A stretch of 64,000 nt of DNA from Picosynechococcus sp. PCC 7003 (GTDB lineage: Bacteria; Cyanobacteriota; Cyanobacteriia; Cyanobacteriales; MRBY01), in contig NZ_CP016474.1 in the NCBI RefSeq assembly GCF_001693255.1, positions 2,498,661 through 2,562,660 on the forward strand, given 5' to 3'. This document shows, in pieces, positions 1 to 64,000 of the stretch (positions are counted from its first letter, which is position 1; every line of letters begins with the position of its first letter). Under the pieces are notes generated by a model. The model was given only the letters and a program-made list of their open reading frames with translations. It did no database searches and had not been told where the DNA came from. Made by a program: the position numbers and the translations under genes.

Positions 1-2
1 GC

Positions 3-1214
3 CAACTTGTTCTCGGTAGTGGCCTGATTTTTGGGTCTGTCTTTTGGGTGGAGCTGGTGCGGGATTTGTACCATGTCCTTGCCCATATGTGGGAGCCGGT
101 GGGTCGCCTCCATGGATGGCACCATCGGGTTTTCCGGCGGGATCTAACGCCTGTCAACGAGGACATTTATCGTAAAGCCCATTGGTACAATGATGTGCCA
201 GAGGCGTTGGTGATGCTCAGTTTTGGGTTATTGCTTTGGGGGCTGTTGGTGGCTTTGGCGGTACCCACGGCTTGGCTCGGTTTAGCGGGCTGTCTGTATA
301 CGCTCTCGTTCTTGGGGGCGGCGATCGCCAGGGGCTTGGGTTTACCCTACGTGGATGAACTGACGGATCTAACCCACCGCCCCGGAGCTTTTACGGAGTT
401 GCCAGGGGATTGGTTTGTGAATCGTCCTTACCACTGGCGGCACCATTTTGATAATCAAGAGGCTTATTATTGTGGCACCTTTACCCTCGTCGATAAATTA
501 ATGGGCACCGCACTTTCTTTAAAAGGTAAACGCATTGCTGTGACCGGGGCTTCGGGTACCCTGGGCCATGCTCTCCTCACGGAATTACATCAGGCTGGGG
601 CCAAGGTGATCGCCTTCACTTCTAGCCATGAAACAATTTCCCTGACCATTCAACAGCAAGAGGTTCCCCTGCAAACGGTGCCTTGGCAGATTGGCGCGGA
701 AGCAGATTTATTAGAAACCTTAAAAAAAGTTGACATTCTTGTCCTGAACCATGGGATCAACGTCCATGGCGATCGCACTCCCGCAGCAATCCACAAATCC
801 TACGCCATCAATACTTTTTCCCAGCAGCGTTTAATTGAGCTGTTCCTCAGCACCGTTGAAACCAACCAAGACCGGGTTCGCAAAGAAATTTGGGTAAACA
901 CCTCCGAGGCGGAAGTGAGCCCCGCCGTCAGTCCCCTCTACGAACTCAGTAAGCGAGCCTTGGGCGACCTCGTTACCCTCCAGCGTTTAGATTCTCCCAT
1001 TGTGATCCGTAAGCTCATTTTGGGGCCGTTTAAGAGTGCCTTAAATCCTGTGGGCGTGATGTCGGCCCGCTGGGTCGCTAAAGGAATTGTCGGTGGCGCC
1101 AGACGAGATTTTCGCAACATCATTGTCACTATCAACCCCTTCACCTATCTGTTGTTTCCCATCAAGGAATTTTTTGTGGCAAGCTATTTCAAGCTGTTTA
1201 GTCGCGGAGCATAA
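3..1214 (+). CDS. Bifunctional sterol desaturase/short-chain dehydrogenase, 5' end cut by window
   Basis: The reading frame is open from base 3, so the gene begins outside the window and the GTG at 48 is internal. The N-terminal part is a fatty-acid hydroxylase/sterol desaturase module: histidine clusters HGWHH and YHWRHH typical of di-iron membrane hydroxylases flank a hydrophobic segment. From about residue 160 (counted from 48) a short-chain dehydrogenase domain follows, with the nucleotide-binding motif TGASGTLG, an NHG motif and a YxxxK catalytic pair in LYELSKR. Such desaturase-SDR fusions are known in cyanobacteria; the substrate is unknown, probably a lipid or carotenoid-like compound at the membrane. 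The next gene starts 3 bp after the stop, so they are probably co-transcribed. Confidence 0.85.
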   Translation, partial: QLVLGSGLIFGSVFWVELVRDLYHVLAHMWEPVGRLHGWHHRVFRRDLTPVNEDIYRKAHWYNDVPEALVMLSFGLLLWGLLVALAVPTAWLGLAGCLYTLSFLGAAIARGLGLPYVDELTDLTHRPGAFTELPGDWFVNRPYHWRHHFDNQEAYYCGTFTLVDKLMGTALSLKGKRIAVTGASGTLGHALLTELHQAGAKVIAFTSSHETISLTIQQQEVPLQTVPWQIGAEADLLETLKKVDILVLNHGINVHGDRTPAAIHKSYAINTFSQQRLIELFLSTVETNQDRVRKEIWVNTSEAEVSPAVSPLYELSKRALGDLVTLQRLDSPIVIRKLILGPFKSALNPVGVMSARWVAKGIVGGARRDFRNIIVTINPFTYLLFPIKEFFVASYFKLFSRGA

Positions 1215-1217
1215 CCG

Positions 1218-1427
1218 ATGCAGACCCTAGGCCGCTTGATTGCCATGTCTCTCCTGGCCGCTGTGATTGTGGTGGTGGCGGTGGTGTCGATCCAAAATAT
1301 TGAACTGGTGTCGATCCGGTTTCTCCTGTGGCAATCGGTGCGTTTACCCTTCGGTATCCTACTCGCCCTTGGGGTCGGACTGGGTCTCATCTTGGGCAGC
1401 TTAATTCCCTTGGGCTCCCGTCGTTAG
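1218..1427 (+). CDS. LapA-domain (DUF1049) small membrane protein
   Basis: A 69-residue protein with two hydrophobic helices (about residues 5-27 and 42-64) separated by the short polar segment SIQNIELVSIRFLLWQSV. This two-helix layout with QN...V..RF..W between the helices is the signature of the LapA/DUF1049 family, implicated in enterobacteria in lipopolysaccharide assembly. It starts 3 bp after the desaturase/SDR stop, which suggests translational coupling. The role in cyanobacteria is not established. Confidence 0.8.
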   Translation: MQTLGRLIAMSLLAAVIVVVAVVSIQNIELVSIRFLLWQSVRLPFGILLALGVGLGLILGSLIPLGSRR

Positions 1428-1484
1428 GGGAGTGGGAAAAAACCCTTTATGATGGTGTTTTTGTCGGTTCGGACTTGCTAACCC

Positions 1485-2045
1485 ATGGATGATTTGCTCA
1501 AAGGTTTAAATATTTATCTCATCGGCATGATGGGCACGGGAAAAAGTACCCTCGCAGAAATCATTGCGGAGTTGATGAACTACCGCAGTTTGGATTCGGA
1601 CAGCATCATTGAAACCCTAGCAAAACAGTCCATCAGTGAGATTTTTGCGGAGATGGGAGAGGCCGAATTTCGAAAACTAGAAACCCAAGTCCTCAAGCAA
1701 ATTGCGGTACAAACACGGACGGTCGTGGCGACGGGGGGCGGCATTGTTGTGTCCCAAGCCAATTGGTATTATCTGCGCCAGGGTTTGACCATTTGGTTAG
1801 ATGTGCCAGTGCCGATTTTGGTAGAACGGCTGCGGAGTGATACGTCGCGCCCCCTTTTGCAAAATGTTGATCTTGAGCGCAAATTAACGCAACTGCTCCA
1901 ACAACGGCGATCGCGTTATGCCGAGGCAGATTTACATATTCAAATTCCGGGTAATCGTCCCCCCCGGGCCGTTGCAGAGGATATCATCGCCCAAATTCCT
2001 TCGGTTCTCCGCAAACCCCCAGAATTTATTGGCGATCGCCCTTAA
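1485..2045 (+). CDS. aroK: Shikimate kinase
   Basis: Phosphorylates shikimate to shikimate 3-phosphate with ATP, the fifth step of the chorismate pathway. The 186-residue protein has the P-loop GMMGTGKST at residues 14-22, the substrate-binding acidic/arginine residues (DSD near 38, FRKLE near 61), the glycine-rich ATGGGIV shikimate-binding loop near 82 and the lid arginine in SRPLL near 122. Length and motif order are standard for the AroK family. It lies 57 bp downstream of the LapA-like gene on the same strand. Confidence 0.95.
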   Translation: MDDLLKGLNIYLIGMMGTGKSTLAEIIAELMNYRSLDSDSIIETLAKQSISEIFAEMGEAEFRKLETQVLKQIAVQTRTVVATGGGIVVSQANWYYLRQGLTIWLDVPVPILVERLRSDTSRPLLQNVDLERKLTQLLQQRRSRYAEADLHIQIPGNRPPRAVAEDIIAQIPSVLRKPPEFIGDRP

Positions 2046-2178
2046 CGGGAGCCAAACCTAAAAATTCGTTAAAAATGCTAATTGGGAACAAATGGGGCGA
2101 TCGCCGATCCCGTACAATACCGACCCATGTCGAGCCGCATCACCGCGCTCAGTCCATCCTTAGAAACGACAACAATTC

Positions 2179-3090
2179 ATGGAAAGCGAATACATCAGAG
2201 AAGCCGAAGCCACCCGCGTCCGCATCCTTAGCGAAGCCCTCCCCTATATGCAGCAATTTGCGGGGCGTACCATTGTCGTGAAATATGGTGGCGCCGCGAT
2301 GAAAGACAGCACCCTCAAAGATAAAGTCATTCGCGACATTGTCTTTCTCTCCTGTATCGGCATGCGGCCCATTGTTGTCCACGGCGGTGGCCCAGAGATC
2401 AATACCTGGCTGGCCAAACTAAACATTGAACCCCAATTTAAAGATGGCCTGCGGGTCACCGATGCCGACACCATGGACGTGGTGGAAATGGTGCTTGTGG
2501 GTCGGGTGAATAAAGAAATTGTCTCTTTGATCAACCAAGAAGGTGGCGCTGCTGTGGGTCTCTGTGGCAAAGATGGCAACATGATCCAAGCCCGCCACGT
2601 CGGGAAAGAAGGGGTTGGTTTTGTCGGGGAAGTGACCACCATTGATACGAAATTGATTCAATCCCTCGTTGAAAATGGCTATGTACCTGTTATTTCCAGT
2701 GTGGCCGCCGACGAAACAGGTCAAGCCCACAATATCAATGCCGACACCGTCGCTGGCGAGTTAGCGGCTGCCCTCAGCGCCGAAAAACTGATCCTACTCA
2801 CCGATACCCCTGGCATTTTGGAGGATTACCATAACCCCGCGACCTTGATTCCCCGCTTGAACCTGCAGCAGGCGCGAGAGTTAATTGACCAAGGTGTTGT
2901 GTCCGGGGGGATGATCCCGAAGGTAAGCTGTTGTGTGCGATCGCTAGCCCAAGGCGTTAAGGCGGCCCACATCATCGACGGACGGATTCCCCATGCCCTC
3001 CTCCTCGAAATTTTTACCAACGATGGCATTGGGTCGATGATCGTCGCTTCGGACTACCTCAGCCAGTTCCCCATGTCGCCTTTTTCTTAG
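2179..3090 (+). CDS. argB: Acetylglutamate kinase
   Basis: Catalyses the ATP-dependent phosphorylation of N-acetyl-L-glutamate, the controlled step of arginine synthesis. The 303 residues carry the amino-acid-kinase motifs VVKYGGAAM (nucleotide-binding lysine), [40 protein letters not shown] and SGGMIPKV. The ~20-residue N-terminal helix before TIVVKYGG is the feature of hexameric, arginine-inhibited enzymes, which in cyanobacteria are relieved by the PII protein; that control is family knowledge, not visible here. The stop overlaps the stop of the convergent rtcB-like gene by 4 bp. Confidence 0.97.
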
Positions 3091-4268
3091 CCTTTTACAC
3101 ACAAAACCTGCTTGAGGGTAGCAACGACCTCTACCAAATCCGTCTGTTGGGCCATCACCTGCTCGATGGGTTTGTAGGCGGCAGGAATTTCGTCGATAAT
3201 GCCGCTATCTTTGCGACATTCAACCCCAGCCGTTTGGGCCACTAAGTCGTCTAAAGTAAAGGTTTTTTTGGCTTTGGCCCTGGACATTAAACGCCCAGCA
3301 CCGTGGCTACAGGAACAATAACTCATCACATTGCCTTTGCCCTTGACGATGTAGGATTTTGCGCCCATGGAGCCGGGGATAATACCGTAGTCTTCCTGGC
3401 GTGCTCGCACGGCCCCTTTGCGGGTGACATAGATGTCTTCGTCAAAATGGGTTTCTTGTTCGGCGTAGTTATGGTGGCAATTCACAAACATCGAGGCTTT
3501 TGTCGGTTTGCCGCCAGCGAGATGTTTTTCGATGACTTTTTTAAACCTCTCCAGCATCACATCGCGATTAAACCGGGCATAGTTTTGGGCCCACTGGAGG
3601 TCGCGCCAATAGGCTTCAAATTCCGGCGTTCCTTTGACAAAATAGGCGAGATCGGGATCTGGGACTTTGGTTTCTGCGAGTTTCAAGAGCTCCTTTGCCG
3701 TCCCAATGTGGCATTGGGCGAGTTTGTTGCCAATGTGACGGGAACCGGAGTGGAGCATTAACCACACATTATTTTCTTCATCGAGACATACTTCAATGAA
3801 GTGATTGCCACCACCGAGGGAACCCATTTGTTTGAGGGCTTTACCTTCGAGATTTTTTACCCCTTTGTGGAGATCTTTAAAATTTCGCCAGCCGCCCCAA
3901 TTGGCCACGGTTTTATCAACGTCTTTGTTTTCGTCGAAACCAACGGGGATCACGGCTTCGAGATCTTTGCGGATTTGCTTGAGTTTTCCGTCGAGGCGAT
4001 CGCCTTTAAAGGGCAATTTGAGGGCGGCCATGCCACAACCAATATCAACCCCAACCGCCGCTGGAATGATCGCATCCTTTGTGGCAATGACAGAACCCAC
4101 TAAGGCTCCTTTCCCTAGGTGAACATCAGGCATCAGGGACACATGTTTAAACACAAACGGCAACGAAGCAACATTTTTCGCCATTTGGAGTTCCTGGGAG
4201 CCTAGATTATGGCCAGCCCAAGAATAAACTGGTTTTTCGGTTTGGATCGGTAGGGGTTGGTGGGGCAT
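3087..4268 (-). CDS. rtcB: RtcB-family RNA ligase
   Basis: Member of the RtcB family, which joins 2',3'-cyclic phosphate or 3'-phosphate RNA ends to 5'-OH ends using GTP and Mn2+, in tRNA repair or RNA processing. The 393-residue protein shows VGVDIGCGM (metal-binding Asp and Cys near residue 75), [20 protein letters not shown] (histidine metal ligands), the HNYAEQE segment and the guanylylated-histidine region [11 protein letters not shown] near the C-terminus. It is somewhat shorter than Escherichia coli RtcB (408) but complete. It converges with argB, overlapping by 4 bp. The in vivo RNA substrate is unknown. Confidence 0.92.
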
Positions 4269-4463
4269 TGGCGGCTAGGGGATGGCAGGAGAAATGAGGT
4301 GGTTCAAAAAGAGATTGGGTTATTGGCTACTTTTTTTTAATCATAACGATTGCGTATCTAAGCATAAATATTTTTAACGTTTAGTTGATAAATCACGGCA
4401 CCGTTGCGACGGCTTAAAAGGTGAGCACTAGGATAGAAAATCATCAGTCGCAGCGGGGCACTT

Positions 4464-6005
4464 ATGAATTATTACGAGATTTTGGGGATTCAGATTACGG
4501 CCAATCAACGAGAAATTAAAACGGCCTACCGACGCAAGGCGATCGCCCTCCACCCAGATACCCTAACGATTAATACCCCTGCCGATCAGCGGAAACAAGC
4601 CGAGGAAGACTTTAAGGAGCTCAATCGCATTTACGAAATTTTGTCTAATCCGGAACAGCGGCAAAAATATAACCAAGATCTCCAAGGCACGGAAAAAGCA
4701 GATCTATTACGCACCGTCCGGCAACTCCGGGATCAAAAAAATTTCCAGGCGGCGATCGCCCAGGCCCAGAGCCTCTACGGACAATTTCCGACCGATCCCC
4801 AATGTGCAGATCTCTATGGCGAAGTGCTGATGCTCTACAGTCGCCAGTTACTCGACAACAATCCGGTGGCGATCGCCCCAGAGATTAAAACCTATCTAGA
4901 ATTAGCCCTGTCGGTGGTGCACTCACCCCAGATCAAACAGCAGATTCAGCAGCTCCTTGCTCGCTTTGAAAAAACAGCAAACCAAAAAAAGACAACCCAA
5001 CATCCACCCGATAGTGAATCTTCCCCAGAGTCAGCTAACCTGATCAACACCAAGCGGGCGATCCAACTCCTCAAGGCAGGGGAAGCCGGCATCAAAGCCT
5101 GGAACCAATTCCGTGAATATGAAACCTATTTGCCCGACCTCGCTGGTGCTGATTTGAGCGGCATGGATCTCAGTCAGACCAATTTGCAGGGGGTGAATTT
5201 ACAAGGGGCCGATCTGAGTCAAGCGAACCTAGGAGGCACAAATTTAAGTCAGGCCCAACTGAAGCAGGCGAATTTAACAGGTATTAACGGCGAGTTGGCT
5301 AACTTTAGCCAGGCGGATCTGACAGAGGCTAACTTAACCGATAGCTGCTTGGTAAACGCTGATTTTAATCAGGCCAATTTAACCGCTGCAACCCTCAATC
5401 AAGCCAATGCCTACCGCGCCAACTTTCAGGGGGCCAATCTCCAGAATGTGCATTGGTGCGGGGGCAATCTGGGGGAAACCAATTGTCTCCAGGCGAGCTT
5501 TGCAGGGGCGATTCTGAACCAAACCAACGGCAAAAAAGGCAACTTTACAGCGACAACATTTACCAACAGTCAATGGGAAGGGGCGGTGTTAGTGGATGCT
5601 GATTTTTCCCAAGGGAATCTGGAGCGGATGGAGTTGGCCAATGCAAATTTGTCGAACGTTAAATTTATCGGGGCGAGGCTCTGCGGCACAAACCTCAATG
5701 GCAGCGCCACCCAAGGCAATAAAAAATATCCTTATCACCAGGGCAGCGTTGATTTTTCTGGGGCCGATTTGTCCTGTGCCACCTGCATTGAAACGGTTTT
5801 TCTCAAGTCAAATTTCAGCAATACCCGTCTGCAAAATACCAATTTTGACCAGGCAGATCTCAGTGGCAGTAATTTCCAGGATGCGGTGCTCCACAACACG
5901 AGCTTTCTGGGGAGCAACCTGCGCGAAACTGATCTCAGCGGCACGAAATTTTATTTTGCCTACGTGAATGATCAGACGAAAATTACCGGGGCAAAAGGCA
6001 TTTAA
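4464..6005 (+). CDS. DnaJ-domain pentapeptide-repeat protein
   Basis: A 513-residue fusion. Residues 1-66 are a J-domain with the HPD triad (ALHPD, residues 31-33), able in principle to stimulate a DnaK ATPase. A helical linker covers about 90-200, with a Q/K/T-rich segment near 175. From about 220 to 510 there is a long run of pentapeptide repeats of the A(D/N)LXX type ([18 protein letters not shown] and onwards), which fold as a right-handed quadrilateral beta-helix. No client-binding zinc-finger or C-terminal DnaJ domain is present, so it is a J-protein of unusual form rather than a classical DnaJ. Its stop overlaps the convergent oxoprolinase stop by 4 bp. Confidence 0.88.
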
Positions 6006-9000
6006 CCAGGGGAGCCATAGCCACCGCCCCCGGGGGTCTGGATCTCTAGGCGATCGCCTTTTTCCATGGCAACTTCAACGGTTCCCGGTAAGGTTATCTC
6101 TGTCCCATCGGCGCGGATCACTTTATTTTCACCCCGTTGACCTGGTAAACCCCCCTCTAACCCAAAGGGTTGCACTTGCCGCCGACTAGAAAGAATTGCC
6201 GCAGTCATCGGTTCCCGGAATTGCAAGCGGCGGATCACCCCGTTCCCGCCGTGAAATTGTCCTGGGCCGCCACTATTTTTACGAATCGAAAATTCCTCTA
6301 GGAGCACCGGAAAGCGCCATTCCAACACCTCTGGATCCGTCAGGCGAGAATTGGTCATGTGGGTTTGGACGGCATCGGTGCCGTGAAAATGGGGGCCAGC
6401 GCCTGAGCCGCCACAAATGGTTTCGTAATATTGATAATGGTTGTTCCCAAAGGTGAAATTATTCATCGTTCCCTGGGAGGCCGCCATCACCCCCAAAGCA
6501 CCATAGAGACAATCGGTGATATTTTGGGACACTTCCACATTACCTGCCACCACCGCCGCTGGATATTGGGGGTTAAGCAAACAGCCTTCGGGAACAATTA
6601 CCTTGATCGGCTTGAGGCAACCATAATTTAACGGGATATCATCCTGCACCAAGCTCCGAAAAACATACAATACCGCTGCTTGGGTCACGGCTTTCGGGGC
6701 ATTAAAATTTGTCGTCGATTGGGGGGAAGTGCCCGTGAAATCTACCGTGGCCGTTTGCTGCTCGCAATCAATTTTGATACTGACCTGGAGGCGATCGCCA
6801 TGATCTAGGGCAACGGTAAATTCTCCATCCCGGAGTTGTTGAAGCTGCTGTTTTACTGCTTGTTCGGCGTTATCCTGCACATGCTGCATATAGGCCAAAA
6901 CCATCCCTTGACCGTAATGGTGCACCAGCCGTTGCAGTTCCTGGAGTCCTTTTTCGTTGGCGGCAATTTGCGCCTGGAGATCCGCTAGATTTTGGGTTAG
7001 ATTGCGCACAGGATAGGCCGCTTCGGTAAACAATTTCTCAACGGTTTCCGTTTGGAATTCCCCCTGTTTCACAAGGCAAACATTGTCAATCAAAATCCCT
7101 TCTTCTTGGATCTGGGTGCTTTGGGGCGGCATAGAACCCGGTGTTATGCCCCCTAGATCGGCGTGATGGCCGCGAGATGCAACGAAAAATAAGGGTTTGG
7201 CCTGGGTCTTTTCCCCTTGTCCCGGCGCGAAAACAGGCGTAATCACCGTCACGTCCGGTAAGTGGGTGCCGCCGTTGTAGGGATTATTGGCCATATACAC
7301 ATCCCCCGGTTTGAGGCGCGCGCCGTGGGCTTGGATCAGGCTATAAACGCTCTCACTCATGGAGCCGAGGTGGACGGGAATGTGGGGGGCATTGGCGACG
7401 AGGTGACCCTGGGGATCAAAAATCGCGCAGGAAAAATCTAAGCGCTCCTTAATATTCACCGAGTAACTGGTGTTTTGCAGGGTGACTCCCATCTGTTCGG
7501 CGATCGCCCGAAAGAGATTGTTGAAAATTTCCAGGGTGACGGGATCCGGTTGGCTAAAGTCTGTTGATACAGATTTAATTTCTGGGGATATGTCACTTAC
7601 TTTTTCGAGGATCAGGTGATTGTATTCATTTAAGCGACCTTGCCAACCGAGCTCAATCACATTGGTGCCGGTTTTTTCAGTAATGAGTGCCGGACTGGGA
7701 ATCACGTCACCGGGTCGGAGAATGGCACGATCATAAACGGGGGTTTGTTGCCATTGGCCATCGCTGAACATGGCAACGGTTTCAAGCGGCTTGGGCTGAC
7801 CGTTAGTGTGTAAGGTTTCAGGTGTTTCTGGCACAGTTTGAGTGGCACAAATGAGTTCCAAGCTAATGGATTCGACGATCAGGGCTTTATCTGGTAACGT
7901 GAAACCGTAACGTTGTTGGTGTAGAGAGGAGAACTCTGCCGCCATTGTTTTTTGATCGGCAAAGGTCACAATTAACGTCGAGTCGGTGCCCTGGTATTTG
8001 AGATGGGCCTTACATTCTTCGAAAATTTCCGCTTTGTTTGGGGGATGTTGTTGGGTAAGTTCCTCGGTGGCCTGGTGTTTAAGTCCATGAAATTCTGCTT
8101 CTAGTTCAGGGAAAAGGTCTGCTTCTAAAACTTTTTCAATGGCTTTTTCTTTCAAAATACGAATTTCTGCCAAACCGATCCCATAGGCGGATAACACTCC
8201 CGCAAAGGGATGAATCACAATGGTTTTAATCCCCAAGGTATCAGCGATCGCACAAGCATGTTGACCCCCGGCTCCACCGAAACAACAGAGGGCATAATCA
8301 CTCACATCGTGGCCTCGTTGCAGGGAAATTTGCTTGATCGCATTGCTCATATTTTCCACGGCGATCGCCAAAAAACCGGCAGCAATCTCGGCGGGCTCTT
8401 GCGCTAGAGCTTGGGCGAGGGCTCGGAACTTTTCTGCGACAATGGCGCGATCTAAGGGGGCTTTGCCCTCTGAGCCAAAAACCTGCGGAAAGAAATCCGG
8501 CTGAATTTTTCCCAACAGTACATTGCAGTCCGTGACCGTCAGTGGCCCCCCTTTGCCGTAACAGGCTGGCCCCGGATGCGCCCCGGCAGATTCTGGCCCG
8601 ACCCGAAACCGCGCCCCGTCATATTGCACTAGGGAACCGCCCCCCGCCGCCACGGTATGGATCGCCATCATCGGTGTTTTTAAACGCACCCCGGCAATTT
8701 CTGTTTCAAAGCTACGTTCGTAGCTGCCATCGTAGTGGGCGACATCGGTGGAGGTTCCCCCCATATCAAACGTAATAATTTTCTCGAAGCCGGCGATCGC
8801 ACAGGTTTTGACTGCCCCGACAATGCCCCCAGCTGGTCCAGATAGAATACTGTCTTTGCCTTGAAATTGCTGGGCTTCTGCTAATCCCCCATTGGATTGC
8901 ATAAACATCAGCTTTGGCCTCTGCCCCTCCGCCTGGAGATAGCTCGCCACTTGATCCACATAACGGCGCAAAATTGGCGACAGGTAGCCATCCACCATTG

Positions 9001-9634
9001 TTGTGTCACCCCGACTGATCAGTTTGATTAAAGGGCTCACTTGGTGGGACAGGGAGATTTGCGTAAAGCCAATATCTTGGGCGATCGCCCCAATGTGTTG
9101 TTCGTGGTCGGGGTAACGGTAGCCGTGCATCAGCACCACGCCACAACTGCGGATCCCTCCATCAAAGGCCTGCTGTAAATCTTGGCGCACCTGCGCGAGA
9201 TCCAAGGGCTGCAAAATGTGACCCTGGGCGTCAATTCTTTCTGACGCTTCGATCACCCATTCATAGAGCATCTCCGGCAGCTTGATCTCTAGGGCAAAAA
9301 TATCGGGGCGATGTTGATAGCCAATTCTGAGGGCATCCCGAAAGCCCTGGGTGATCACGAGAACTAGGCGATCACCTTTCCGTTCTAACAGGGCATTGGT
9401 GGCCACCGTCGTCCCCATCTTGATCACGTCGATTTGTTCTGTGGGGATCGGTTGATCCGGACTGAGACCCAATAAATCCCGGATTCCTTGCACCGGTGCA
9501 TCGGGGTAACATTCTGGATTTTCCGACAGCAACTTATGGGTAACCAGCTCGCCATTAGGGCGTTTCGCGACGATATCCGTAAAAGTGCCGCCCCGATCAA
9601 TCCAAAATTGCCAGCGAGAAGAAGTTGTCACCAT
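6002..9634 (-). CDS. 5-oxoprolinase / hydantoinase A-B fusion
   Basis: A 1210-residue ATP-dependent amidohydrolase of the 5-oxoprolinase/hydantoinase family, expected to open 5-oxo-L-proline to glutamate. The HyuA half carries an N-terminal ribonuclease-H-like nucleotide-binding start ([13 protein letters not shown], residues 11-23), the [16 protein letters not shown] segment and the second nucleotide-binding motif [10 protein letters not shown]. The HyuB half begins near residue 675 ([20 protein letters not shown]) and includes [20 protein letters not shown] and the glycine-rich C-terminal GGGGYGSPG. Length equals that of eukaryotic-type fused 5-oxoprolinase. Hydantoin specificity cannot be excluded. 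It stands alone, transcribed towards the DnaJ-pentapeptide gene. Confidence 0.92.
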
Positions 9635-9843
9635 AATATTGTCGGTTTACGGGTCTGGAATTGCCCATCAAAGTCTTTCTATTGTGCGGCGGTTTTGTTG
9701 CCCTTGCAAAGTTTGATGGCCCCATAAAAAACTTAAGGACATTAGGTTTAATCCCAATGCCCCGCCAAAATCACTGTTGTAGAAATGACTTGCTTCGTTG
9801 TTTGTCGTCTCGTTAATGGCTGGCGATCGCCCCTGACTGAATC

Positions 9844-10053
9844 TCAGATGACTTCGATTTCCTCTTCCCGGAGGTGGGCCGCATATTTCGGGTCGAACCG
9901 GACTTTGATTGGTAACGTTGCGGTGATCGGGCGGCCGATAATCGTTTCGATGGTCCCTTCCATACCTTTTAGATCAAAGGCTTTTTTCCGGTTTTGGGGG
10001 TGGTTGTACACAATGACAGATGCCGTAACACGGATGCGATCGCCAACGTTCAT
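9844..10053 (-). CDS. ftrV: Ferredoxin-thioredoxin reductase, variable (alpha) chain
   Basis: Small SH3-like subunit that packs against the catalytic 4Fe-4S subunit of ferredoxin-thioredoxin reductase, linking photosynthetic electrons to thioredoxin. The sequence MNVGDRIRVTASVIVYNHP..KKAFDLKGMEGTIE...GRPITATLPIKVRF matches the family along its whole length. I place the start at the ATG at 10053 (69 residues): the frame extends nine codons further to a TTG at 10080, but the family normally starts at MNVGDRV, and a purine-rich AGAAAGG lies just upstream of the ATG. The catalytic subunit gene is not in this window. Confidence 0.88.
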   Translation of the reverse strand: MNVGDRIRVTASVIVYNHPQNRKKAFDLKGMEGTIETIIGRPITATLPIKVRFDPKYAAHLREEEIEVI

Positions 10054-10283
10054 AAACCTTTCTTGTCCTCTCTCGTACAAATATCTCTAAAGCTCTCTGG
10101 AGAGCAAACAGTTTTTCCATTGTACATAGCCATGGGCTTCCTACCGCACTGTTTTTTTGGAACTGGCGATCGCAAAAAGCCTATCCATAGCGCAGATGTA
10201 AATATTGTTGCGTGAATCGCTTGATTCCCAGGGGGCACGGGCAAAATAAAAACAGAATGCCCGTTACCGAAGGATGCGTGCCC

Positions 10284-12257
10284 ATGAAGTTTTGGTTTAC
10301 CCTGCTCCAATCTCTGCCTGACCTGAGCACTATGGAGGTAGAGTTACTCGATTCCGAAATCGATACCCAGGCACTGCGGCTTGATCCGCGTCCCACTTCT
10401 CCGGTCTCTGCCACCCTGACCCCGGCCCAACTCCCCGTTAGTGGCGCGTTGATCTTTCCCGGCATTATCGTCACCCTGATTGTGCTCTTTCTGATGAGCA
10501 TTTGGGCCTACACCAGGGTCTATGTGATTACCCCCAATAACGAAGCCTTTGTCCGTACCGGGGGCGTGATCCGCAAAAAGAAAACGGTCATTCTCAACGG
10601 GGGCTGCATTGTTCTACCCGGCTTCCATGAGCTGACCCGGGTGCCCCTGCGGGAAATTTCCATTGATGTCGAACGTACCGGAAACCTTGCCGTGCGGACC
10701 CAAGATTACCTGCGGGCGAATATGCGGGTAACTTTTTATGTTTGCATTAATGCCAATGAAGAAGATGTTTTAGTCGCCGCCGCCAGACTTTCGAAACAGG
10801 GCCGCATTTCCGAAGTAGATATTAAAGAAGCCCTGGAGAAAAGGGCCGATGACGCGATTCGCGCTGCCGCCAAGCGCAAAAGCATCGCCGAAATTGATTC
10901 TGACAAACTGGGATTTGCGGACGAGGTTTTGAATCTCATCCAGCAGGATCTCAAGAAAGTGGGCCTGACCCTTAATAATATTGCCATTTCTGAAATCGAA
11001 GAAAGCGACACCTACGATGAAAATAATTTCTTCGATGCCCAAGGCGTCCGTCTCCGCACGGAAACAATCCAAAAATCCATTAAACAAAAACTTGATGTCG
11101 AGCTAACGGTACTCAAGGAAAAGCGGGAACTGGAACTCAGCACCAAGGTGGAAATCGAAGAACAAGAACTGGCCGCCGAACAAAAATCCCTAAAGCTTGC
11201 AAAGGCAAAAGAAGAGGCCAAGCTGAATCAAGCAAAGGAAATTGAGTTTCTCAAGGCGCAACAGGCCCAGGAAATTCAGGCATCCCAGGATCAAGAGTTA
11301 GCCAAGATTGAACGAAATCGCATCCTCCAAGAAAAGGCCGTCGAAGAAGAAAAAATTCAACAGAAACTTTCAATTCAGCAAAACCAAATTGCCGCCGATA
11401 TTTCCCTAGAGCAGCAAAATAAAGCCCTCAAAATTGCCATGGCGGAGGCGGAAGAAGAAGCAAAAATTGCCCAACAACAGGCGGCGATCGCCATTGCCAA
11501 CAAAGAAAAAGAACGCCTTGCCGCAGAAGCAGAACGCACCCGAGCCGAAGAAGCAGTGGCTACCTCCAAGGCCGTCGAACAGGCGAACCGGGAGCAACGC
11601 TTGGCGATTATTGATGCCGAAAAAGAAGCGGATCAAAAACGGATCGCCGACCAAAATGTGGTGGAAATTGATGTGTTCCGGCGGCGGCGTCAAGCAGAAA
11701 TTGCCCGTCAAGCGGCGGAACTAGAAGCAGAATCGATCCGCACCCTAGCCGATGCCAACCGTTACCAGGCCCTCGCTGAAGCCCAGGGGAAACAAGCTTT
11801 AATCGAAGCGGAAAATGCCCTGAGCAATGCCAACCGTACTGCCGAATTGATGAAACTCTTTTTGCCGACCCTGGCCGACCAACTGCCAGACATCATGAAG
11901 TCCCTCGCCCCCCAACCCGGTGTACTGGGCGATGCGAAGGTGTTTGCCTTTCCGGGCACCAATGGCGATGGGGCAGGCTTAGGGGATATTAATAAATTGT
12001 TGCTCTCGACCAGCGGTTTATCGTTGGTGAATGGTTTGTTAGAAGACGGTAAGCTGGGGGCGCTGTTGGCCCAGGTGAAAGGCCTGTTACAGGATAACAA
12101 TGCTGATACCAGTAACAACGCAGTGCTGCAAAATGTGGAATCTCTCCTGGCCGAGTTAAAGGAGAAAAAGACAGCGACGACATCTCCCGAACCCCCACCA
12201 TTACCCACAGCTTTTGTACCGCTGCCCAATGAGGCAAAAGATTCTGAAGGTGCGTAA
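10284..12257 (+). CDS. Flotillin-like SPFH-domain membrane protein
   Basis: About 657 residues from the ATG at 10284. One N-terminal transmembrane helix (SGALIFPGIIVTLIVLFLMS) is followed by an SPFH/band-7 domain (YVITPNNEAFVRTGGV ... ISIDVERTGNLAVRTQD ... EDVLVAAARLS). A long charged coiled coil rich in EEQELAAEQ/KAKEEAK repeats and a hydrophobic C-terminal region follow. This is the flotillin layout: membrane-microdomain scaffold proteins forming oligomeric cages. The start is chosen because AAGGA lies 9 nt upstream; the frame also contains a GTG at 10212 and an ATG at 10257. No NfeD partner gene is adjacent. Confidence 0.88.
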   Translation: MKFWFTLLQSLPDLSTMEVELLDSEIDTQALRLDPRPTSPVSATLTPAQLPVSGALIFPGIIVTLIVLFLMSIWAYTRVYVITPNNEAFVRTGGVIRKKKTVILNGGCIVLPGFHELTRVPLREISIDVERTGNLAVRTQDYLRANMRVTFYVCINANEEDVLVAAARLSKQGRISEVDIKEALEKRADDAIRAAAKRKSIAEIDSDKLGFADEVLNLIQQDLKKVGLTLNNIAISEIEESDTYDENNFFDAQGVRLRTETIQKSIKQKLDVELTVLKEKRELELSTKVEIEEQELAAEQKSLKLAKAKEEAKLNQAKEIEFLKAQQAQEIQASQDQELAKIERNRILQEKAVEEEKIQQKLSIQQNQIAADISLEQQNKALKIAMAEAEEEAKIAQQQAAIAIANKEKERLAAEAERTRAEEAVATSKAVEQANREQRLAIIDAEKEADQKRIADQNVVEIDVFRRRRQAEIARQAAELEAESIRTLADANRYQALAEAQGKQALIEAENALSNANRTAELMKLFLPTLADQLPDIMKSLAPQPGVLGDAKVFAFPGTNGDGAGLGDINKLLLSTSGLSLVNGLLEDGKLGALLAQVKGLLQDNNADTSNNAVLQNVESLLAELKEKKTATTSPEPPPLPTAFVPLPNEAKDSEGA

Positions 12258-12362
12258 TCTTGTGAGGGATTTTTAAACTCAATTTTCCAAAAAGGCGATC
12301 GCCAACCGAGCGAGGGAATACGCTACGATCACAAACGATGTAAAGTTAGCGGCAAACCAGGC

Positions 12363-13571
12363 GTGCAGTACAGTTGGCAGAAATTTGGACTTTTGAGTGG
12401 GTTATTGGTTCTCTTGGGGAGCTGTGCCCAATTGGGCAATTTGGAAGAAAGCTTGGCCCCTGATCCGCGCCTTGTAGAACAGCAGGAACAAGCCGCTGAA
12501 ACCGACCCCCCCGCAGATTCCTCCTTACCGACCGATTTTCCAGCAGAAATTCCCCTCTACCCTGAAGCAACCCTCATTCAAGCAGAAGACAAGACTACCG
12601 TCTGGGCGATCGCCGATAATGTCCAGAGCCTCGAAGCCTTTTACCGGAAAGCTTTTAGTGAAGCCCCCTGGGAAATTGTCGAGTCCCCTGCTGCCGCACC
12701 GGATAATCTCTTAGAAATTGTGGCTCGCACCAGCGACCTGGAAGTGACCCTGTCCCTGTCTGAAGCCGCTTCTCCCACGACCAATGACTCCGACCAAGCT
12801 GTTGCGGGCACCACCTTCGCCCTGAGCTATCGCGCCCTAAGTACCACCGGAACTGACGATACCGCCCCCACTGATACTTCAAATTTGCCTGCGGATACTG
12901 ACCTTGCGGCCCAGGTACAGGATCTCATTGCCCTCAAGGTTTTTACCGCTACTGATTTTCAGGCCGATACGGTGATTACGAGGCGTCAATTTGCCCGCTG
13001 GCTCTTCAAGGCCCACAACGCCATCTATGGCGATCGCCAAAACCAACAAATTCGCCGCGCCAATAGCAACAGTAAACCGATCTTCACCGATGTGCCGGCC
13101 AGTGACCCCGACTTTCCTTTTATCCAAGGCTTGGCCGAAGCGGGGATTATTCCTTCGACCCTCACCAACGACACCCTTACAACGTTTCGCCCCGATGCCC
13201 CCCTCACCCGGGAAAGCTTGATCGCCTGGAAGGTGCCCCTCGACCGTCGCCAGGCTCTGCCCCAAACCAGCCTCGATAATATCGCCGAAACCTGGGGCTT
13301 TCAGGATGCCCCCAAAATTGACACCAGAGCGCTCCAAGCCCTCTACGTGGACTTTCAGAACGGTGACCAAGCGAATGTGCGGCGGGTATTTGGCTATACC
13401 ACCCTCTTTCAGCCCCAGAAAACGGTTACCCAACAGGAAGCGGCGATCGCCCTATGGTATTTCGGTTACCAAGGGGACGGTCTATCTGCTGCCACCGCCC
13501 GTGGCGATCGCCAAGCCCCGAACCAAACTGCTGATACGGAGACTAATGCCCCAGCCTCCCAAGACCCCTAA
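12363..13571 (+). CDS. SLH-domain lipoprotein
   Basis: A 402-residue predicted lipoprotein starting with GTG. The N-terminus has a signal peptide ending in the lipobox LLGSC (Cys about residue 21), followed by a low-complexity acidic/proline linker. A middle domain of about 100 residues (PLYPEATLIQ...TTFALSYRAL) is of unknown type. From about residue 190 there is an S-layer-homology region: ITRRQFARWLFKAHNAIY, IFTDVPASDPDFPFIQGLAEAGII, FRPDAPLTRESLIAWKV. SLH modules bind envelope polysaccharide or peptidoglycan; cyanobacterial members often tether the outer membrane. It lies 105 bp after the flotillin gene and converges on ho1. Confidence 0.82.
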   Translation: MQYSWQKFGLLSGLLVLLGSCAQLGNLEESLAPDPRLVEQQEQAAETDPPADSSLPTDFPAEIPLYPEATLIQAEDKTTVWAIADNVQSLEAFYRKAFSEAPWEIVESPAAAPDNLLEIVARTSDLEVTLSLSEAASPTTNDSDQAVAGTTFALSYRALSTTGTDDTAPTDTSNLPADTDLAAQVQDLIALKVFTATDFQADTVITRRQFARWLFKAHNAIYGDRQNQQIRRANSNSKPIFTDVPASDPDFPFIQGLAEAGIIPSTLTNDTLTTFRPDAPLTRESLIAWKVPLDRRQALPQTSLDNIAETWGFQDAPKIDTRALQALYVDFQNGDQANVRRVFGYTTLFQPQKTVTQQEAAIALWYFGYQGDGLSAATARGDRQAPNQTADTETNAPASQDP

Positions 13572-13638
13572 CCAAAAAAAATTCCCCAATCACAACCGCG
13601 ACTGAGGAACCCATTGTTTGAGGTTTAGACGAAACTTG

Positions 13639-14361
13639 TTAGTTGCTCGCCGGAGACAGATCAGCGTCGGTACTGCCCTTAGTGCGGCGACGGGTCAAGG
13701 TATTGAAAAGCATCACACCGATGGCCTTAACGAGGTTTCCTTCCAGCTCTTTGAACATATTCATATTCATGCCAAAGGCATCATTGGCTTCCTGAACAAT
13801 CTGTTCTGCTGTTTCTTCCGGCACATCCAAGCTGTTCATCGCGGCCCGGTACTTATCCTTAAAAGCCTTCTCGTCGGAGATATGCTCAAACTCATAGAAA
13901 GCAGTTCCTTCGCCGTCGAGGTTCATCGCATTTTGGGCAATTTTTTTGAGGATTTGCCCGCCAGAAAGATCGCCCAGGTAGCGGGTATAGGAGTGGCTGA
14001 CTAATAGTTCCGGCGCAGTCTGGGCCACTTCATGGATGCGATCCACATAAGCCTGACCAGCGGGGGTGATTTTCGCTTCGGCTTGCCAGTTGGAGCCAAA
14101 ATAATAGCGCAGATCCGTTTCGAGACTTTGTTTACGGTTTAACTCAGGGAAATAAATTTGGGAGACGACGGGATGATCCTTGAGGCGCTCCATCTCCTCT
14201 TCCATCGCCGAGTAAACATAATAAAGGTCTGCCACAAGCTTCCGGTAGGATTTTTTCTCCACGACTCCCTTCAGGAAGCATTTCACGAAGCCAACGTTTT
14301 CCGCCATCGTGTGGGAAGTTTTCGTTCCCTCTCTTAACATTGTTGCTAGGTTAGCGACCAT
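13639..14361 (-). CDS. ho1: Heme oxygenase (biliverdin-forming)
   Basis: Opens heme to biliverdin IX-alpha with ferredoxin electrons, the entry step for phycobilin and phytochrome chromophores; it releases CO and iron. The 240 residues show the proximal-histidine helix GTKTSHTMAENVGFVK (His near residue 17), the YYVYSAMEEEM region and the distal helix motif YLGDLSGGQILKK. Length matches the cyanobacterial HO-1 type. An AT-rich leader of several hundred bases with GTTAAC-like elements lies upstream (14362 onwards). Biliverdin reductase genes are not in the window. Confidence 0.95.
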   Translation of the reverse strand: MVANLATMLREGTKTSHTMAENVGFVKCFLKGVVEKKSYRKLVADLYYVYSAMEEEMERLKDHPVVSQIYFPELNRKQSLETDLRYYFGSNWQAEAKITPAGQAYVDRIHEVAQTAPELLVSHSYTRYLGDLSGGQILKKIAQNAMNLDGEGTAFYEFEHISDEKAFKDKYRAAMNSLDVPEETAEQIVQEANDAFGMNMNMFKELEGNLVKAIGVMLFNTLTRRRTKGSTDADLSPASN

Positions 14362-14782
14362 AGAAATAAGTCCCTTGTTCTTACTGAAAATGAATAGATA
14401 TTAAAAGGTTTGTTAAAGAAAGTTAACAAAATTAAAAGACTGCTCAGTTTCGTAGGTTAACTGGTTTTATGGGTTTATGCTATTAAGTTTTTTTACGGAG
14501 AAATAGATACATTTTTGTCAAACTTTCGAGGGCATATCGTTGAAATAAGACAGGATTTAGGGGGTTCTGCCCTGGCGATTAGAAGCGATTTTCGTTAGAG
14601 AGATCGAATGTTTATGACCCGGAATAATCTGCTGGGAAATCCATGTGATTTTGGTGCCCTTTCCGGGGCGATCGCCATGGAAGTTAATCCTCGTTACAGT
14701 GATGGGAGAAAGGCAGCGCCCTGAACGAATTACATCATGGAAAAAAAGGGGAGAGATTTTCGCGCTTATTACGTTGCCCTTA
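14362..14782. other. Long non-coding leader upstream of ho1
   Basis: About 420 bases without a credible gene. The half nearest ho1 is AT-rich, with repeats of TTAAC/GTTAAAG (14400-14450) that probably belong to the ho1 promoter. The distal half has mixed composition, one GCGATCGC site, and only short frames lacking codon structure. No RNA gene was recognised. Confidence 0.4.
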
Positions 14783-14907
14783 GAGGTTGTCCGAGAAGTA
14801 TCCAAATGTTGTTAGCCCCTAAATCCCCCATGCTGGGGGACTTCATTTGCTTAATATCTGAGCAGTTCCCCCCAAGTTGGGGGGCGAGGGGCTTTTTAGA
14901 CATCCTC
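14783..14907. mobile_element. 125-bp MITE with TTA target duplication
   Basis: Imperfect terminal inverted repeats (GAGGTTGTCCGAGAAG at the left, reverse complement GAGGATGTCTAAAAAG at the right, 12 of 16 matching) bound a 125-bp segment flanked on each side by TTA (14780-14782 and 14908-14910). Inside are a nested inverted pair AGCCCCT/AGGGGCT and two strong hairpins, TCCCCCATGCTGGGGGA (14824-14840) and CCCCCCAAGTTGGGGGG (14868-14884). There is no coding capacity. A trinucleotide T-N-A duplication fits mobilisation by an IS5-group transposase in trans; the family assignment is inference. Confidence 0.7.
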
Positions 14908-15177
14908 TTAGGTGGGGCATCAGAGGTTCTCATTCCTGACTCATTCCTGAAGGCATTGCCAGTATGGACGAGTCTTTATGGTCACGATTCTGGGACGTTG
15001 TCGAATCTTGAAAAATCTGCGTCAACATTAACAGTGCGCACAATAACTACAGTTCAGCAAGAAATCTAAACTTGCATTATCTCGTATGGCACTCAGCAAC
15101 GCATGACATAGAACATAAAACAATCCCAATGGGAATAACAGTTTTTAACGTCTAGTGGAACTTATAAAAACAGATTA
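14908..15177. other. Intergenic region upstream of the permease
   Basis: About 270 bases, AT-rich and free of HIP1 sites. It presumably contains the permease promoter, with a purine run just before the ATG at 15178. I see no gene, hairpin terminator or repeat here. Confidence 0.4.
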
Positions 15178-16491
15178 ATGGCAAAAGAAAAAATGGGATT
15201 TTGGTCAGTGACCGCTGTCGGAATTGGCGGCATGGTCGGCGGCGGCATTTTTGCAGTATTAGGTTTATCGGTAGAGTTGGCTCAGGGGGGCGCACCCATC
15301 GCATTTGTGGTCGCTGGCTTAATTGCTTTGGTTACAACTTATGCTTACGTACAGCTGTCCCTGGCATTTCCCAGCCGTGGAGGCACAGTCACTTTCTTAA
15401 ATAAAGCCTTTGGTACAGGCTTTTTTACCGGCAGTATAAATCTGTTGCTCTGGTTGAGCTATATCGTGATGTTATCTTTGTATGCCTCTGCATTTGGGAG
15501 TTACGGAGCCGCTTTTTTCCCAGAGTCGGTGCAGTCACTCATGCGCCATATCTTGATTAGTGGATCCATTATCGGCATTACAGGGCTAAATTTGCTTAGC
15601 GCAGACGTGATTGGCAAAGCAGAAAGTTGGATTGTGGCGTTTAAGTTGCTAATTTTGCTGGTTTTTATTGGTATTGGCGTTCAGGGAGTGGACGTAACGC
15701 GTTTAGAACCGCAGAATTGGGCTGATCCTTTGGCGATTGTCTCTGGCGGTATGATCATTTTCCTGGCGTTTGAGGGGTTTGAGTTGATGGCCAATACCGC
15801 TGAAGAAGTACACCATCCAGAGCATGTATTGCCTCGAGCCTATTATTCTGCAGTGGGATTTGTCTTGGTACTGTATCTGCTGATTGCCGGCATCACCGTC
15901 GGCTCGTTATCAACGGATAAAATTATTGAGGCGAAGGAATATGCGTTGGCAGTGGCAGCAAAACCCTTTATGGGTTCTGTGGGGTTTACGATGATTGCGA
16001 TCGCCGCATTATTATCTACAGCTTCGGCATTAAATGCGACTCTTTATGGCACCTCTCGGCTCAGTTACATTATTGCGAAATCTGGAGAATTACCTGCAGC
16101 ATTAGAAAAAAAAATTTGGAATCAGCCAATTGAAGGATTATTGATTACAAGTGGACTGACCTTGGTGATTGCCAATAGCTTTAATCTTTCCGAAATTTCG
16201 ACGATGGGCAGTTCCGGTTTTTTACTGATCTTTGCGGTGGTTAATTTTGCGAATGTACGACTACACCGTCAAACCAAGAGTCATCAATGGATTTCCTTGA
16301 TTGGAACAGTGGCCTGTTTGGGAGCAGTAATTGTACTACTTTCAGAAACAGCTCGAACCCAACCACAGCATCTTTGGGTAGTAGTCGCGATGGTTGGTCT
16401 AGCCTTTGCAATCGAGGGTATTTATCGAGGTCTTAGTCAACGGCAAATCCATCTTTTCCCCTCGGATACTCGTACTGATGACCCATCTTGA
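15178..16491 (+). CDS. APC-superfamily amino-acid permease
   Basis: A 437-residue integral membrane protein with about 12 hydrophobic segments. The first helix carries the APC substrate/sodium-site motif GIGGMVGGGIFAVLG, followed by the AFPSRGGTVTFLNKAFG loop and the helix-6 motif FLAFEGFELMANTAEEV. These identify an amino acid-polyamine-organocation transporter; the substrate cannot be read from sequence. The gene has an AT-leaning codon style and a single GCGATCGC in 1.3 kb, sparser than its neighbours, which hints at horizontal acquisition. It sits alone between a MITE on one side and an inverted-repeat element on the other. Confidence 0.88.
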   Translation: MAKEKMGFWSVTAVGIGGMVGGGIFAVLGLSVELAQGGAPIAFVVAGLIALVTTYAYVQLSLAFPSRGGTVTFLNKAFGTGFFTGSINLLLWLSYIVMLSLYASAFGSYGAAFFPESVQSLMRHILISGSIIGITGLNLLSADVIGKAESWIVAFKLLILLVFIGIGVQGVDVTRLEPQNWADPLAIVSGGMIIFLAFEGFELMANTAEEVHHPEHVLPRAYYSAVGFVLVLYLLIAGITVGSLSTDKIIEAKEYALAVAAKPFMGSVGFTMIAIAALLSTASALNATLYGTSRLSYIIAKSGELPAALEKKIWNQPIEGLLITSGLTLVIANSFNLSEISTMGSSGFLLIFAVVNFANVRLHRQTKSHQWISLIGTVACLGAVIVLLSETARTQPQHLWVVVAMVGLAFAIEGIYRGLSQRQIHLFPSDTRTDDPS

Positions 16492-16594
16492 ACGTGGACT
16501 TAGTAGAAGGCTTACATCTAGTGTGTATTTAGACAAAACTATCAATTCAGGTTATTGGCCGTAATTTTCACTAGGGCAAATCCCCTATCTTGGA

Positions 16595-16695
16595 TCAGGA
16601 GTTACGGCGATTTAATTGCATCCTGAAATACCGAGATCCCCACTAAAAAGGCAGCATGGACACGGGGCTATTTCGTTTGATTGCGTAACTCCTGA
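16595..16695. repeat. 101-bp element with perfect 12-bp terminal inverted repeats
   Basis: TCAGGAGTTACG at 16595-16606 is mirrored exactly by CGTAACTCCTGA at 16684-16695. The ~77-bp interior has no coding frame and is too long for a terminator loop. The element lies in the short gap between two convergent genes (permease and futA). No clear target duplication is visible. It could be a second MITE type or a decayed insertion-sequence end pair. Confidence 0.5.
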
Positions 16696-16704
16696 AGGAG
16701 AAAT

Positions 16705-17796
16705 TTACTTCCAGCCAGCGCGGTCCATTAACATAACGGCTTCCGCATTTTTTTCACCAAAACTTTCGAGGGGTAGATCCGAAGCGGTCCAGTCACCGAA
16801 CTCGGCCACCACGTCATTGGGGGCAACGCTATCTACCACAGGGTATTCATTGTTATTGTTGGCGAAAATTTCCTGGGCTTCTGGGGTCACCATAAACTCT
16901 AGAAATTCTTGGGCCTCCTCAACGTTCGGTGCATTGGCGATAATGCCAGCCCCACTGATGTTGATGTGAGTACCGCCTTCACCTGCGTTTTGGTTCGGGA
17001 AAAATGCGCCGATATTGGCCACAATCTCTTGATCTTGGGGATCTTCAGAGGCGCGCAGACGGGCGACGTAGTAGCTATTAACCAGGGCGACACCACACTC
17101 ACCGGAAGCAACAGCTTGAATTTGGGCAGTGTCGTTCCCTTCCGGCTCACGGGCAAAGTTCGCAACTAAACCTTGTACCCATTCTTCGGTCGCTTCAGCG
17201 CCTTTTTCGACAATTTTCGCGGCCACGAGGGACTGGTTATAGGTATTGCTGGAGCTACGGATACACACTCGACCTTCCCATTTCGGATCAGCGAGGTCTT
17301 CGTAGGTAGACAGTTCAGTGGGATCAACGGTTTCGGTGTTGTACACGATAATTCGCGCCCGTTTTGTCAGACCAAACCAAGTATTGTCGCTACTGCGCAG
17401 GTTTTCGGGAATGGCACTAGTCAGCACTTCGGATTCTATGGGTTGCAGTAGGCCATCCTGTTGGGCACGCCAAAGTCTCGCCACGTCTACGGTAATCAGG
17501 ACATCGGCGGGGCTATTTTCTCCCTCGGTTCTAATCCGTTCTAGGAGTTCGTCGTCACTGCCTTCAATGAGATTGACCTGAATGCCGGTGGCTTCGGAAA
17601 ATGCTTCGTATAGTTCTGCGTCGCTGTCGTAGTGCCGTGAAGAGTAGAGGTTAACTTCGCCGGTTGCTTCGGTGGAGGGGGTACCGGGATCAGGGGTTGT
17701 GTCGGTGGAATCATTGTTATCGGTGGTTGGGGTGCAACCGGTGGCGATCGCCAAGCCAAGAAAAAGTCCACAGAGGGACAGGGAACGGGATTTCAT
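16705..17796 (-). CDS. futA: Iron(III) ABC transporter substrate-binding protein (FutA/IdiA type)
   Basis: A 363-residue periplasmic binding protein. It begins with a lipoprotein-like signal (LGLAIATGC) and an acidic Thr/Pro linker, then the ferric-binding fold: VNLYSSRHYDSDAELYEAF (first tyrosines), the PADVLITVDVARLW hinge, and VNSYYVARL, the double tyrosine that binds iron in this family. Cyanobacterial FutA1/FutA2 (IdiA) bind ferric iron for uptake or protect photosystem II under iron limitation. The permease and ATPase genes (futB, futC) are not adjacent. A Fur-type site might be expected in the 100 bp upstream, but I cannot point to a convincing one. Confidence 0.92.
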   Translation of the reverse strand: MKSRSLSLCGLFLGLAIATGCTPTTDNNDSTDTTPDPGTPSTEATGEVNLYSSRHYDSDAELYEAFSEATGIQVNLIEGSDDELLERIRTEGENSPADVLITVDVARLWRAQQDGLLQPIESEVLTSAIPENLRSSDNTWFGLTKRARIIVYNTETVDPTELSTYEDLADPKWEGRVCIRSSSNTYNQSLVAAKIVEKGAEATEEWVQGLVANFAREPEGNDTAQIQAVASGECGVALVNSYYVARLRASEDPQDQEIVANIGAFFPNQNAGEGGTHINISGAGIIANAPNVEEAQEFLEFMVTPEAQEIFANNNNEYPVVDSVAPNDVVAEFGDWTASDLPLESFGEKNAEAVMLMDRAGWK

Positions 17797-17903
17797 AAAG
17801 CGTTGTAATTGAGAGATGATGTTATCAAGGTAATGGTGATTTTAGCAGCTACTGCAACTTCTTCTCAATACATTTTTGTTTTTTAAGTAAATTAGTCATC
17901 AAG

Positions 17904-19049
17904 ATGGAACAGTATTACTGGGTGGCCTGGTCACAAATCAAGGGGATCGGCCCAAGTCGCCTCAAAAAAATTTGGCACGGTTTCGGTTCCATGGAACGGG
18001 CCTGGAAGGCTTCTGGGCAGGAATTAGGGGCAGTGGATGGCTTAGGGGATAAGTTGATTCGCCTGATCCTGGCTGGGCGATCGCCTTTGGATCCAGAGCG
18101 GCTTTACCATGAGCACCTTGAGAAAAACCCGCAATTTTGGACGCCAGCGGATCCAGAGTACCCAAAGTTATTGTTAGAAATTCCCAGTCCGCCACCGCTG
18201 CTCTATTACCAAGGCCAAGTCAAGCTGTTAGAAAATCAGGGTCAAATTCCGGCGATCGCCATGGTGGGCACTAGACATCCTTCGGAGCACGGCAAACGCT
18301 GGACCGGACGGATTAGCAAGGCCCTCGCCCAGGTGGGATTTTCCATTGTGTCGGGCATGGCCCAGGGAGTGGATGGCATTGCCCATAGCGCTTGTCTCCA
18401 GACTGGGGGACGCACCATCGCCGTGTTAGGCACTGGCATTGATCAAATTTATCCGGCCAGCCACCGTAATTTGTACAACGAGATTCTGGCCCAGGGCTTA
18501 ATTTTGAGTGAATATCCGGCAGGGACGAGACCCGACCGGAGCCATTTCCCTGCTCGAAACCGCATTATTGCCGGGTTGACCAGGGCTACCCTGGTGATGG
18601 AAGCGCCCAGTCGTTCTGGTTCCCTGATTACGGCCCACTACGCGATGGATTTTAACCGCGAGGTTTATGCCCTGCCCAATTCCCCCGAACAGCAAGCGGC
18701 CACGGGTTGTTTGGACTTGATTCGGCGGGGGGCCGGCATGATCCTAGGAGAAACGCAACTGATCGAAGAATTGGGGGGATTGCCCCAATTGGATGAAGCT
18801 TCCCCTCAACTCAGTTTGCCATTCACAGCGCCGACGGTTGAGCCGCCCCCTCAACCCAGCACAGATTTTCGTCAAATTGCCCCAGAGTTACTTCCCCTTT
18901 GGCAGGCGATCGCCCCTGAACCCACGGCCTTTGATTTAATCGTTGTCCAGTCTGGCATGGGAGCGGATCAGGTTTCGGCCACCCTGTTGCAATGGGAACT
19001 CGAAGGATTGATTACCCAACTGCCAGGGATGCGGTACCGTCGCCTTTAG
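17904..19049 (+). CDS. dprA: DNA-processing protein DprA
   Basis: A 381-residue DprA/Smf protein, which binds incoming single-stranded DNA and loads RecA during natural transformation. It has an N-terminal helix-hairpin-helix region (IKGIGPSRLKKIW), the Rossmann-like core (AMVGTRHPSEHGKRW, IVSGMAQGVDGIAH, VLGTGIDQIYPASHRNL, SEYPAGTRPDRSHFPARNRII, RSGSLITAHYAMD) and a C-terminal DML1-like winged helix (PTAFDLIVVQSGMGADQVSATLLQWELEG, shown as spaced segments). All family motifs are intact, consistent with a naturally competent host, which matters for the cassette insertions at argH. It is convergent with carA, 13 bp apart. Confidence 0.95.
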   Translation: MEQYYWVAWSQIKGIGPSRLKKIWHGFGSMERAWKASGQELGAVDGLGDKLIRLILAGRSPLDPERLYHEHLEKNPQFWTPADPEYPKLLLEIPSPPPLLYYQGQVKLLENQGQIPAIAMVGTRHPSEHGKRWTGRISKALAQVGFSIVSGMAQGVDGIAHSACLQTGGRTIAVLGTGIDQIYPASHRNLYNEILAQGLILSEYPAGTRPDRSHFPARNRIIAGLTRATLVMEAPSRSGSLITAHYAMDFNREVYALPNSPEQQAATGCLDLIRRGAGMILGETQLIEELGGLPQLDEASPQLSLPFTAPTVEPPPQPSTDFRQIAPELLPLWQAIAPEPTAFDLIVVQSGMGADQVSATLLQWELEGLITQLPGMRYRRL

Positions 19050-19062
19050 CGCAGATCTTTAT

Positions 19063-20205
19063 CTATTTATTTTTGTGGGCCTTCATCGTGCGCACAAATT
19101 TCTCAAAGAGGTAGTCGGCATCGTGGGGGCCGGGGCTAGCCTCGGGGTGATACTGCACCGAGAAGAAAGGCAAGGTTTTATGTTCTAGTCCGGCAACGGT
19201 GCGGTCATTGAGGTTGAGGTGGGTAATGGCGACATCTTCACCGAGGGATGCTTCGGTGATCGCAAACCCATGATTTTGACTGGTAATTTCAATCTGTTTT
19301 TGCTTGAGACCAGCGGGTTGATTTAAGCCCCGGTGCCCAAATTTGAGCTTAAAGGTCTCTGCTCCTAAAGAAAGCCCGAGAATTTGGTGTCCCATACAGA
19401 TACCAAAGGTGGGTTTTTCGGCCTTGAGAATTTCTTTCACTGTGGCGATGCCTTCGGTGACTGCGGCCGGGTCTCCAGGGCCATTGGAAAGGAAAATCCC
19501 ATCGGGGTTATATTCAAGGATTTTTTCAGCGGGGGTATTGGCCGGAACAACGATCACCCGACAGCCATAGCTCGCCAAACGGCGCAGAATATTGCGCTTG
19601 ACGCCAAAGTCAATGGCAACGACGGTGAGTGCCTGGGTTTGGGTTGCACCATTGCTAAATTCCCAATGGTGATCGGTAATTTCCGTCCATTCGTAAACGC
19701 TATCGGTGGTGACATCCTTGACGAGGTTTTGGCCTTCCATAGAGGGAATGTCTTGGAGTTGGCGGAGGAGTTCTTCGGGGTCAAGGATTTCTGTGGAAAT
19801 AGCACCATTCATCGCCCCAGATACCCGCAGGCGACGGGTTAGATCTCGCGTATCAATGCCATAGATACCCACGACTTGGTGTTCTTTGAGGTAGTCCGGT
19901 AGGGCTTGGGTCGAACGCCAGTTACTGGGTCGGGGGGCAATGTTACGGGCGATCGCCCCTTTCACTTGGGGACGGCTGGATTCTTCATCCTCAGGAGTTA
20001 CGCCGGTATTACCCAGCTCAGGATAGGTGAAAGTCACGATCTGGCCACGATAACTGGGATCAGTGAGGACTTCTTGGTAGCCCGTCATGCCTGTATTAAA
20101 AACGACTTCCCCAAAGGTGGTACCTGTCGCGCCAAATGACCGTCCGTGGTAAGTGGTGCCATCGGCTAAAACAAGGAGGGCGGGTTTTGCTTTCACAAGA
20201 GACAT
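19063..20205 (-). CDS. carA: Carbamoyl-phosphate synthase small (glutaminase) subunit
   Basis: Supplies ammonia from glutamine to CarB for carbamoyl phosphate, shared by arginine and pyrimidine synthesis. The 380 residues have the CarA-specific N-terminal domain ([31 protein letters not shown]) and a class I glutaminase domain with the nucleophile in FGICMGHQ (Cys) and the His-Glu pair in [11 protein letters not shown]. Length is standard. carB lies about 17 kb away, so the two subunits are not co-transcribed. Confidence 0.97.
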
Positions 20206-20377
20206 GGGCGGATTGACCTTCGATATATGCGTAACTTCTGCTGCTCAATCTTACTTGATCCGTTCCCTTCTCTACCGCTCCCAGGGGCGATCGCCGTTAA
20301 TTTTTCTTGACCTTAGGCTCTCTACTCTCCCGGTTGGCACTGGATCGATGTAGAAGATTTGGGAAGCTTACTCGATT

Positions 20378-23300
20378 TCAGGACGTTTCAATGCCGTTCT
20401 CGCCGAGGGGAATTGTCACCGTAAACTGACTGCCTTTACCCAGTTGGCTTGTGAGTTCGATCTGGCCGCCATGGAGTTGCACATATTCTTTGACGATGTT
20501 GAGGCCGAGACCGGTGCCGGGGATATTTTGGGTATTACTGGCCCGGTAGAAAGATTCGAAAATATGGGGTTGGTCTTCTGGGGAAATGCCGACGCCTTGA
20601 TCGATGATAGTCAAGGTCAACTGTGCGGCACTGCTGCATAACTGGACAGTCACGGTGGTGCCGGGGGCTGAATATTTACAGGCGTTACCGAGGAGATTAT
20701 TCAGGATATGTTGCAACAGATTGGGGTCGAGGGCGAGGGGAGAGGCGATCGCCCCGGTGGTCTCAAGGTTGAAATGATGCTGCTTACCGATACCAATTTT
20801 AAGGTCGGCAATGAGATCTTGGCAGAGGGCCACAATATCCACCGCTTGACGTTGGCAATCGAGTTTTCCGGCTTCGAGGCGACTCATGGTCAGCAGATCA
20901 TCAATCAGTTGCCGTAGTCGCATCACGCTGTCTTCGATGTTGTTGAGATATTGCGATCGCCGCGCTTCGGGGAGATGGTCGTGGTAAGCACTGAGGATTT
21001 GGGCCGCACCGAGGATTACCGTTAGGGGCGTGCGGAATTCATGGGAGGCAGTATCAATGAAGCGGGTTTTGAGGTGATTGAGTTCTCGCTCCTGGAGGAG
21101 GGCTTTTTCTAACTCTTGTTTGGCACGACGCTGTTGGGTGATTTCTGAGGCTACTCCCAAAACTTGATATTGGAGGCGATCGCCAGGGAGTTGGAGGGGC
21201 AGCTTCACCGTCCGAAAATAACGGGTTGCCCCCAGGAAATCCGTCGCCTTGGCCTCGTCAATGACCACGGTTTTTTGTTCCTGGAGCACCTGCTGATCCG
21301 CCTGAAGAAAACAGTCTGCTTCCTCAGAGTTGGGATGTAGATCACATTCTCGTTTCCCGACTAATTCCGTCACCGTGGTGCCATAGAAATTCGCCATCGC
21401 CTGGTTTACCAACAAGAAATAGCCATCTTGATCTTTGACAAAAATTAAATTGGGATTGTTATCGATGACCAGCCGCAAAAAGGTTTGGCTCTGCTGTAGA
21501 TCCCGTTCGGCTCGTTTGCGCTCCGTGAGATCTTGGGTGTGTACCATGACCAAATCCGGCTGGATGTAGATGTAGGTGGCAATGAAATAGCGTTGGAATG
21601 CCTCAGGGTTATCTGGAGAGGGGATTTGTAGCTCTTCTTCAAAGGTCGTTTTAAAGTCGAAACAACGGCGAATATTCCGGTGGATCGCGTGCTCGGCACC
21701 ATAAACAACATGGCTTGGACAACGGAGAAAACCCTGGAGGGAGCCGTCATTGGCAATCTCGGCGGCACTGTTATAGTCAATGAGATAAAAGTTTCCCTGA
21801 CGGTGTTGCCAGGTATAGGTGGGAATCGGAAAATTGCGATATTGGGAACGGAGGAGGGCTTCGGTTTCGCGGATTTTTAGGGCGGCGCGATTCCGGGCGG
21901 TAATGTCTCGACAGACGCAAATGTAGTCGCCGTCACTGGTGATGGTCAGGGAAATCTCTTGCATGAAGGTCTGACCATTTTGCCGTTGGGCGATCGCCTC
22001 CCCTTGCCAAGATTTATGGCGATTGAGGCGGGGGAGAATGTCTTTTTCTAGGCGTTTTTGCTCACTGGGGGCAAACAGCACTTCTTTCCAGGAATGTCCC
22101 GTCAAGCTCAAGCGGTGGGGGTAGTCAAACAGTTCTAAAAAGGCGGGATTAACTGAGATAAATTCTTCCCGCTGCAAAATGGCGATCGCATCTACCGCCG
22201 CATCCACCGCCGCCAACTGACGCCGCAGGTTTTGTTCGATGTGTTCTAGCACTTGGGTGCGCTGCTCCACCCGGGATTCTAGCTCTTGGTTGAGGGTTTT
22301 GAGAGTCGTTTCAAAGGCTTGGCGATCGCTCATATCCATCCCCGTCGCGATCACATAATGGACGTTCCCTTGTTTATCTAAAAGAACACCATGGGACCAA
22401 CGCAGGTGGTGTAACTTACCAGATTTAGCACGCCAAGCTACTTCATAGGTACGGGGCTTTTTTTGCTGGAGGAGCAGCTGAAACTCCTGGACAATCTCCG
22501 TGATATCATGGCGCTCCCAAAACAACAGATCCCAGAGGTACTGGTGGGCCACCTCGGCAAATTGATAGCCCGTGAGCTTTTCACAGGCGGGGTTAAACCG
22601 AATAACGCGCCCCTCCTGGTTTAGCACCATAAATAGGGCGGGGGTGAGATCAAAGAGGGTTTCGAGAAAGTCCTGTTCTTGGCGGAGTTCTATTTCCGTG
22701 TGCTTCCGCTGTTGGATTTCGGCGTTGAGGGTTGCATTGAGGGCTTTAAGTTCCCTGGTGCGTTCTTGGATGATCGTTGTGAGGTTTTCTTGATCAGTGA
22801 TCAGCTTTTGTTGGGAGAGTTTGAAGGGGGTGACATCGTGGGCGGCCCAAATCACTTGCTGTTGATTAATGGCGACGATTTTAGCAACAAACCACACTGG
22901 TGCAAGGTGAGGCTCCGGCTGCAGGGAATATTCATATTTAACCCATTCCCCTGACAAAGGTTCATTGTCTGAGGGAGTTCCTTTGGCGATCGCCTGCTGG
23001 AGGTACGGTATGAGGCGGGCCTGGTGCGCTTGTAAAAACTGGTAGGTTCCTTGGCAAAAGTCTAAAAGGCCACCGCAATGATTGTTCTGGGGAGCTGTCA
23101 CCGGCTTGATCTCCCAGGTTTGGGGATTAATCACAAAGACAATGTCGGTGATCGCTTCAAACAGAGCTTTCATCTGGACATCGGTCAGCTTCAGTTGTTG
23201 GGCGATCGCCTGTTTAGCGGTCTTTTCTGCCTTGAGCCGTTGACTTAAATGCTGCAGTTGTTGATCCTGCCGCTGGAGGGAACGCTTAGCCCCTTCGGTT

Positions 23301-24655
23301 TCGAGGACATAGCGCACCGAACGCATCAAAATTTCCCGTTCCGTTTGGGATTCCCCCGCACACAGACTCCGCAGGAGATAATCTTGGGCCCCCAACTCGA
23401 TGCATTGGTGGGCCAGTTGGATATCGGCCTGGCGATCATCGGTGAGCAACAAAATCGGTCGTTGGCCCGCGCTGTCTTGTAGGCGCATAAACGCCTCTAA
23501 TTTGCCAGAGGGGACAATGTTGACATCAAAAATAATCAGATCGTAGGTGTCAGTATTTAATTGGGCGATCGCCTGAGACAGACTGTCTACCTGGGTCACT
23601 TGAAAGGTTAGGTTGCTGCCCAGGGGCGGCTGCAACAGATGCTGTAAAATCACCGATTCAGTGGCGAGACCCTCGATCAAGAGCACCCGTTGGGGCAATC
23701 CTTTAGGGTGGGGTTCTAGGGTAGCAACCTGGGCGATCGCCCTTTGGGGACGCCGGGCCACTTGGTGCAAACGTTGTTGGAGGCTATGGGTTTGCCAATG
23801 GAGGGCAACGGGATCTAAAACTTGCAAAATTCCGCGCCAAGTCACCTTCCCCAGTAGCTGTTCTTCGTCATCAACCACAGCGGCCCAACTACTGTTGGTT
23901 TCGACTAAATGGGCCGCCACTGACCAGAGAGAGTCCGTGGGTTTGACCCGCTGGAAATCATGGCTACCCTCCGTGGCGATCGCCGTTGTGAGCCCATCTT
24001 TTCCCTTACCATAGCCCCGCAAAACGTCCCAGAGGGTCACAGCCCACAACCCATTCGATAAAGGGGCAGTCATGGCACTGGCTTTCTCCATGACCATCAG
24101 GAGAGACTGTTGTTTTTGGTGTAAACGATGGGCGGCCATCAACAGGCTGCTATGGGAAGGCATCAAGGCCAGATCCGTCACCATCACATCCTGGACTTGT
24201 CGCATTTGCAGGAGGGGCTCCGACCACAGAAGACGCTGGAGGGAAAGGCGTTCCACGAAACCAAGCCAAAACCCATTTTCTCCCTGTACCGGCAGGAGAT
24301 CTTGGTGCTCTTGGTGCATGCGGTTGAGGCCCAGCCACGGATGTTCTAGATCTGCTAGGGCGATCGCCTTGGGGGGAGCCGTCATCACCTCCTGGGCCAG
24401 GGTCTGCCTTAAATCAACATCCTCAGTAATCAGCTTCAAGACCGTTTGGGGAGAAATCAAACCCTGCAATTGCTCTTCCTGCACAATCGGCACACAAGGA
24501 GCCACCATCTGCAACCCAACACATTGGGGAACTGTCCACGGTCGAAACCCAGGCAACAGATCGGCGATCGCCGTCGTCGGTGGGAAAGTTGGTACTCGAC
24601 TCGGATCAATAATTTGGGCCTTTAAGGCAGCAAAGTTCACTGGAACATTGACCAT
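20378..24655 (-). CDS. Multidomain CBS/REC/multi-PAS sensor histidine kinase
   Basis: A 1425-residue cytoplasmic sensor kinase without transmembrane segments. Order: CBS-domain-like repeats (about 1-290), a receiver-like domain (about 318-440; acceptor candidate in YDLIIFDVN, but the usual acidic pair is reduced to LLIEG), a coiled coil, four or five PAS/PAC domains (about 490-1190; motifs such as GYQFAEVAH and GRVIRFNPACEKLTGY), then HisKA (SHEFRTPLTVILGAAQIL, phospho-His near 1205) and HATPase_c (NLLGNACKYS, DQGVGISPEDQ, GTGLGLNIVKEYVQLHGG). CBS plus PAS suggests sensing of adenine nucleotides and redox or light cues; the ligand is unknown. The receiver precedes the kinase. No cognate response regulator is adjacent. 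Confidence 0.92.
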   Translation of the reverse strand: MVNVPVNFAALKAQIIDPSRVPTFPPTTAIADLLPGFRPWTVPQCVGLQMVAPCVPIVQEEQLQGLISPQTVLKLITEDVDLRQTLAQEVMTAPPKAIALADLEHPWLGLNRMHQEHQDLLPVQGENGFWLGFVERLSLQRLLWSEPLLQMRQVQDVMVTDLALMPSHSSLLMAAHRLHQKQQSLLMVMEKASAMTAPLSNGLWAVTLWDVLRGYGKGKDGLTTAIATEGSHDFQRVKPTDSLWSVAAHLVETNSSWAAVVDDEEQLLGKVTWRGILQVLDPVALHWQTHSLQQRLHQVARRPQRAIAQVATLEPHPKGLPQRVLLIEGLATESVILQHLLQPPLGSNLTFQVTQVDSLSQAIAQLNTDTYDLIIFDVNIVPSGKLEAFMRLQDSAGQRPILLLTDDRQADIQLAHQCIELGAQDYLLRSLCAGESQTEREILMRSVRYVLETEGAKRSLQRQDQQLQHLSQRLKAEKTAKQAIAQQLKLTDVQMKALFEAITDIVFVINPQTWEIKPVTAPQNNHCGGLLDFCQGTYQFLQAHQARLIPYLQQAIAKGTPSDNEPLSGEWVKYEYSLQPEPHLAPVWFVAKIVAINQQQVIWAAHDVTPFKLSQQKLITDQENLTTIIQERTRELKALNATLNAEIQQRKHTEIELRQEQDFLETLFDLTPALFMVLNQEGRVIRFNPACEKLTGYQFAEVAHQYLWDLLFWERHDITEIVQEFQLLLQQKKPRTYEVAWRAKSGKLHHLRWSHGVLLDKQGNVHYVIATGMDMSDRQAFETTLKTLNQELESRVEQRTQVLEHIEQNLRRQLAAVDAAVDAIAILQREEFISVNPAFLELFDYPHRLSLTGHSWKEVLFAPSEQKRLEKDILPRLNRHKSWQGEAIAQRQNGQTFMQEISLTITSDGDYICVCRDITARNRAALKIRETEALLRSQYRNFPIPTYTWQHRQGNFYLIDYNSAAEIANDGSLQGFLRCPSHVVYGAEHAIHRNIRRCFDFKTTFEEELQIPSPDNPEAFQRYFIATYIYIQPDLVMVHTQDLTERKRAERDLQQSQTFLRLVIDNNPNLIFVKDQDGYFLLVNQAMANFYGTTVTELVGKRECDLHPNSEEADCFLQADQQVLQEQKTVVIDEAKATDFLGATRYFRTVKLPLQLPGDRLQYQVLGVASEITQQRRAKQELEKALLQERELNHLKTRFIDTASHEFRTPLTVILGAAQILSAYHDHLPEARRSQYLNNIEDSVMRLRQLIDDLLTMSRLEAGKLDCQRQAVDIVALCQDLIADLKIGIGKQHHFNLETTGAIASPLALDPNLLQHILNNLLGNACKYSAPGTTVTVQLCSSAAQLTLTIIDQGVGISPEDQPHIFESFYRASNTQNIPGTGLGLNIVKEYVQLHGGQIELTSQLGKGSQFTVTIPLGENGIETS

Positions 24656-24885
24656 GCGGTGTAGCTCGTGATTTCTGGGCTAGGGTTGGCTGACAAACAA
24701 GCACTTTGACGATTGCCACTAATGAGATCGCGCTTTCGGACGCTGTACTCATCCCAAACTCAACCATTCGTTTCCAGAAAAATCAACTTGATCGTAACCT
24801 TTGCTAACGTTTTACTCACACAACCATTACGGAATTTAGCAATCTCTCGCCATGTTCTAATTTTGGGGTTGACATAGAGACTGAT

Positions 24886-25554
24886 TCAAAGCTGTTTTGG
24901 GTCAAAGTCTTCAGCATTCATCAAATCAAAACTGGTCGCAAAGGCTTCATCTGGATTAAAGGCCGGTTTTCTCGCTGGTTTTAGCTGGGGATTTGTTTTT
25001 TTAGCCACCTGACGGTTCAACGGTTTTTTGGGGGGCTTGGTGGATTTCTGTTTTGCTGGTTTTTGGGGTAGGGTTTCTTTTGATGTCGCTGTGTTGTGGG
25101 ACGGCGTCGACTTTTCTCTAGGACGAGATGCCAAGGACGTTCGGGCAAAGGGGTTCTTGTTGGTGGCATGCAACTGATCCGGAAAGAGATGTTCAATGAA
25201 AAAATGAATCGTATGCTGATTGACATAACCCTTTAATACCGCGATTTCCCCGAAGCGCAGGGAATGTCCCCAGGCATCGTGTTTTTGGGCTGTCAGAATA
25301 TCTTCTAGCTGTTCTTCATCAATTAAATGGGCTTCCAGGAGGTATTGACCAATATTTTTTCGTTCGGGCTGGGCGTGGCGCATCTCCCAAAGCAGTTCAA
25401 AAAAATCAATGGTTTCTTCGACGGCCCAACCCCGGAGCGAGAGAATTTCGCCAAGGGACATGTCTGGATGCAACTCTTGGTCATATCGCACCACTTGGGC
25501 CTGGGTATCACTTAAAAGCCCAGCCTGGATGAGGGTTTGAATAAGAGTTTCCAT
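24886..25554 (-). CDS. Uncharacterised protein with PilB/GspE-N-like repeats
   Basis: A 222-residue protein I cannot name. Residues 1-125 contain two or three helical repeats of the form LIQAGLLSDTQAQVV...MSLGEILSLRGW and IGQYLLEAHLIDEEQLEDIL...LRFGEIAVLKGYV. They resemble the N-terminal helical domain of type II secretion/type IV pilus ATPases (PilB/GspE). Residues 130-222 are Lys/Pro/Ser-rich and probably disordered, ending in an acidic tail. No ATPase domain is present. Proteins of this form are common in cyanobacteria and may bind a cyclic nucleotide or an assembly ATPase; that is inference. It lies upstream of the histidine kinase on the same strand, 230 bp apart. Confidence 0.6.
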   Translation of the reverse strand: METLIQTLIQAGLLSDTQAQVVRYDQELHPDMSLGEILSLRGWAVEETIDFFELLWEMRHAQPERKNIGQYLLEAHLIDEEQLEDILTAQKHDAWGHSLRFGEIAVLKGYVNQHTIHFFIEHLFPDQLHATNKNPFARTSLASRPREKSTPSHNTATSKETLPQKPAKQKSTKPPKKPLNRQVAKKTNPQLKPARKPAFNPDEAFATSFDLMNAEDFDPKQL

Positions 25555-25943
25555 AGGTATCGGGTCTAGATGCAGTGGTCATGGGCCTGACACTTAAGGC
25601 CTGCTGGAAGAAATCGATGGGGAATAGATAATGCTGTTTTGCTTGGTTTGAGATGTCTACATTTTAAGACAGTGGAGTTTTAGAATTATAGAACTTAATT
25701 TACATTTTAAAAAATAAACACTTTAGCGGTGGATGACTCGAAAACTAAACGTTTTCTTAAATCTCTACAATGGAAATGTTGGGATTAAGGGCGTGAATTT
25801 TCTTAATTTTCAAAAAGTCATATTATTCATATCCTTAATGATTGCATTATCAAAAACGCGAATTTCTCTTAAGTAAAGATACTGACTGCTCGCCCCACCC
25901 AGCAATAGAATAATGGGGATGTGGCCAAGGCTACGAAAAAAAT
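25555..25943. other. AT-rich intergenic region, nothing recognised
   Basis: About 390 bases between divergently transcribed genes, notably AT-rich between 25660 and 25880 and without HIP1 sites. It must hold the promoters of both flanking genes. I see no RNA gene, repeat or terminator. Confidence 0.4.
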
Positions 25944-26558
25944 ATGCATATTTACAATCAGTTCATCCTCCCTTCCCTGCTGGATTATGTGATGCACCGC
26001 CAGGCGATCGCCCAACAACGGCAGAAGTTACTCCAGGCGGCCCAGGGCAACGTCCTAGAAATTGGCTTCGGCACCGGGGCAAATCTCCCCCATTACCCGA
26101 CAGCGGTGGAAACATTGCAAGTTGTGGAGCCGGAGAGAATGTTACAAAAACGGGTCGAGGCGCGGATTCGTCAATCGGGTTTACGGGTCGAGTGGCACGG
26201 CCTGCGGGGGGAGGCGCTGCCTTTTGAAGACCGCTATTTTGATACGGTGGTGAGCACTTTTACCCTGTGTACGGTGCAAGAACCGACCCAAGTGCTCCGG
26301 GAAATTCGCCGTGTGCTGAAAAAAGATGGCTATTTTTTGACCCTAGAACATGGCTTAAGTCCGGACGGGGCGATCGCCCAGTGGCAACATCGGCTAAATG
26401 GCGTCATGAACTGTTGCGGCGGTGGCTGTAACTTGAACCGACCGATGGCTTCTCTCCTTACGGCAGCGGGCTTTCAGGTGGAAACCCTCAAGGAATTTTA
26501 TTTACCGGCTTTACCCCGCATCGGTGGCTATCTCACCATGGCGAAATTGGCTCCCTAG
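25944..26558 (+). CDS. Class I SAM-dependent methyltransferase
   Basis: A 204-residue Rossmann-fold methyltransferase of the UbiE/Methyltransf_11 type. Motif I is VLEIGFGTGANLPHY (about residues 37-51), motif II has the acidic residue in LQVVEPERM, and post-motif segments include LPFEDRYFDTVVSTFTLCTV and EIRRVLKKDGYFLTLEHG. A CCGGGCNLNRP segment near 155 might bind metal or substrate. Similar short methyltransferases are widespread and their substrates are mostly unknown. It is followed 78 bp later by the zinc operon but separated from it by the candidate Zur box. Confidence 0.85.
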   Translation: MHIYNQFILPSLLDYVMHRQAIAQQRQKLLQAAQGNVLEIGFGTGANLPHYPTAVETLQVVEPERMLQKRVEARIRQSGLRVEWHGLRGEALPFEDRYFDTVVSTFTLCTVQEPTQVLREIRRVLKKDGYFLTLEHGLSPDGAIAQWQHRLNGVMNCCGGGCNLNRPMASLLTAAGFQVETLKEFYLPALPRIGGYLTMAKLAP

Positions 26559-26597
26559 CATTTGGGGGTTTACGGAGCGATCGCCTTTCCCTTAAAA

Positions 26598-26612
26598 TAA
26601 GAACGATTATCA
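26598..26612 (-). promoter_or_regulatory. Candidate Zur operator upstream of znuA
   Basis: Read on the minus strand the 15 bases TGATAATCGTTCTTA match 12 of 15 positions of a Zur-type palindrome TGATAATNATTATCA (consensus from memory). The site lies 25-39 bp upstream of the znuA start, where a repressor would block transcription, and the operon it precedes ends with zur itself. Confidence 0.5.
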
Positions 26613-26636
26613 TTTCAAGAAAAGCGAGAAACGAAC

Positions 26637-27614
26637 GTGCGATCGCCAATAACTTTCTCCCTCGCGGCCCTAAGCTGTCTGGGGCTCCTCTTCGGTTGTG
26701 GCACAGACCCCGCCACCCAGACGGAAACGTCCACTTCTAGCCCTGTAACCCCAGAAGCAACGACCCCCCAGCAGGAACCCCTAAAGATTACCGTCAGCGT
26801 CTTACCCCAGCAGTATTTCGTCGAAAAAATTGGCGGCGATCGCGTTCAGGTTTCGACCTTGGTGGGGCCAGGGATGGAAGCGGAAAGTTATGAGCCCAAA
26901 CCGCAGCAGTTGAAAGATCTCAGCGATGCTGATGCCTACGTTGGCATTGGGATTTTCTTTGAGGAGGTGTGGGGCGATCGCCTCCGCTCCGCCAACGGAA
27001 ATATGACTTGGTTAGATACCTCCGAGGGTATCGAAAAATTACCCCTCGCCGATCACCATCACCATGGCGATGATGACCACAGCCACGACCACAATCATGA
27101 CCACGAAGGCGAACTACTGGATCCCCACATTTGGCTCTCTCCCCAACGGGTAAAACAACAGGCCGAAAGCATTTATCAACTGCTTGTCCAACTCGACCCC
27201 GACGGTGAAACCATCTATGCCAATAATCTCAATCAGTTTTTAGTAGAACTCGATCAACTCGACCAAACCATCCGGGAACGGTTAGCGCCCCTAGAAAATC
27301 GCACCTTTTTGGTCTTCCACCCTGCCTGGGGCTATTTTGCCAACGACTATGGTCTCGAGCAACTTTCCATTGAAGTGGAAGGTCAAGAACCCAGTGCCGC
27401 TGAATTGGCCGAGCTTGTCAAAATTGCCCAGGAAAAGCAAATTCGTACCATCTTCGTACAATATCAATTTAATATCCAAGCTGCCGAGGCGATCGCCCAG
27501 GAGATTAACGCTGAGGTAGTCCCCCTCGATCCCCTCGCCCCTAACTGGTCAGAAAATATGTTGGCCATGACCGATGAATTTATCCAAGCCAGTCGCCCCA
27601 ACCCCACGGAGTAA
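26637..27614 (+). CDS. znuA: Zinc ABC transporter substrate-binding protein
   Basis: A 325-residue cluster A-I metal-binding protein with a lipoprotein signal (LLFGCG, Cys near residue 21). It has the family's zinc ligands (SYEPKPQQ region, DPHIWLSP, FVFHPAWGYFANDYGL) and a histidine/aspartate-rich loop (HHHHGDDDHSHDHNHDHEG, about residues 140-158) that is diagnostic of zinc rather than manganese specificity. The start is a GTG in a GCGATCGC context. First gene of znuA-znuC-znuB-zur; znuC begins 4 bp after its stop. Confidence 0.95.
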   Translation: MRSPITFSLAALSCLGLLFGCGTDPATQTETSTSSPVTPEATTPQQEPLKITVSVLPQQYFVEKIGGDRVQVSTLVGPGMEAESYEPKPQQLKDLSDADAYVGIGIFFEEVWGDRLRSANGNMTWLDTSEGIEKLPLADHHHHGDDDHSHDHNHDHEGELLDPHIWLSPQRVKQQAESIYQLLVQLDPDGETIYANNLNQFLVELDQLDQTIRERLAPLENRTFLVFHPAWGYFANDYGLEQLSIEVEGQEPSAAELAELVKIAQEKQIRTIFVQYQFNIQAAEAIAQEINAEVVPLDPLAPNWSENMLAMTDEFIQASRPNPTE

Positions 27615-27618
27615 ACCT

Positions 27619-28422
27619 ATGGAAACAGTGATTTCCCTCCAACAGGTCTGGGCAGGCTACCCAAAAACCTCTGTCCTCGAAGACATTAATCTACAGGTAC
27701 AGGCCCTGGATTTTATTGGTCTGATTGGCCCCAATGGTGGTGGAAAAACCACCCTGCTGAAGGTACTACTGGGTTTGGTGCAACCCCAACGGGGAACGGT
27801 CAGAATTTTAGATCGCCCCGTCACCCAAGGTCGCCGTTACATTGGTTATGTGCCCCAGCTCCTAGAACTCGACCGGGATTTCCCAATCCAAGTCCGGGAT
27901 GTGGTGAGTATGGGACGCTTGGGTAAACGGAAATTATTCCACCGCTACAACCGCAAAGACCGGGAAATTGTCCAGCGTTCCCTCGTCCAAGTGGGCATGG
28001 CGGACAAAGGCGATCGCCCCATTGGTGAACTTTCCGGGGGAGAAAGGCAGCGGGTTTACATTGCGCGGGCCTTGGCTTCAGAACCGAAAATTCTTCTCCT
28101 CGATGAACCCACCGCCAACGTGGATTCCCATGTGCAAAACAGCATTTACGAATTGCTCAAAGAGCTTAATCAATTCATGACGATTATGATGATTTCCCAT
28201 GACCTGGGGGCCATCTCTTCCTATGTAAAAACCGTAGGCTGCCTAAACCGCCGCTTGCATTATCATCATGATCGCTTGATCACCCCCACCATGATCGAAG
28301 AAACCTACCAATGCCCCGTGGATCTCATTGCCCACGGCATCCCCCACCGGGTTTTTCCCGATCATAGTGATGGCTCTCTTTCTCCAGCACACCACCATTC
28401 TGACGCCTGCGACCATGCTTGA
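27619..28422 (+). CDS. znuC: Zinc ABC transporter ATP-binding protein
   Basis: A 267-residue ABC ATPase: Walker A GPNGGGKTT, Q-loop YVPQLLELD, signature LSGGERQRV, Walker B ILLLDEPTANVD, and the switch histidine in MISHDLG. It carries a histidine-containing C-terminal tail (HHHSDACDHA). I place the start at the ATG at 27619 (METVISLQQVWAGY), 4 bp after znuA, rather than at the in-frame ATG at 27574 inside znuA. It drives import of zinc with ZnuA and ZnuB. Confidence 0.95.
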   Translation: METVISLQQVWAGYPKTSVLEDINLQVQALDFIGLIGPNGGGKTTLLKVLLGLVQPQRGTVRILDRPVTQGRRYIGYVPQLLELDRDFPIQVRDVVSMGRLGKRKLFHRYNRKDREIVQRSLVQVGMADKGDRPIGELSGGERQRVYIARALASEPKILLLDEPTANVDSHVQNSIYELLKELNQFMTIMMISHDLGAISSYVKTVGCLNRRLHYHHDRLITPTMIEETYQCPVDLIAHGIPHRVFPDHSDGSLSPAHHHSDACDHA

Positions 28423-29242
28423 CGCCCTCCAGTTCGACTTTATGCAAAATGCCCTAATGGCGGGAATCCTCGTCAGTATTGCCTGTGGCATTATTGGGAC
28501 GTTCGTCGTTGTTAACCGTATTGTTTTCATTAGTGGGGGCATTGCCCACGCTGCCTATGGTGGCATTGGTCTGGGTTATTTCTTTCAATTTAATCCCATC
28601 TGGGGGGCGATCGCCTTTGGCTTGATCTCTGCCCTGGGGATGGGCTGGGTTGAACAACAAACCAAGCAACGGGGTGATACCCTCATTGGTGTGATGTGGG
28701 CGATCGGCATGGCCATCGGCATTATTTTGATCGACTTTACCGAGGGTTACAAAGCAGGTCTAGAGAGTTATTTATTTGGCAGTATTTTGGCGGTGCCCCG
28801 GTCAGATCTGTGGCTGATGTTTGGGGTTGACTGCGTGATTATCGCCCTCATTGCCTTGCTTTACAAAGAACTCCTCGCCATTTCCTTTGACCCAGTATTT
28901 GCCACCACCCGAAATTTGCCCGTGCGCAGTCTGTACCTCGTCCTCGTGGGTTTAATTGCCCTGACGGTGGTGATGGTGATGCAAATCGTCGGTTTGATTA
29001 TGGTGATTGCCCTGTTGACGATTCCGGCGGCGATCGCCAGCCAATGGCAGAAAAAAATTACCGCCATGATGGGTTTAGCCAGTCTGTTAGGGATTAGCTT
29101 TACGACGACGGGCCTCTGGCTCTCGTATCGCTTTAATCTGACTTCGGGGGCAACGATTATCCTAGTTTCAGGGATTGCCTATCTCCTGAGCCTCGGACTC
29201 AAAGCCTACGGCGATCGCCAAACCACCCAACCAGAAGCCTAA
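28415..29242 (+). CDS. znuB: Zinc ABC transporter permease
   Basis: About 275 residues with eight or nine membrane helices of the ABC-3 (metal permease) family; visible signatures are FISGGIAHAAYGGIGLGYF and VMVMQIVGLIMVIALLTIPAA. The ATG at 28415 gives an 8-bp overlap with the end of znuC, usual for coupled ABC genes; the frame extends upstream to an ATG at 28328, which would bury the N-terminus in znuC. The stop TAATG overlaps the zur start by one base. Confidence 0.93.
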   Translation: MLDALQFDFMQNALMAGILVSIACGIIGTFVVVNRIVFISGGIAHAAYGGIGLGYFFQFNPIWGAIAFGLISALGMGWVEQQTKQRGDTLIGVMWAIGMAIGIILIDFTEGYKAGLESYLFGSILAVPRSDLWLMFGVDCVIIALIALLYKELLAISFDPVFATTRNLPVRSLYLVLVGLIALTVVMVMQIVGLIMVIALLTIPAAIASQWQKKITAMMGLASLLGISFTTTGLWLSYRFNLTSGATIILVSGIAYLLSLGLKAYGDRQTTQPEA

Positions 29243-29664
29243 TGTCCAAAAAACTCACCAAAAACCAACGCACCATTCTCCAGCTCATCGAAGCTAAAGA
29301 GACCGAAACCAGCGCCCAAAATCTCCATTTCGAGATGCAGCAAACGGGCCTAAAAATTGGCTTGGCCACCGTTTATCGCGCCCTAAAATTACTGAAAGTT
29401 GAGGGCAAAATCCAAGAGCGGGTCACCCCAGAAGGAGAATCTTTTTATAGCAAAATTGGCATGGCCGAGCATCACCACCACCATTTAAACTGCGTCAACT
29501 GCGGCCAATCTTATCCCCTCGATGTTTGTCCCATTAGTCAGAAAATTACCGACTGGTGTCAAACCCAGAAATTCAAGGTCTACTACCACACCCTCGAATT
29601 CTTTGGTCTCTGCGCCGACTGCCAGACTCAGGCCGATAATTCTGAATGTTTTAACGCCAACTGA
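29242..29664 (+). CDS. zur: Zinc uptake regulator, Fur family
   Basis: A 140-residue Fur-family repressor with a winged-helix N-terminal domain (RTILQLIEA...LATVYRALKLLKVEGKI). The metal-binding C-terminal domain has the HHHHHLNC region, the structural-zinc pairs CVNCG and CADCQ, and a further DVCP cysteine. Its place as last gene of the znu operon, translationally coupled to znuB (TAATG), makes zinc the likely effector, with the candidate box before znuA as autoregulatory site. Its 3' end overlaps the convergent gamma-carbonic anhydrase gene by 37 bp. Confidence 0.92.
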   Translation: MSKKLTKNQRTILQLIEAKETETSAQNLHFEMQQTGLKIGLATVYRALKLLKVEGKIQERVTPEGESFYSKIGMAEHHHHHLNCVNCGQSYPLDVCPISQKITDWCQTQKFKVYYHTLEFFGLCADCQTQADNSECFNAN

Positions 29665-30140
29665 TAATAGGCTTTGGCATGGTCAATTAATTCTGCCGCT
29701 TGGGTATCGCTGACTTCTTTTAAGCGTTTGGCAGGAATCCCCACCATTAGCGATCGCCCTGGGAGATCCTTTGTGACGACACAACCAGCACCGATAATAC
29801 TGCCCGCGCCAACCCGCACCCCATCTAAAACAATTGCCCCAATACCGATCAGACAGCCTTGTTCAATGTGGGCACTGTGGATCACTGCTTTATGACCGAT
29901 GGTGACGTAATCTTCAAGCACCGTTTGTTTGCCCGGATCGCCGTGGATCACAGCCCCATCCTGGACATTACTGAAAGCGCCAATCTGAATTGCTTCTAAA
30001 TCGCCCCGCACTACTGCTCCGTACCAAACACTCGCGCCCTCTGCGAGGCTGACATTGCCGATCACGGTCGCATTGGGGGCCACAAAGGCCGCTTGACTAA
30101 AATCAGGGGTTGCAAGGGAAATATTTGACCAGGTAGACAT
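29628..30140 (-). CDS. Gamma-carbonic-anhydrase-family protein (YrdA/PaaY type)
   Basis: A 170-residue left-handed beta-helix protein built of hexapeptide repeats (VIGNVSL, VRGDLEAIQIG, VIHGDPG, VTIGHKAVIH). The three zinc histidines expected for the family are visible (VIHGD, IGHKAVIHS). It is shorter than CcmM and lacks RuBisCO-small-subunit-like repeats, so it is the stand-alone YrdA/PaaY-like form; carbonic anhydrase activity is possible but unproven. The gene runs 37 bp into the end of zur. Confidence 0.88.
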   Translation of the reverse strand: MSTWSNISLATPDFSQAAFVAPNATVIGNVSLAEGASVWYGAVVRGDLEAIQIGAFSNVQDGAVIHGDPGKQTVLEDYVTIGHKAVIHSAHIEQGCLIGIGAIVLDGVRVGAGSIIGAGCVVTKDLPGRSLMVGIPAKRLKEVSDTQAAELIDHAKAYYQLALKHSELSA

Positions 30141-30209
30141 AACAGACTTGGGCGAGGGTTTCTTTCATTCTAGGATGAGGGAGCCACTGTCATCTCGATA
30201 ACATTTTTT

Positions 30210-30635
30210 ATGCTGCACCAACATCAACGGGCCTTACAAATTCAAACCCAAGGGAAATCTCTCCACAAAATTACGGCCAAAATCGAGTCCTATGTGGCTG
30301 AATCGGGCATTAAAATGGGATTATGCGTCGTATTTGTGCGCCACACTTCGGCATCGTTAATTATTCAAGAAAATGCGGATCCAGATGTGTTGCTGGATTT
30401 GGAAAATTTCATGGCGAAATTGGTGCCAGAGGATGGCCGTTCCTATATCCATAGCGCCGAAGGCCCCGATGATATGCCTGCCCACATTCGTTCGGTGCTG
30501 ACCAAAACCGCTGAACAAATTCCCATTGCCAATGGCCGCTTGGTGTTAGGGACTTGGCAGGGCATTTATCTTTGGGAGCACCGCAGTTATCGCCACACCA
30601 GGGAAGTGGTGGTGCATATTTACGGGGAAAAATAA
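30210..30635 (+). CDS. YjbQ-family protein (secondary thiamine-phosphate synthase-like)
   Basis: A 141-residue protein of the UPF0047/YjbQ family. The conserved segments GLCVVFVRHTSASLIIQEN, HSAEGPDDMPAHIRSVLT and RLVLGTWQGIYLWEHR are all present, with the His and Asp residues that line the active-site trimer interface. The family has weak thiamine-phosphate synthase activity in E. coli tests; its true role is unsettled. The 3' end overlaps the convergent flavin-binding protein gene by 16 bp. Confidence 0.9.
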   Translation: MLHQHQRALQIQTQGKSLHKITAKIESYVAESGIKMGLCVVFVRHTSASLIIQENADPDVLLDLENFMAKLVPEDGRSYIHSAEGPDDMPAHIRSVLTKTAEQIPIANGRLVLGTWQGIYLWEHRSYRHTREVVVHIYGEK

Positions 30636-31162
30636 GCCTTGAGGCCGTCGAGATCCAACTGGATTTTGGTGTCGATCAGTTGCCCTTGGGATAACAGGCG
30701 ATCGCCACTGACCCAAGCTTGCTCCACGGTGAATTGGTACATTCGACGCGGGGAGTCGCCGAGATAATCTGCTGCTTGCCTGGGTGTCGGTCGTTGGGCG
30801 CGTTGGTCGAATCGGCTTAAAACTTGCCGTAGGGGTTCTAAGGCGGTGAATTCTGTGGCTTTTCCTGCAAAAAAGGCGGCTTTAATGCGACTGGCATCAT
30901 AAACTGTGGCCATGGCCCGGCCTTCATTCTGGGATAAATTCTGGGAATGTTGGGCGGCGATCGCCGATGACCAATAAAGGTTTAAACCCTGATCCCACAC
31001 AAAGAGCAACGGGCTACTCCAGGGCAATCCAGCCGGGGAACAGGTGCTGAGGCTGCAATAAATTTGTGTTTCGAGTAACTCTTTGACGAGGGCGATCGCC
31101 TCTGGATCGGTGGCTTTTGTTGTATCCACCCAGCCGTTTGCTGCGGTTGCGAGTTGTGCCAT
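30620..31162 (-). CDS. Pyridoxamine-phosphate-oxidase-fold flavoprotein
   Basis: A 180-residue split-barrel flavin-binding protein: CSLSTCSPAGLPWSSPLLFVWD is the FMN-binding strand pair and AMATVYDASRIKAAFFAGKATEF the following barrel strands; YQFTVEQAWVSGD lies near the C-terminus. Such proteins range from PNP oxidases to F420/FMN/heme-binding enzymes, and the substrate is not evident. It starts directly after the M16 peptidase stop (adjacent bases), so the two genes are surely one transcription unit. Confidence 0.78.
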   Translation of the reverse strand: MAQLATAANGWVDTTKATDPEAIALVKELLETQIYCSLSTCSPAGLPWSSPLLFVWDQGLNLYWSSAIAAQHSQNLSQNEGRAMATVYDASRIKAAFFAGKATEFTALEPLRQVLSRFDQRAQRPTPRQAADYLGDSPRRMYQFTVEQAWVSGDRLLSQGQLIDTKIQLDLDGLKAYFSP

Positions 31163-32455
31163 TTAGGTACTGGTTAAAGTGACGATACCGTAGTGTTCCG
31201 GGGATAGATATTGTCGCACTAAACGCTGGAGCGATTCAATCGTAAAGGTTTCCACGATCTGGGGATAGTGGTGGGCATAATCAAGGTTACCGAGGGTTTG
31301 ATAATAGCCGTAGAGCCCGGCCAACTGACTCGCGCTTTCCGTCGAAAAAATATGCTCATTACACAACATGCGTTTCGCCCGGCGTAGTTCATCTTCCGTC
31401 ACACATTGGGTCTGCAGATCCGCGAGGCGATCGCCAATTACCTGTTCTACGTCGTCTAAATGGTCTGCATCGAGCCAAGCCTGAATCGTGAACAAACTAG
31501 AGTCCCGTTGCAAAGAAAAACCACTGTTAATATCTAAGACCCACTGGCGTTTTTCCCGCAGCTCTTGCACCAGCCAAGCGGAAGTTGTCCCCGCCAAGAT
31601 CACCGACAGAAGATCCAGACCCACCGCATCGCTAAATTGCTCGACCCCCGTCCCCAACCAACCAAAGATTAAGCGGGCCATTTCCACATTGGGCACTTGA
31701 ATTTCATCGCGGCGAACTTCGATCAGAGGGGGTTCTGCCTCTACCTCAAAGGGGGGACATTCAGAGGGCACCTGAAAATCACTAAAGTTGGTTTCGATCA
31801 GCGCTAGGGCTTGGTCTGCTTGAATATTCCCCACCATGCTAATGATCAAGTTTTGGGGTTGATAATGGGTCCGGTGAAAACAGCGCATCTGGTTGGGGGT
31901 ATAGCCACACAGTTGTTCGGCATTGCCCAAAATCGAGCGGCCATAGGGATGATTTTCGTACAGAAGACGGCTCAAGGCTTGGAAGGCGAGCCAGTCGGGA
32001 TCATCTTGGCTGATACTAATCTCTTCGAGCACCACCTGGCGTTCCCGGATAAATTCGGCGTCGGGAATGGTGGCGTTACGTAAAATATCACTCAGGTAGG
32101 GCAGGGTTTCTGGTAGGCGATCGCCCGTAGTGCTGAGGTAAAAATGGGCATAATCGTAGCTGGTGGCAGCATTACTCAGCCCACCACAGGTTTCGACAAT
32201 TTGATCGAACTCACCGGGGCAGACTTGGTGAGACCCCTTAAAGATCATGTGCTCTAAAAAATGAGCCATTCCTTCCCATTCTGGCGGCTCGGCGATCGCC
32301 CCTGCTTTGACCCATATATCGGTGGCAACCACAGGCGTCCCCGGCAGGTATTGGTGCACCACCTGGAGGCCATTGGGGAGCGTAAACAATTGCACCGGAT
32401 CGGGTTGGAGAGAGTAGGGCAAGGGGATAACCGAAGCGAAACTTACCCCCATCAT
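31163..32455 (-). CDS. M16-family zinc peptidase
   Basis: A 430-residue insulinase-type peptidase. The inverted zinc motif HFLEH is at about residues 65-69 (EWEGMAHFLEHMIFKGS) and the downstream glutamate lies in VLEEISISQDDPDW. The N-terminal catalytic half is followed by the inactive-type C-terminal half (LRRAKRMLCNEHIFSTES). Cyanobacteria usually have two such genes; the relationship to a second, non-catalytic partner cannot be judged here. Probably processes peptides, perhaps transit-like, in cytoplasm or periplasm; no signal peptide is seen. Confidence 0.9.
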   Translation of the reverse strand: MMGVSFASVIPLPYSLQPDPVQLFTLPNGLQVVHQYLPGTPVVATDIWVKAGAIAEPPEWEGMAHFLEHMIFKGSHQVCPGEFDQIVETCGGLSNAATSYDYAHFYLSTTGDRLPETLPYLSDILRNATIPDAEFIRERQVVLEEISISQDDPDWLAFQALSRLLYENHPYGRSILGNAEQLCGYTPNQMRCFHRTHYQPQNLIISMVGNIQADQALALIETNFSDFQVPSECPPFEVEAEPPLIEVRRDEIQVPNVEMARLIFGWLGTGVEQFSDAVGLDLLSVILAGTTSAWLVQELREKRQWVLDINSGFSLQRDSSLFTIQAWLDADHLDDVEQVIGDRLADLQTQCVTEDELRRAKRMLCNEHIFSTESASQLAGLYGYYQTLGNLDYAHHYPQIVETFTIESLQRLVRQYLSPEHYGIVTLTST

Positions 32456-32651
32456 AACTGCTTCTTTTCTAGGGCTTAAAGGAACGTGAACTTAGCTAAA
32501 CAACAACTTTTTGTACGACGCTCTCCATACAGGCTTCAGTTAAGCAGGCATTATCAAACATAAATAAAATTGATATTGTTGAGGTGTTTATATTTTTTGA
32601 TCTTATTACTAGACTGTAGGAGAACAAGGTTTTTCTCCAACAATAGCTGCC

Positions 32652-32975
32652 ATGATTATTTTCTCTTTCCGGCGTTCCCTAAAAAATCAACAACCGCGCT
32701 TTCGTTCTACGACGCCTATCGATCTGCTCCAACCCCTCCGTCAATGGCTCAATGGCCTAGAGATTTGTGATCCAGATCGCGCGCGGCTGATTTGCCAACT
32801 GGTGCCAGCCCAGTGCCCCTTTGCCCAAGAAATTTCGTTAGCTGGTTTGATTCACTTTAAAATTCCGCCGCTTTGTAAGCTTAATCCCCTTTACGAAGAA
32901 GTCATCGGCCTACGATTTAGAGCCCTTTGCTACCTCGCCGAAAAATGTCCGAGTGAAGCCTGTCGGTATTGCTAG
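32652..32975 (+). CDS. Mo-dependent nitrogenase C-terminal-like small protein
   Basis: A 107-residue protein of the cyanobacterial family annotated as Mo-dependent nitrogenase C-terminal domain. It has the typical segments LRQWLNGLEICDPDRARLICQLVPAQCPFA and CKLNPLYEEVIGLRFRALCYLAE, with conserved cysteines (LICQ, QCPF, LCKL, ACRYC). The name comes from sequence similarity only; the family occurs in cyanobacteria that do not fix nitrogen, and no nif gene is nearby. Function unknown. Confidence 0.75.
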   Translation: MIIFSFRRSLKNQQPRFRSTTPIDLLQPLRQWLNGLEICDPDRARLICQLVPAQCPFAQEISLAGLIHFKIPPLCKLNPLYEEVIGLRFRALCYLAEKCPSEACRYC

Positions 32976-33032
32976 TGCTTTAGGCTGGCTAAATTGTAGA
33001 TTTTCTCAGGCTCGACCCTAGGCTTAATCTCT

Positions 33033-33158
33033 ATGATGAATCGAACCAGTGTTTCCAGCGATTGGCCACAAAGGCAATTCATCAAACTGGAACAGATCAA
33101 AATGTATTCCTCTATTCGCCGCACTGCCCCATTGATGCGGGTTTATCCAGCAACGTAG
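33033..33158 (+). CDS. Possible 41-residue small protein
   Basis: A short frame, ATG at 33033 and TAG at 33156-33158, encodes a basic peptide beginning MMNRTSVSSDWPQRQF and ending MRVYPAT. It lies in the gap between the nitrogenase-like gene and psiE on the same strand. No strong ribosome-binding site is seen and I recognise no family. Listed as a candidate only. Confidence 0.22.
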   Translation: MMNRTSVSSDWPQRQFIKLEQIKMYSSIRRTAPLMRVYPAT

Positions 33159-33173
33159 TCCTTCATTAATTTA

Positions 33174-33698
33174 ATGCCAATGAAAACGCCTCAAACCATC
33201 TCCCTACCTTGGTACCGCTGGCTCAATAGCAAATATGTTGTGCGGTTGTTAGAAACGGTTCAGGATCTGATTGTGATTGGCCTGTGTGTTGGGCTGTTTA
33301 GCTTTATGGTTTTGCAATTGCGGGAGATGGTGCTTTCGCTGTTGCCGCCGCTGCAATTTCAGACGGTTACTTCTGATATTCTCTTTCTCCTGATTCTGGT
33401 AGAGCTGTTTCGTCTGCTCATTATCTACCTCCAAGAGCACCGGGTTTCTATCGGTGTGGCGGTGGAAGTGTCGATTGTTTCTGTGCTCCGGGAAATTATT
33501 GTGCGCGGTGTTTTAGACACGCCTTGGACGCAGGTTTTGGTCGCTTGTATCTTTCTCTTGGTCTTAGGGGCGCTGTTAGTCATTCGCGTTTGGTTGCCGC
33601 CCACCTTTGATGGGATTGATCCAGAGCAAGTCGTCTCGCAGCGGCACCGTTCTCGGCGTCATCCCCAAGAAAAAGAGAATCACACGCTGGTTTCCTAG
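33174..33698 (+). CDS. PsiE-family (phosphate-starvation-inducible) membrane protein
   Basis: A 174-residue protein with four hydrophobic helices (about residues 27-50, 62-80, 96-115 and 122-145) and a basic C-terminal tail. The pattern LETVQDLIVIGLCVGLFSFM...FLLILVELFRLLIIYL...VSIVSVLREIIVRGV (in separate helices) matches the PsiE family, whose E. coli member is induced by phosphate starvation. An in-frame ATG at 33180 is an equally good start. Function unknown. Confidence 0.8.
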   Translation: MPMKTPQTISLPWYRWLNSKYVVRLLETVQDLIVIGLCVGLFSFMVLQLREMVLSLLPPLQFQTVTSDILFLLILVELFRLLIIYLQEHRVSIGVAVEVSIVSVLREIIVRGVLDTPWTQVLVACIFLLVLGALLVIRVWLPPTFDGIDPEQVVSQRHRSRRHPQEKENHTLVS

Positions 33699-33725
33699 AG
33701 AAATGTTTTATCGGCAGCACCGGGT

Positions 33726-34334
33726 TTAGGTAATTGATTCCCCGGTGCGATCGCCTTTTGTTTCTCTAGTTCGCAAGGCCCAATTGCGGGTCAAGATCAT
33801 CCGGGGATGGATGATTTTGTGCTGTTTAATCAGATGTTTCAACATATAATCACAGACCCCCGCCACGGCCTGATCAAGATTTTTTTCGCTTAATTGCCGC
33901 AGTTTTTGCAGTTTTTTGCTGTCACCCCGACCGGGTTCGAGGGCATCGGCGACGAAAATAATGCAGCTTAATTGATCCATGCCAGGGTGCCCAAGGGTGT
34001 GGTTGGTGATCGCCTTTAAGATCTGCTCATCCCGAATTCCAAACTCCGTCCGCGCCACAATCGCACTCACATCTGCATGGAGTAGGTGGGGCACCTGGGC
34101 ACAAATCGGATCAATCTCTAAACCGTGCTGTCGGGCGATTTGCAGCAATTTGGGCGGCGGAAAAAACTTGGCTAGATCATGTAACAATCCCGCCTGGGCC
34201 GCTTGCTCGGAGTCTACTCCATGGCGTTTGGCTAAGGCTTGGGCCATCTGTTCCACCCCCAGGATATGCTCTATACGATGGCGAGAAACATTATCTTGTA
34301 ACCAACTGATCACCGGGCCACGATCCAGCGTCAT
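33726..34334 (-). CDS. yqeK: HD-domain diadenosine tetraphosphate hydrolase, YqeK type
   Basis: About 202 residues from the ATG at 34334. HD-superfamily metal ligands are visible: HRIEHILGVEQMA (His), LLHDLAKFF (His-Asp), LLHADVSAIVA and ITNHTLGHPGM. This is the YqeK pattern, which cleaves Ap4A symmetrically to ADP. The frame extends to a TTG at 34376, but GGAGG about 10 nt before the ATG at 34334 supports the shorter form. In many cyanobacteria yqeK sits near rsfS and nadD; neither is adjacent here. Confidence 0.88.
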   Translation of the reverse strand: MTLDRGPVISWLQDNVSRHRIEHILGVEQMAQALAKRHGVDSEQAAQAGLLHDLAKFFPPPKLLQIARQHGLEIDPICAQVPHLLHADVSAIVARTEFGIRDEQILKAITNHTLGHPGMDQLSCIIFVADALEPGRGDSKKLQKLRQLSEKNLDQAVAGVCDYMLKHLIKQHKIIHPRMILTRNWALRTRETKGDRTGESIT

Positions 34335-34421
34335 ACAGCCCCACTCCTCCGACGAAACATCAAGATCTTTGTACAAAACCCCTTAAATCTCCCTGACTAA
34401 AACGATAACGAAAGGAGTTTC

Positions 34422-36125
34422 ATGGGTGATAATCCTAGTGAAGAATACAACCTACGACCGGAAATTGGGATTTTGAGTACTGCCACCCCGACAAACCACC
34501 GCACCATTCGCCCCATTTCAACCTATGCCCTCCACGGTGTGGCGTTCCACGACGGCTATTTTTGGGCCATTGAAAATATTAATGGCTACCTGATGCGGAT
34601 CGATCCCCATACTGATGCGACACAAATTATCAACTTCCGCACTTGGTCAGCTTTTATCGGGGCGACGGGCCTTGCGATCCAAAACGAGATTCTGTGGTTT
34701 ACCAGTGGCGATCGCCTTTACAAATGTGCCATGACCGACAGCCAATGGAATCCCGAACTCTTTACCCGATTTCCCGATACCGTCAATGGCGTCGCAATTT
34801 CTGGCAATAGCCTTTATGTTTCCTGCCAAAAACGGGGCGAAATTTTTATCTATGACGCCACCAATGGCCGCTCCATTACCAGCCTCTATGCCCCTGGTAT
34901 TGGCGTGGAAAACCTCGTGATTCGCGGCGAAGATCTCTGGGTTTCCGATAGCCTCGAACAAACCGTTTATTGCCTAGAGCGGGCCACTGGCGAAGTAAAA
35001 TTCAGTCTGCTGACCCCCTTCGAATCCCCCACGGGCCTAACGTTTTATCCCAATCCTGAAGGTGACGCCGACATTCTCTATGTCGCCTATGCCTCCCAGG
35101 AACCCTACATTCGTGATAACCCCAACGCCGACCCCAACTACGAACTCCAATACCGCGACGTTACTTTTCTGCATCCCCTCTATTTCCGCTACGACCCAGA
35201 AGCAAAATACGCCCTCTCCAATGGCTTTCTTTTGGAGATGAGCTATGTCGAAGAACTATCGCCCCTCGATCCCGTTGAATTGCAGGATCTCGAATGGAAA
35301 ATTGCCCTCCCCGCCGAAACCGATCGCCAACAAGTGGTTAGCATTGAACCCGTCGGCCTCCCCTTTACCATTGAAGAAAAAGAAGGCCAAAAGATCGCCG
35401 TCTTTAAATTTGACCAACTCAATGACCGACATCGCCATATTTTTGGGTGGCGGGCCATTCTCAAGGTGTGGGGCATTAAATATCAATTTGTGCCGCGGGA
35501 CTGCGAAAACCTAGAACCAATTCCAGAAGCACTCCAGGCACAATACCTAGTGGATAACGAAAACTTGGCCATGGAAACAGAGATTATCCAACGGGCCGCG
35601 ACCGATGCCGTGGGTAGTGAAACGAACCTCCTCCGCCAAATGTACAACATCCGCAATTATGTCTATGACCGTCTCTCCTATGGCATTAAGCCCCACATCG
35701 ACACCCCGGATATCGCCCTCCGGCGGGGGGTTGGCTCCTGCGGTGAATATTTAGGTGTGCTCTTGGCTTTGTCTCGCCTCAATGGCATCGCCAGCCGGAC
35801 GGTGGGTCGCTACAAATGTCCGGCCCATGCCCACCTGAGAAATTTGCCCCTCCAACCCGATTACAACCATGTCTGGATGGAATTTTATCTACCGGGTTAT
35901 GGTTGGCTACCCATGGAATCGAACCCCGATGATCTCTGTGAGGGGGGGCCATACCCAGCCCGCTTTTTCATGGGACTCGCTTGGTACCATGCAGAAATGG
36001 CGAAGGGTGTTCCCTTTGAAAAACTGTATCGCCAGGGGGAAATCGTCCCGAAGGAGCAAGTCTCCCTGGGAGATCTGGCCCTAAACCATGTGCGATTTAC
36101 GATTCTTGAGGAATTGCAACCTTGA
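34422..36125 (+). CDS. Transglutaminase-domain protein with N-terminal beta-propeller-like region
   Basis: A 567-residue protein preceded by a good AAAGGAG site. Residues 1-260 contain repeated segments like LWVSDSLEQTVYCLERATGEV and FWAIENINGYLMRIDPHT that look like blades of a beta-propeller. A linker domain follows, and residues 400-510 form a transglutaminase-like core with the catalytic Cys in GVGSCGEYLGVLLALSRL, His in YNHVWMEFYLPGYGW and Asp in ESNPDD. Such cores act as cysteine proteases or acyl transferases; the propeller may select the substrate. No signal peptide. Confidence 0.82.
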   Translation: MGDNPSEEYNLRPEIGILSTATPTNHRTIRPISTYALHGVAFHDGYFWAIENINGYLMRIDPHTDATQIINFRTWSAFIGATGLAIQNEILWFTSGDRLYKCAMTDSQWNPELFTRFPDTVNGVAISGNSLYVSCQKRGEIFIYDATNGRSITSLYAPGIGVENLVIRGEDLWVSDSLEQTVYCLERATGEVKFSLLTPFESPTGLTFYPNPEGDADILYVAYASQEPYIRDNPNADPNYELQYRDVTFLHPLYFRYDPEAKYALSNGFLLEMSYVEELSPLDPVELQDLEWKIALPAETDRQQVVSIEPVGLPFTIEEKEGQKIAVFKFDQLNDRHRHIFGWRAILKVWGIKYQFVPRDCENLEPIPEALQAQYLVDNENLAMETEIIQRAATDAVGSETNLLRQMYNIRNYVYDRLSYGIKPHIDTPDIALRRGVGSCGEYLGVLLALSRLNGIASRTVGRYKCPAHAHLRNLPLQPDYNHVWMEFYLPGYGWLPMESNPDDLCEGGPYPARFFMGLAWYHAEMAKGVPFEKLYRQGEIVPKEQVSLGDLALNHVRFTILEELQP

Positions 36126-36147
36126 TGTTGAGGAACACCGTCTAGTT

Positions 36148-37347
36148 TTAGAGGTTGATCCGGGGTAGGCGATGCTTGAAACCACAGAGAATTTCCCAAG
36201 AAATCGTCCCCAACTGATTTGCCCATTGGTCAACGGTTAGCTGCTGGTCGTTATCTGTGCCAATGAGCGTTACGACATCACCGACTTGTACGTCCGGGAG
36301 ATGGCTAACATCGAGCATCAGTTGATCCATCGTAATCGCCCCAATTTGGGGCGCAAAGGCACCATTAACCAAGACTTTCAATTGATTTGAAAGGCGACGG
36401 GGCACGCCATCGGCATAACCAATACCCACCACAGCCGTTTTTGTTTCTGTGGTAGTAATAAAGCGGTGGCCGTAGCTAACGCCGGTATCGGGGGGCAAGG
36501 TTTTCAGCTGGGTGATGCGGGCCTTGACCTGGAGCACGGGTTTGAGGCGGACTTTGGGGCTGAGGTGGGGTGCAGGATAAACACCATAGATAGAGAGGCC
36601 CAGGCGCACCAGATCATAGTGGAGATCGCGGCTGTGGAGGGTGGCGGCGGAATTACCAATATGTAGCTTTGGGATTGGTATTCCCCGTTGTTCGAGCTTG
36701 GCGATCGCCTCTTGGAAGCGTTGGTGTTGCTGATCCATCGTCGTGGGGTCTGGATCGTCGGCGGTGGCAAAGTGGGAATAGATACTAGCGATGTTTAGCT
36801 TAGGGGCTTGGTGAACTGCTTCAACGAAGGGCAGGGCTTCCTCCCAGCGGGTGCCGAGACGGGACATACCAGTGTCAATTTTGAGATGCACAGAAAGGTC
36901 TTTTCCTAGGCGGGCGAGGGTGTCGTTGAAAATGGCCACTTGGGACAAGTTACAGAGGGTGGGCTGCAAATCCCAATGGGCGATCGCCTCAATTTCTTCG
37001 GTGGTGTTAGTGGCTCCCAAAATGAGGATCGGTGCAGTAATCCCAGCTTCGCGCAGTTCGACCCCTTCGCCTAGGGTGGCGATCGCCAACCAAGTGGCCC
37101 CCGCATTGAGTACCGTTTCGGCAACCTTAACCGCACCATGGCCATAGGCATCGGCTTTGACCACTGCCATCAATGCCGTTTGGGGCGCGAGAATTCCCCT
37201 CAGGGCACGAATATTGTCCGCCAGCGCTTGATGGTCAATTTCTACCCAGGCCCGTTGGCGAATCGCTTTAGAAAACTGATAATGACGGCACGCTTGGGAC
37301 ACGATGTAGGATAGCTGTTCTCCATCTAACACAGGCGATCGCTCCAA
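36148..37347 (-). CDS. alr: Alanine racemase
   Basis: Interconverts L- and D-alanine for peptidoglycan. The PLP lysine is in MAVVKADAYGHGAVKVA, the catalytic tyrosine in SYGHRF (second domain), and fold type III barrel segments HLKIDTGMSRLG, HIGNSAATLH and VRLGLSIYGVYP are intact. The 399-residue frame begins with a TTG at 37347 that lacks a clear ribosome-binding site; a GTG at 37302 would give a 384-residue protein and is an alternative. It is separated from carB by a terminator. Confidence 0.94.
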   Translation of the reverse strand: MERSPVLDGEQLSYIVSQACRHYQFSKAIRQRAWVEIDHQALADNIRALRGILAPQTALMAVVKADAYGHGAVKVAETVLNAGATWLAIATLGEGVELREAGITAPILILGATNTTEEIEAIAHWDLQPTLCNLSQVAIFNDTLARLGKDLSVHLKIDTGMSRLGTRWEEALPFVEAVHQAPKLNIASIYSHFATADDPDPTTMDQQHQRFQEAIAKLEQRGIPIPKLHIGNSAATLHSRDLHYDLVRLGLSIYGVYPAPHLSPKVRLKPVLQVKARITQLKTLPPDTGVSYGHRFITTTETKTAVVGIGYADGVPRRLSNQLKVLVNGAFAPQIGAITMDQLMLDVSHLPDVQVGDVVTLIGTDNDQQLTVDQWANQLGTISWEILCGFKHRLPRINL

Positions 37348-37465
37348 TTTCTACGAAAATTTTTTGCTTATTTTATCGAGTGTAGAGTCTAGGCTTGCAT
37401 TTTGGGGCCACAAACGCAGCAATTATGCTTCATAGAAACAGGCTGATTTCTCCAAACAAGAGTAC

Positions 37466-37498
37466 AAAAAATCGCCCCTCACTATTCAAGAGGCGACC
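37466..37498 (-). terminator. Rho-independent terminator of carB
   Basis: On the minus strand, 20 bases after the carB stop, a stem TCGCCTC ... GAGGGGCGA (one bulged G, loop about 9 nt) is followed by TTTTTT. It separates carB from the downstream alr. Confidence 0.75.
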
Positions 37499-37517
37499 GA
37501 GATCTAGCACTGGAACG

Positions 37518-40500
37518 TTAAGCGTTGATGTATTCCTGGAGCGGTTTTACATCGAGGGGATGTTCTTGGAGAGAACGAATCGCCGCCACCGTGGCTCTTG
37601 CCCCTGCCAAGGTGGTAATAATCGGCAGTTTGTAATCGAGGGCCGTGCGGCGAATCATCCGACCATCCGCTTGGGATTCTTCCCCAGAGGGAGTGTTAAT
37701 AATGAATTGAATCCAGCCATTTTTCATCCAATCAACCACGTTGGGCCGCCCTTCATGGAGCTTTAGTACCAATTCCACATCTTCGATACCGTTCTCTAGC
37801 AGCACTTTGCGGGTGCCAGAGGTTGCCACGATGCGGAAGCCCAGATCGATGAGGTCTTTCACCACAGGAACAGCGGCTTCTTTGCTACGGTCGTTCATCG
37901 AAACGAAAATGGTGCCTTCCGTTGCCAATTCAACCCCTGCGCCAATTTCTGCTTTGGCAAAGGCCTTCCCGAAATCAACATCGATGCCCATCACCTCGCC
38001 CGTGGAGCGCATTTCGGGACCGAGGAGGGTGTCGGTTCCTTCAAATTTATTGAAGGGTAAAACGGCTTCCTTAACAGCAATATGTTTGGGAATAATTTCT
38101 TCATCAACCCCCAATTCATCGAGGGTTTTACCGGACATTACCAGGGAGGCAATTTTCGCCAGGGGCCTTCCAGTGGCCTTAGACACAAAGGGCACAGTTC
38201 GGGAAGCCCTGGGGTTGGCTTCGAGGATATACACTTGGTTGTCCTTAACGGCATATTGAATATTCATCAAGCCGACAACCTTTAGGGTTTGGGCGAGTTT
38301 AACTGTCCACTCGCGGATCGTATTGATCACGTCATCAGCTAAGGAGGTGTGGGGAATGGAACAGGCGGAGTCGCCGGAGTGGATCCCTGCTTCTTCGATG
38401 TGTTCCATAATGCCGCCGATCACAACTTTTCCGGTGTGGTCACAGAGGGCATCGACATCCACTTCGATCGCATTTTCGAGGAATTTATCGACGAGGATCG
38501 GGTGATCGGGTTCCACCTGTACGGCGTACTTCATGTAATGTTCAAGTTCTGCGTCGGAATAGACGATTTCCATCGCCCGACCGCCAAGGACGTAGGAGGG
38601 ACGTACCACCACGGGATAACCGACGCGATTAGCAATTTTTTCGGCTTCTTTGTAGTCGCGGGCAATGCCGTTGGCGGGTTGGAGAATGCCGAGGTCATGG
38701 AGGATTTTTTCAAAGCGTTCGCGATCTTCGGCGGTGTCGATGGCATCGGGTTGGGTTCCCCAAATCTTGGTTTGGACGGGGCAATCGCCAGCGCTGAGGT
38801 AGTTTTCGAGGGGGACGGCTAGTTTTAGCGGGGTTTGTCCGCCGAATTGGATGATCACGCCTTCTGGGTTTTCGGCTTCGATAATGTTCAGTACGTCTTC
38901 TTTGGTGAGGGGTTCAAAGTAGAGGCGATCGCTGGTGTCGTAGTCGGTGGAGACGGTTTCGGGGTTGGAGTTGACCATGATCGTTTCGAAGCCCGCATCA
39001 CTCAGCGAAAAAGCGGCATGGCAGCAGCAATAGTCAAACTCAATCCCCTGACCAATGCGGTTGGGGCCGCCACCGAGAATCATCACCTTGCGCTTATCGG
39101 AGGGGACAACTTCCGATTCCGTACCGTCGTAGGTGGAATAGTAGTAGGGGGTAAAGGCTTCAAATTCCGCCGCACAGGTATCGACCAGTTTATACACGGG
39201 AACGACACCGAGGGATTTCCGGTAAGCTCGCACCGCATCTTCGTTGGTTTTGGTGGCGTAGGCAATTTGGCGATCGCTGAAGCCCTGTTGCTTAATCACC
39301 CGCATATCCGCTGCCGAAATTTCCGTCAGGGGGGTCTGTTTCATAAAGCGTTCCGTGACCAGCAATTCCGCCATCTTGTCGAGGAACCAGATATCGATCG
39401 CCGTCAGATCGTGAATTTCTTCGACAGTCATCCCCAGTTTTAATGCCTGATAAATGGTGAAAATCCGGTCAGGGTTGGGAGTTCGTAAACTCGTCGAAAC
39501 ATGGCTGAGGCTGGGGAGGGTTTCTTGGCGTTCTCCTCCGGAGCCGCTTTGCGGAGCGCAACCAAAACCATAGCGGCCAGTTTCGAGGGAACGTAATGCC
39601 TTCTGGAAAGACTCTTGGAAGGTTCGCCCAATCGCCATCGCTTCCCCAACGGATTTCATCTGGGTAGTCAGCACCGGAGAAGAACCGGGGAATTTCTCAA
39701 AGGCAAACCGGGGGATCTTTGTCACTACATAGTCGATGGTCGGCTCAAAGGAGGCTGGCGTTTGCTTGGTGATATCGTTTGGAATTTCGTCTAGGGTGTA
39801 GCCCACTGCCAGTTTTGCTGCAAATTTGGCGATCGGGAAACCCGTTGCCTTAGAAGCCAAGGCCGAGGAACGGGACACCCGGGGGTTCATCTCGATGACA
39901 ATCACTTCGCCGTTCAACGGGTTCACCGAAAACTGAATGTTCGAGCCGCCTGTTTCCACGCCGATTTCGCGGATAATTTTCAGGGAATAATCCCGTAGCC
40001 GTTGGTATTCTTTATCCGTTAACGTTTGGGCTGGAGCCACGGTAATTGAGTCGCCCGTGTGCACCCCCATTGGGTCAATATTTTCAATGGAACAAATAAT
40101 TACCACGTTATCGGCGAGATCCCGCATTACCTCCAGTTCATATTCTTTCCAACCGAGGAGGGATTTTTCCACAAGGATCTGGGACACGGGGGAGGCTTCT
40201 AAACCAGATTTACAGATTTTTTCGTATTCTTCTTGGTTATAGGCGATCCCACCGCCACTACCGCCCATGGTGAAGGCGGGACGAATAATTAAGGGGTAAC
40301 TGCCGATTTCAATGGCGACTTCCCGTGCTTCTTCCATCGTGCTCGCAATGCCAGAAGGACAGACAGGCACACCGATCCGCGCCATCGCTTCTTTGAAGAG
40401 GTTGCGATCCTCGGCCATTTCGATCGCCTCTAGTTTGGCGCCAATCAACTCGACGTTGAATTTTTCGAGGGTGCCATTTTTCGCCAGGGAGACCGCTGTG

Positions 40501-40790
40501 TTTAAGGCAGTTTGGCCGCCCATGGTGGGGAGGAGGGCATCGGGCCGTTCTTTTTCGATGACTTTGGCGACAATTTCGGGGGTGATCGGCTCAATGTAGG
40601 TGCGGTCGGCGGTTTCTGGATCCGTCATAATGGTGGCCGGGTTAGAGTTGACCAAGACCACTTCATAGCCTTCCTCCCGCAAAGCCTTACAGGATTGGGT
40701 GCCGGAGTAGTCAAACTCACAGGCTTGTCCAATCACAATCGGGCCAGAACCAAGGATCAGAATTTTTTTGATATCGTCGCGGCGAGGCAT
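37518..40790 (-). CDS. carB: Carbamoyl-phosphate synthase large subunit
   Basis: The synthetase subunit: two homologous ATP-grasp halves, each making a phosphorylated intermediate from bicarbonate or carbamate, then an allosteric MGS-like C-terminal domain. Visible motifs are [21 protein letters not shown] (N-half), [20 protein letters not shown] (C-half), [18 protein letters not shown] and [18 protein letters not shown]. At 1090 residues it is slightly long; part of the excess is an 8-residue Gly/Ser-rich insert (APQSGSGG after RYGFGC) encoded by a 24-nt palindromic repeat at 39534-39557. Confidence 0.96.
39534..39557. repeat. 24-nt palindromic repeat inserted in frame in carB
   Basis: On the coding strand the segment GCTCCGCAAAGCGGCTCCGG plus AGGA contains a CCGC-AAA-GCGG hairpin and the palindrome CTCCGGAG. 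It encodes APQSGSGG between RYGFGC and ERQETLPSL, where I remember other CarB proteins having GFGCD(R/K) directly followed by the next segment. Length 24 keeps the frame. It resembles in style the small dispersed repeats described in cyanobacterial genomes; identity with a named family was not tested. Confidence 0.55.
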
Positions 40791-41044
40791 AGGGCTACTA
40801 CGTTCACTTTCGAAATTGTCTCAATCATTCTATCTGCTCTGATGCCGATTCTTAACGTGATCTGAGGCGGAACGGCAGCCAAGTTAGATTTAGCTGACAT
40901 CTGTGCTTTTGTGGCGATCGCCTTGGAGAAAATATCGTCAGTCCCTCACAGCTTTGGAGAAAATCGGCGTTTAGGGTAATGGCTTGATGCCGTAAGATTT
41001 ACCGAGAGAATTGATTGTGATTTCCTGCGAGGGCTAGTGCCGTT

Positions 41045-42433
41045 ATGACAGAAGCAAAAAAAACCTGGAGCGATCGCTTTGACACATCGCTGCATCCGGC
41101 GATCGCCGTGTTTAATGCCAGTATCGGCTTTGATATTGAACTGATCGAATATGACATTACGGGTTCAGTAGCCCATGCGAAGATGCTTGCCCATACGGGG
41201 ATTATTTCCCCTGAAGAAGGCGAAACCCTTGTTAAAGGTTTAGAGCAGGTTCGCCAGGAATATCGCGATGGCAATTTTCACCCCGGCGTAGAGGATGAGG
41301 ATGTGCATTTTGCCGTGGAAAAACGCTTGACGGCAATCGTTGGCGATGTAGGCAAAAAACTCCACACGGGGCGATCGCGCAATGACCAAGTCGGCACCGA
41401 TATTCGCCTCTATCTGCGGGATAAAATTCGCGGCATTCAACAACAATTGCGGGAATTTCAACAGGTTTTACTCAACCACGCCGAAAACCATGTGGAAACC
41501 CTGATTCCGGGTTATACCCACCTCCAACGGGCGCAACCGATCAGCCTTGCCCACCATTTAATGGCCTATTTCCAGATGGCCCAACGGGATTACGAACGGC
41601 TGGATGATGTCTACAAACGCGCTAATACATCTCCCCTTGGTTGTGGCGCTTTAGCGGGGACAACGTTTCCCATTGATCGTCATTTCAGTGCGAATTTATT
41701 GGGCTTTGAACGCATTTATCAAAATAGTCTCGATGGGGTCAGCGATCGCGATTTTGCGATCGAGTTTTCCGCTGCGGCCAGTTTGATCATGGTGCATCTG
41801 AGCCGTTTATCGGAGGAAATGATTTTCTGGGCCTCGAAGGAGTTTAGTTTTATTAGCTTAAAAGATAGCTGCGCGACGGGTTCGAGCATTATGCCCCAGA
41901 AGAAAAACCCGGATATTCCCGAATTGGTACGGGGAAAAACGGGCCGGGTATTTGGACATTTGCAGGGACTTTTGGTGCTGATGAAAGGGTTACCATTAGC
42001 CTATAACAAGGATCTTCAGGATGATAAAGAAGGGATTTTTGACACAGTAAAAACGGTGCAGGGTTGTCTGGAAGCCATGACCATTTTGCTCGGTGAGGGG
42101 ATCGAATTCCGTACCCAACGCCTCGCAGAAGCAGTGAACGAAGATTTCTCCAACGCGACCGATGTGGCGGATTATCTGGCGGGTAAGGGAGTACCTTTCC
42201 GGGAAGCTTACAACCTTGTCGGTAAAGTCGTTAAAACCAGCCTTGCGGCGGATAAGTTGCTCAAGGATTTAACCATGGAAGAATGGAAAGAATTACATCC
42301 TGCCTTTGAGGAAGATATCTATCAGGCGATCGCCCCCAAACAGGTAGTTGCAGCACGGAATAGTTATGGTGGCACAGGCTTTGAGCAGGTCAAAAAGGCG
42401 ATCGCCGAGGCAAAAGTCATCCTTGAGAAATAG
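41045..42433 (+). CDS. argH: Argininosuccinate lyase
   Basis: Last step of arginine synthesis: argininosuccinate to arginine and fumarate. The 462 residues carry the fumarase/aspartase-superfamily signature [12 protein letters not shown], the [10 protein letters not shown] region, [12 protein letters not shown]-like [18 protein letters not shown] and the expected C-terminus ending in [21 protein letters not shown]. The gene is intact. Its last 108 bases are the parent-type sequence of the dispersed copies that follow downstream, so its 3' end appears to be a recurrent insertion site. Confidence 0.97.
42326..42433 (+). repeat. argH 3'-end repeat, copy 1 (in the intact gene)
   Basis: From the GCGATCGC at 42326 to the argH stop. 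It encodes [20 protein letters not shown] and the remaining residues to VILEK. All later copies align to this segment in the same orientation. Confidence 0.85.
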
Positions 42434-42458
42434 GCGATTTGGGGCGGTTGTTCAAAAG

Positions 42459-42563
42459 GCGATCGCCTCCAAACAAATTGTTGCAGCTCGCAATAATTAT
42501 GGTGGCACAGGATTTGAACAGGTTCGTCAGACGATCGCTGATGCACTATATTTAATAGACTAA
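42459..42563 (+). repeat. argH 3'-end repeat, copy 2
   Basis: Begins 25 bp after the argH stop, again at a GCGATCGC. Reads AIASKQIVAARNNYGGTGFE, then QVRQTIADALYLID and a stop. Clearly argH-derived but more diverged than copy 3, and in another frame than argH. The 25-bp spacer 42434-42458 is also repeated after copy 3 (20 of 25 identical). Confidence 0.85.
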
Positions 42564-42580
42564 TCTCCCAATTAAAAGGA

Positions 42581-42600
42581 TATCAAGAGGCCATCCCTTG
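42581..42600. terminator. Possible hairpin downstream of the argH repeats
   Basis: TCAAGAGG-CCAT-CCCTTGA forms a short stem (one mismatch) between the second argH copy and the end of the ART-like gene. There is no T-run, so a terminator role is uncertain. Confidence 0.25.
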
Positions 42601-42633
42601 AGTTGGCAACAATAACAGTAATTATTACTATGT

Positions 42634-43023
42634 TCATATAATCAAATAACCTTCCGGGATACAAACATAGCCGACTATTGTAGGCTGTATTTTCTTTTTA
42701 TGCACGTGGATATCCGAAGGATTACAAGTGACATGCTTGAGCTGCTCTTCTGTAAAACAGACAGCAAAAATAACTAGATTCTCATCAACTTCGCAACCCA
42801 AGTGAGCTAAGCAACTAGAGCTGTGTCTGGCATAAGAAACTGATTCAAGGACGCCGACACCTAGCTGTTTGGCCGACTGAAATCCAGACTTAATGATTTT
42901 GTTAAAGTTTATAGCTTGAGTTACGTGGAAGAAAATCTTAGGGTCATGTTCAAGGTCTGAGCTAAAAACACAATAATGGTTTTCTTCAGTAGGTTTGATT
43001 AAATCAAATTGTTGTGGTTGCAT
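42634..43023 (-). CDS. Uncharacterised cassette protein, possible ADP-ribosyltransferase fold
   Basis: A 129-residue protein I do not recognise firmly. The segment IFFHVTQAINFNKIIKSGFQ resembles the H-x-T...I...G start of KptA/DarT-type ADP-ribosyl/phosphotransferase folds, and YARHSSSCLAHLG could be the next strand; this is a weak, pattern-based guess. It lies in the first cassette after argH, on the opposite strand to argH, and its start overlaps the 3' end of the decayed PIN frame by 20 bp. No HIP1 sites in this ~1-kb cassette except near its edges. Confidence 0.4.
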   Translation of the reverse strand: MQPQQFDLIKPTEENHYCVFSSDLEHDPKIFFHVTQAINFNKIIKSGFQSAKQLGVGVLESVSYARHSSSCLAHLGCEVDENLVIFAVCFTEEQLKHVTCNPSDIHVHKKKIQPTIVGYVCIPEGYLII

Positions 43024-43234
43024 ACATAGCCTCCTTTATGTAACTTTTGATTATTTGGAACGTGTCCATTGAAAAACACTTTATGATACTTTTATTTAAT
43101 AAAATTTTGTTGGAAGAGTTTGTCGAAAACCTTGATCTGGTGATCGCCTGAAACAGCAGTTCTGCATCCTGGAAAAATGGCTCTCGTTGCAATAAAAAAT
43201 CTAAGATAATGTTGGTATCAACTAAGATTTTCAC
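43004..43234 (-). pseudogene. Truncated VapC-like PIN-domain toxin
   Basis: Only the first ~31 residues (MKILVDTNIILDFLLQREPF and FQDAELLFQAI) look like a PIN domain, with the first catalytic Asp in VDTN. The remainder of the 76-residue frame (RSRFSTNSSNKILLNKSIIK...) has no PIN features and lacks the later acidic residues, so the toxin is broken by deletion or rearrangement. The start overlaps the antitoxin stop by 4 bp, the usual toxin-antitoxin arrangement. Confidence 0.6.
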
Positions 43235-43461
43235 TGAAGATATTTCTCCGCCCGTCTTTCTTCCAGCATCACTGCCACTTCTTCATCTGTTGGTGCAGGC
43301 TGTTCCGTTTTTAACAATCCCCTCATCCGCCGAATTGCACTAGAGCGGTCTGCTTGAGCAGCCGTCGTATCTTGTAAGGACTCAACGATAGCGGCGATTA
43401 GCGCGAGGCGATCGCTAGGTGGCAACTTGAAGATTTGCGCTTTTAGTTCTTGTGAAACCAT
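43231..43461 (-). CDS. VapB-like antitoxin of the decayed PIN toxin
   Basis: A 76-residue protein: an N-terminal helical segment (LKAQIFKLPPSDRLALIAAIVESL) resembling the addiction-module antitoxin family seen with cyanobacterial PIN toxins, and a charged C-terminus (EEVAVMLEERRAEKYLQ) that would wrap the toxin. It overlaps the PIN remnant by 4 bp. With the toxin broken it is probably a relic. Confidence 0.6.
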   Translation of the reverse strand: MVSQELKAQIFKLPPSDRLALIAAIVESLQDTTAAQADRSSAIRRMRGLLKTEQPAPTDEEVAVMLEERRAEKYLQ

Positions 43462-43582
43462 AGATTACTCCCAGGTTCAACGGGATTTACCATTCAGTAT
43501 GAGTGATCCTAGATAACGTTTATGAATTAATTTACTTCAGGTTACGACTCCTATTTGGTGCTTTGTCGCAAATCTCGATCCG

Positions 43583-43690
43583 GCGATCGCCCCCAAACAG
43601 GTGGTTGCGGCGCGGAATAGTTATGGTGGCACAGGCTTTGAGCAAGTGAGATTGGCGATCGCCGAGGCAAAAGTCATCCTTGAAAAATAG
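43583..43690 (+). repeat. argH 3'-end repeat, copy 3
   Basis: 108 bp, same length and same stop as copy 1, about 92% identical to it. Reads [20 protein letters not shown] then [15 protein letters not shown]. The differences from resident argH (GTGGTT, GAGCAAGTGAGATTGG) are shared with copy 5. Confidence 0.85.
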
Positions 43691-43715
43691 GCAATTTGGG
43701 GCGGTCGTCAAAAAA

Positions 43716-43826
43716 GCGATCGCCCCTCAGCAAGTCGTCGCAGCCCAGAATAGCTATGGTGATACAGGTTTTAAAAAAGGGAAAAAGGCGATCGCTGAAG
43801 CCCAAAATCTTTTAGCCAATCCCTAG
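43716..43826 (+). repeat. argH 3'-end repeat, copy 4
   Basis: Follows copy 3 after a 25-bp spacer like that between copies 1 and 2. Reads AIAPQQVVAAQNSYGDTGF then KKGKKAIAEAQNLLANP and a stop. The most diverged long copy, but still an argH C-terminus in one open frame with its spacer (FGAVVKKAIA). Confidence 0.82.
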
Positions 43827-44191
43827 GATTGCGATGGAGGGGGTATCACAACGGTACTCCCTAGTTGAGTGATGCATGGTGACGATCGTTTTTATCTAAC
43901 TAGCAGTTATACGGACAGCGTTCATCTAAAATGCCTCATGATACTTTTATTCAGAATGATTCCGTATAAACAAATAGGGATGTTATGTAGACTGCATCCG
44001 TACAATATGGTTATTCAAGTATTATATGAATTCAATTACCATCATGGTACTACCACCCCTATGTAAGCTGTTGGATGCTGTTTGTAAGGTAATTCGCCTT
44101 AATCACCAATATTAAAGAAATTCGTCTGAGTATACTGGCCAAGCATGCTAGGTTAGAAAAAATACAATTCCGCCTGTGCTGACCCCGCGAC
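43827..44191. other. Intergenic part of the second cassette
   Basis: About 365 AT-rich bases between argH copy 4 and the DUF1852-like gene. The first part holds the R2 repeat (43841-43887). TGATACTTTTATT at 43939 also occurs at 43083 in the first cassette. No credible gene; the promoter of the DUF1852-like gene is presumably near 44100-44180. Confidence 0.35.
43841..43887 (+). repeat. R2 repeat, copy A
   Basis: 47 bp from GGGTATC to GACGATC, 36 of 47 bases identical to copy B at 46294-46340, same orientation. GGGGGTA ... TACTCCC can form a hairpin. It follows argH copy 4 by 14 bp, so it may be sequence that lay downstream of argH in a donor genome. Confidence 0.55.
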
Positions 44192-44543
44192 ATGAAGGCA
44201 TCTAAAGACATCTCATTCACGGTAAAAACCACGGAGTACGATACTAGCTATTTGATAGGGAAAAATACCCGTGCTTCAACGAACTTTGCTAACTTTGCTC
44301 GTGATCCTGACCATAACAAGCAGCGCATCAGCACATTTCTTGAACTTGTAAACAGAGATCTTAATCGTATCCTTGCCAGTAGTATTACTCATCGACGATA
44401 TGAGATTCGGCTGGAGATTTTGAGCATATACGGCCATATAACCGAGGAGTTTAGCAGCAGTGATATTCTTTTAACCGAGGTGATGCGAGCTAGCGTCCTC
44501 GATCAGCACAATGATTGTCTGTACCCAGGTCCAACAGGACTTA

Positions 44544-45443
44544 TAGTTAATTCGAATAAGTTCTAGAGGATTAAGGGTCATCGCAATAATCTCTAATAAG
44601 CTGGTCAAGACTGGTTCCCTCCGGCAAATATTCCCTTCTCTTCTTGAGAGCAGCAAAATCATGTTCTATTTTGTTGAAATCTGGGGAGTACTTTGGCAGA
44701 AACTTGACGATGTGACCCTTCTGGTCGGCGAGTTCCCTTATCCTGCTTTTGCGGTGAATTGGAGCATTATCCATGACTAATATTGAGTTCTCCTTCAGCT
44801 GCGGCATCAACCAATGGGATAACCATGTCTCAAAACAGATGGCATTCACGCTTCCTGTGACCAACATCGGGGCAATCATCTTGCCCTCTTGTCGAGCGGC
44901 CAACAGATTCTCTCGCTTTTCGCGTTTTCCTGTCCTCTCTCCAAATAATTTCTGACCTCTGGGTGCCCATCCATGTCTTCGATGCACGCGGTTATCGAAA
45001 CCTGATTCATCGATAAAGGCTAATTTCTCTGCTCCTACCCTTTGGAGTAACTCTCGTAGTTCTCTGAGATATTGTTGCCGTTCTCGATGGTTACGCTCTC
45101 GATATTTTTGCTGTTTTTTTTCTCGTTATCTTCATCTGTTTGAGGGCATAATGCATTGAACTTGTGGTCACCCCAAAGTGCTTGGCTCTATCGAGCAGTC
45201 TTGCTTCTGGATACTGCCTGACATGCTCGGCGACTGCTTGCCAGTCGAGCTTACGACGACGACGATTCACTACTGTTGGTTTCAGGTCGGGACGCTTGAG
45301 CCAACTATAGACTGTCGCTTCTGAAACTTCATAGCGTCTTGCAGCCTCTGCTTTGCTGCCGCCAGAGCGGACAAAGTTCACCACTCTTGTTCTGAGGTCT
45401 AAGCTATACATCTTTTTCCTCCATTCTTTATTCGAATTTACTA
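44544..45443 (-). mobile_element. IS630-family insertion sequence, 900 bp
   Basis: Terminal inverted repeats TAGTTAATTCGAATAAG (left) and TAGTAAATTCGAATAAA (right end, reverse complement) match at 15 of 17 positions. TA duplications flank it at 44542-44543 and 45444-45445, as expected for the IS630/Tc1 superfamily. It carries one transposase gene in two frames and sits within the DUF1852-like gene. Near-exact ends and clean target duplication suggest a fairly recent insertion. Confidence 0.9.
44571..45411 (-). CDS. IS630-family transposase, two frames
   Basis: The first frame (45411-45091, 106 residues) is the DNA-binding part: MYSLDLRTRVVNFVRSGGSK, AARRYEVSEATVYSWLKRP and an HTH_Tnp-like second helix. 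The second frame, open from about 45110 to 44571, encodes the DDE domain: LAFIDESGFD (first Asp), VMDNAPIHR (second Asp) and FNKIEHDFAALKK (Glu). The frames meet at a run of eight A on the coding strand (around 45115), so either programmed frameshifting or an indel joins them; a +1 (or -2) shift is needed here. Transposase function is therefore possible but not certain. Confidence 0.85.
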
Positions 45444-46080
45444 TAACTTCTCTTCCTATCTGCGTGACTATGACTTTCGAGTCGTGCTCCCAAGTTTGGT
45501 GCGTACAAAGGCCCCATCTCAGGAATGGGCATCGTTTGGCAGGCTACATGGCTTGCTCACTCGCCTTCAGTTTGGGGCTGATGGCGTAATAAAAACTCCC
45601 CTCGCAGTCTGCATCAGCATAGCCCAGAATCATGCTTATGTTGCTACGCAGTACCAGCACTCAATTCTTGGCAGAGAGTACAAAACGGAATCTTCCAGCC
45701 TCACCGATCGATACTTTGCACAAATGGGATTGCAAGCGCAGTTTTTTATGCCTCAAGGATTGCCAGCGCCGCTTGCATTTTACAGCTCGAGGGCACTCCA
45801 AGAGGAGACAGATATTTACATAGCATCACTAATTGCTGTGATGGTAAACTTTCAGCGAATTTATCGGCCAGAGATTTATCTAAGTCGCAGGGGCTTTAGT
45901 CCCATTCCTGGTGAGGTGTCAAGGGCATCCCTGAGTAATCAGGATTTTGAGAAACCGGCTCTGGTATACGATCGCCTAGAGAGAGAACAGTTGGCGGATC
46001 AGCAAGCACATTTGATCGAAGATTGTTTAATGATGCGTCATGGTGATTGGCTGAAAAAGATTTCTAGCGCAACGATTGAT

Positions 46081-46151
46081 CCCCAAACAGGTGGTTGCAG
46101 CCCGAAATAGTTACGGTAGCACAGGCTTTGAGCAAGTGAGATTGGCGATCG
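46081..46151 (+). repeat. argH 3'-end repeat, copy 5
   Basis: 71 bp from CCCCAAACAG to GGCGATCG, about 93% identical to copy 3 and sharing its diagnostic AGCAAGTGAGATTGG, truncated at both ends relative to copy 1. It forms the 3' end of the broken DUF1852-like gene. Confidence 0.85.
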
Positions 46152-46293
46152 TCTAAGTTCAGAATCTAATAACTTAAGAGAGCCTCGATCAATTGCTTTT
46201 TTGATGATTTTTTGAGCCTGAAACAACGAAGATATGTTGCTGATCTAGCGAAATTTTGAATTTTTCGAGGTCCCCTTAAGATTTAGAGTGAGT

Positions 46294-46340
46294 GGGTATC
46301 GAGATGGGACTCTCTCATTTAGTGATGTATGGTTACGATC
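46294..46340 (+). repeat. R2 repeat, copy B
   Basis: Partner of 43841-43887 (77% identity). It lies 142 bp after argH copy 5 and 17 bp before the stop of the HNH gene on the other strand. GAGT ... ACTC around it keeps a small hairpin. Confidence 0.5.
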
Positions 46341-46356
46341 AATCTACATCTAATAT

Positions 46357-47493
46357 TCATTTCATTGCAGGAAGCACAGCTTCAAACATGCTAAAGTTGG
46401 TTTTCCTAGTAATTATGCAAATGCCACCGAACCCTAGCGTTCCATGTGTGGCGTAACAGTAGTCAAACAATAAAATGTCTTCGATACCGTCGCCATTAAA
46501 GTCGGCGCGCGCAACTTCAATAAGCTGCTGACCCATTCCCCCTTTAGATTCCTCCACTTGAAGGAGATTACTGCGTATGCGCTTAACAACAAGAGTCCCT
46601 TCATCAACCTTGCTTTGGTAAGTCGCATTAAGATCTCCTTCTTCATCAGCCTCACCAATGCGGGGAAATAGTGAAAACGGCATGAGTGAGAGATCAAGAA
46701 TACCAACTCTAGGATTGGAGATGTGGCTGACCCTTGAAGCGGTAGCGGCCTGAATGCAAGTAAGTAAGCCACATTGATGTTCAAACCATGTAGCCATTTT
46801 TATGTCGAAGTTCGAACACGCAAAGTACCCTTGTTTGAGCGCCTCATCATATTCACGGCATGTTCGAACAAACCGAGTCTCCTGGTTTTTGTTGGTAAGC
46901 GTGACTCCGTCAATATGGTCGTTTTGGCCAAGTCGGATCGGCTGATCGCGAAGCATTTCAATTTCCGCCTTAGCCACAAACCGAACCTCTGTTGAATTGG
47001 CAAAACACATGCCTTCAAGAAGTTCAAAAATCTCCTCGGGCTGCTCTCCATATTTCATGAGGATTTCGGATACCTTTTTGGCGGACAGTTCGCCTCGCTC
47101 TAGGCACTGTTGAAGAAGGATAATCGCCCGACCACGATTTTTACGACGTTCGATCCGAAGTAGATTCGCTTCAATCTTACTCTTCTTACTTGACGCAATC
47201 CCAAGAAAAAAATGCACCTGTGCTTTGTCGAAAACAAAGGACCCTTTCTGTAAATTGGCTCCTGGCTGACATGGTAAAAGGTTGCCATAACCAAAAAGGT
47301 CAAAAGCATCCGGCAAACCTAGTTCCTCCCTTATCCGTTCAAGCTCTGCGGCGTCTTCCGCCAGAGATTCTGGTACGATGTGATCGATATGAAAGTTACT
47401 GATATCCAGCAATTTCCTGGTGTAAGCGCATTTTTTTTCATGCGCTAACCAAATTGCTTCTCGCTCAGCAGAACTGAATCTTTGCGATGACAT
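46357..47493 (-). CDS. HNH endonuclease-domain protein with C-terminal FG-GAP-like segment
   Basis: A 378-residue protein. Residues 18-85 are an HNH nuclease core: CAYTRKLLDISNFHIDHIVP, GYGNLLPC and the basic ANLQKGS end. A helical middle (KSKIEANLLRIERRKNRGRA...) follows. The last ~130 residues are a beta-rich domain ending in VARADFNGDGIEDILLFDY, an Asp-rich calcium-loop-like motif of the FG-GAP/VCBS type that is unusual on an intracellular nuclease. It is the downstream gene of a two-gene unit with the membrane hydrolase (44 bp apart) in the third argH cassette. A defence role is plausible from context only. Confidence 0.7.
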   Translation of the reverse strand: MSSQRFSSAEREAIWLAHEKKCAYTRKLLDISNFHIDHIVPESLAEDAAELERIREELGLPDAFDLFGYGNLLPCQPGANLQKGSFVFDKAQVHFFLGIASSKKSKIEANLLRIERRKNRGRAIILLQQCLERGELSAKKVSEILMKYGEQPEEIFELLEGMCFANSTEVRFVAKAEIEMLRDQPIRLGQNDHIDGVTLTNKNQETRFVRTCREYDEALKQGYFACSNFDIKMATWFEHQCGLLTCIQAATASRVSHISNPRVGILDLSLMPFSLFPRIGEADEEGDLNATYQSKVDEGTLVVKRIRSNLLQVEESKGGMGQQLIEVARADFNGDGIEDILLFDYCYATHGTLGFGGICIITRKTNFSMFEAVLPAMK

Positions 47494-47537
47494 ATTTTGA
47501 GAGACTTAAATAGCGATTTTAATGTTTAAAAACTTAC

Positions 47538-48932
47538 TTATCCAACTGTTTCCCAAAGCCAAAAACCAACGCCAAGAAATAGAGCAATCCCAACAAACCA
47601 TGCAAGCTTCGTCCAATTTGAGGTGGACTTAGCAGGGGGAGTGGGTTGGACTTGAAACTTCGGGGTACAGAGATGCGAAAGCAAATTTTCTGGCGTGGCA
47701 ATATTCATGAAAATCTTTGTGACCCCAGGCCAAACATAATCGGTATTGTAGGCATTGGGGCCATCTTTAACGCCGCCAAAATCCTTGAACAAAGCATCAT
47801 CATAATATTGCGTTGAAGTGACCGCTTGATTATGAAAGGCGACCAGGGGTGGATTGTTTTCTGGGTTAGAATAGGAAAAATAGATGGCCTTATTTTCACT
47901 GGCGATCGCCTCATAATTGGAAACAGCTTGCCCTCGCATCGGATCAATCCATTGACTGGGCGGCACTAAGGTATCAGAACCACCATGCAAGATAGCCACA
48001 GGCTGCTTTAAATCTTGCCCCGTATTCTGAATCAAAATCGGGGCTGCCGTGAAAGGAGACCGGAACAACTTTAAGATCCAAATCGCAATTTTTGGGATGC
48101 CCATTTCTGTACTAGCGGCGGGATCGGCTGTGACGATTTGCTTCGGGAAAAAGCGATTATTCGGCGAATTTTTCAGCGCAGCAGGGAGACTCAGGGCAAT
48201 TAACCCGCCTAAAGAATGACCAAAGGCAAAAGTATCTAGGCTCTCCTGATTCCAGTGGGCATAGCGATCCTGAGCCGTTAAATATTCCCACGCATCTTCC
48301 GGGAGGGCGATCGCATTATTCAGCCATTCCGTCGGCGCATGCACTAAGCTCAAGCCCACCGTAGACAGGAGATGAATTAAATTTTTCCCATACTCCCGCC
48401 GAAACCAGCTACAAATATTTAACAATAAAATAATCACGACCAAAGCCCAGGCCACTCGACGAAACTCCCCAGTCTTAAAAGCAGAGAGTCCACGGCTCAA
48501 ACCTGTATCATTCCGTTTGTAAACCTCTGAAAATAGAGAGTGAATATCCTCTACCGATAAAGACTTCTGGGCGGGCATCTGAGTTTGCATCGCAGCAGCT
48601 AGCCATCGCTGGGCATGGGGTTGAGCTTGTCGAGGTGGAGTCGGCGCTTGGGGTGGCGTATTCGGATAAAAACTCCGCTGAAAATCAGGAAAAAAGACAA
48701 TGTATCCTTGTTTGACCAACTCAACCAGATGGGCCTCATAAAAAGAAGGCATACAGAGGGCAAACCCATGTAGATAGAGAATGGCGTTCAGCTTTTTTCC
48801 AGGCTGCGAGGCTGACTCTGGGACATACACCCGGATAAACGTACCATCAGCATGGCTGCCGCCTTGGTACACATAATATTTACCCTCAGGCACATGCACA
48901 CATGTCCAAGACTGAGAAGCAGCAAGTGACAT
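47538..48932 (-). CDS. Membrane-anchored alpha/beta hydrolase
   Basis: A 464-residue serine hydrolase: strand and oxyanion region ILYLHGFALCMPSFYE, nucleophile elbow FGHSLGG (Ser near residue 243), acid region AILHGGSDTLVPP and a probable catalytic His in VAFHNQAV. Two hydrophobic helices interrupt and end it: VAWALVVIILLLNICSWF (about 160-177), within the cap, and LAWFVGIALFLGVGFWLW at the C-terminus, so it is probably tail-anchored. There is no N-terminal signal peptide. Lipase or esterase activity is expected; the substrate is unknown. It precedes the HNH gene by 44 bp. Confidence 0.72.
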   Translation of the reverse strand: MSLAASQSWTCVHVPEGKYYVYQGGSHADGTFIRVYVPESASQPGKKLNAILYLHGFALCMPSFYEAHLVELVKQGYIVFFPDFQRSFYPNTPPQAPTPPRQAQPHAQRWLAAAMQTQMPAQKSLSVEDIHSLFSEVYKRNDTGLSRGLSAFKTGEFRRVAWALVVIILLLNICSWFRREYGKNLIHLLSTVGLSLVHAPTEWLNNAIALPEDAWEYLTAQDRYAHWNQESLDTFAFGHSLGGLIALSLPAALKNSPNNRFFPKQIVTADPAASTEMGIPKIAIWILKLFRSPFTAAPILIQNTGQDLKQPVAILHGGSDTLVPPSQWIDPMRGQAVSNYEAIASENKAIYFSYSNPENNPPLVAFHNQAVTSTQYYDDALFKDFGGVKDGPNAYNTDYVWPGVTKIFMNIATPENLLSHLCTPKFQVQPTPPAKSTSNWTKLAWFVGIALFLGVGFWLWETVG

Positions 48933-49048
48933 AACCGTAGATCCCCCTGATGAAATGAGACAAGACCAAATTTATTTAGTGTCTTGGCGCTCTCAGCTAT
49001 AAATTTTGCCGACACTTTCTAACAGATTGCTATTGCTCATGATAGTTG

Positions 49049-49096
49049 TAGTTACGGTGGTACTAGATTTGAACAATTCAAAAAAAGGCGATCACC
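49049..49096 (+). repeat. argH 3'-end repeat, copy 6 (remnant)
   Basis: TAGTTACGGTGGTACTAGAT and onwards aligns with copy 1 over 46 bases at about 80% identity plus a 2-nt indel; the frame reads SYGGTRFEQFKK. It marks the right edge of the island and lies at the 3' end of the DUF6228-like gene. Confidence 0.7.
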
Positions 49097-49467
49097 TCAA
49101 AGGCACAGGCTTGGGCGGCAAGATCTTCAAGCTGTCCGGCTTCTAGGATTAACTCTGTTTGAAGGTTCCAGACCGGAGGTGTGCCATTTTTGAGATTAAC
49201 CAAAAGAAAAATGTGGCCCAGGCGATCGCAAGTTGCACTGAGCTTTAATTCTTCTTCTAAAGAGAACCATTCCTTACGACCTGGCCAGCCCTGCCAATGG
49301 TGCGCCAGATCCCCAAAAAAAGCACCGATCCCCTGGGACAAATAGGTACAGACAAGCGTTTCAGCCTGTATGTTTGTACCGATAACTTTGGCAACAACAA
49401 AGTTTTTATGGCCACGGTGCATTTCAAGACGAAGGGAACTGTGGCTTGATCGAATAATAAAAGGCAC
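49078..49467 (-). CDS. DUF6228-like protein
   Basis: A 129-residue protein starting with GTG. The segments GIGAFFGDLAHHWQGWPGRK, EWFSLEEELKLSATCDRLGH and ILEAGQLEDLAAQA resemble the DUF6228 family (pattern FF..LA..W.GW.G...W.SLE.EL.L.A..D..GH) as I remember it. Function unknown. Its stop codon lies inside argH repeat copy 6, so its C-terminal residues (VIAFF) are encoded by repeat sequence and may have been altered by the insertion. Upstream neighbour on the same strand is the VOC-like gene, 15 bp away. Confidence 0.55.
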   Translation of the reverse strand: MPFIIRSSHSSLRLEMHRGHKNFVVAKVIGTNIQAETLVCTYLSQGIGAFFGDLAHHWQGWPGRKEWFSLEEELKLSATCDRLGHIFLLVNLKNGTPPVWNLQTELILEAGQLEDLAAQACAFEVIAFF

Positions 49468-49482
49468 TGTTCTGGTTTGAGC

Positions 49483-49815
49483 CTAGGCCTCGGAATTGAT
49501 TTGATAGTTAGTTGCTGGCCAAATTTCATGAATTTCATCGGCCTGGTGCTGAGCATTAAATCGCTCCCAGATAATGCCATTCACGTCCACCTCTTGGGTA
49601 AATTCCACTGCCGTCGCATCTTCCCAACCCAAATGTCGCAGGGAACCCACAGGACAGGTAGAATCTTGGCGCACCGAAATGTTTAAACTATCAGTTCTCC
49701 AGAGGGCATATTCCCCCGGAATAAATAAGCAAGGTGCTATCCCTAAACGAGCCGTGTAGTCGGCAATGGTTGCTGCGATTTTGTCGGTGGAAAGTGCGAG
49801 GTGTAGTTTCTGCAT
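49483..49815 (-). CDS. VOC/glyoxalase-fold-like small protein
   Basis: A 110-residue protein with the start and rhythm of a single VOC module: KLHLALSTDKIAATIADYTARLGIAP, YALWRTDSLNISVRQD, LRHLGWEDATAVEFTQEVDV, NGIIWERF (separate segments). The usual glyoxalase metal-binding residues are incomplete, so the catalytic role is open. Likely co-transcribed with the DUF6228-like gene, whose start is 15 bp downstream. Confidence 0.6.
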   Translation of the reverse strand: MQKLHLALSTDKIAATIADYTARLGIAPCLFIPGEYALWRTDSLNISVRQDSTCPVGSLRHLGWEDATAVEFTQEVDVNGIIWERFNAQHQADEIHEIWPATNYQINSEA

Positions 49816-49827
49816 GGTTATTTTGTT

Positions 49828-50295
49828 TTAGGATTCGGGGGCTTCAGTCACCGCAACCTTGCTTTTGTCTCGCCAAATACCCGTTAGCCAAGTCGTCACA
49901 ATATGGGACAGTAACCCAGCCGGCCCCGCAAAAAGACACAGTGCTAAGGAATGCCGCGTAAAAATCTGTTTTTCGAGTCCCTGTTGGTAAATCCAGCGCC
50001 CCACAAACAAATCCATTACGAGAAAATGTGTCCAGCCAGTGGCCATTACCGGAGGTAAAGAAAATAAAGCCGCTAAATCACCCAAGGTGGGATTTGACCA
50101 GATCGCAGCTTGGTCTGGATCGAGGGAAAGGGCAAACAAACTAACATATACAACCGCCAGGAACGCAAAGGGCACCAGGGAATCCATGAGTTTTTGGGTG
50201 CCTTGCCATTGGGGGGCAATGACCATTAATCCCCAAAAGGGCAACACAAATAAGTTTGTAATATTGAATACAATATCTAAGTTTTCTAACGTCAT
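49828..50295 (-). CDS. ABA4-like membrane protein (DUF4281)
   Basis: A 155-residue protein with four membrane helices. The segments NITNLFVLPFWGLMVIAP, ATGWTHFLVMDLFVGRWIYQ and HSLALCLFAGPAGLLSH are characteristic of the ABA4 family; plant ABA4 is needed for neoxanthin formation and bacterial homologues are linked to carotenoid metabolism. Enzymatic function here is inference. It ends 12 bp before the VOC-like gene. Confidence 0.85.
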   Translation of the reverse strand: MTLENLDIVFNITNLFVLPFWGLMVIAPQWQGTQKLMDSLVPFAFLAVVYVSLFALSLDPDQAAIWSNPTLGDLAALFSLPPVMATGWTHFLVMDLFVGRWIYQQGLEKQIFTRHSLALCLFAGPAGLLSHIVTTWLTGIWRDKSKVAVTEAPES

Positions 50296-50448
50296 ATTAC
50301 TGATAAGTAACGGTATAGACAGGGTTTGCAGCCCACTTGGGTATGATAACCGTAGCGTATCAATCTTGCTGACTTTACACGGTAAATTTAAATCTTAAAA
50401 AAGTATTAATAAGGTTTAGAATAGGTGTGTCACTATGGAGACAATAAG

Positions 50449-50811
50449 GTGTTTATTCGACTGGCTCAACAACATCGTGATTTCGTAAAAGACCTCGTCA
50501 TGAGTCTACAGGCCCTGGCGATCGCCCTTGAGAACCGTGGTTACCTCGCGTCCTGCTATACCTGCGGTACCGAACTCAATAGCGCTTCCTTTATGGTGAG
50601 TTTAGGCGAAAATCATCTCATTCGTTTTCTCGTTTCCGATTACGGCATTACCTGGACAGAAATGCGCGATGAGCGGGAGCTGATGAAGCTAGAAGGCGCA
50701 GAAGCCATCAGCCAACTCCAGGAGCTCGCCAACATGATCAAGTACGAACGGGAACTACCCAAAGAATTTTCTTACCAGCGTCCTGAGTCTGACCCTTTGG
50801 TCACCCTCTAG
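50449..50811 (+). CDS. DUF1815 family protein
   Basis: About 120 residues from the GTG at 50449, which has GGAG 8 nt upstream; the frame continues to a GTG at 50425 with no such site. The sequence MFIRLAQQHRDFVKDLVMSL, CYTCGTELNSASFMVSLGEN and GITWTEMRDERELMKLEGAE (separate segments) is typical of the cyanobacteria-specific DUF1815 family. The family is of unknown function; a CYTCG pair could bind metal. A terminator follows at 50884. Confidence 0.85.
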   Translation: MFIRLAQQHRDFVKDLVMSLQALAIALENRGYLASCYTCGTELNSASFMVSLGENHLIRFLVSDYGITWTEMRDERELMKLEGAEAISQLQELANMIKYERELPKEFSYQRPESDPLVTL

Positions 50812-50883
50812 GATCTGTTTCAATCCCCGTGCCCAGGGGTAATTTCTGTTACTCCTTCCTAACTTTTCAGACTAATTCCCCTT

Positions 50884-50911
50884 GATCTCCCCAAGCGGTG
50901 GAGGTCTTTTT
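50884..50911 (+). terminator. Rho-independent terminator after the DUF1815 gene
   Basis: GATCTCCCC-AAGC-GGTGGAGGTC forms a GC-rich stem (one wobble, one bulge) followed by TTTTT, 73 bp downstream of the stop, before the convergent cdsA. Confidence 0.7.
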
Positions 50912-50951
50912 CGCTTGGGTGACTCACGTTCCCATCTTCAAGGGTTGGTGT

Positions 50952-51830
50952 TTAGGAGCTGAAAATCGGCAGAAAAATGGTCACAAATAGATACACCACC
51001 GGCGCAGTAAAAACATAACTATCAGTGCGGTCGAGAATACCGCCGTGGCCCGGAATCAATTGTCCAGAATCTTTAAAGCCTGCATCCCGTTTCATAATGG
51101 ATTCGGTTAAATCTCCCAGTAGGGTGGTGACGCTAATGAGCAGTCCTAGAAGTATGCCGGTAATGGGCCACCATGACCAGTCGAGATACCAAGCCCCGGC
51201 GATCGCCACGAAGATAGTCCCCAAGGCTCCGAAAATAGCGCCTTCTACAGTCTTTTTAGGGCTAATGGCCGAGAGTTTCGTTTTGCCTAGCCATTTGCCC
51301 ATGAAATAAGCACCGATGTCTGCGGCCCAAATACAAACCATCACGACAAAGGTCAACTTGAGGGCCTGGGGTAAATTAAACCACTCCCCCCAGGAAGCCG
51401 GAAGATAGCCATAGAAAGGTAAGTTACTCACCGCTTCCGTTTCTGCGAGGCTGCCCATCCTCAGTCTTACCCAGTAGCTGGGCATATAACCGCCGTAGAA
51501 GAGTCCCAAAATTGAGGTGGAGAGATCGGCAATGGTTGCCATTTTGGGCTGAAATAGGAGGTAAAAGCAGATAAATGTCCCTGCGAGGGGAAAAAGGGCA
51601 TCGGCGAGACTGGGACTCAAGGTCGCAATCACAAGCAGCAACTGGGACACCACTAAGGTACTTTTTACCGCTGGTGCTAATCCCTTTGCCTGAACCATGC
51701 GGAAATATTCCTGTTGGCCAAGAAAGACGAGGATGCCCATTCCTAAGGTAAAGTACCATCCCCCCAAGACAATGAGGGTTAAGGCCAGGGCGATCGCCAC
51801 TACACCACTAATGATTCGCGACAAAGACAT
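50952..51830 (-). CDS. cdsA: Phosphatidate cytidylyltransferase
   Basis: Makes CDP-diacylglycerol from CTP and phosphatidate, the precursor of phosphatidylglycerol, an essential thylakoid lipid. The 292 residues have about seven hydrophobic helices and the C-terminal family signature KRDAGFKDSGQLIPGHGGIL with the following DRTDS; an upstream DIGAYFMGKWLGKTKLSAIS segment gives further support. It is convergent with the DUF1815 gene across a terminator. Confidence 0.95.
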   Translation of the reverse strand: MSLSRIISGVVAIALALTLIVLGGWYFTLGMGILVFLGQQEYFRMVQAKGLAPAVKSTLVVSQLLLVIATLSPSLADALFPLAGTFICFYLLFQPKMATIADLSTSILGLFYGGYMPSYWVRLRMGSLAETEAVSNLPFYGYLPASWGEWFNLPQALKLTFVVMVCIWAADIGAYFMGKWLGKTKLSAISPKKTVEGAIFGALGTIFVAIAGAWYLDWSWWPITGILLGLLISVTTLLGDLTESIMKRDAGFKDSGQLIPGHGGILDRTDSYVFTAPVVYLFVTIFLPIFSS

Positions 51831-52057
51831 AAAACTGCAAGCTCACGGCTGGGGGCGTCGATAAAAGAATTAAAGAGGGTTCCCCAGGGTTGTTAAAGAA
51901 AATTTTATCAAACGTTAACAAGATTCACGGTACAGACGCGATGATTCGTTCTGTGAACGCGTCCCCGGTGCTTCCTGTGACGTAGTACAGTACCCGGAAA
52001 ATGCTAACACAACTCCTTTGGCCGCAGCTAAAGAACAGTGACCAAGCAGCAATTAGG

Positions 52058-52381
52058 TTAGGGATGTTCGAGGGGCACACTGGCATCGATCCAATGTCCA
52101 TAGGCTGCTTCGACTTGATCAAGGGCGATCGCATAGATGGCGGGCAGTTCGTAGGGGTGGTGGGCTTTGATTGCTTGTTCTAGGGCGGCGTATTGGGCAG
52201 CGGTGGTCTTAAAAAGGAGTCGAAACTCTGGTTCCTGCTGTAGTTGGCCTTCCCAATGGTAGAAGCTTTCAATCTCGCTGATCTGGATACAAGCCGCGAG
52301 ACGGAGACCCATAATTTGCTTGGCGATCGCCTGGGCTTCCTGGTGACTGCTGACAGTGGTGATCGCAATTAAATAATCCAT
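52058..52381 (-). CDS. cutA: Divalent-cation tolerance protein CutA
   Basis: A 107-residue trimeric CutA1 protein: AITTVSSHQEAQAIAKQIMG, LRLAACIQISEIESFYHWEG, EFRLLFKTTAAQYAALEQAI, HPYELPAIYAIAL segments are all typical. Linked in E. coli to copper tolerance, though the true function is unresolved. Lies downstream of chlP on the same strand, separated by a terminator. Confidence 0.93.
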   Translation of the reverse strand: MDYLIAITTVSSHQEAQAIAKQIMGLRLAACIQISEIESFYHWEGQLQQEPEFRLLFKTTAAQYAALEQAIKAHHPYELPAIYAIALDQVEAAYGHWIDASVPLEHP

Positions 52382-52397
52382 GGAATTAATGGGAACT

Positions 52398-52425
52398 AAA
52401 AAAGGGGATCATAGCTATGACCCCC
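52398..52425 (-). terminator. Rho-independent terminator of chlP
   Basis: On the minus strand GGGGGTCATAG-CTATGATCCCC is a near-perfect stem followed by TTTTTT, 45-72 bases after the chlP stop and just before cutA. Confidence 0.8.
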
Positions 52426-52469
52426 AATACTCACAATTTATTTGGTTTGCTCGTCAAAGTTTGAACAGC

Positions 52470-53693
52470 CTAGGGCGCTAAAGCATTACCCCGGAGGAGA
52501 CTACCAATGGTTTTGGCGGTAATCTTCATCTGTTTCAGGGGATTCGCCGGGACAACGGTCTTATACAAGTAGCTGTCAAAGGTGAGCTTCTGAACATCGA
52601 TGTCAGCACACATCTCGACAAAGGCTTCGCGAGTCGCATCGGAACGGTAGAAAACCCGCTGGAGAATATCGAGGACGAGGTAAGTCGCACCGTATTGCTT
52701 ATCCCAACGCTTCAGGTATTGCTTGAGATCGGCTTCGGTGGGAACACGCTGGCCATTGTTAGAAGCTTCGACGATCACTTCAGCGCACATCCGCGCAGAT
52801 TTGGCCGCAAAGTAAATCCCTTCACCGGAGGACTTGGTGACGGTACCGGCGGCATCCCCCACGAGGGCGACACGGCCCACAACACGACGGGGTCTGGGAT
52901 GTTCGGGAATGGGGTGGGCTTCTACTTTGATGATTTCGCCGCCTTCAAGACGTTTTGCGGCGCGGGCCCGGATGCCGGCTTGTAATTGTTTAATTTTGGC
53001 TTGGTTGACTTTCATGGTGCCAGTCCCGACGGCCACGTGGTCATATTTAGGGAAGACCCAAGCGTAGAAGTCAGGGGATACGTCGTCACCGACATACATT
53101 TCAGCCAGTTCTTCGTAGTAGGCCATTTTGTCTTCGGGGAGACGGATCCGCTCTTGGAAGGCGATCGCATAATTATAATCACCAGCATCGATGGCTTTGG
53201 CCACACGGGAGTTGGCCCCATCAGCACCGACCACCAGATCCACCTTCAGGGTTTTCATTTCCCCTTTCACTTCGCCGTTGGAGTGATCGGAATAGTGAAG
53301 AACGTAGGGATCAGTGTTGTTGTTGGGAATTTCAAGCTTAAATACGGTGCCGTTGATCAGCGTTGCGCCGAGGTCAGCGGCTCGGTTGCGCATGAAGCTA
53401 TCCATCACTTCGCGGCGACACATCCCGATGTATTCATCGTCCTTGAGGGTTTGACCAATGTTGACTTCGATATTAGAGGGGGAAATCATCTTCATTTTCC
53501 GCACGCGACGGTCGATGATCTCTGGGGGTAAGTCAAATTCGTCAACCATACAGAGGGGAATCGCCCCACCGCAGGGTTTGGCATTGTCCAGTTTGCGCTC
53601 GAAAATGTAGGTTTCGATGCCAGCTTTAGCTAAGATTTCGGCGGCGGAAGAACCGGCTGGCCCTCCTCCCACAACAGCGACCCGTAGTACCAA
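52470..53693 (-). CDS. chlP: Geranylgeranyl reductase
   Basis: Reduces the geranylgeranyl chain to phytyl for chlorophyll a, tocopherol and phylloquinone. The 407 residues begin MVLRVAVVGGGPAGSSAAEI (FAD-binding Rossmann motif), followed by FERKLDNAKPCGGAIPLCMV, VGADGANSRVAKAI and the second FAD motif RVALVGDAAGTVTKSSGEGI. The start codon is TTG: it is supported by AGGAG eight bases upstream and by the conserved N-terminus MVLRVAVVG. A terminator follows. Confidence 0.96.
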   Translation of the reverse strand: MVLRVAVVGGGPAGSSAAEILAKAGIETYIFERKLDNAKPCGGAIPLCMVDEFDLPPEIIDRRVRKMKMISPSNIEVNIGQTLKDDEYIGMCRREVMDSFMRNRAADLGATLINGTVFKLEIPNNNTDPYVLHYSDHSNGEVKGEMKTLKVDLVVGADGANSRVAKAIDAGDYNYAIAFQERIRLPEDKMAYYEELAEMYVGDDVSPDFYAWVFPKYDHVAVGTGTMKVNQAKIKQLQAGIRARAAKRLEGGEIIKVEAHPIPEHPRPRRVVGRVALVGDAAGTVTKSSGEGIYFAAKSARMCAEVIVEASNNGQRVPTEADLKQYLKRWDKQYGATYLVLDILQRVFYRSDATREAFVEMCADIDVQKLTFDSYLYKTVVPANPLKQMKITAKTIGSLLRGNALAP

Positions 53694-53908
53694 GGCTTTG
53701 CTCCTCGTCTCGTGATGAACTATACGTTGGGCATGGTATCACGGACTATCTGGGGCGTGCAGGCGATCGCCAAGGTTTCAGAAAATCTCGCAATAGACCT
53801 TAACAAGTTTGTTAAAAAAGTTAACGTTGATCGCCCTAAAAGCAATCTTGATCCTAGAGAATCCTCTATTTTGGTGCCTTCGGTTACCCCGTTGAAAAAA
53901 ATTAAGGT

Positions 53909-54640
53909 TTAAACATTCGGGGTTTCTTGGGACTTTCGAGGGAGGTTACGGCCTGTCACCCGAAACGCAGCCACGAGGGTCGAGAGGGCGATCGCCCCCA
54001 GGGCAAAAACATTCAGTCCCAGCATGATCCTTGGCCCCCACAGCCGCCGCTGTAGATCCTGTAAAAAGGCTTGGTGGGAGCCAGCAAAAATAATTTCACT
54101 CTGGATACTGTGGTTGCCTGCTTCTGGTTCTGGCCCCACAGGGGCGTTAATAATTTTTTTTTGGCCAACAATAACTACCTGCTGTCGAGGATTGAGAAAG
54201 CGCAAGTTCCGGTCTAGGGGCCAGTTTCGGGGTTCATAGGTTTGGTCATGGATGGCGATCTGGGTATCATCGAGGTCAAAGAGGATCTTGCGGGGTGTCC
54301 ACAGGCCGTTGTCATCCACGTAGGCGAGGTATTCGTTATCGCGGCCCCGCACTGGATTATCGGGGCTAGCTACCGCCACTACCACGACAAGTTGTTCGGC
54401 TTCAATCCCTTGGAGGGCTTGGAAAGTGGTCATCGGCTCTAGGGCTACTGTCCGTTGAATCTGCTGTTGGGTTTGGTAAGCGATCGCCAGATTAATCCCC
54501 AATACCACCATCAACACAGCTACCGCCGGGAAAAAACGCTGGGCAAAGTTTTTAAATGTTTTGCAGCGGGGCAGACCAACCCGGAAAAGACCAAAGGCGA
54601 TCGCCACCACCCCGAAGAAAATCAGAAGATTAAGAAACAT
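53909..54640 (-). CDS. Uncharacterised protein with two or three membrane helices
   Basis: About 243 residues from the ATG at 54640 (the frame reaches a TTG at 54661). Helices are at about residues 2-20 and 35-53 and near the C-terminus (MLGLNVFALGAIALSTLVAA). Between them lies a soluble beta-rich domain of about 140 residues with VVVVAVASPDNPVRGRDNEY and RQQVVIVGQKKI, resembling the domain between the helices of GIDE/MULAN-like proteins; that comparison is tentative. I do not recognise a function. Likely upstream partner of none; sqdX lies 88 bp further on the same strand. Confidence 0.6.
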   Translation of the reverse strand: MFLNLLIFFGVVAIAFGLFRVGLPRCKTFKNFAQRFFPAVAVLMVVLGINLAIAYQTQQQIQRTVALEPMTTFQALQGIEAEQLVVVVAVASPDNPVRGRDNEYLAYVDDNGLWTPRKILFDLDDTQIAIHDQTYEPRNWPLDRNLRFLNPRQQVVIVGQKKIINAPVGPEPEAGNHSIQSEIIFAGSHQAFLQDLQRRLWGPRIMLGLNVFALGAIALSTLVAAFRVTGRNLPRKSQETPNV

Positions 54641-54727
54641 TGCAATCGAAACTACCTGCAATCACAGCTAAATGCCTTTAGGGTAGCGGCAAACGCTTTT
54701 TGGGGCTAAAAATGTCGGCAGTCTGGC

Positions 54728-55867
54728 CTAGGCAGCGAGGGAAAGGGGCTTACTTTTGTCTAAAATTTGCTGATAGTAACTCTGTAATTGTGCCGTTGCT
54801 GCGGCCCAACCCCATTTTTCGGCTTCCTGGCGGGCTTGTACCCGGAGCATTTCCCGTTGGGTTGCATCCATGGCAAGAAGTTTTTGGGTGGCTGTCACGG
54901 CCCCATCGGGATCCTGAGGATCAAACATATAACCATTTTCGCCATCGGTGACGATATCAGGAATCCCACCGGAATTTGCAGCCACCACCGGACAACCCGC
55001 CGCCATTGCTTCGAGGAGGACTAAGCCGAGGGTTTCTGTGCGGGATGGGAAGACAAAAACATCGGCGGAGGCAAAGGCAGACGCCAGTTCCAAACCCTGG
55101 AGATAACCGACAAAGTGGGTATTGGTGCCCGCAAAATGAGCTTCGAGTTCCGTGCGGTAGGGGCCATCACCGACGATCGCCAAGCGCGATCCAGGGATCG
55201 CTTCGAGGACGGGCTTAATTTGGTCAATTTGTTTCTCCGCCGACACCCGACCCACATAGAGCAGTAAAGGTGCTTCCGGGTGCCCCTGGGACAGGCGATC
55301 GCGCATTTTGTCAGACTTTAAGCTGGGCTGGAACATCTCCGTATCGACGCCCCGCTGCCACAGATCCAGATGTTTAATGCCATGGCTCCGGAGCTCTTCG
55401 ACCATTGCCGTGGAGGTACAGAGGTTCAATTCCGCTTGGTTATGGGCCGCCTTGAGGAGTTCCCACAGCAGTCCTTCGAGGGCACCGAGGCCGTAATGCT
55501 GGAGATATTGGGGCAGGTGGGTATGGTAGGAGGCGATGAGGGGAATATGGAGTTTTTTCGCGAAGAAAATTCCCCCCAAACCAAGAATTGCAGGGTTGAC
55601 CACATGGATGAGATCCGGCTGAAATTCCTCTAGGGCGCGGCCCACCGAAGGCCCAGGAAATGCCATTTTTAGTTCGGGATACAGAGGCAGAGGATTGCCT
55701 TTAACGCCGTAGACCACGGCTCCTTTATGTTCCCTCAGGCCACCGTCGGGACAAAATACCATTACTTGATCTCCGCTGCGTTGGAGATGATCTACGGTGT
55801 GGCGCAGTCTGGTGACAATCCCATCGACTTTCGGCAAAAAGGTTTCGGTAAACAGAGCTATACGCAT
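54728..55867 (-). CDS. sqdX: Sulfoquinovosyltransferase SqdX
   Basis: Transfers sulfoquinovose from UDP-sulfoquinovose to diacylglycerol, forming the thylakoid sulfolipid SQDG. The 379-residue GT4 protein starts MRIALFTETFLPKVDGIVTR, has HVVNPAILGLGG, ASYHTHLPQYLQHYG, WQRGVDTEMFQP, LLYVGRVSAEKQID, VGDGPYRTELEAHF and the nucleotide-sugar motif FPSRTETLGLVLLEAMAAGC. These match SqdX rather than generic GT4 enzymes, notably the GVDTE and SAEKQID segments. sqdB is not in the window. Confidence 0.9.
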   Translation of the reverse strand: MRIALFTETFLPKVDGIVTRLRHTVDHLQRSGDQVMVFCPDGGLREHKGAVVYGVKGNPLPLYPELKMAFPGPSVGRALEEFQPDLIHVVNPAILGLGGIFFAKKLHIPLIASYHTHLPQYLQHYGLGALEGLLWELLKAAHNQAELNLCTSTAMVEELRSHGIKHLDLWQRGVDTEMFQPSLKSDKMRDRLSQGHPEAPLLLYVGRVSAEKQIDQIKPVLEAIPGSRLAIVGDGPYRTELEAHFAGTNTHFVGYLQGLELASAFASADVFVFPSRTETLGLVLLEAMAAGCPVVAANSGGIPDIVTDGENGYMFDPQDPDGAVTATQKLLAMDATQREMLRVQARQEAEKWGWAAATAQLQSYYQQILDKSKPLSLAA

Positions 55868-55955
55868 GGCGATCGCAAACGAAGAAAAGAGTTTGTCTGT
55901 AGGGTATCAGACGGGGTGACATTTCTTGACAATGGATCACGGTTTTAAGGGGAGA

Positions 55956-56450
55956 TTAAGGGGTTTCCGGGAGGTTGGGGGATAGCCCTAGATCCTCAGC
56001 ATCAAATTCAAAGTATTGGTGAAATTTCGCGCTCACTTCGAGCCAATAGGAGCGCCCCTCCTGCTGCCGTCGCCGTTTAATAAAGCCTTGGGCCAGGAGA
56101 TCCTGGATGTGTTGGTAGGCACCGCTGCCCCGCAATTCGATCAGTTCCGTTTGCAAAATTGGGGATTTTAAGGCGATCGCCGCTAGGGTTCTTTGGGCAC
56201 CGATGCTCAACTCTGTGGGGATGAGATTGGTCACGAGGGCTTGAAAACTTTCCCGCAGTTGCAAGCTAAAGCCAGCGGGAGTCTCGACCACTTCGAGGGC
56301 GCTGTCCCGGTGGGCGTAATCATCCATTAATTCTAAAAGGGCGTCGGCCACCAGGTGCCGGGGTTGCCCAGCGGTATCGGCCAATTCTTCTAGGCTCAGG
56401 GGTTGGGCTTTGATGTAGAGAATCGCCTCTAGGGTCGTCGCAAGCTTCAT
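55956..56450 (-). CDS. scpB: Segregation and condensation protein B
   Basis: A 164-residue ScpB: two winged-helix domains with LEAILYIKAQPLSLEELADT, GFSLQLRESFQALV, LSIGAQRTLAAIALKSPILQ and IKRRRQQEGRSYWLEVSAKF segments. Partner of ScpA and SMC in chromosome condensation. It is slightly shorter than in firmicutes. Lies 46 bp downstream of rnhB on the same strand, probably in one operon with it and the TPR gene. Confidence 0.92.
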   Translation of the reverse strand: MKLATTLEAILYIKAQPLSLEELADTAGQPRHLVADALLELMDDYAHRDSALEVVETPAGFSLQLRESFQALVTNLIPTELSIGAQRTLAAIALKSPILQTELIELRGSGAYQHIQDLLAQGFIKRRRQQEGRSYWLEVSAKFHQYFEFDAEDLGLSPNLPETP

Positions 56451-56496
56451 GGGGGCAAACCAAACGGGATGGGGTTTAGCCTCTCACTGTATGGCT

Positions 56497-57099
56497 TTAT
56501 TCCTGCTCCGGCAAGAGTTCGAGCTGTTGGGGCGGCGGCTGAATTTTAAAACTTTGGCGGTGGTGGGGCGTCAGTCCGTATTGCCAGATGGCTTGGCGAT
56601 GTTTTTGGGTGCCATAGCCTTTGTTATTGGCCAAATCATATTCAGGGTAATGATCTGCCAGTTGGATAACGTCTTGATCCCGCTGCACTTTGGCGAGGAT
56701 ACTGGCGGCGGCGATCGCCTTTACTTTGCTGTCCCCTTGAATAATCGCCTGTTGGGGGTAAGGCAGGCGGGGAATGGTTTGGCGGCCATCGACAAAAATT
56801 TCCGTGGGTTTAATTTGTAATTTTTCCACAGCACGGGTCATGGCAAGAAACGTTGCCTGCAAAATATTAAGCTGGTCAATTTCGGCCACCGATGCCGAGG
56901 CGATCGCCCAGTCCGTTACGAGGGCTTGAATTTGGGGTACAAGGCTTTCCCGCCGTTTGGCCGACAGCTTTTTACTATCCGTGACGCCAAGCTCCTCCAG
57001 GGCTTTTTCCTGGGTTGCATTGACCACCACTGCTGCCGCCACCACCGGCCCAAACAAACAGCCCCGGCCTACCTCATCAACGCCAGCAAGTAAGACCAT
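56497..57099 (-). CDS. rnhB: Ribonuclease HII
   Basis: Removes ribonucleotides from DNA and RNA of RNA-DNA hybrids. The 200 residues contain the DE-D-D active site: AGVDEVGRGCLFGPVVAAAV (Asp, Glu), TDSKKLSAKRRE, FVDGRQTIP and GDSKVKAIAAASILAKVQRD. Length is normal for type 2 RNase H. Its ATG follows the TPR gene's stop by 3 bp, so translation is likely coupled. Confidence 0.96.
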   Translation of the reverse strand: MVLLAGVDEVGRGCLFGPVVAAAVVVNATQEKALEELGVTDSKKLSAKRRESLVPQIQALVTDWAIASASVAEIDQLNILQATFLAMTRAVEKLQIKPTEIFVDGRQTIPRLPYPQQAIIQGDSKVKAIAAASILAKVQRDQDVIQLADHYPEYDLANNKGYGTQKHRQAIWQYGLTPHHRQSFKIQPPPQQLELLPEQE

Positions 57100-57102
57100 C
57101 GT

Positions 57103-57981
57103 CTACGGTTGGTTGGGTTGCACGAGCTGTTGGAGGTTTCCCCAAGGGACTAAGGATCGCAGTGGTGCGAAATAGTCAGCCGTTTCCGCTTGAGGAAAGT
57201 AGGTCAGCGGGTCGAGGGCGATCGCCTTTTCTAAACTCTCAAAAGCCTTTTGGTAATTCCCCACCTGGGCCAAACAGCGGGCTTGGGCATACCAAGCTTC
57301 GGCATCTTCTGGGGCATCAATCAGGGCTTTAGTAAAGGCGGCGATCGCCTCTGGGTAATCCCCTAAACTTTCGAGGGTATTTCCCCGTTGGTACCAGGCC
57401 CAAAAATCCTGGGGTTTTGCCTTGAGCGCTTGGTCGTAGCTCGTCAGGGCGGTTTCTGGTTTTCCCCAGGCCAGGAGGGCATCTCCCCGACGGTACCAAC
57501 ACCAATAATCTCCAGGGCGAAATTCTAGGGCGCGGTCGTAGGTAGCCACGGCGCGATCATGGCGGCCCAGGAGTCGCCAACATTCCCCTTGGCGGTAAAT
57601 GGCCCAATAGTCGTTGGGTTGGGCGGCGAGGGCTTTTTCAAAGCAGGCGATCGCCTGGGTATAAACGTGGAGAGCTTCCATATAGAGACAGCCCTGGTCA
57701 TACCAAGACCAATAATTTTCTGGGCCAATGGCACAGGCCCGTTGGTAGGCGGCGATCGCCTCATCCACATGGCCTAATTTTTCGTGGGCCATTGCCAGGT
57801 GATACCAGGCCCAATAGTCGGTGGGATAATATTCGAGGGCGCGGTGATAGCACAGCAATGCTTCGTCAACATCACCTTCGAGCCAGCGGAGTTGTCCCTG
57901 CTGATACCAACCTCTGTAACTGTCGGGACGGCATTCTAGGGGGCGATAGATTGTGCGAGCCACGGTGAGTAAGTCTTCCAT
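57103..57981 (-). CDS. TPR-repeat protein
   Basis: About 292 residues from the ATG at 57981 (a TTG lies three codons further upstream at 57990). It consists almost entirely of seven or so tetratricopeptide repeats with an unusual shared motif DYW.WY at the start of each repeat (DYWAWYHLAMAHEKLGHVDE, NYWSWYDQGCLYMEA, DYWAIYRQGECWRLLGRHDR, DYWCWYRRGDALLAWGKPET, DFWAWYQRGNTLESLGDYPE). A protein-protein scaffold; partner unknown. First gene of the TPR-rnhB-scpB cluster. Confidence 0.88.
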   Translation of the reverse strand: MEDLLTVARTIYRPLECRPDSYRGWYQQGQLRWLEGDVDEALLCYHRALEYYPTDYWAWYHLAMAHEKLGHVDEAIAAYQRACAIGPENYWSWYDQGCLYMEALHVYTQAIACFEKALAAQPNDYWAIYRQGECWRLLGRHDRAVATYDRALEFRPGDYWCWYRRGDALLAWGKPETALTSYDQALKAKPQDFWAWYQRGNTLESLGDYPEAIAAFTKALIDAPEDAEAWYAQARCLAQVGNYQKAFESLEKAIALDPLTYFPQAETADYFAPLRSLVPWGNLQQLVQPNQP

Positions 57982-58160
57982 CCCAAGCAATAATCTTGCG
58001 TTTTTTGGCAGATCAATAATTTTTCTATATCTAAGATAACGGATTTGTTAAGGTAATCTAAAGTCTGGTTTTGACCTGCTTTGGGCGATTTTGCCCCGTT
58101 GAATGGGCCATTGGGACGGATTATTCACGCGGACGTTTTGTAACAAATTTTACGATTTTT

Positions 58161-59375
58161 ATGCTGCCCACGGATTTGTTAGTGCACCGTCGCCAGGGGG
58201 AGAGTCTCATCCCGAAATATTTAGCCCCCAATAAACAGGCGATCGCCTTAGCCGAAACCTTAATTGACTGCTTTCAACGGTGTCAGGGGGAACAGAAAAA
58301 AGTCCTCCAGGCGGAACTCCAGGAAATCGAAGGAGATAGCACCGATTTTAAAGTGCAGCGGGGTTTAGCCCACCTGTTGAAAAATCATTTCAGCACCTTT
58401 GAAATTGTCAGTCCCCTCGAACCCCAGATGTTGCGGGAAAAGGTGTTTGCCCAGGCCGCTGCAACGATGCCAATTCCCGAACAACAATTCAAAATCCTGG
58501 AGGCGATCGCCACAGAACTCAGTCAAGCCACAGACCAATCCGTCACCCCTACTGCCGTTGCCACTGGCCTCTATGCTGATTTGCCCGAAAATCACATTCT
58601 CACGGAGTTTACGCCCCCCACCCCAGAAACCCTCATCGATCGCTACAACCTCTCCCAAGTCCAGGGCATTTTCTACAAGGCGAGCCAGTTGATTATCCAC
58701 GCCCACCGTAACGACCCAGGGGAATATAAACTGCTGTTTCGCTACCTCAAGCTCTTTCAACTCATGACCTACATCGAAGGGGATGCGGACACAGGCTTTA
58801 CGATCACTATCGACGGCCCCACCAGTTTATTTAAAGCCAGTACCCGCTATGGCTTGGCGATCGCCAAGATGATTCCAGCCCTGCTCCATGTGAGCAAATG
58901 GCAACTAGAAGCCCACCTGCAATACAAAGACACCTATAGCAACACCATTCGCCAGGGACAATTTAGCCTTGATCACAGTTGTAATCTCGTCAGCCATTAT
59001 CCCTCCGGTAAACCCTACGACAGTATGCTCGAAGCCTCTTTCGTGAAAGGCTGGCAAAAGCTCAAAACCGATTGGCAACTTGAGCGGGAAGTGGATCTGA
59101 TTCCGTTGCCAGGGAGTGTGATGATTCCCGATTTTCGCCTGGTACATCCCGATGGCCAGGAATACCTTTTAGAAATTGTCGGTTATTGGCGACCGGAATA
59201 TTTGCAGAAAAAATTTTCTCAGATTCGTCGCGCTGAACAACCGAATTTAATCATTGCTATTTCAAAGCGTCTTAACCTCCAAAAAGCTGGTGTAAAATTC
59301 GACGATTTACCGAACCCAATTATTTGGTTTAAGAACAAATTGCCGGCTAAAAATGTTTTGCAAATTGTGGAATAA
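58161..59375 (+). CDS. DUF790 (Bax1-like) nuclease family protein
   Basis: About 404 residues from the ATG at 58161 (MLPTDLLVHRRQGESLIPKY); the frame also has upstream codons back to 58071 that lack family features. DUF790 proteins are the archaeal Bax1-type nucleases that act with XPB helicase; the C-terminal PD-(D/E)XK-like part is visible here: SMLEASFVKGW, EREVDLIPLPGSVMIPDFRL and LLEIVGYWRPEYLQKK. The partner helicase gene is not within 2 kb. The last 33 bases (encoding AKNVLQIVE and the stop) recur at 60072-60104. Confidence 0.85.
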   Translation: MLPTDLLVHRRQGESLIPKYLAPNKQAIALAETLIDCFQRCQGEQKKVLQAELQEIEGDSTDFKVQRGLAHLLKNHFSTFEIVSPLEPQMLREKVFAQAAATMPIPEQQFKILEAIATELSQATDQSVTPTAVATGLYADLPENHILTEFTPPTPETLIDRYNLSQVQGIFYKASQLIIHAHRNDPGEYKLLFRYLKLFQLMTYIEGDADTGFTITIDGPTSLFKASTRYGLAIAKMIPALLHVSKWQLEAHLQYKDTYSNTIRQGQFSLDHSCNLVSHYPSGKPYDSMLEASFVKGWQKLKTDWQLEREVDLIPLPGSVMIPDFRLVHPDGQEYLLEIVGYWRPEYLQKKFSQIRRAEQPNLIIAISKRLNLQKAGVKFDDLPNPIIWFKNKLPAKNVLQIVE

Positions 59376-59530
59376 GTTCCGATATTGCTAACACCATAAT
59401 GATGTCTAATTTTTTTACTCGACGAGCCTATTGATAAACCATGGGGACATGTGCGATTACCAATCACACAGTTTTGGAAGCTATATTAGAAACATTGCAA
59501 TCCATGTCACAGAAATCAGCAACATCATAA

Positions 59531-60055
59531 ATGAGTTATTTAATTATTGGTGCAAGCCTTAATCCAGAAAGCCGCAGCCAAATTCTTGCAGAACAAGCAC
59601 AATTGCTGTTGCAAAACCAAGGAAAATCGGCAAAATGGCTAGATCTTAGAAAGCTTGATTTACCTTTTTGTGCCGGGAAAAGCACCTATGATCATCCCAG
59701 CCTACCACCGTTGAATGAAATTGTTGCCGAAGCTGATGGCATTCTCGTCGCCACCCCTATTTACAATTACGATGTGAATGCTGCACTCAAAAACTTTTTG
59801 GAACTCACGGGTCAGTCTTGGCAAGAAAAAACAGTGGGTTTTCTCTGTGCGGCGGGGGGCAGATCTAGTTATATGTCTGTGATGTCCTTTGCCAATAATC
59901 TAATGTTCGATTTCCGCTGTTTAATCATCCCACGTTTTGTCTATGCGACGCGGGAAGCTTTTGCTGAAGGAAAAATTGTGGATGAAACAATCGAAACTCG
60001 GTTAGCAGAATTAGTGAATGAGTTGGTGCGAATCACAGAGGCTTTAAATGGCTAA
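59531..60055 (+). CDS. NADPH-dependent FMN reductase family protein
   Basis: A 174-residue flavodoxin-fold reductase: IIGASLNPESRSQILAEQAQ (phosphate-binding loop), ADGILVATPIYNYDVNAALK and FLCAAGGRSSYMSVMSFANN are the typical FMN-contacting segments of the SsuE/ChrR-like group. Substrate could be FMN, quinones or metals. It sits between the DUF790 stop and a second copy of the DUF790 3' end, as a single-gene insertion. Confidence 0.85.
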   Translation: MSYLIIGASLNPESRSQILAEQAQLLLQNQGKSAKWLDLRKLDLPFCAGKSTYDHPSLPPLNEIVAEADGILVATPIYNYDVNAALKNFLELTGQSWQEKTVGFLCAAGGRSSYMSVMSFANNLMFDFRCLIIPRFVYATREAFAEGKIVDETIETRLAELVNELVRITEALNG

Positions 60056-60071
60056 TAAACATAGTCCCTAA

Positions 60072-60104
60072 GCCAAAGATGTTTTACGAATTGTGGAGTA
60101 GGTT
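60072..60104 (+). repeat. Repeat of the DUF790 gene's 3' end
   Basis: 33 bp, 27 of 33 identical to 59346-59378, same orientation. Its frame reads AKDVLRIVE and TAG where the intact gene reads AKNVLQIVE and TAA. Weaker similarity extends about 15 bp upstream (codons resembling NKLP). Confidence 0.7.
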
Positions 60105-60138
60105 AGAATCCAACTAGATCTAGTCAGGTAAATCAGTA

Positions 60139-60444
60139 ATGTCTCAAGCTACAACACCCCAGCATTCAGTTGATGAACCGTTAAAAGATCTTCAGACCTG
60201 GAAACTCGAAGATGCTAAAGCCCGGTTTAGTGAAGTCGTGCGTCTGGCCCAAAAGACTCACCCCCAAATGGTGACGGTACGAGGCAAAGAAGCTGTGGTG
60301 GTTATGTCTGCTGAGCAATATGCAAAACTCTTACCGCTTCTAGAACAACCCAATCTCCACGAGCTTCTGGCGCAATCGCCCTTAAGCCACCTGGATTTTG
60401 AGCCGTCAAGCACCCGTAGCCCCGTAAGAGAAGTGGAACTATGA
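60139..60444 (+). CDS. Phd/YefM-family antitoxin
   Basis: A 101-residue antitoxin: WKLEDAKARFSEVVRLAQKT and MVTVRGKEAVVVMSAEQYAK form the Phd/YefM N-terminal DNA-binding domain, followed by an acidic tail that would occupy the toxin. It ends with ATGA overlap into the PIN toxin gene. Expected to repress its own promoter, which lies just after the DUF790-tail repeat. Confidence 0.92.
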   Translation: MSQATTPQHSVDEPLKDLQTWKLEDAKARFSEVVRLAQKTHPQMVTVRGKEAVVVMSAEQYAKLLPLLEQPNLHELLAQSPLSHLDFEPSSTRSPVREVEL

Positions 60445-60887
60445 AAGGCTGGCTTCTAGATACCAACGTTATCTCAGAACTCCGGCAGCCCAATTGTCAC
60501 CCTGCTGTGAAAGCATGGAGCGATCGCCAATCACCCCAGTCTTTTTATCTGAGCACTGTTACCATCGCAGAAATTCGCTTTGGCATTGAGCGAGTGCAGG
60601 ATGAGATGTTTCGCCAAGAGTTGATTGCGTGGCTGAATGGTACGCTCCGTCCCTGGTTTAGTGATCGACTGCTAGGGGTAGATGAAGATGTTATTTTGCG
60701 TTGGCGTTGGCTGGTCGAGAAAGGACGGCAAGAACATTACACTTTTAGCCAACCGGATTTATTCATTGCGGCGATCGCCTCCCTCCATAATCTTTGTGTC
60801 GTCACGCGCAATGTGGGGGATTTTGCAAAAGCAGATGTGCCAGTCTTTAATCCGTTTGTGAGTCTACAAACAGAGCATGAACCTTAA
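60441..60887 (+). CDS. PIN-domain toxin, VapC/FitB type
   Basis: A 148-residue ribonuclease toxin with all PIN acidic residues in place: [14 protein letters not shown] (Asp), [14 protein letters not shown] (Glu), and the C-terminal [20 protein letters not shown] with TRNVGDF. The pairing with a Phd-type antitoxin is the common FitB-like arrangement. Intact, unlike the PIN relic at 43004. Its stop overlaps the convergent asnS stop by 4 bp. Confidence 0.92.
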
Positions 60888-62266
60888 AATTCAGCATTTA
60901 AAGGGGTACGGGGGAAGGGAATCACATCGCGGATATTGCCCATGCCCGTCATAAACTGCACCAACCGCTCAAAGCCGAGACCAAAGCCCGCATGGGGAAC
61001 AGTGCCAAACCGCCGTAGATCGAGGTACCACCACAGATCTGCTGCTTCGATGTTCATTTCCTGAATGCGCCCTTCCAGCACATCGAGCCGCTCTTCCCGC
61101 TGGGAACCGCCAATAATTTCGCCAATCTTCGGTGCGAGCACATCCATCGCCGCTACAGTTTTCTGATCATCATTGAGGCGCATATAAAAAGCCTTGATAT
61201 CTTTTGGATAGTTGCTCACGATTAAAGGCTTTTTAAATAGGTCTTCGGCGAGATACCGTTCGTGTTCGGACTGGAGATCGATGCCCCATTCCACCGGAAA
61301 TTCAAAGGTTTTATTGCTTTTTTCTAAAAGGGCGATCGCCTCGGTGTAGGTAATCCGGGCAAACTCATTCTCGATAATATTTTGGGCCGTAGCGAGGACA
61401 GAATTATCAATGCGCTTGTTGAAAAATTCCATGTCTTCAGGACAAGCTTCTAATACATACTTGAAGATGTAGCGCAGAAATTCCTCGGCTAAATCCTGGT
61501 CGCCGATAATGTCGCAAAAGGCCATCTCCGGTTCCACCATCCAAAACTCCGCCAAGTGCCTGGAAGTGTTGGAGTTTTCCGCCCGGAAAGTTGGCCCGAA
61601 GGTGTAGACATCTTTGAAAGCCATCGCCATCACTTCCGCTTCTAACTGACCGCTCACCGTCAGATAGGCAGGCCGCCCAAAAAAGTCTTCAGCATAGTCA
61701 ACGGCTCCATCTTTTGTTCGCTTTGGGTTGGCCAGATCAAAATTGGTGACCGCAAACATTTCCCCCGCCCCTTCGCAATCGCTGGCGGTAATAATCGGTG
61801 TGTGGGCCCAGATAAAGCCCCGCTCCTGAAAGAATTGATGGATTGCGGTGGCACAGGCATTCCGCACTCGCATCACTGCCCCCATGGTATTAGTCTTACC
61901 CCGCAGGTGGCCAATGGTGCGCAAAAATTCAAAGCTGTGGCGTTTTTTCTGGAGGGGATAGGTTTCGGGATCTGCTTCCCCGTGGACAGTCACCTCTTTT
62001 GCCTGGAGTTCGATACGTTGCCCTTTGCCTGGGGATTCCACGACTAAGCCTGTCGCTGTAACCGCAGCCCCCGTATTGAGCTTTTTAATGATGGCTTCGT
62101 AATCGGCCAGGGTACCATCGATAATCACCTGGAGGCCGTTCATCGTCGAGCCGTCGCTAATTTCAATGAAAGAAAACCCCTTCAGTTCCCGTTTGGTTTT
62201 TACCCATCCCTCGGCGGTGATGGTGCTGTTGATGGCGGCGGTGTTGAGGATTTCCTTAATGCGCAT
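60884..62266 (-). CDS. asnS: Asparaginyl-tRNA synthetase
   Basis: A 460-residue class IIb synthetase from the ATG at 62266 (the frame reaches a TTG at 62305). The OB-fold anticodon-binding domain occupies the first ~115 residues ([20 protein letters not shown]). The catalytic domain shows motif 2 [20 protein letters not shown] and motif 3 [20 protein letters not shown], with the asparagine-type sequence rather than aspartyl. Complete. Confidence 0.95.
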
Positions 62267-62337
62267 GGTCGTTGATCTAGTCTGAGGTAGAGGAACTGAA
62301 AACAAGTGCGCCCTTTATCTTATCGAGTTTGAGGGGT

Positions 62338-62739
62338 TCAGGGCAGAAATGGGGAGGGTTTCGTCAAATCCATGGTGCGGCAGGTGCATTGGCCAAACCA
62401 ACGGTAACGGTTGGTCGCCACCAGCCGATAGAGCCAATCCCGGAAATTTTGCGGCAAAGGGCGAGCCAAGGTGAGCAGTTGCCATGGGCCACCCAGCCTT
62501 TGACAGATAGCCAAGCAAGCATTGGATGCATAGTAAGTATTTTCCCCATCAAAGTAGGCGATCGCCCAGTCTTCTGGATCTTCGGGGAGGGGTGGTAAAT
62601 ATTGTTGGGCTGTTTTCCCTTGGAGGGGCGCTAGATAAAATCTCTGGTCTGGGTCGATTTTGAGCATCAAATCAACAAAACCATTGCAAAGATTACACTC
62701 CCCATCAAAGAAAATAATCGGCTTTGAATGATCAAACAT
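62338..62739 (-). CDS. DCC-family thiol-disulfide oxidoreductase-like protein (DUF393)
   Basis: About 133 residues from the ATG at 62739, which overlaps the metH stop by 8 bp; the frame itself extends further into metH. The family signature [14 protein letters not shown] (DCC, CxxC) is at residues 11-24, and the rest ([28 protein letters not shown]) fits DUF393. Probably a thioredoxin-fold redox protein. Translational coupling with metH is likely. Confidence 0.85.
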
Positions 62740-64000
62740 TGAAGTATTTCGCAACGGGGTGGTAGGTGATAATCGCCGAGGTGGATTGTTCGGGATAAAT
62801 TTGCTCACTTTCGTCCATGTACATCCCAATGCGGTCAGTTTTTAGGAGGTCTAATTGGGTATATTGATCCAAAATATTTGGACAAGCCGGATAACCAAAA
62901 CTATAGCGGGAGCCTTGGTACCGCTGTTTCAACATATCTTTAATGTTGTCGGGTTCAGAATCCCCAAAACCCAGTTCGCGTCGGATTCGGGCGTGGCACC
63001 ATTCCGCCAGAGCTTCTGCCGTTTGAACAGCAATGCCATGATAGTAAAGATAATCGGTGTATTCGTCGGCGGCAAAGAGTTTTTGGGCGTATTCCGTTGC
63101 AATTTCTCCCACGGTCACTGCCTGCATCGGGAACACATCTAAAACTCCTGATTCGGTAGACGCAAAGAAATCAGCAATGCACAATCTTTTGCCTGATTTT
63201 TGGCGAGGAAATTCAAAACGGGCGACTTCGGTAATGGTTTGTTCACTGACGTATTCATCGGGATCATAGACGATTAAGGTGTTGCCTTCCGATTGGCAAG
63301 GGAAATAACCATAGATCACTGTGGGGTCAAGAATCTTTTCGGCGATCGCCTTTTGTTTCCATTCTTCCAACAGAGGATGAACTGTATCTTGGATGAACTG
63401 GTCGTATTCTGCTTTAGATTGCTCTTTGGTTTTGCGGAATTGCCACTGTCCAACGAAGAGAGCCTGTAGATCGAGATGCCAGAAAATTTCTTCTAGATCG
63501 ATATCAGAGGCGCGTAAAATTTGGGTTCCCCAGAAGGGGGGACGGGGACGAGCAATATTATCATCCACCAGTTCAGAACGGCGGGTATCGATCACTTCTG
63601 GTTCTTGGGATTTACTTTCTTCGACCACAATTTCCTCACCATCGCCGCTATAGGTGCGCTGATTCGCCTCGGCATATTCCCCTAAAAATCCTTGATAATC
63701 GTCCCATTTACTATCAGCTTTAGCGGGCATTAATTTATCCATGAAATGCAGATCCGCAAAGGCATCTTTCCCGTAAATAACTTGTCCTTTGTAGGTGTTT
63801 TGACAGTCTTGGTAGACAAATTTCGGTGTTAGGGCCGCTCCCCCCAAAATAACGGGGACTGTAATGCCTTTTTCGTTAAAAGCTTCTAAATTGTCCTTCA
63901 TAAATGCCGTGGATTTTACCAACAACCCACTCATAGCAATGCAATCTGCACCATTTTCCTCGTAGGCTTGGATGATATTTTCAACGGGTTGTTTAATGCC
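62732..64000 (-). CDS. metH: Cobalamin-dependent methionine synthase, C-terminal part (gene runs off the window)
   Basis: The frame is open to the last base, so only the C-terminal ~420 residues are present. The edge holds the end of the B12-binding domain ([30 protein letters not shown]). The activation (AdoMet-binding) domain follows from about residue 120: [26 protein letters not shown]-like [44 protein letters not shown] and [19 protein letters not shown]. Converts homocysteine to methionine with methyl-tetrahydrofolate. Confidence 0.93.

Follow-up and report, generated by a model that had tools for sequence, protein, structure and literature searches.

The end of a DUF790 gene is met a second time behind a lone FMN-reductase gene, and the question that this locus raises is what the second gene end is and how it came to lie there. 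The window, that is, the whole stretch of 64,000 nucleotides that was analysed (G000:C1:2498661-2562660, G000 being the window genome), contains the following features at this spot:

58071..59375, + strand: DUF790 gene, intact, the putative anchor (PF05626, E 8.9e-154)
59346..59375, + strand: intact DUF790 3' end, first copy (AKNVLQIVE-stop)
59531..60055, + strand: FMN-reductase gene, the putative gained gene (PF03358, E 2.6e-26), found here in 2/6 genus genomes
60056..60071, + strand: 3' flank of the FMN-reductase gene and joint, the flank being common with PCC 7117 up to 60069
60072..60098, + strand: relic, read as the final 27 sense bases from a different DUF790 allele (AKDVLRIVE), 22/27 identical to the intact copy
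60099..60131, + strand: conserved operator-like region upstream of the toxin-antitoxin module, its first TAG serving as the stop of the relic
60139..60444, + strand: phd-type antitoxin gene (PF02604, E 9.8e-13)
60441..60887, + strand: vapC/PIN toxin gene (PF01850, E 1.2e-08)
60884..62305, - strand: asnS-like tRNA synthetase gene (PF00152), right flank common with PCC 7117

A direct-repeat search returned exactly the pair that an earlier note on this DNA had described: 59346-59378 and 60072-60104 are 82% identical (27/33), lie in the same orientation at a spacing of 726 bp, and have the FMN-reductase gene as the sole gene between them. The 33 bp had been taken for the last 33 bp of the DUF790 gene and are in fact its last 30 bp plus 3 bp past the stop. 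The extent of the second copy has to be reduced as well. It is in frame, as described, and terminated by a stop, with unrelated sequence before it; its stop and the bases that follow (TAGGTTAGAATCC...) belong to a 33-nt region that is conserved upstream of the phd/vapC pair, so that the DUF790 homology proper is 27 nt long. This upstream region is matched at 30/33 positions by a copy of the module found elsewhere in the PCC 7117 chromosome (1.858 Mb) and at 27-28/33 in plasmid2 of NIES-970 and in plasmids of Synechocystis PCC 6803, 6714 and 7338. The relic is thus fused directly to the module, which suggests that the module once stood directly behind DUF790. The copy elsewhere in the PCC 7117 chromosome (L176, G002:C1:1855500-1860500) is a second, broken one of the Phd/VapC module, which lies beside a gene that is kinase/WD40-like by eye; its upstream region abuts a HIP1.

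Tail copies were scored from the stop (match +1, mismatch -1.5), which gives 14.5 for the DUF790 pair; a score of at least 14 was reached by one of 10,771 permuted gene/downstream pairings and by none of 1097 opposite-strand comparisons. By eye, the joint at the relic has neither a clear microhomology nor a HIP1. No inverted repeat of at least 14 nt was found in 59340-60140, and both an Rfam scan (57000-62500) and a tRNA scan (whole window) were empty, hence no tRNA-type attachment site.

Six genomes of the genus were compared: the window genome, NIES-970 (G001), PCC 7117 (G002), G003, G004 and G005. The FMN-reductase gene occupies the DUF790 spot in two of them, the window genome and PCC 7117, and is therefore not universally conserved there. 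Among 60 genomes, FMN-reductase matches above 40% identity were found only in G000, G002 (94%), G044 (75%) and G010 (68%), the homologues of G044 and G010 not being adjacent to DUF790. The PCC 7117 sequence aligns with the window without gaps over 58000-60069 (90.4%), diverges at the start of the relic and aligns again from 60855. Its spacer between the FMN-reductase gene and asnS holds a vapC remnant, whose score was equalled by 0/300 shuffles and 0/400 random genomic segments, the remnant including a HIP1 for which the segments were unmatched; the module therefore probably lay downstream of the FMN gene in both lineages. No DUF790 relic was found in this downstream stretch of PCC 7117, the best match being 17/27. 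The four genomes without the FMN gene here (G001, G003, G004 and G005) each have other genes downstream, a different small gene behind DUF790 in NIES-970 and other neighbours in G003-G005, both as seen by eye, so that there is no clean empty site among them. As the earlier note had expected of such strains, none of the four yielded a second DUF790 tail, the search in G003 covering 655 downstream bases.

The comparison was extended to 80 DUF790 loci of named cyanobacteria, 75 of them, PCC 7117 included, with at least 600 downstream bases. A stop-anchored copy of the DUF790 tail was found in none of these 75 other loci (best score 9, against 14.5 in the window), and only PCC 7117 has an FMN gene near DUF790. 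This argues that the DUF790 end is no standing insertion site and does not bear out its description as a cassette or attachment site. The end of argH differs in this respect, with relics in three of the six genus genomes.

We consider it likely that the second tail is a scar, the older end of DUF790 having been stranded when a new end and the FMN reductase entered. In the earlier state, DUF790 would have stood directly before the Phd/VapC module, in a predicted allele of the order DUF790-Phd/VapC-asnS, with no FMN gene and with a DUF790 end like GCCAAAGATGTTTTACGAATTGTGGAG; DUF790 directly before Phd/VapC was found in none of the six genus genomes. The incoming DNA of a relative would have carried its own DUF790 end followed by the FMN-reductase gene. 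On the left side, homologous exchange may have taken place inside DUF790, and on the right side a short-homology (illegitimate) joint may have been made 27 bases before the resident DUF790 end. DUF790 would thereby have acquired a new end and a new neighbour, and the last 27 bases of the resident would have been left ahead of the toxin-antitoxin module. Such a topology is expected where a homologous exchange is combined with a short-homology joint that falls within the end of the resident gene. The locus is consistent with a homologous anchor in DUF790, but the identity profile against PCC 7117 and NIES-970 shows no breakpoint. The joint may have been formed by homology-facilitated illegitimate recombination (HFIR) on one of several chromosome copies, or by a single crossover with a fragment that had become circular; in a polyploid cell, the joining of two chromosome copies could have had the same effect. 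Since PCC 7117 has the FMN gene without a second tail, the FMN reductase and the new tail may or may not have arrived in one event. Natural transformation would be a possible route. PCC 7002 presumably belongs to the same genus. It is described as naturally transformable in the available text of PMC5101192.

The same haplotypes would result if donor and recipient were swapped, that is, if a DUF790-FMN-asnS resident had received tail-Phd-VapC DNA from a DUF790-Phd/VapC strain and the relic had entered with the toxin-antitoxin module. That the module occurs at other sites (the broken chromosomal copy in PCC 7117, the plasmids of NIES-970 and Synechocystis) and that PCC 7117 has the FMN gene and no relic are in favour of this order of events. 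We nevertheless regard it as unlikely, since the vapC remnant of PCC 7117 indicates that the module was probably present here before the two strains separated, and none of the other module copies examined was found to carry a DUF790 piece. The tails themselves do not decide which DUF790 allele was resident, as far as comparison with relatives can tell: out of 27 positions, the intact tail and the relic match PCC 7117 at 23 and 18, NIES-970 at 17 and 17, G003 at 13 and 15, G004 at 13 and 15, and G005 at 13 and 14, respectively. Whichever side was the donor at this spot, the best reading of the second tail is that an older DUF790 allele left its end behind here.

Stranded gene ends were also looked for across the genome, in a sample of 60 stretches of 20 kb plus the window (1.264 Mb, 41% of the chromosome). 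The 1097 ORFs that reached 90 aa and had enough sequence downstream were all tested for copies lying 30-5000 nt downstream with a score of at least 12. Stop-anchored copies of the tail were found for eight ORFs, against 0.41 expected from permuted pairings (4/10,771), and for none of the 1097 in the opposite-strand control. Three of the eight belong to an array of paralogues (L236), which the expectation of 0.41 includes; the others are argH, DUF790, map (L219), a subtilase gene (L213) and hoxW/hypA (L197), the last being really a duplicated head of hypA. The tails of hflX (L213) and of an SBP_bac_3 gene (L239) surfaced in unanchored lists. In the upstream control, 6/1008 stop-anchored copies scored at least 12, four in L236, one in the argH array and one, unexplained, in L231. 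In the L236 array itself (11428-16125), the gene copies stand in tandem and have diverged, with long stretches that are 79-97% alike.

When the anchor at the stop was released, scores of at least 15 were obtained for 17/1097 tails, 52/4280 internal segments and 8/1070 heads, and the comparison of tails with internal segments that the earlier note had proposed gives no clear excess. Internal matches include coding repeats and paralogues, and for this reason the stop-anchored test and a filtered list of repeats were used. From the latter, 9 pairs that were too long, 15 within one ORF, 13 between homologous ORFs and 7 intergenic ones were dropped before counting; at a threshold of 18, below which the map case falls, 12 of the 19 kept pairs are terminal, against 2.04 expected. 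By our count these 19 pairs represent 16 loci, 10 of them terminal. We make no claim of a scar for L198 (a tandem repeat), L251 (a dispersed intergenic repeat), L216 (flanking a transposase-like gene) or L233. Short intergenic repeats with CCTCCCTCAAGGG or CTTCCCTGGGGAAGG occur near gene ends at L238 13075-14031, L251 18044-18292 and L225 14475-14652, and are perhaps members of a dispersed repeat family.

Gene heads gave 13/3256 start queries with a score of at least 12 in the window genome, against 5 on the opposite strand and 2/3184 in permuted pairings; besides hypA, these matches come from L236, HIP1-bearing sequences and an ABC-type paralogue. In NIES-970, heads show no excess (6/2041, against 5 on the opposite strand), and an 800-kb sample yielded 4/686 tails, against 0/3360 permuted. 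Two of these four were dismissed, one being a pair of tandem paralogues, ferredoxin-like by eye, and the other the ORF antisense to it, and two plausible ones remain. These possible relics lie behind a Uma2-like gene (L302 15923-16543) and a PAP2-like gene (L319 16198-16998), the names being given by eye.

Neither of the two outcomes that the earlier note had named as speaking against its proposal, a lack of any genome-wide excess of tail repeats and a universally conserved FMN reductase at this spot, was found, three of the eight tail cases being the paralogue array. The proposal of a general route of gene gain at the 3' ends of coding sequences holds in so far as tails are repeated beyond chance; its cassette site and its confinement to 3' ends are not upheld, hypA, among the clearest cases, being a gene head. 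In part, then, the wider claim stands: gains of genes in this lineage are marked by gene ends, heads as well as tails, and no cassette machinery is visible.

Five other loci were compared with their orthologues, and four of them, hypA, map, hflX and SBP_bac_3, show a relic that adjoins the native flank and an insert that adjoins the complete gene. At hypA, the order in PCC 7117 is hoxW-hypA with one head, and in NIES-970 it is hoxW-HIP1-Uma2-like-hypA. In the window genome, hoxW is followed by a 45-nt copy of the start of hypA (44/45), which ends exactly at GGCGATCGCCT, then by a Uma2 gene (PF05685) and a complete hypA; this locus looks like a recombinant of two still-existing states, one donor-like and one recipient-like, joined at HIP1. 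At map, PCC 7117 has the gene, a terminator-like sequence and the next gene, and in NIES-970 and G004 map has a similar small gene (by eye) behind it; in the window genome, map is followed by a gene of 113 aa and by a map tail joined at GGGCGATC / ACCCC to a flank of the PCC 7117 type, the joint containing GCGATC, part of HIP1. All five relatives match the map relic better than the intact tail, and as they include NIES-970 and G004, which carry the gained gene, the map tail points to no donor like these two. A second map-like gene, 66% identical, lies on a plasmid of NIES-970 (G001:C3:13154-13912).

The hflX gene ends in QMLKQL, QMLKHL or QMLQHL in the five relatives, with the same next gene. 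In the window genome it ends in QMLVL and is followed by three other genes, including one for a Band_7 protein, and by a relic with QMLKHL joined to the native flank; this relic, too, is closer than the intact tail to the relatives in 5/5. As the relics of hflX and map fit the relatives better than the intact tails do, two alleles are indicated. The native order at the SBP_bac_3 locus is kept in 4/5 relatives, and an insert is present in PCC 7117 and in the window genome, whose relic adjoins the native flank; the tails differ by 1 nt in their fit to four relatives, and for PCC 7117 the intact tail is the better match (48 against 46 of 58). At the subtilase locus (L213), a ParE/ParD pair lies between the copies. 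The relic is closer to NIES-970 (31/33, against 29/33 for the intact tail), but NIES-970 shares the flank of the intact tail and not that of the relic, and the direction is therefore unclear. In PCC 7117, only the native tail was matched at this locus (L274), which ends behind an IS-like insertion; by eye, a ParE/ParD-type module beside the subtilase gene is interrupted there by an apparent IS transposase gene.

These loci may be described by a common topology: a complete gene with the incoming end, the gained gene or genes, the old gene end and the native flank. The same combination of one homologous and one illegitimate exchange that is proposed for DUF790 could have made these comparable scars elsewhere in the genus, several of them with joints at HIP1.

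Integrative elements restore the 3' end of their target gene, and a small element of this kind, with its own recombinase or one acting in trans and using gene ends as att sites, would restore the gene end and leave attL and attR behind. The topology is identical, with the gene end present twice and the complete gene kept, and the argH relics of three genomes start at one position. We think site-specific insertion quite improbable all the same. A Pfam scan of the FMN reductase, phd, vapC and eight genes of other inserts (the argH array genes and a 70-aa ORF lying outside the scan) revealed no integrase family, a recombinase in trans being possible; there is no fixed core, the relics varying in length (27 to about 126 nt) and in sequence; the DUF790 end is not reused at the 75 other loci; and the two hflX copies end differently, QMLVL versus QMLKHL. 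Target-site duplication by a now-decayed transposon is very unlikely: the insert is bounded by short direct repeats, and an IS-like insertion interrupts the PCC 7117 toxin-antitoxin module at the L213 locus (by eye), but neither inverted repeats of at least 14 nt nor a transposase were found between the copies, those of hflX and map differ as alleles do, and the usual IS target duplications are short, unlike duplications of at least 27 nt at gene ends. That a tandem DUF790 duplicate decayed to its last 27 bases is the least credible of all, since, even with both copies in frame and stop-terminated, no other direct repeat of DUF790 sequence was found near the relic, and what lies between the copies at four comparable loci is other genes and not decayed duplicates.

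The DUF790 locus had been regarded as a single-cassette version of the argH array, a likeness that the comparison does not support: argH relics begin at one HIP1 position and the DUF790 relic does not. Relics of the argH tail (window 42334-46151; L253, L255) number four in the window genome, three in NIES-970 and one in G003, not all of them independent, as two of the four in the window lie in a repeated 255-nt unit. By eye, their upstream similarity is lost at the position of one argH HIP1, and 5/8 keep the full GCGATCGC; for one copy, BLAST extends the alignment about 30 nt further upstream. Taking all loci together, the joints of hypA, subtilase and argH are at HIP1 (GCGATCGC) and that of map is at part of it, and those of DUF790, SBP_bac_3 and hflX are not (by eye). 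A HIP1 core lies within 5 nt of 3.4% of gene-end positions, so that 3/7 loci at HIP1, as assigned by eye, corresponds to P 1.3e-3, an excess noticed after looking and hence exploratory. To our knowledge, the over-abundance of HIP1 in cyanobacteria has no settled function. It may be, though we think this rather unlikely, that HIP1 is a preferred joint for gene addition near gene ends, that argH-like, HIP1-bearing ends are recurrent landing sites and that stranded ends are a readable record of this process in the genus; DUF790 would then belong to the same class of scar, with no HIP1.

The closest named pattern is insertion with long target duplication, known from Helicobacter pylori (Nobusato et al. 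2000, as referred to in the available parts of PMC1643837, PMC3031569, PMC3154945 and PMC4978471), and an insert flanked by direct copies of host sequence is what was found here, with 27-nt copies at 59346 and 60072. As far as those parts go, the two cases share genes that are absent from a sister strain and lie between direct copies of a host segment, with selfish gene pairs as cargo, and the host in the reported case is naturally competent. They differ in that the cargo there consists of restriction-modification genes and here of FMN reductase, ParE/ParD, Uma2 and others, and in that the copies here lie at the ends of genes and some loci have copies that differ in the manner of alleles. HFIR, in the portions available of PMC3240628 and PMC2884548, adds foreign DNA beside a shared gene by one homologous exchange and one illegitimate joint, which is the likeness to the exchange proposed here. 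According to the same portions of PMC3240628, it generally deletes recipient DNA and uses 3-10 bp of microhomology in most cases, and partial duplications of 109-950 bp in E. coli were ascribed to a single crossover of circularised plasmids. The scars described here, in contrast, duplicate a gene end instead of deleting recipient DNA, and the DUF790 joint has no clear microhomology by eye; at hypA, HIP1 is shared by both sides, and GCGATC is seen at map. Because its end is duplicated and not deleted, the DUF790 locus was not filed as classical HFIR, and its kind is best read as insertion with target duplication / homology-facilitated illegitimate recombination. For plasmids of PCC 7002, the accessible text of PMC4390886 and PMC9239245 cites a part played by HIP1 in recombination (Akiyama et al. 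1998); judged from that text, the cyanobacterial group is the same and the hypA and argH joints are likewise at GCGATCGC, but plasmids are concerned there and chromosomal gene gain here, and the DUF790 joint is not at HIP1. In the titles and abstract openings of the literature on HFIR and cyanobacteria that our searches returned, no such case was found, and absence from print is not claimed beyond these searches.

Taken alone, the DUF790 spot is a modest case, a single scar with a DUF790 gene on one side and a toxin-antitoxin pair on the other. Stranded gene ends, however, are a cheap mark of gene gain, which shows the native flank and needs no mobile-element genes. If the link to HIP1 holds, it would give a testable role to a hugely over-represented motif and a rule for where these cyanobacteria accept genes.
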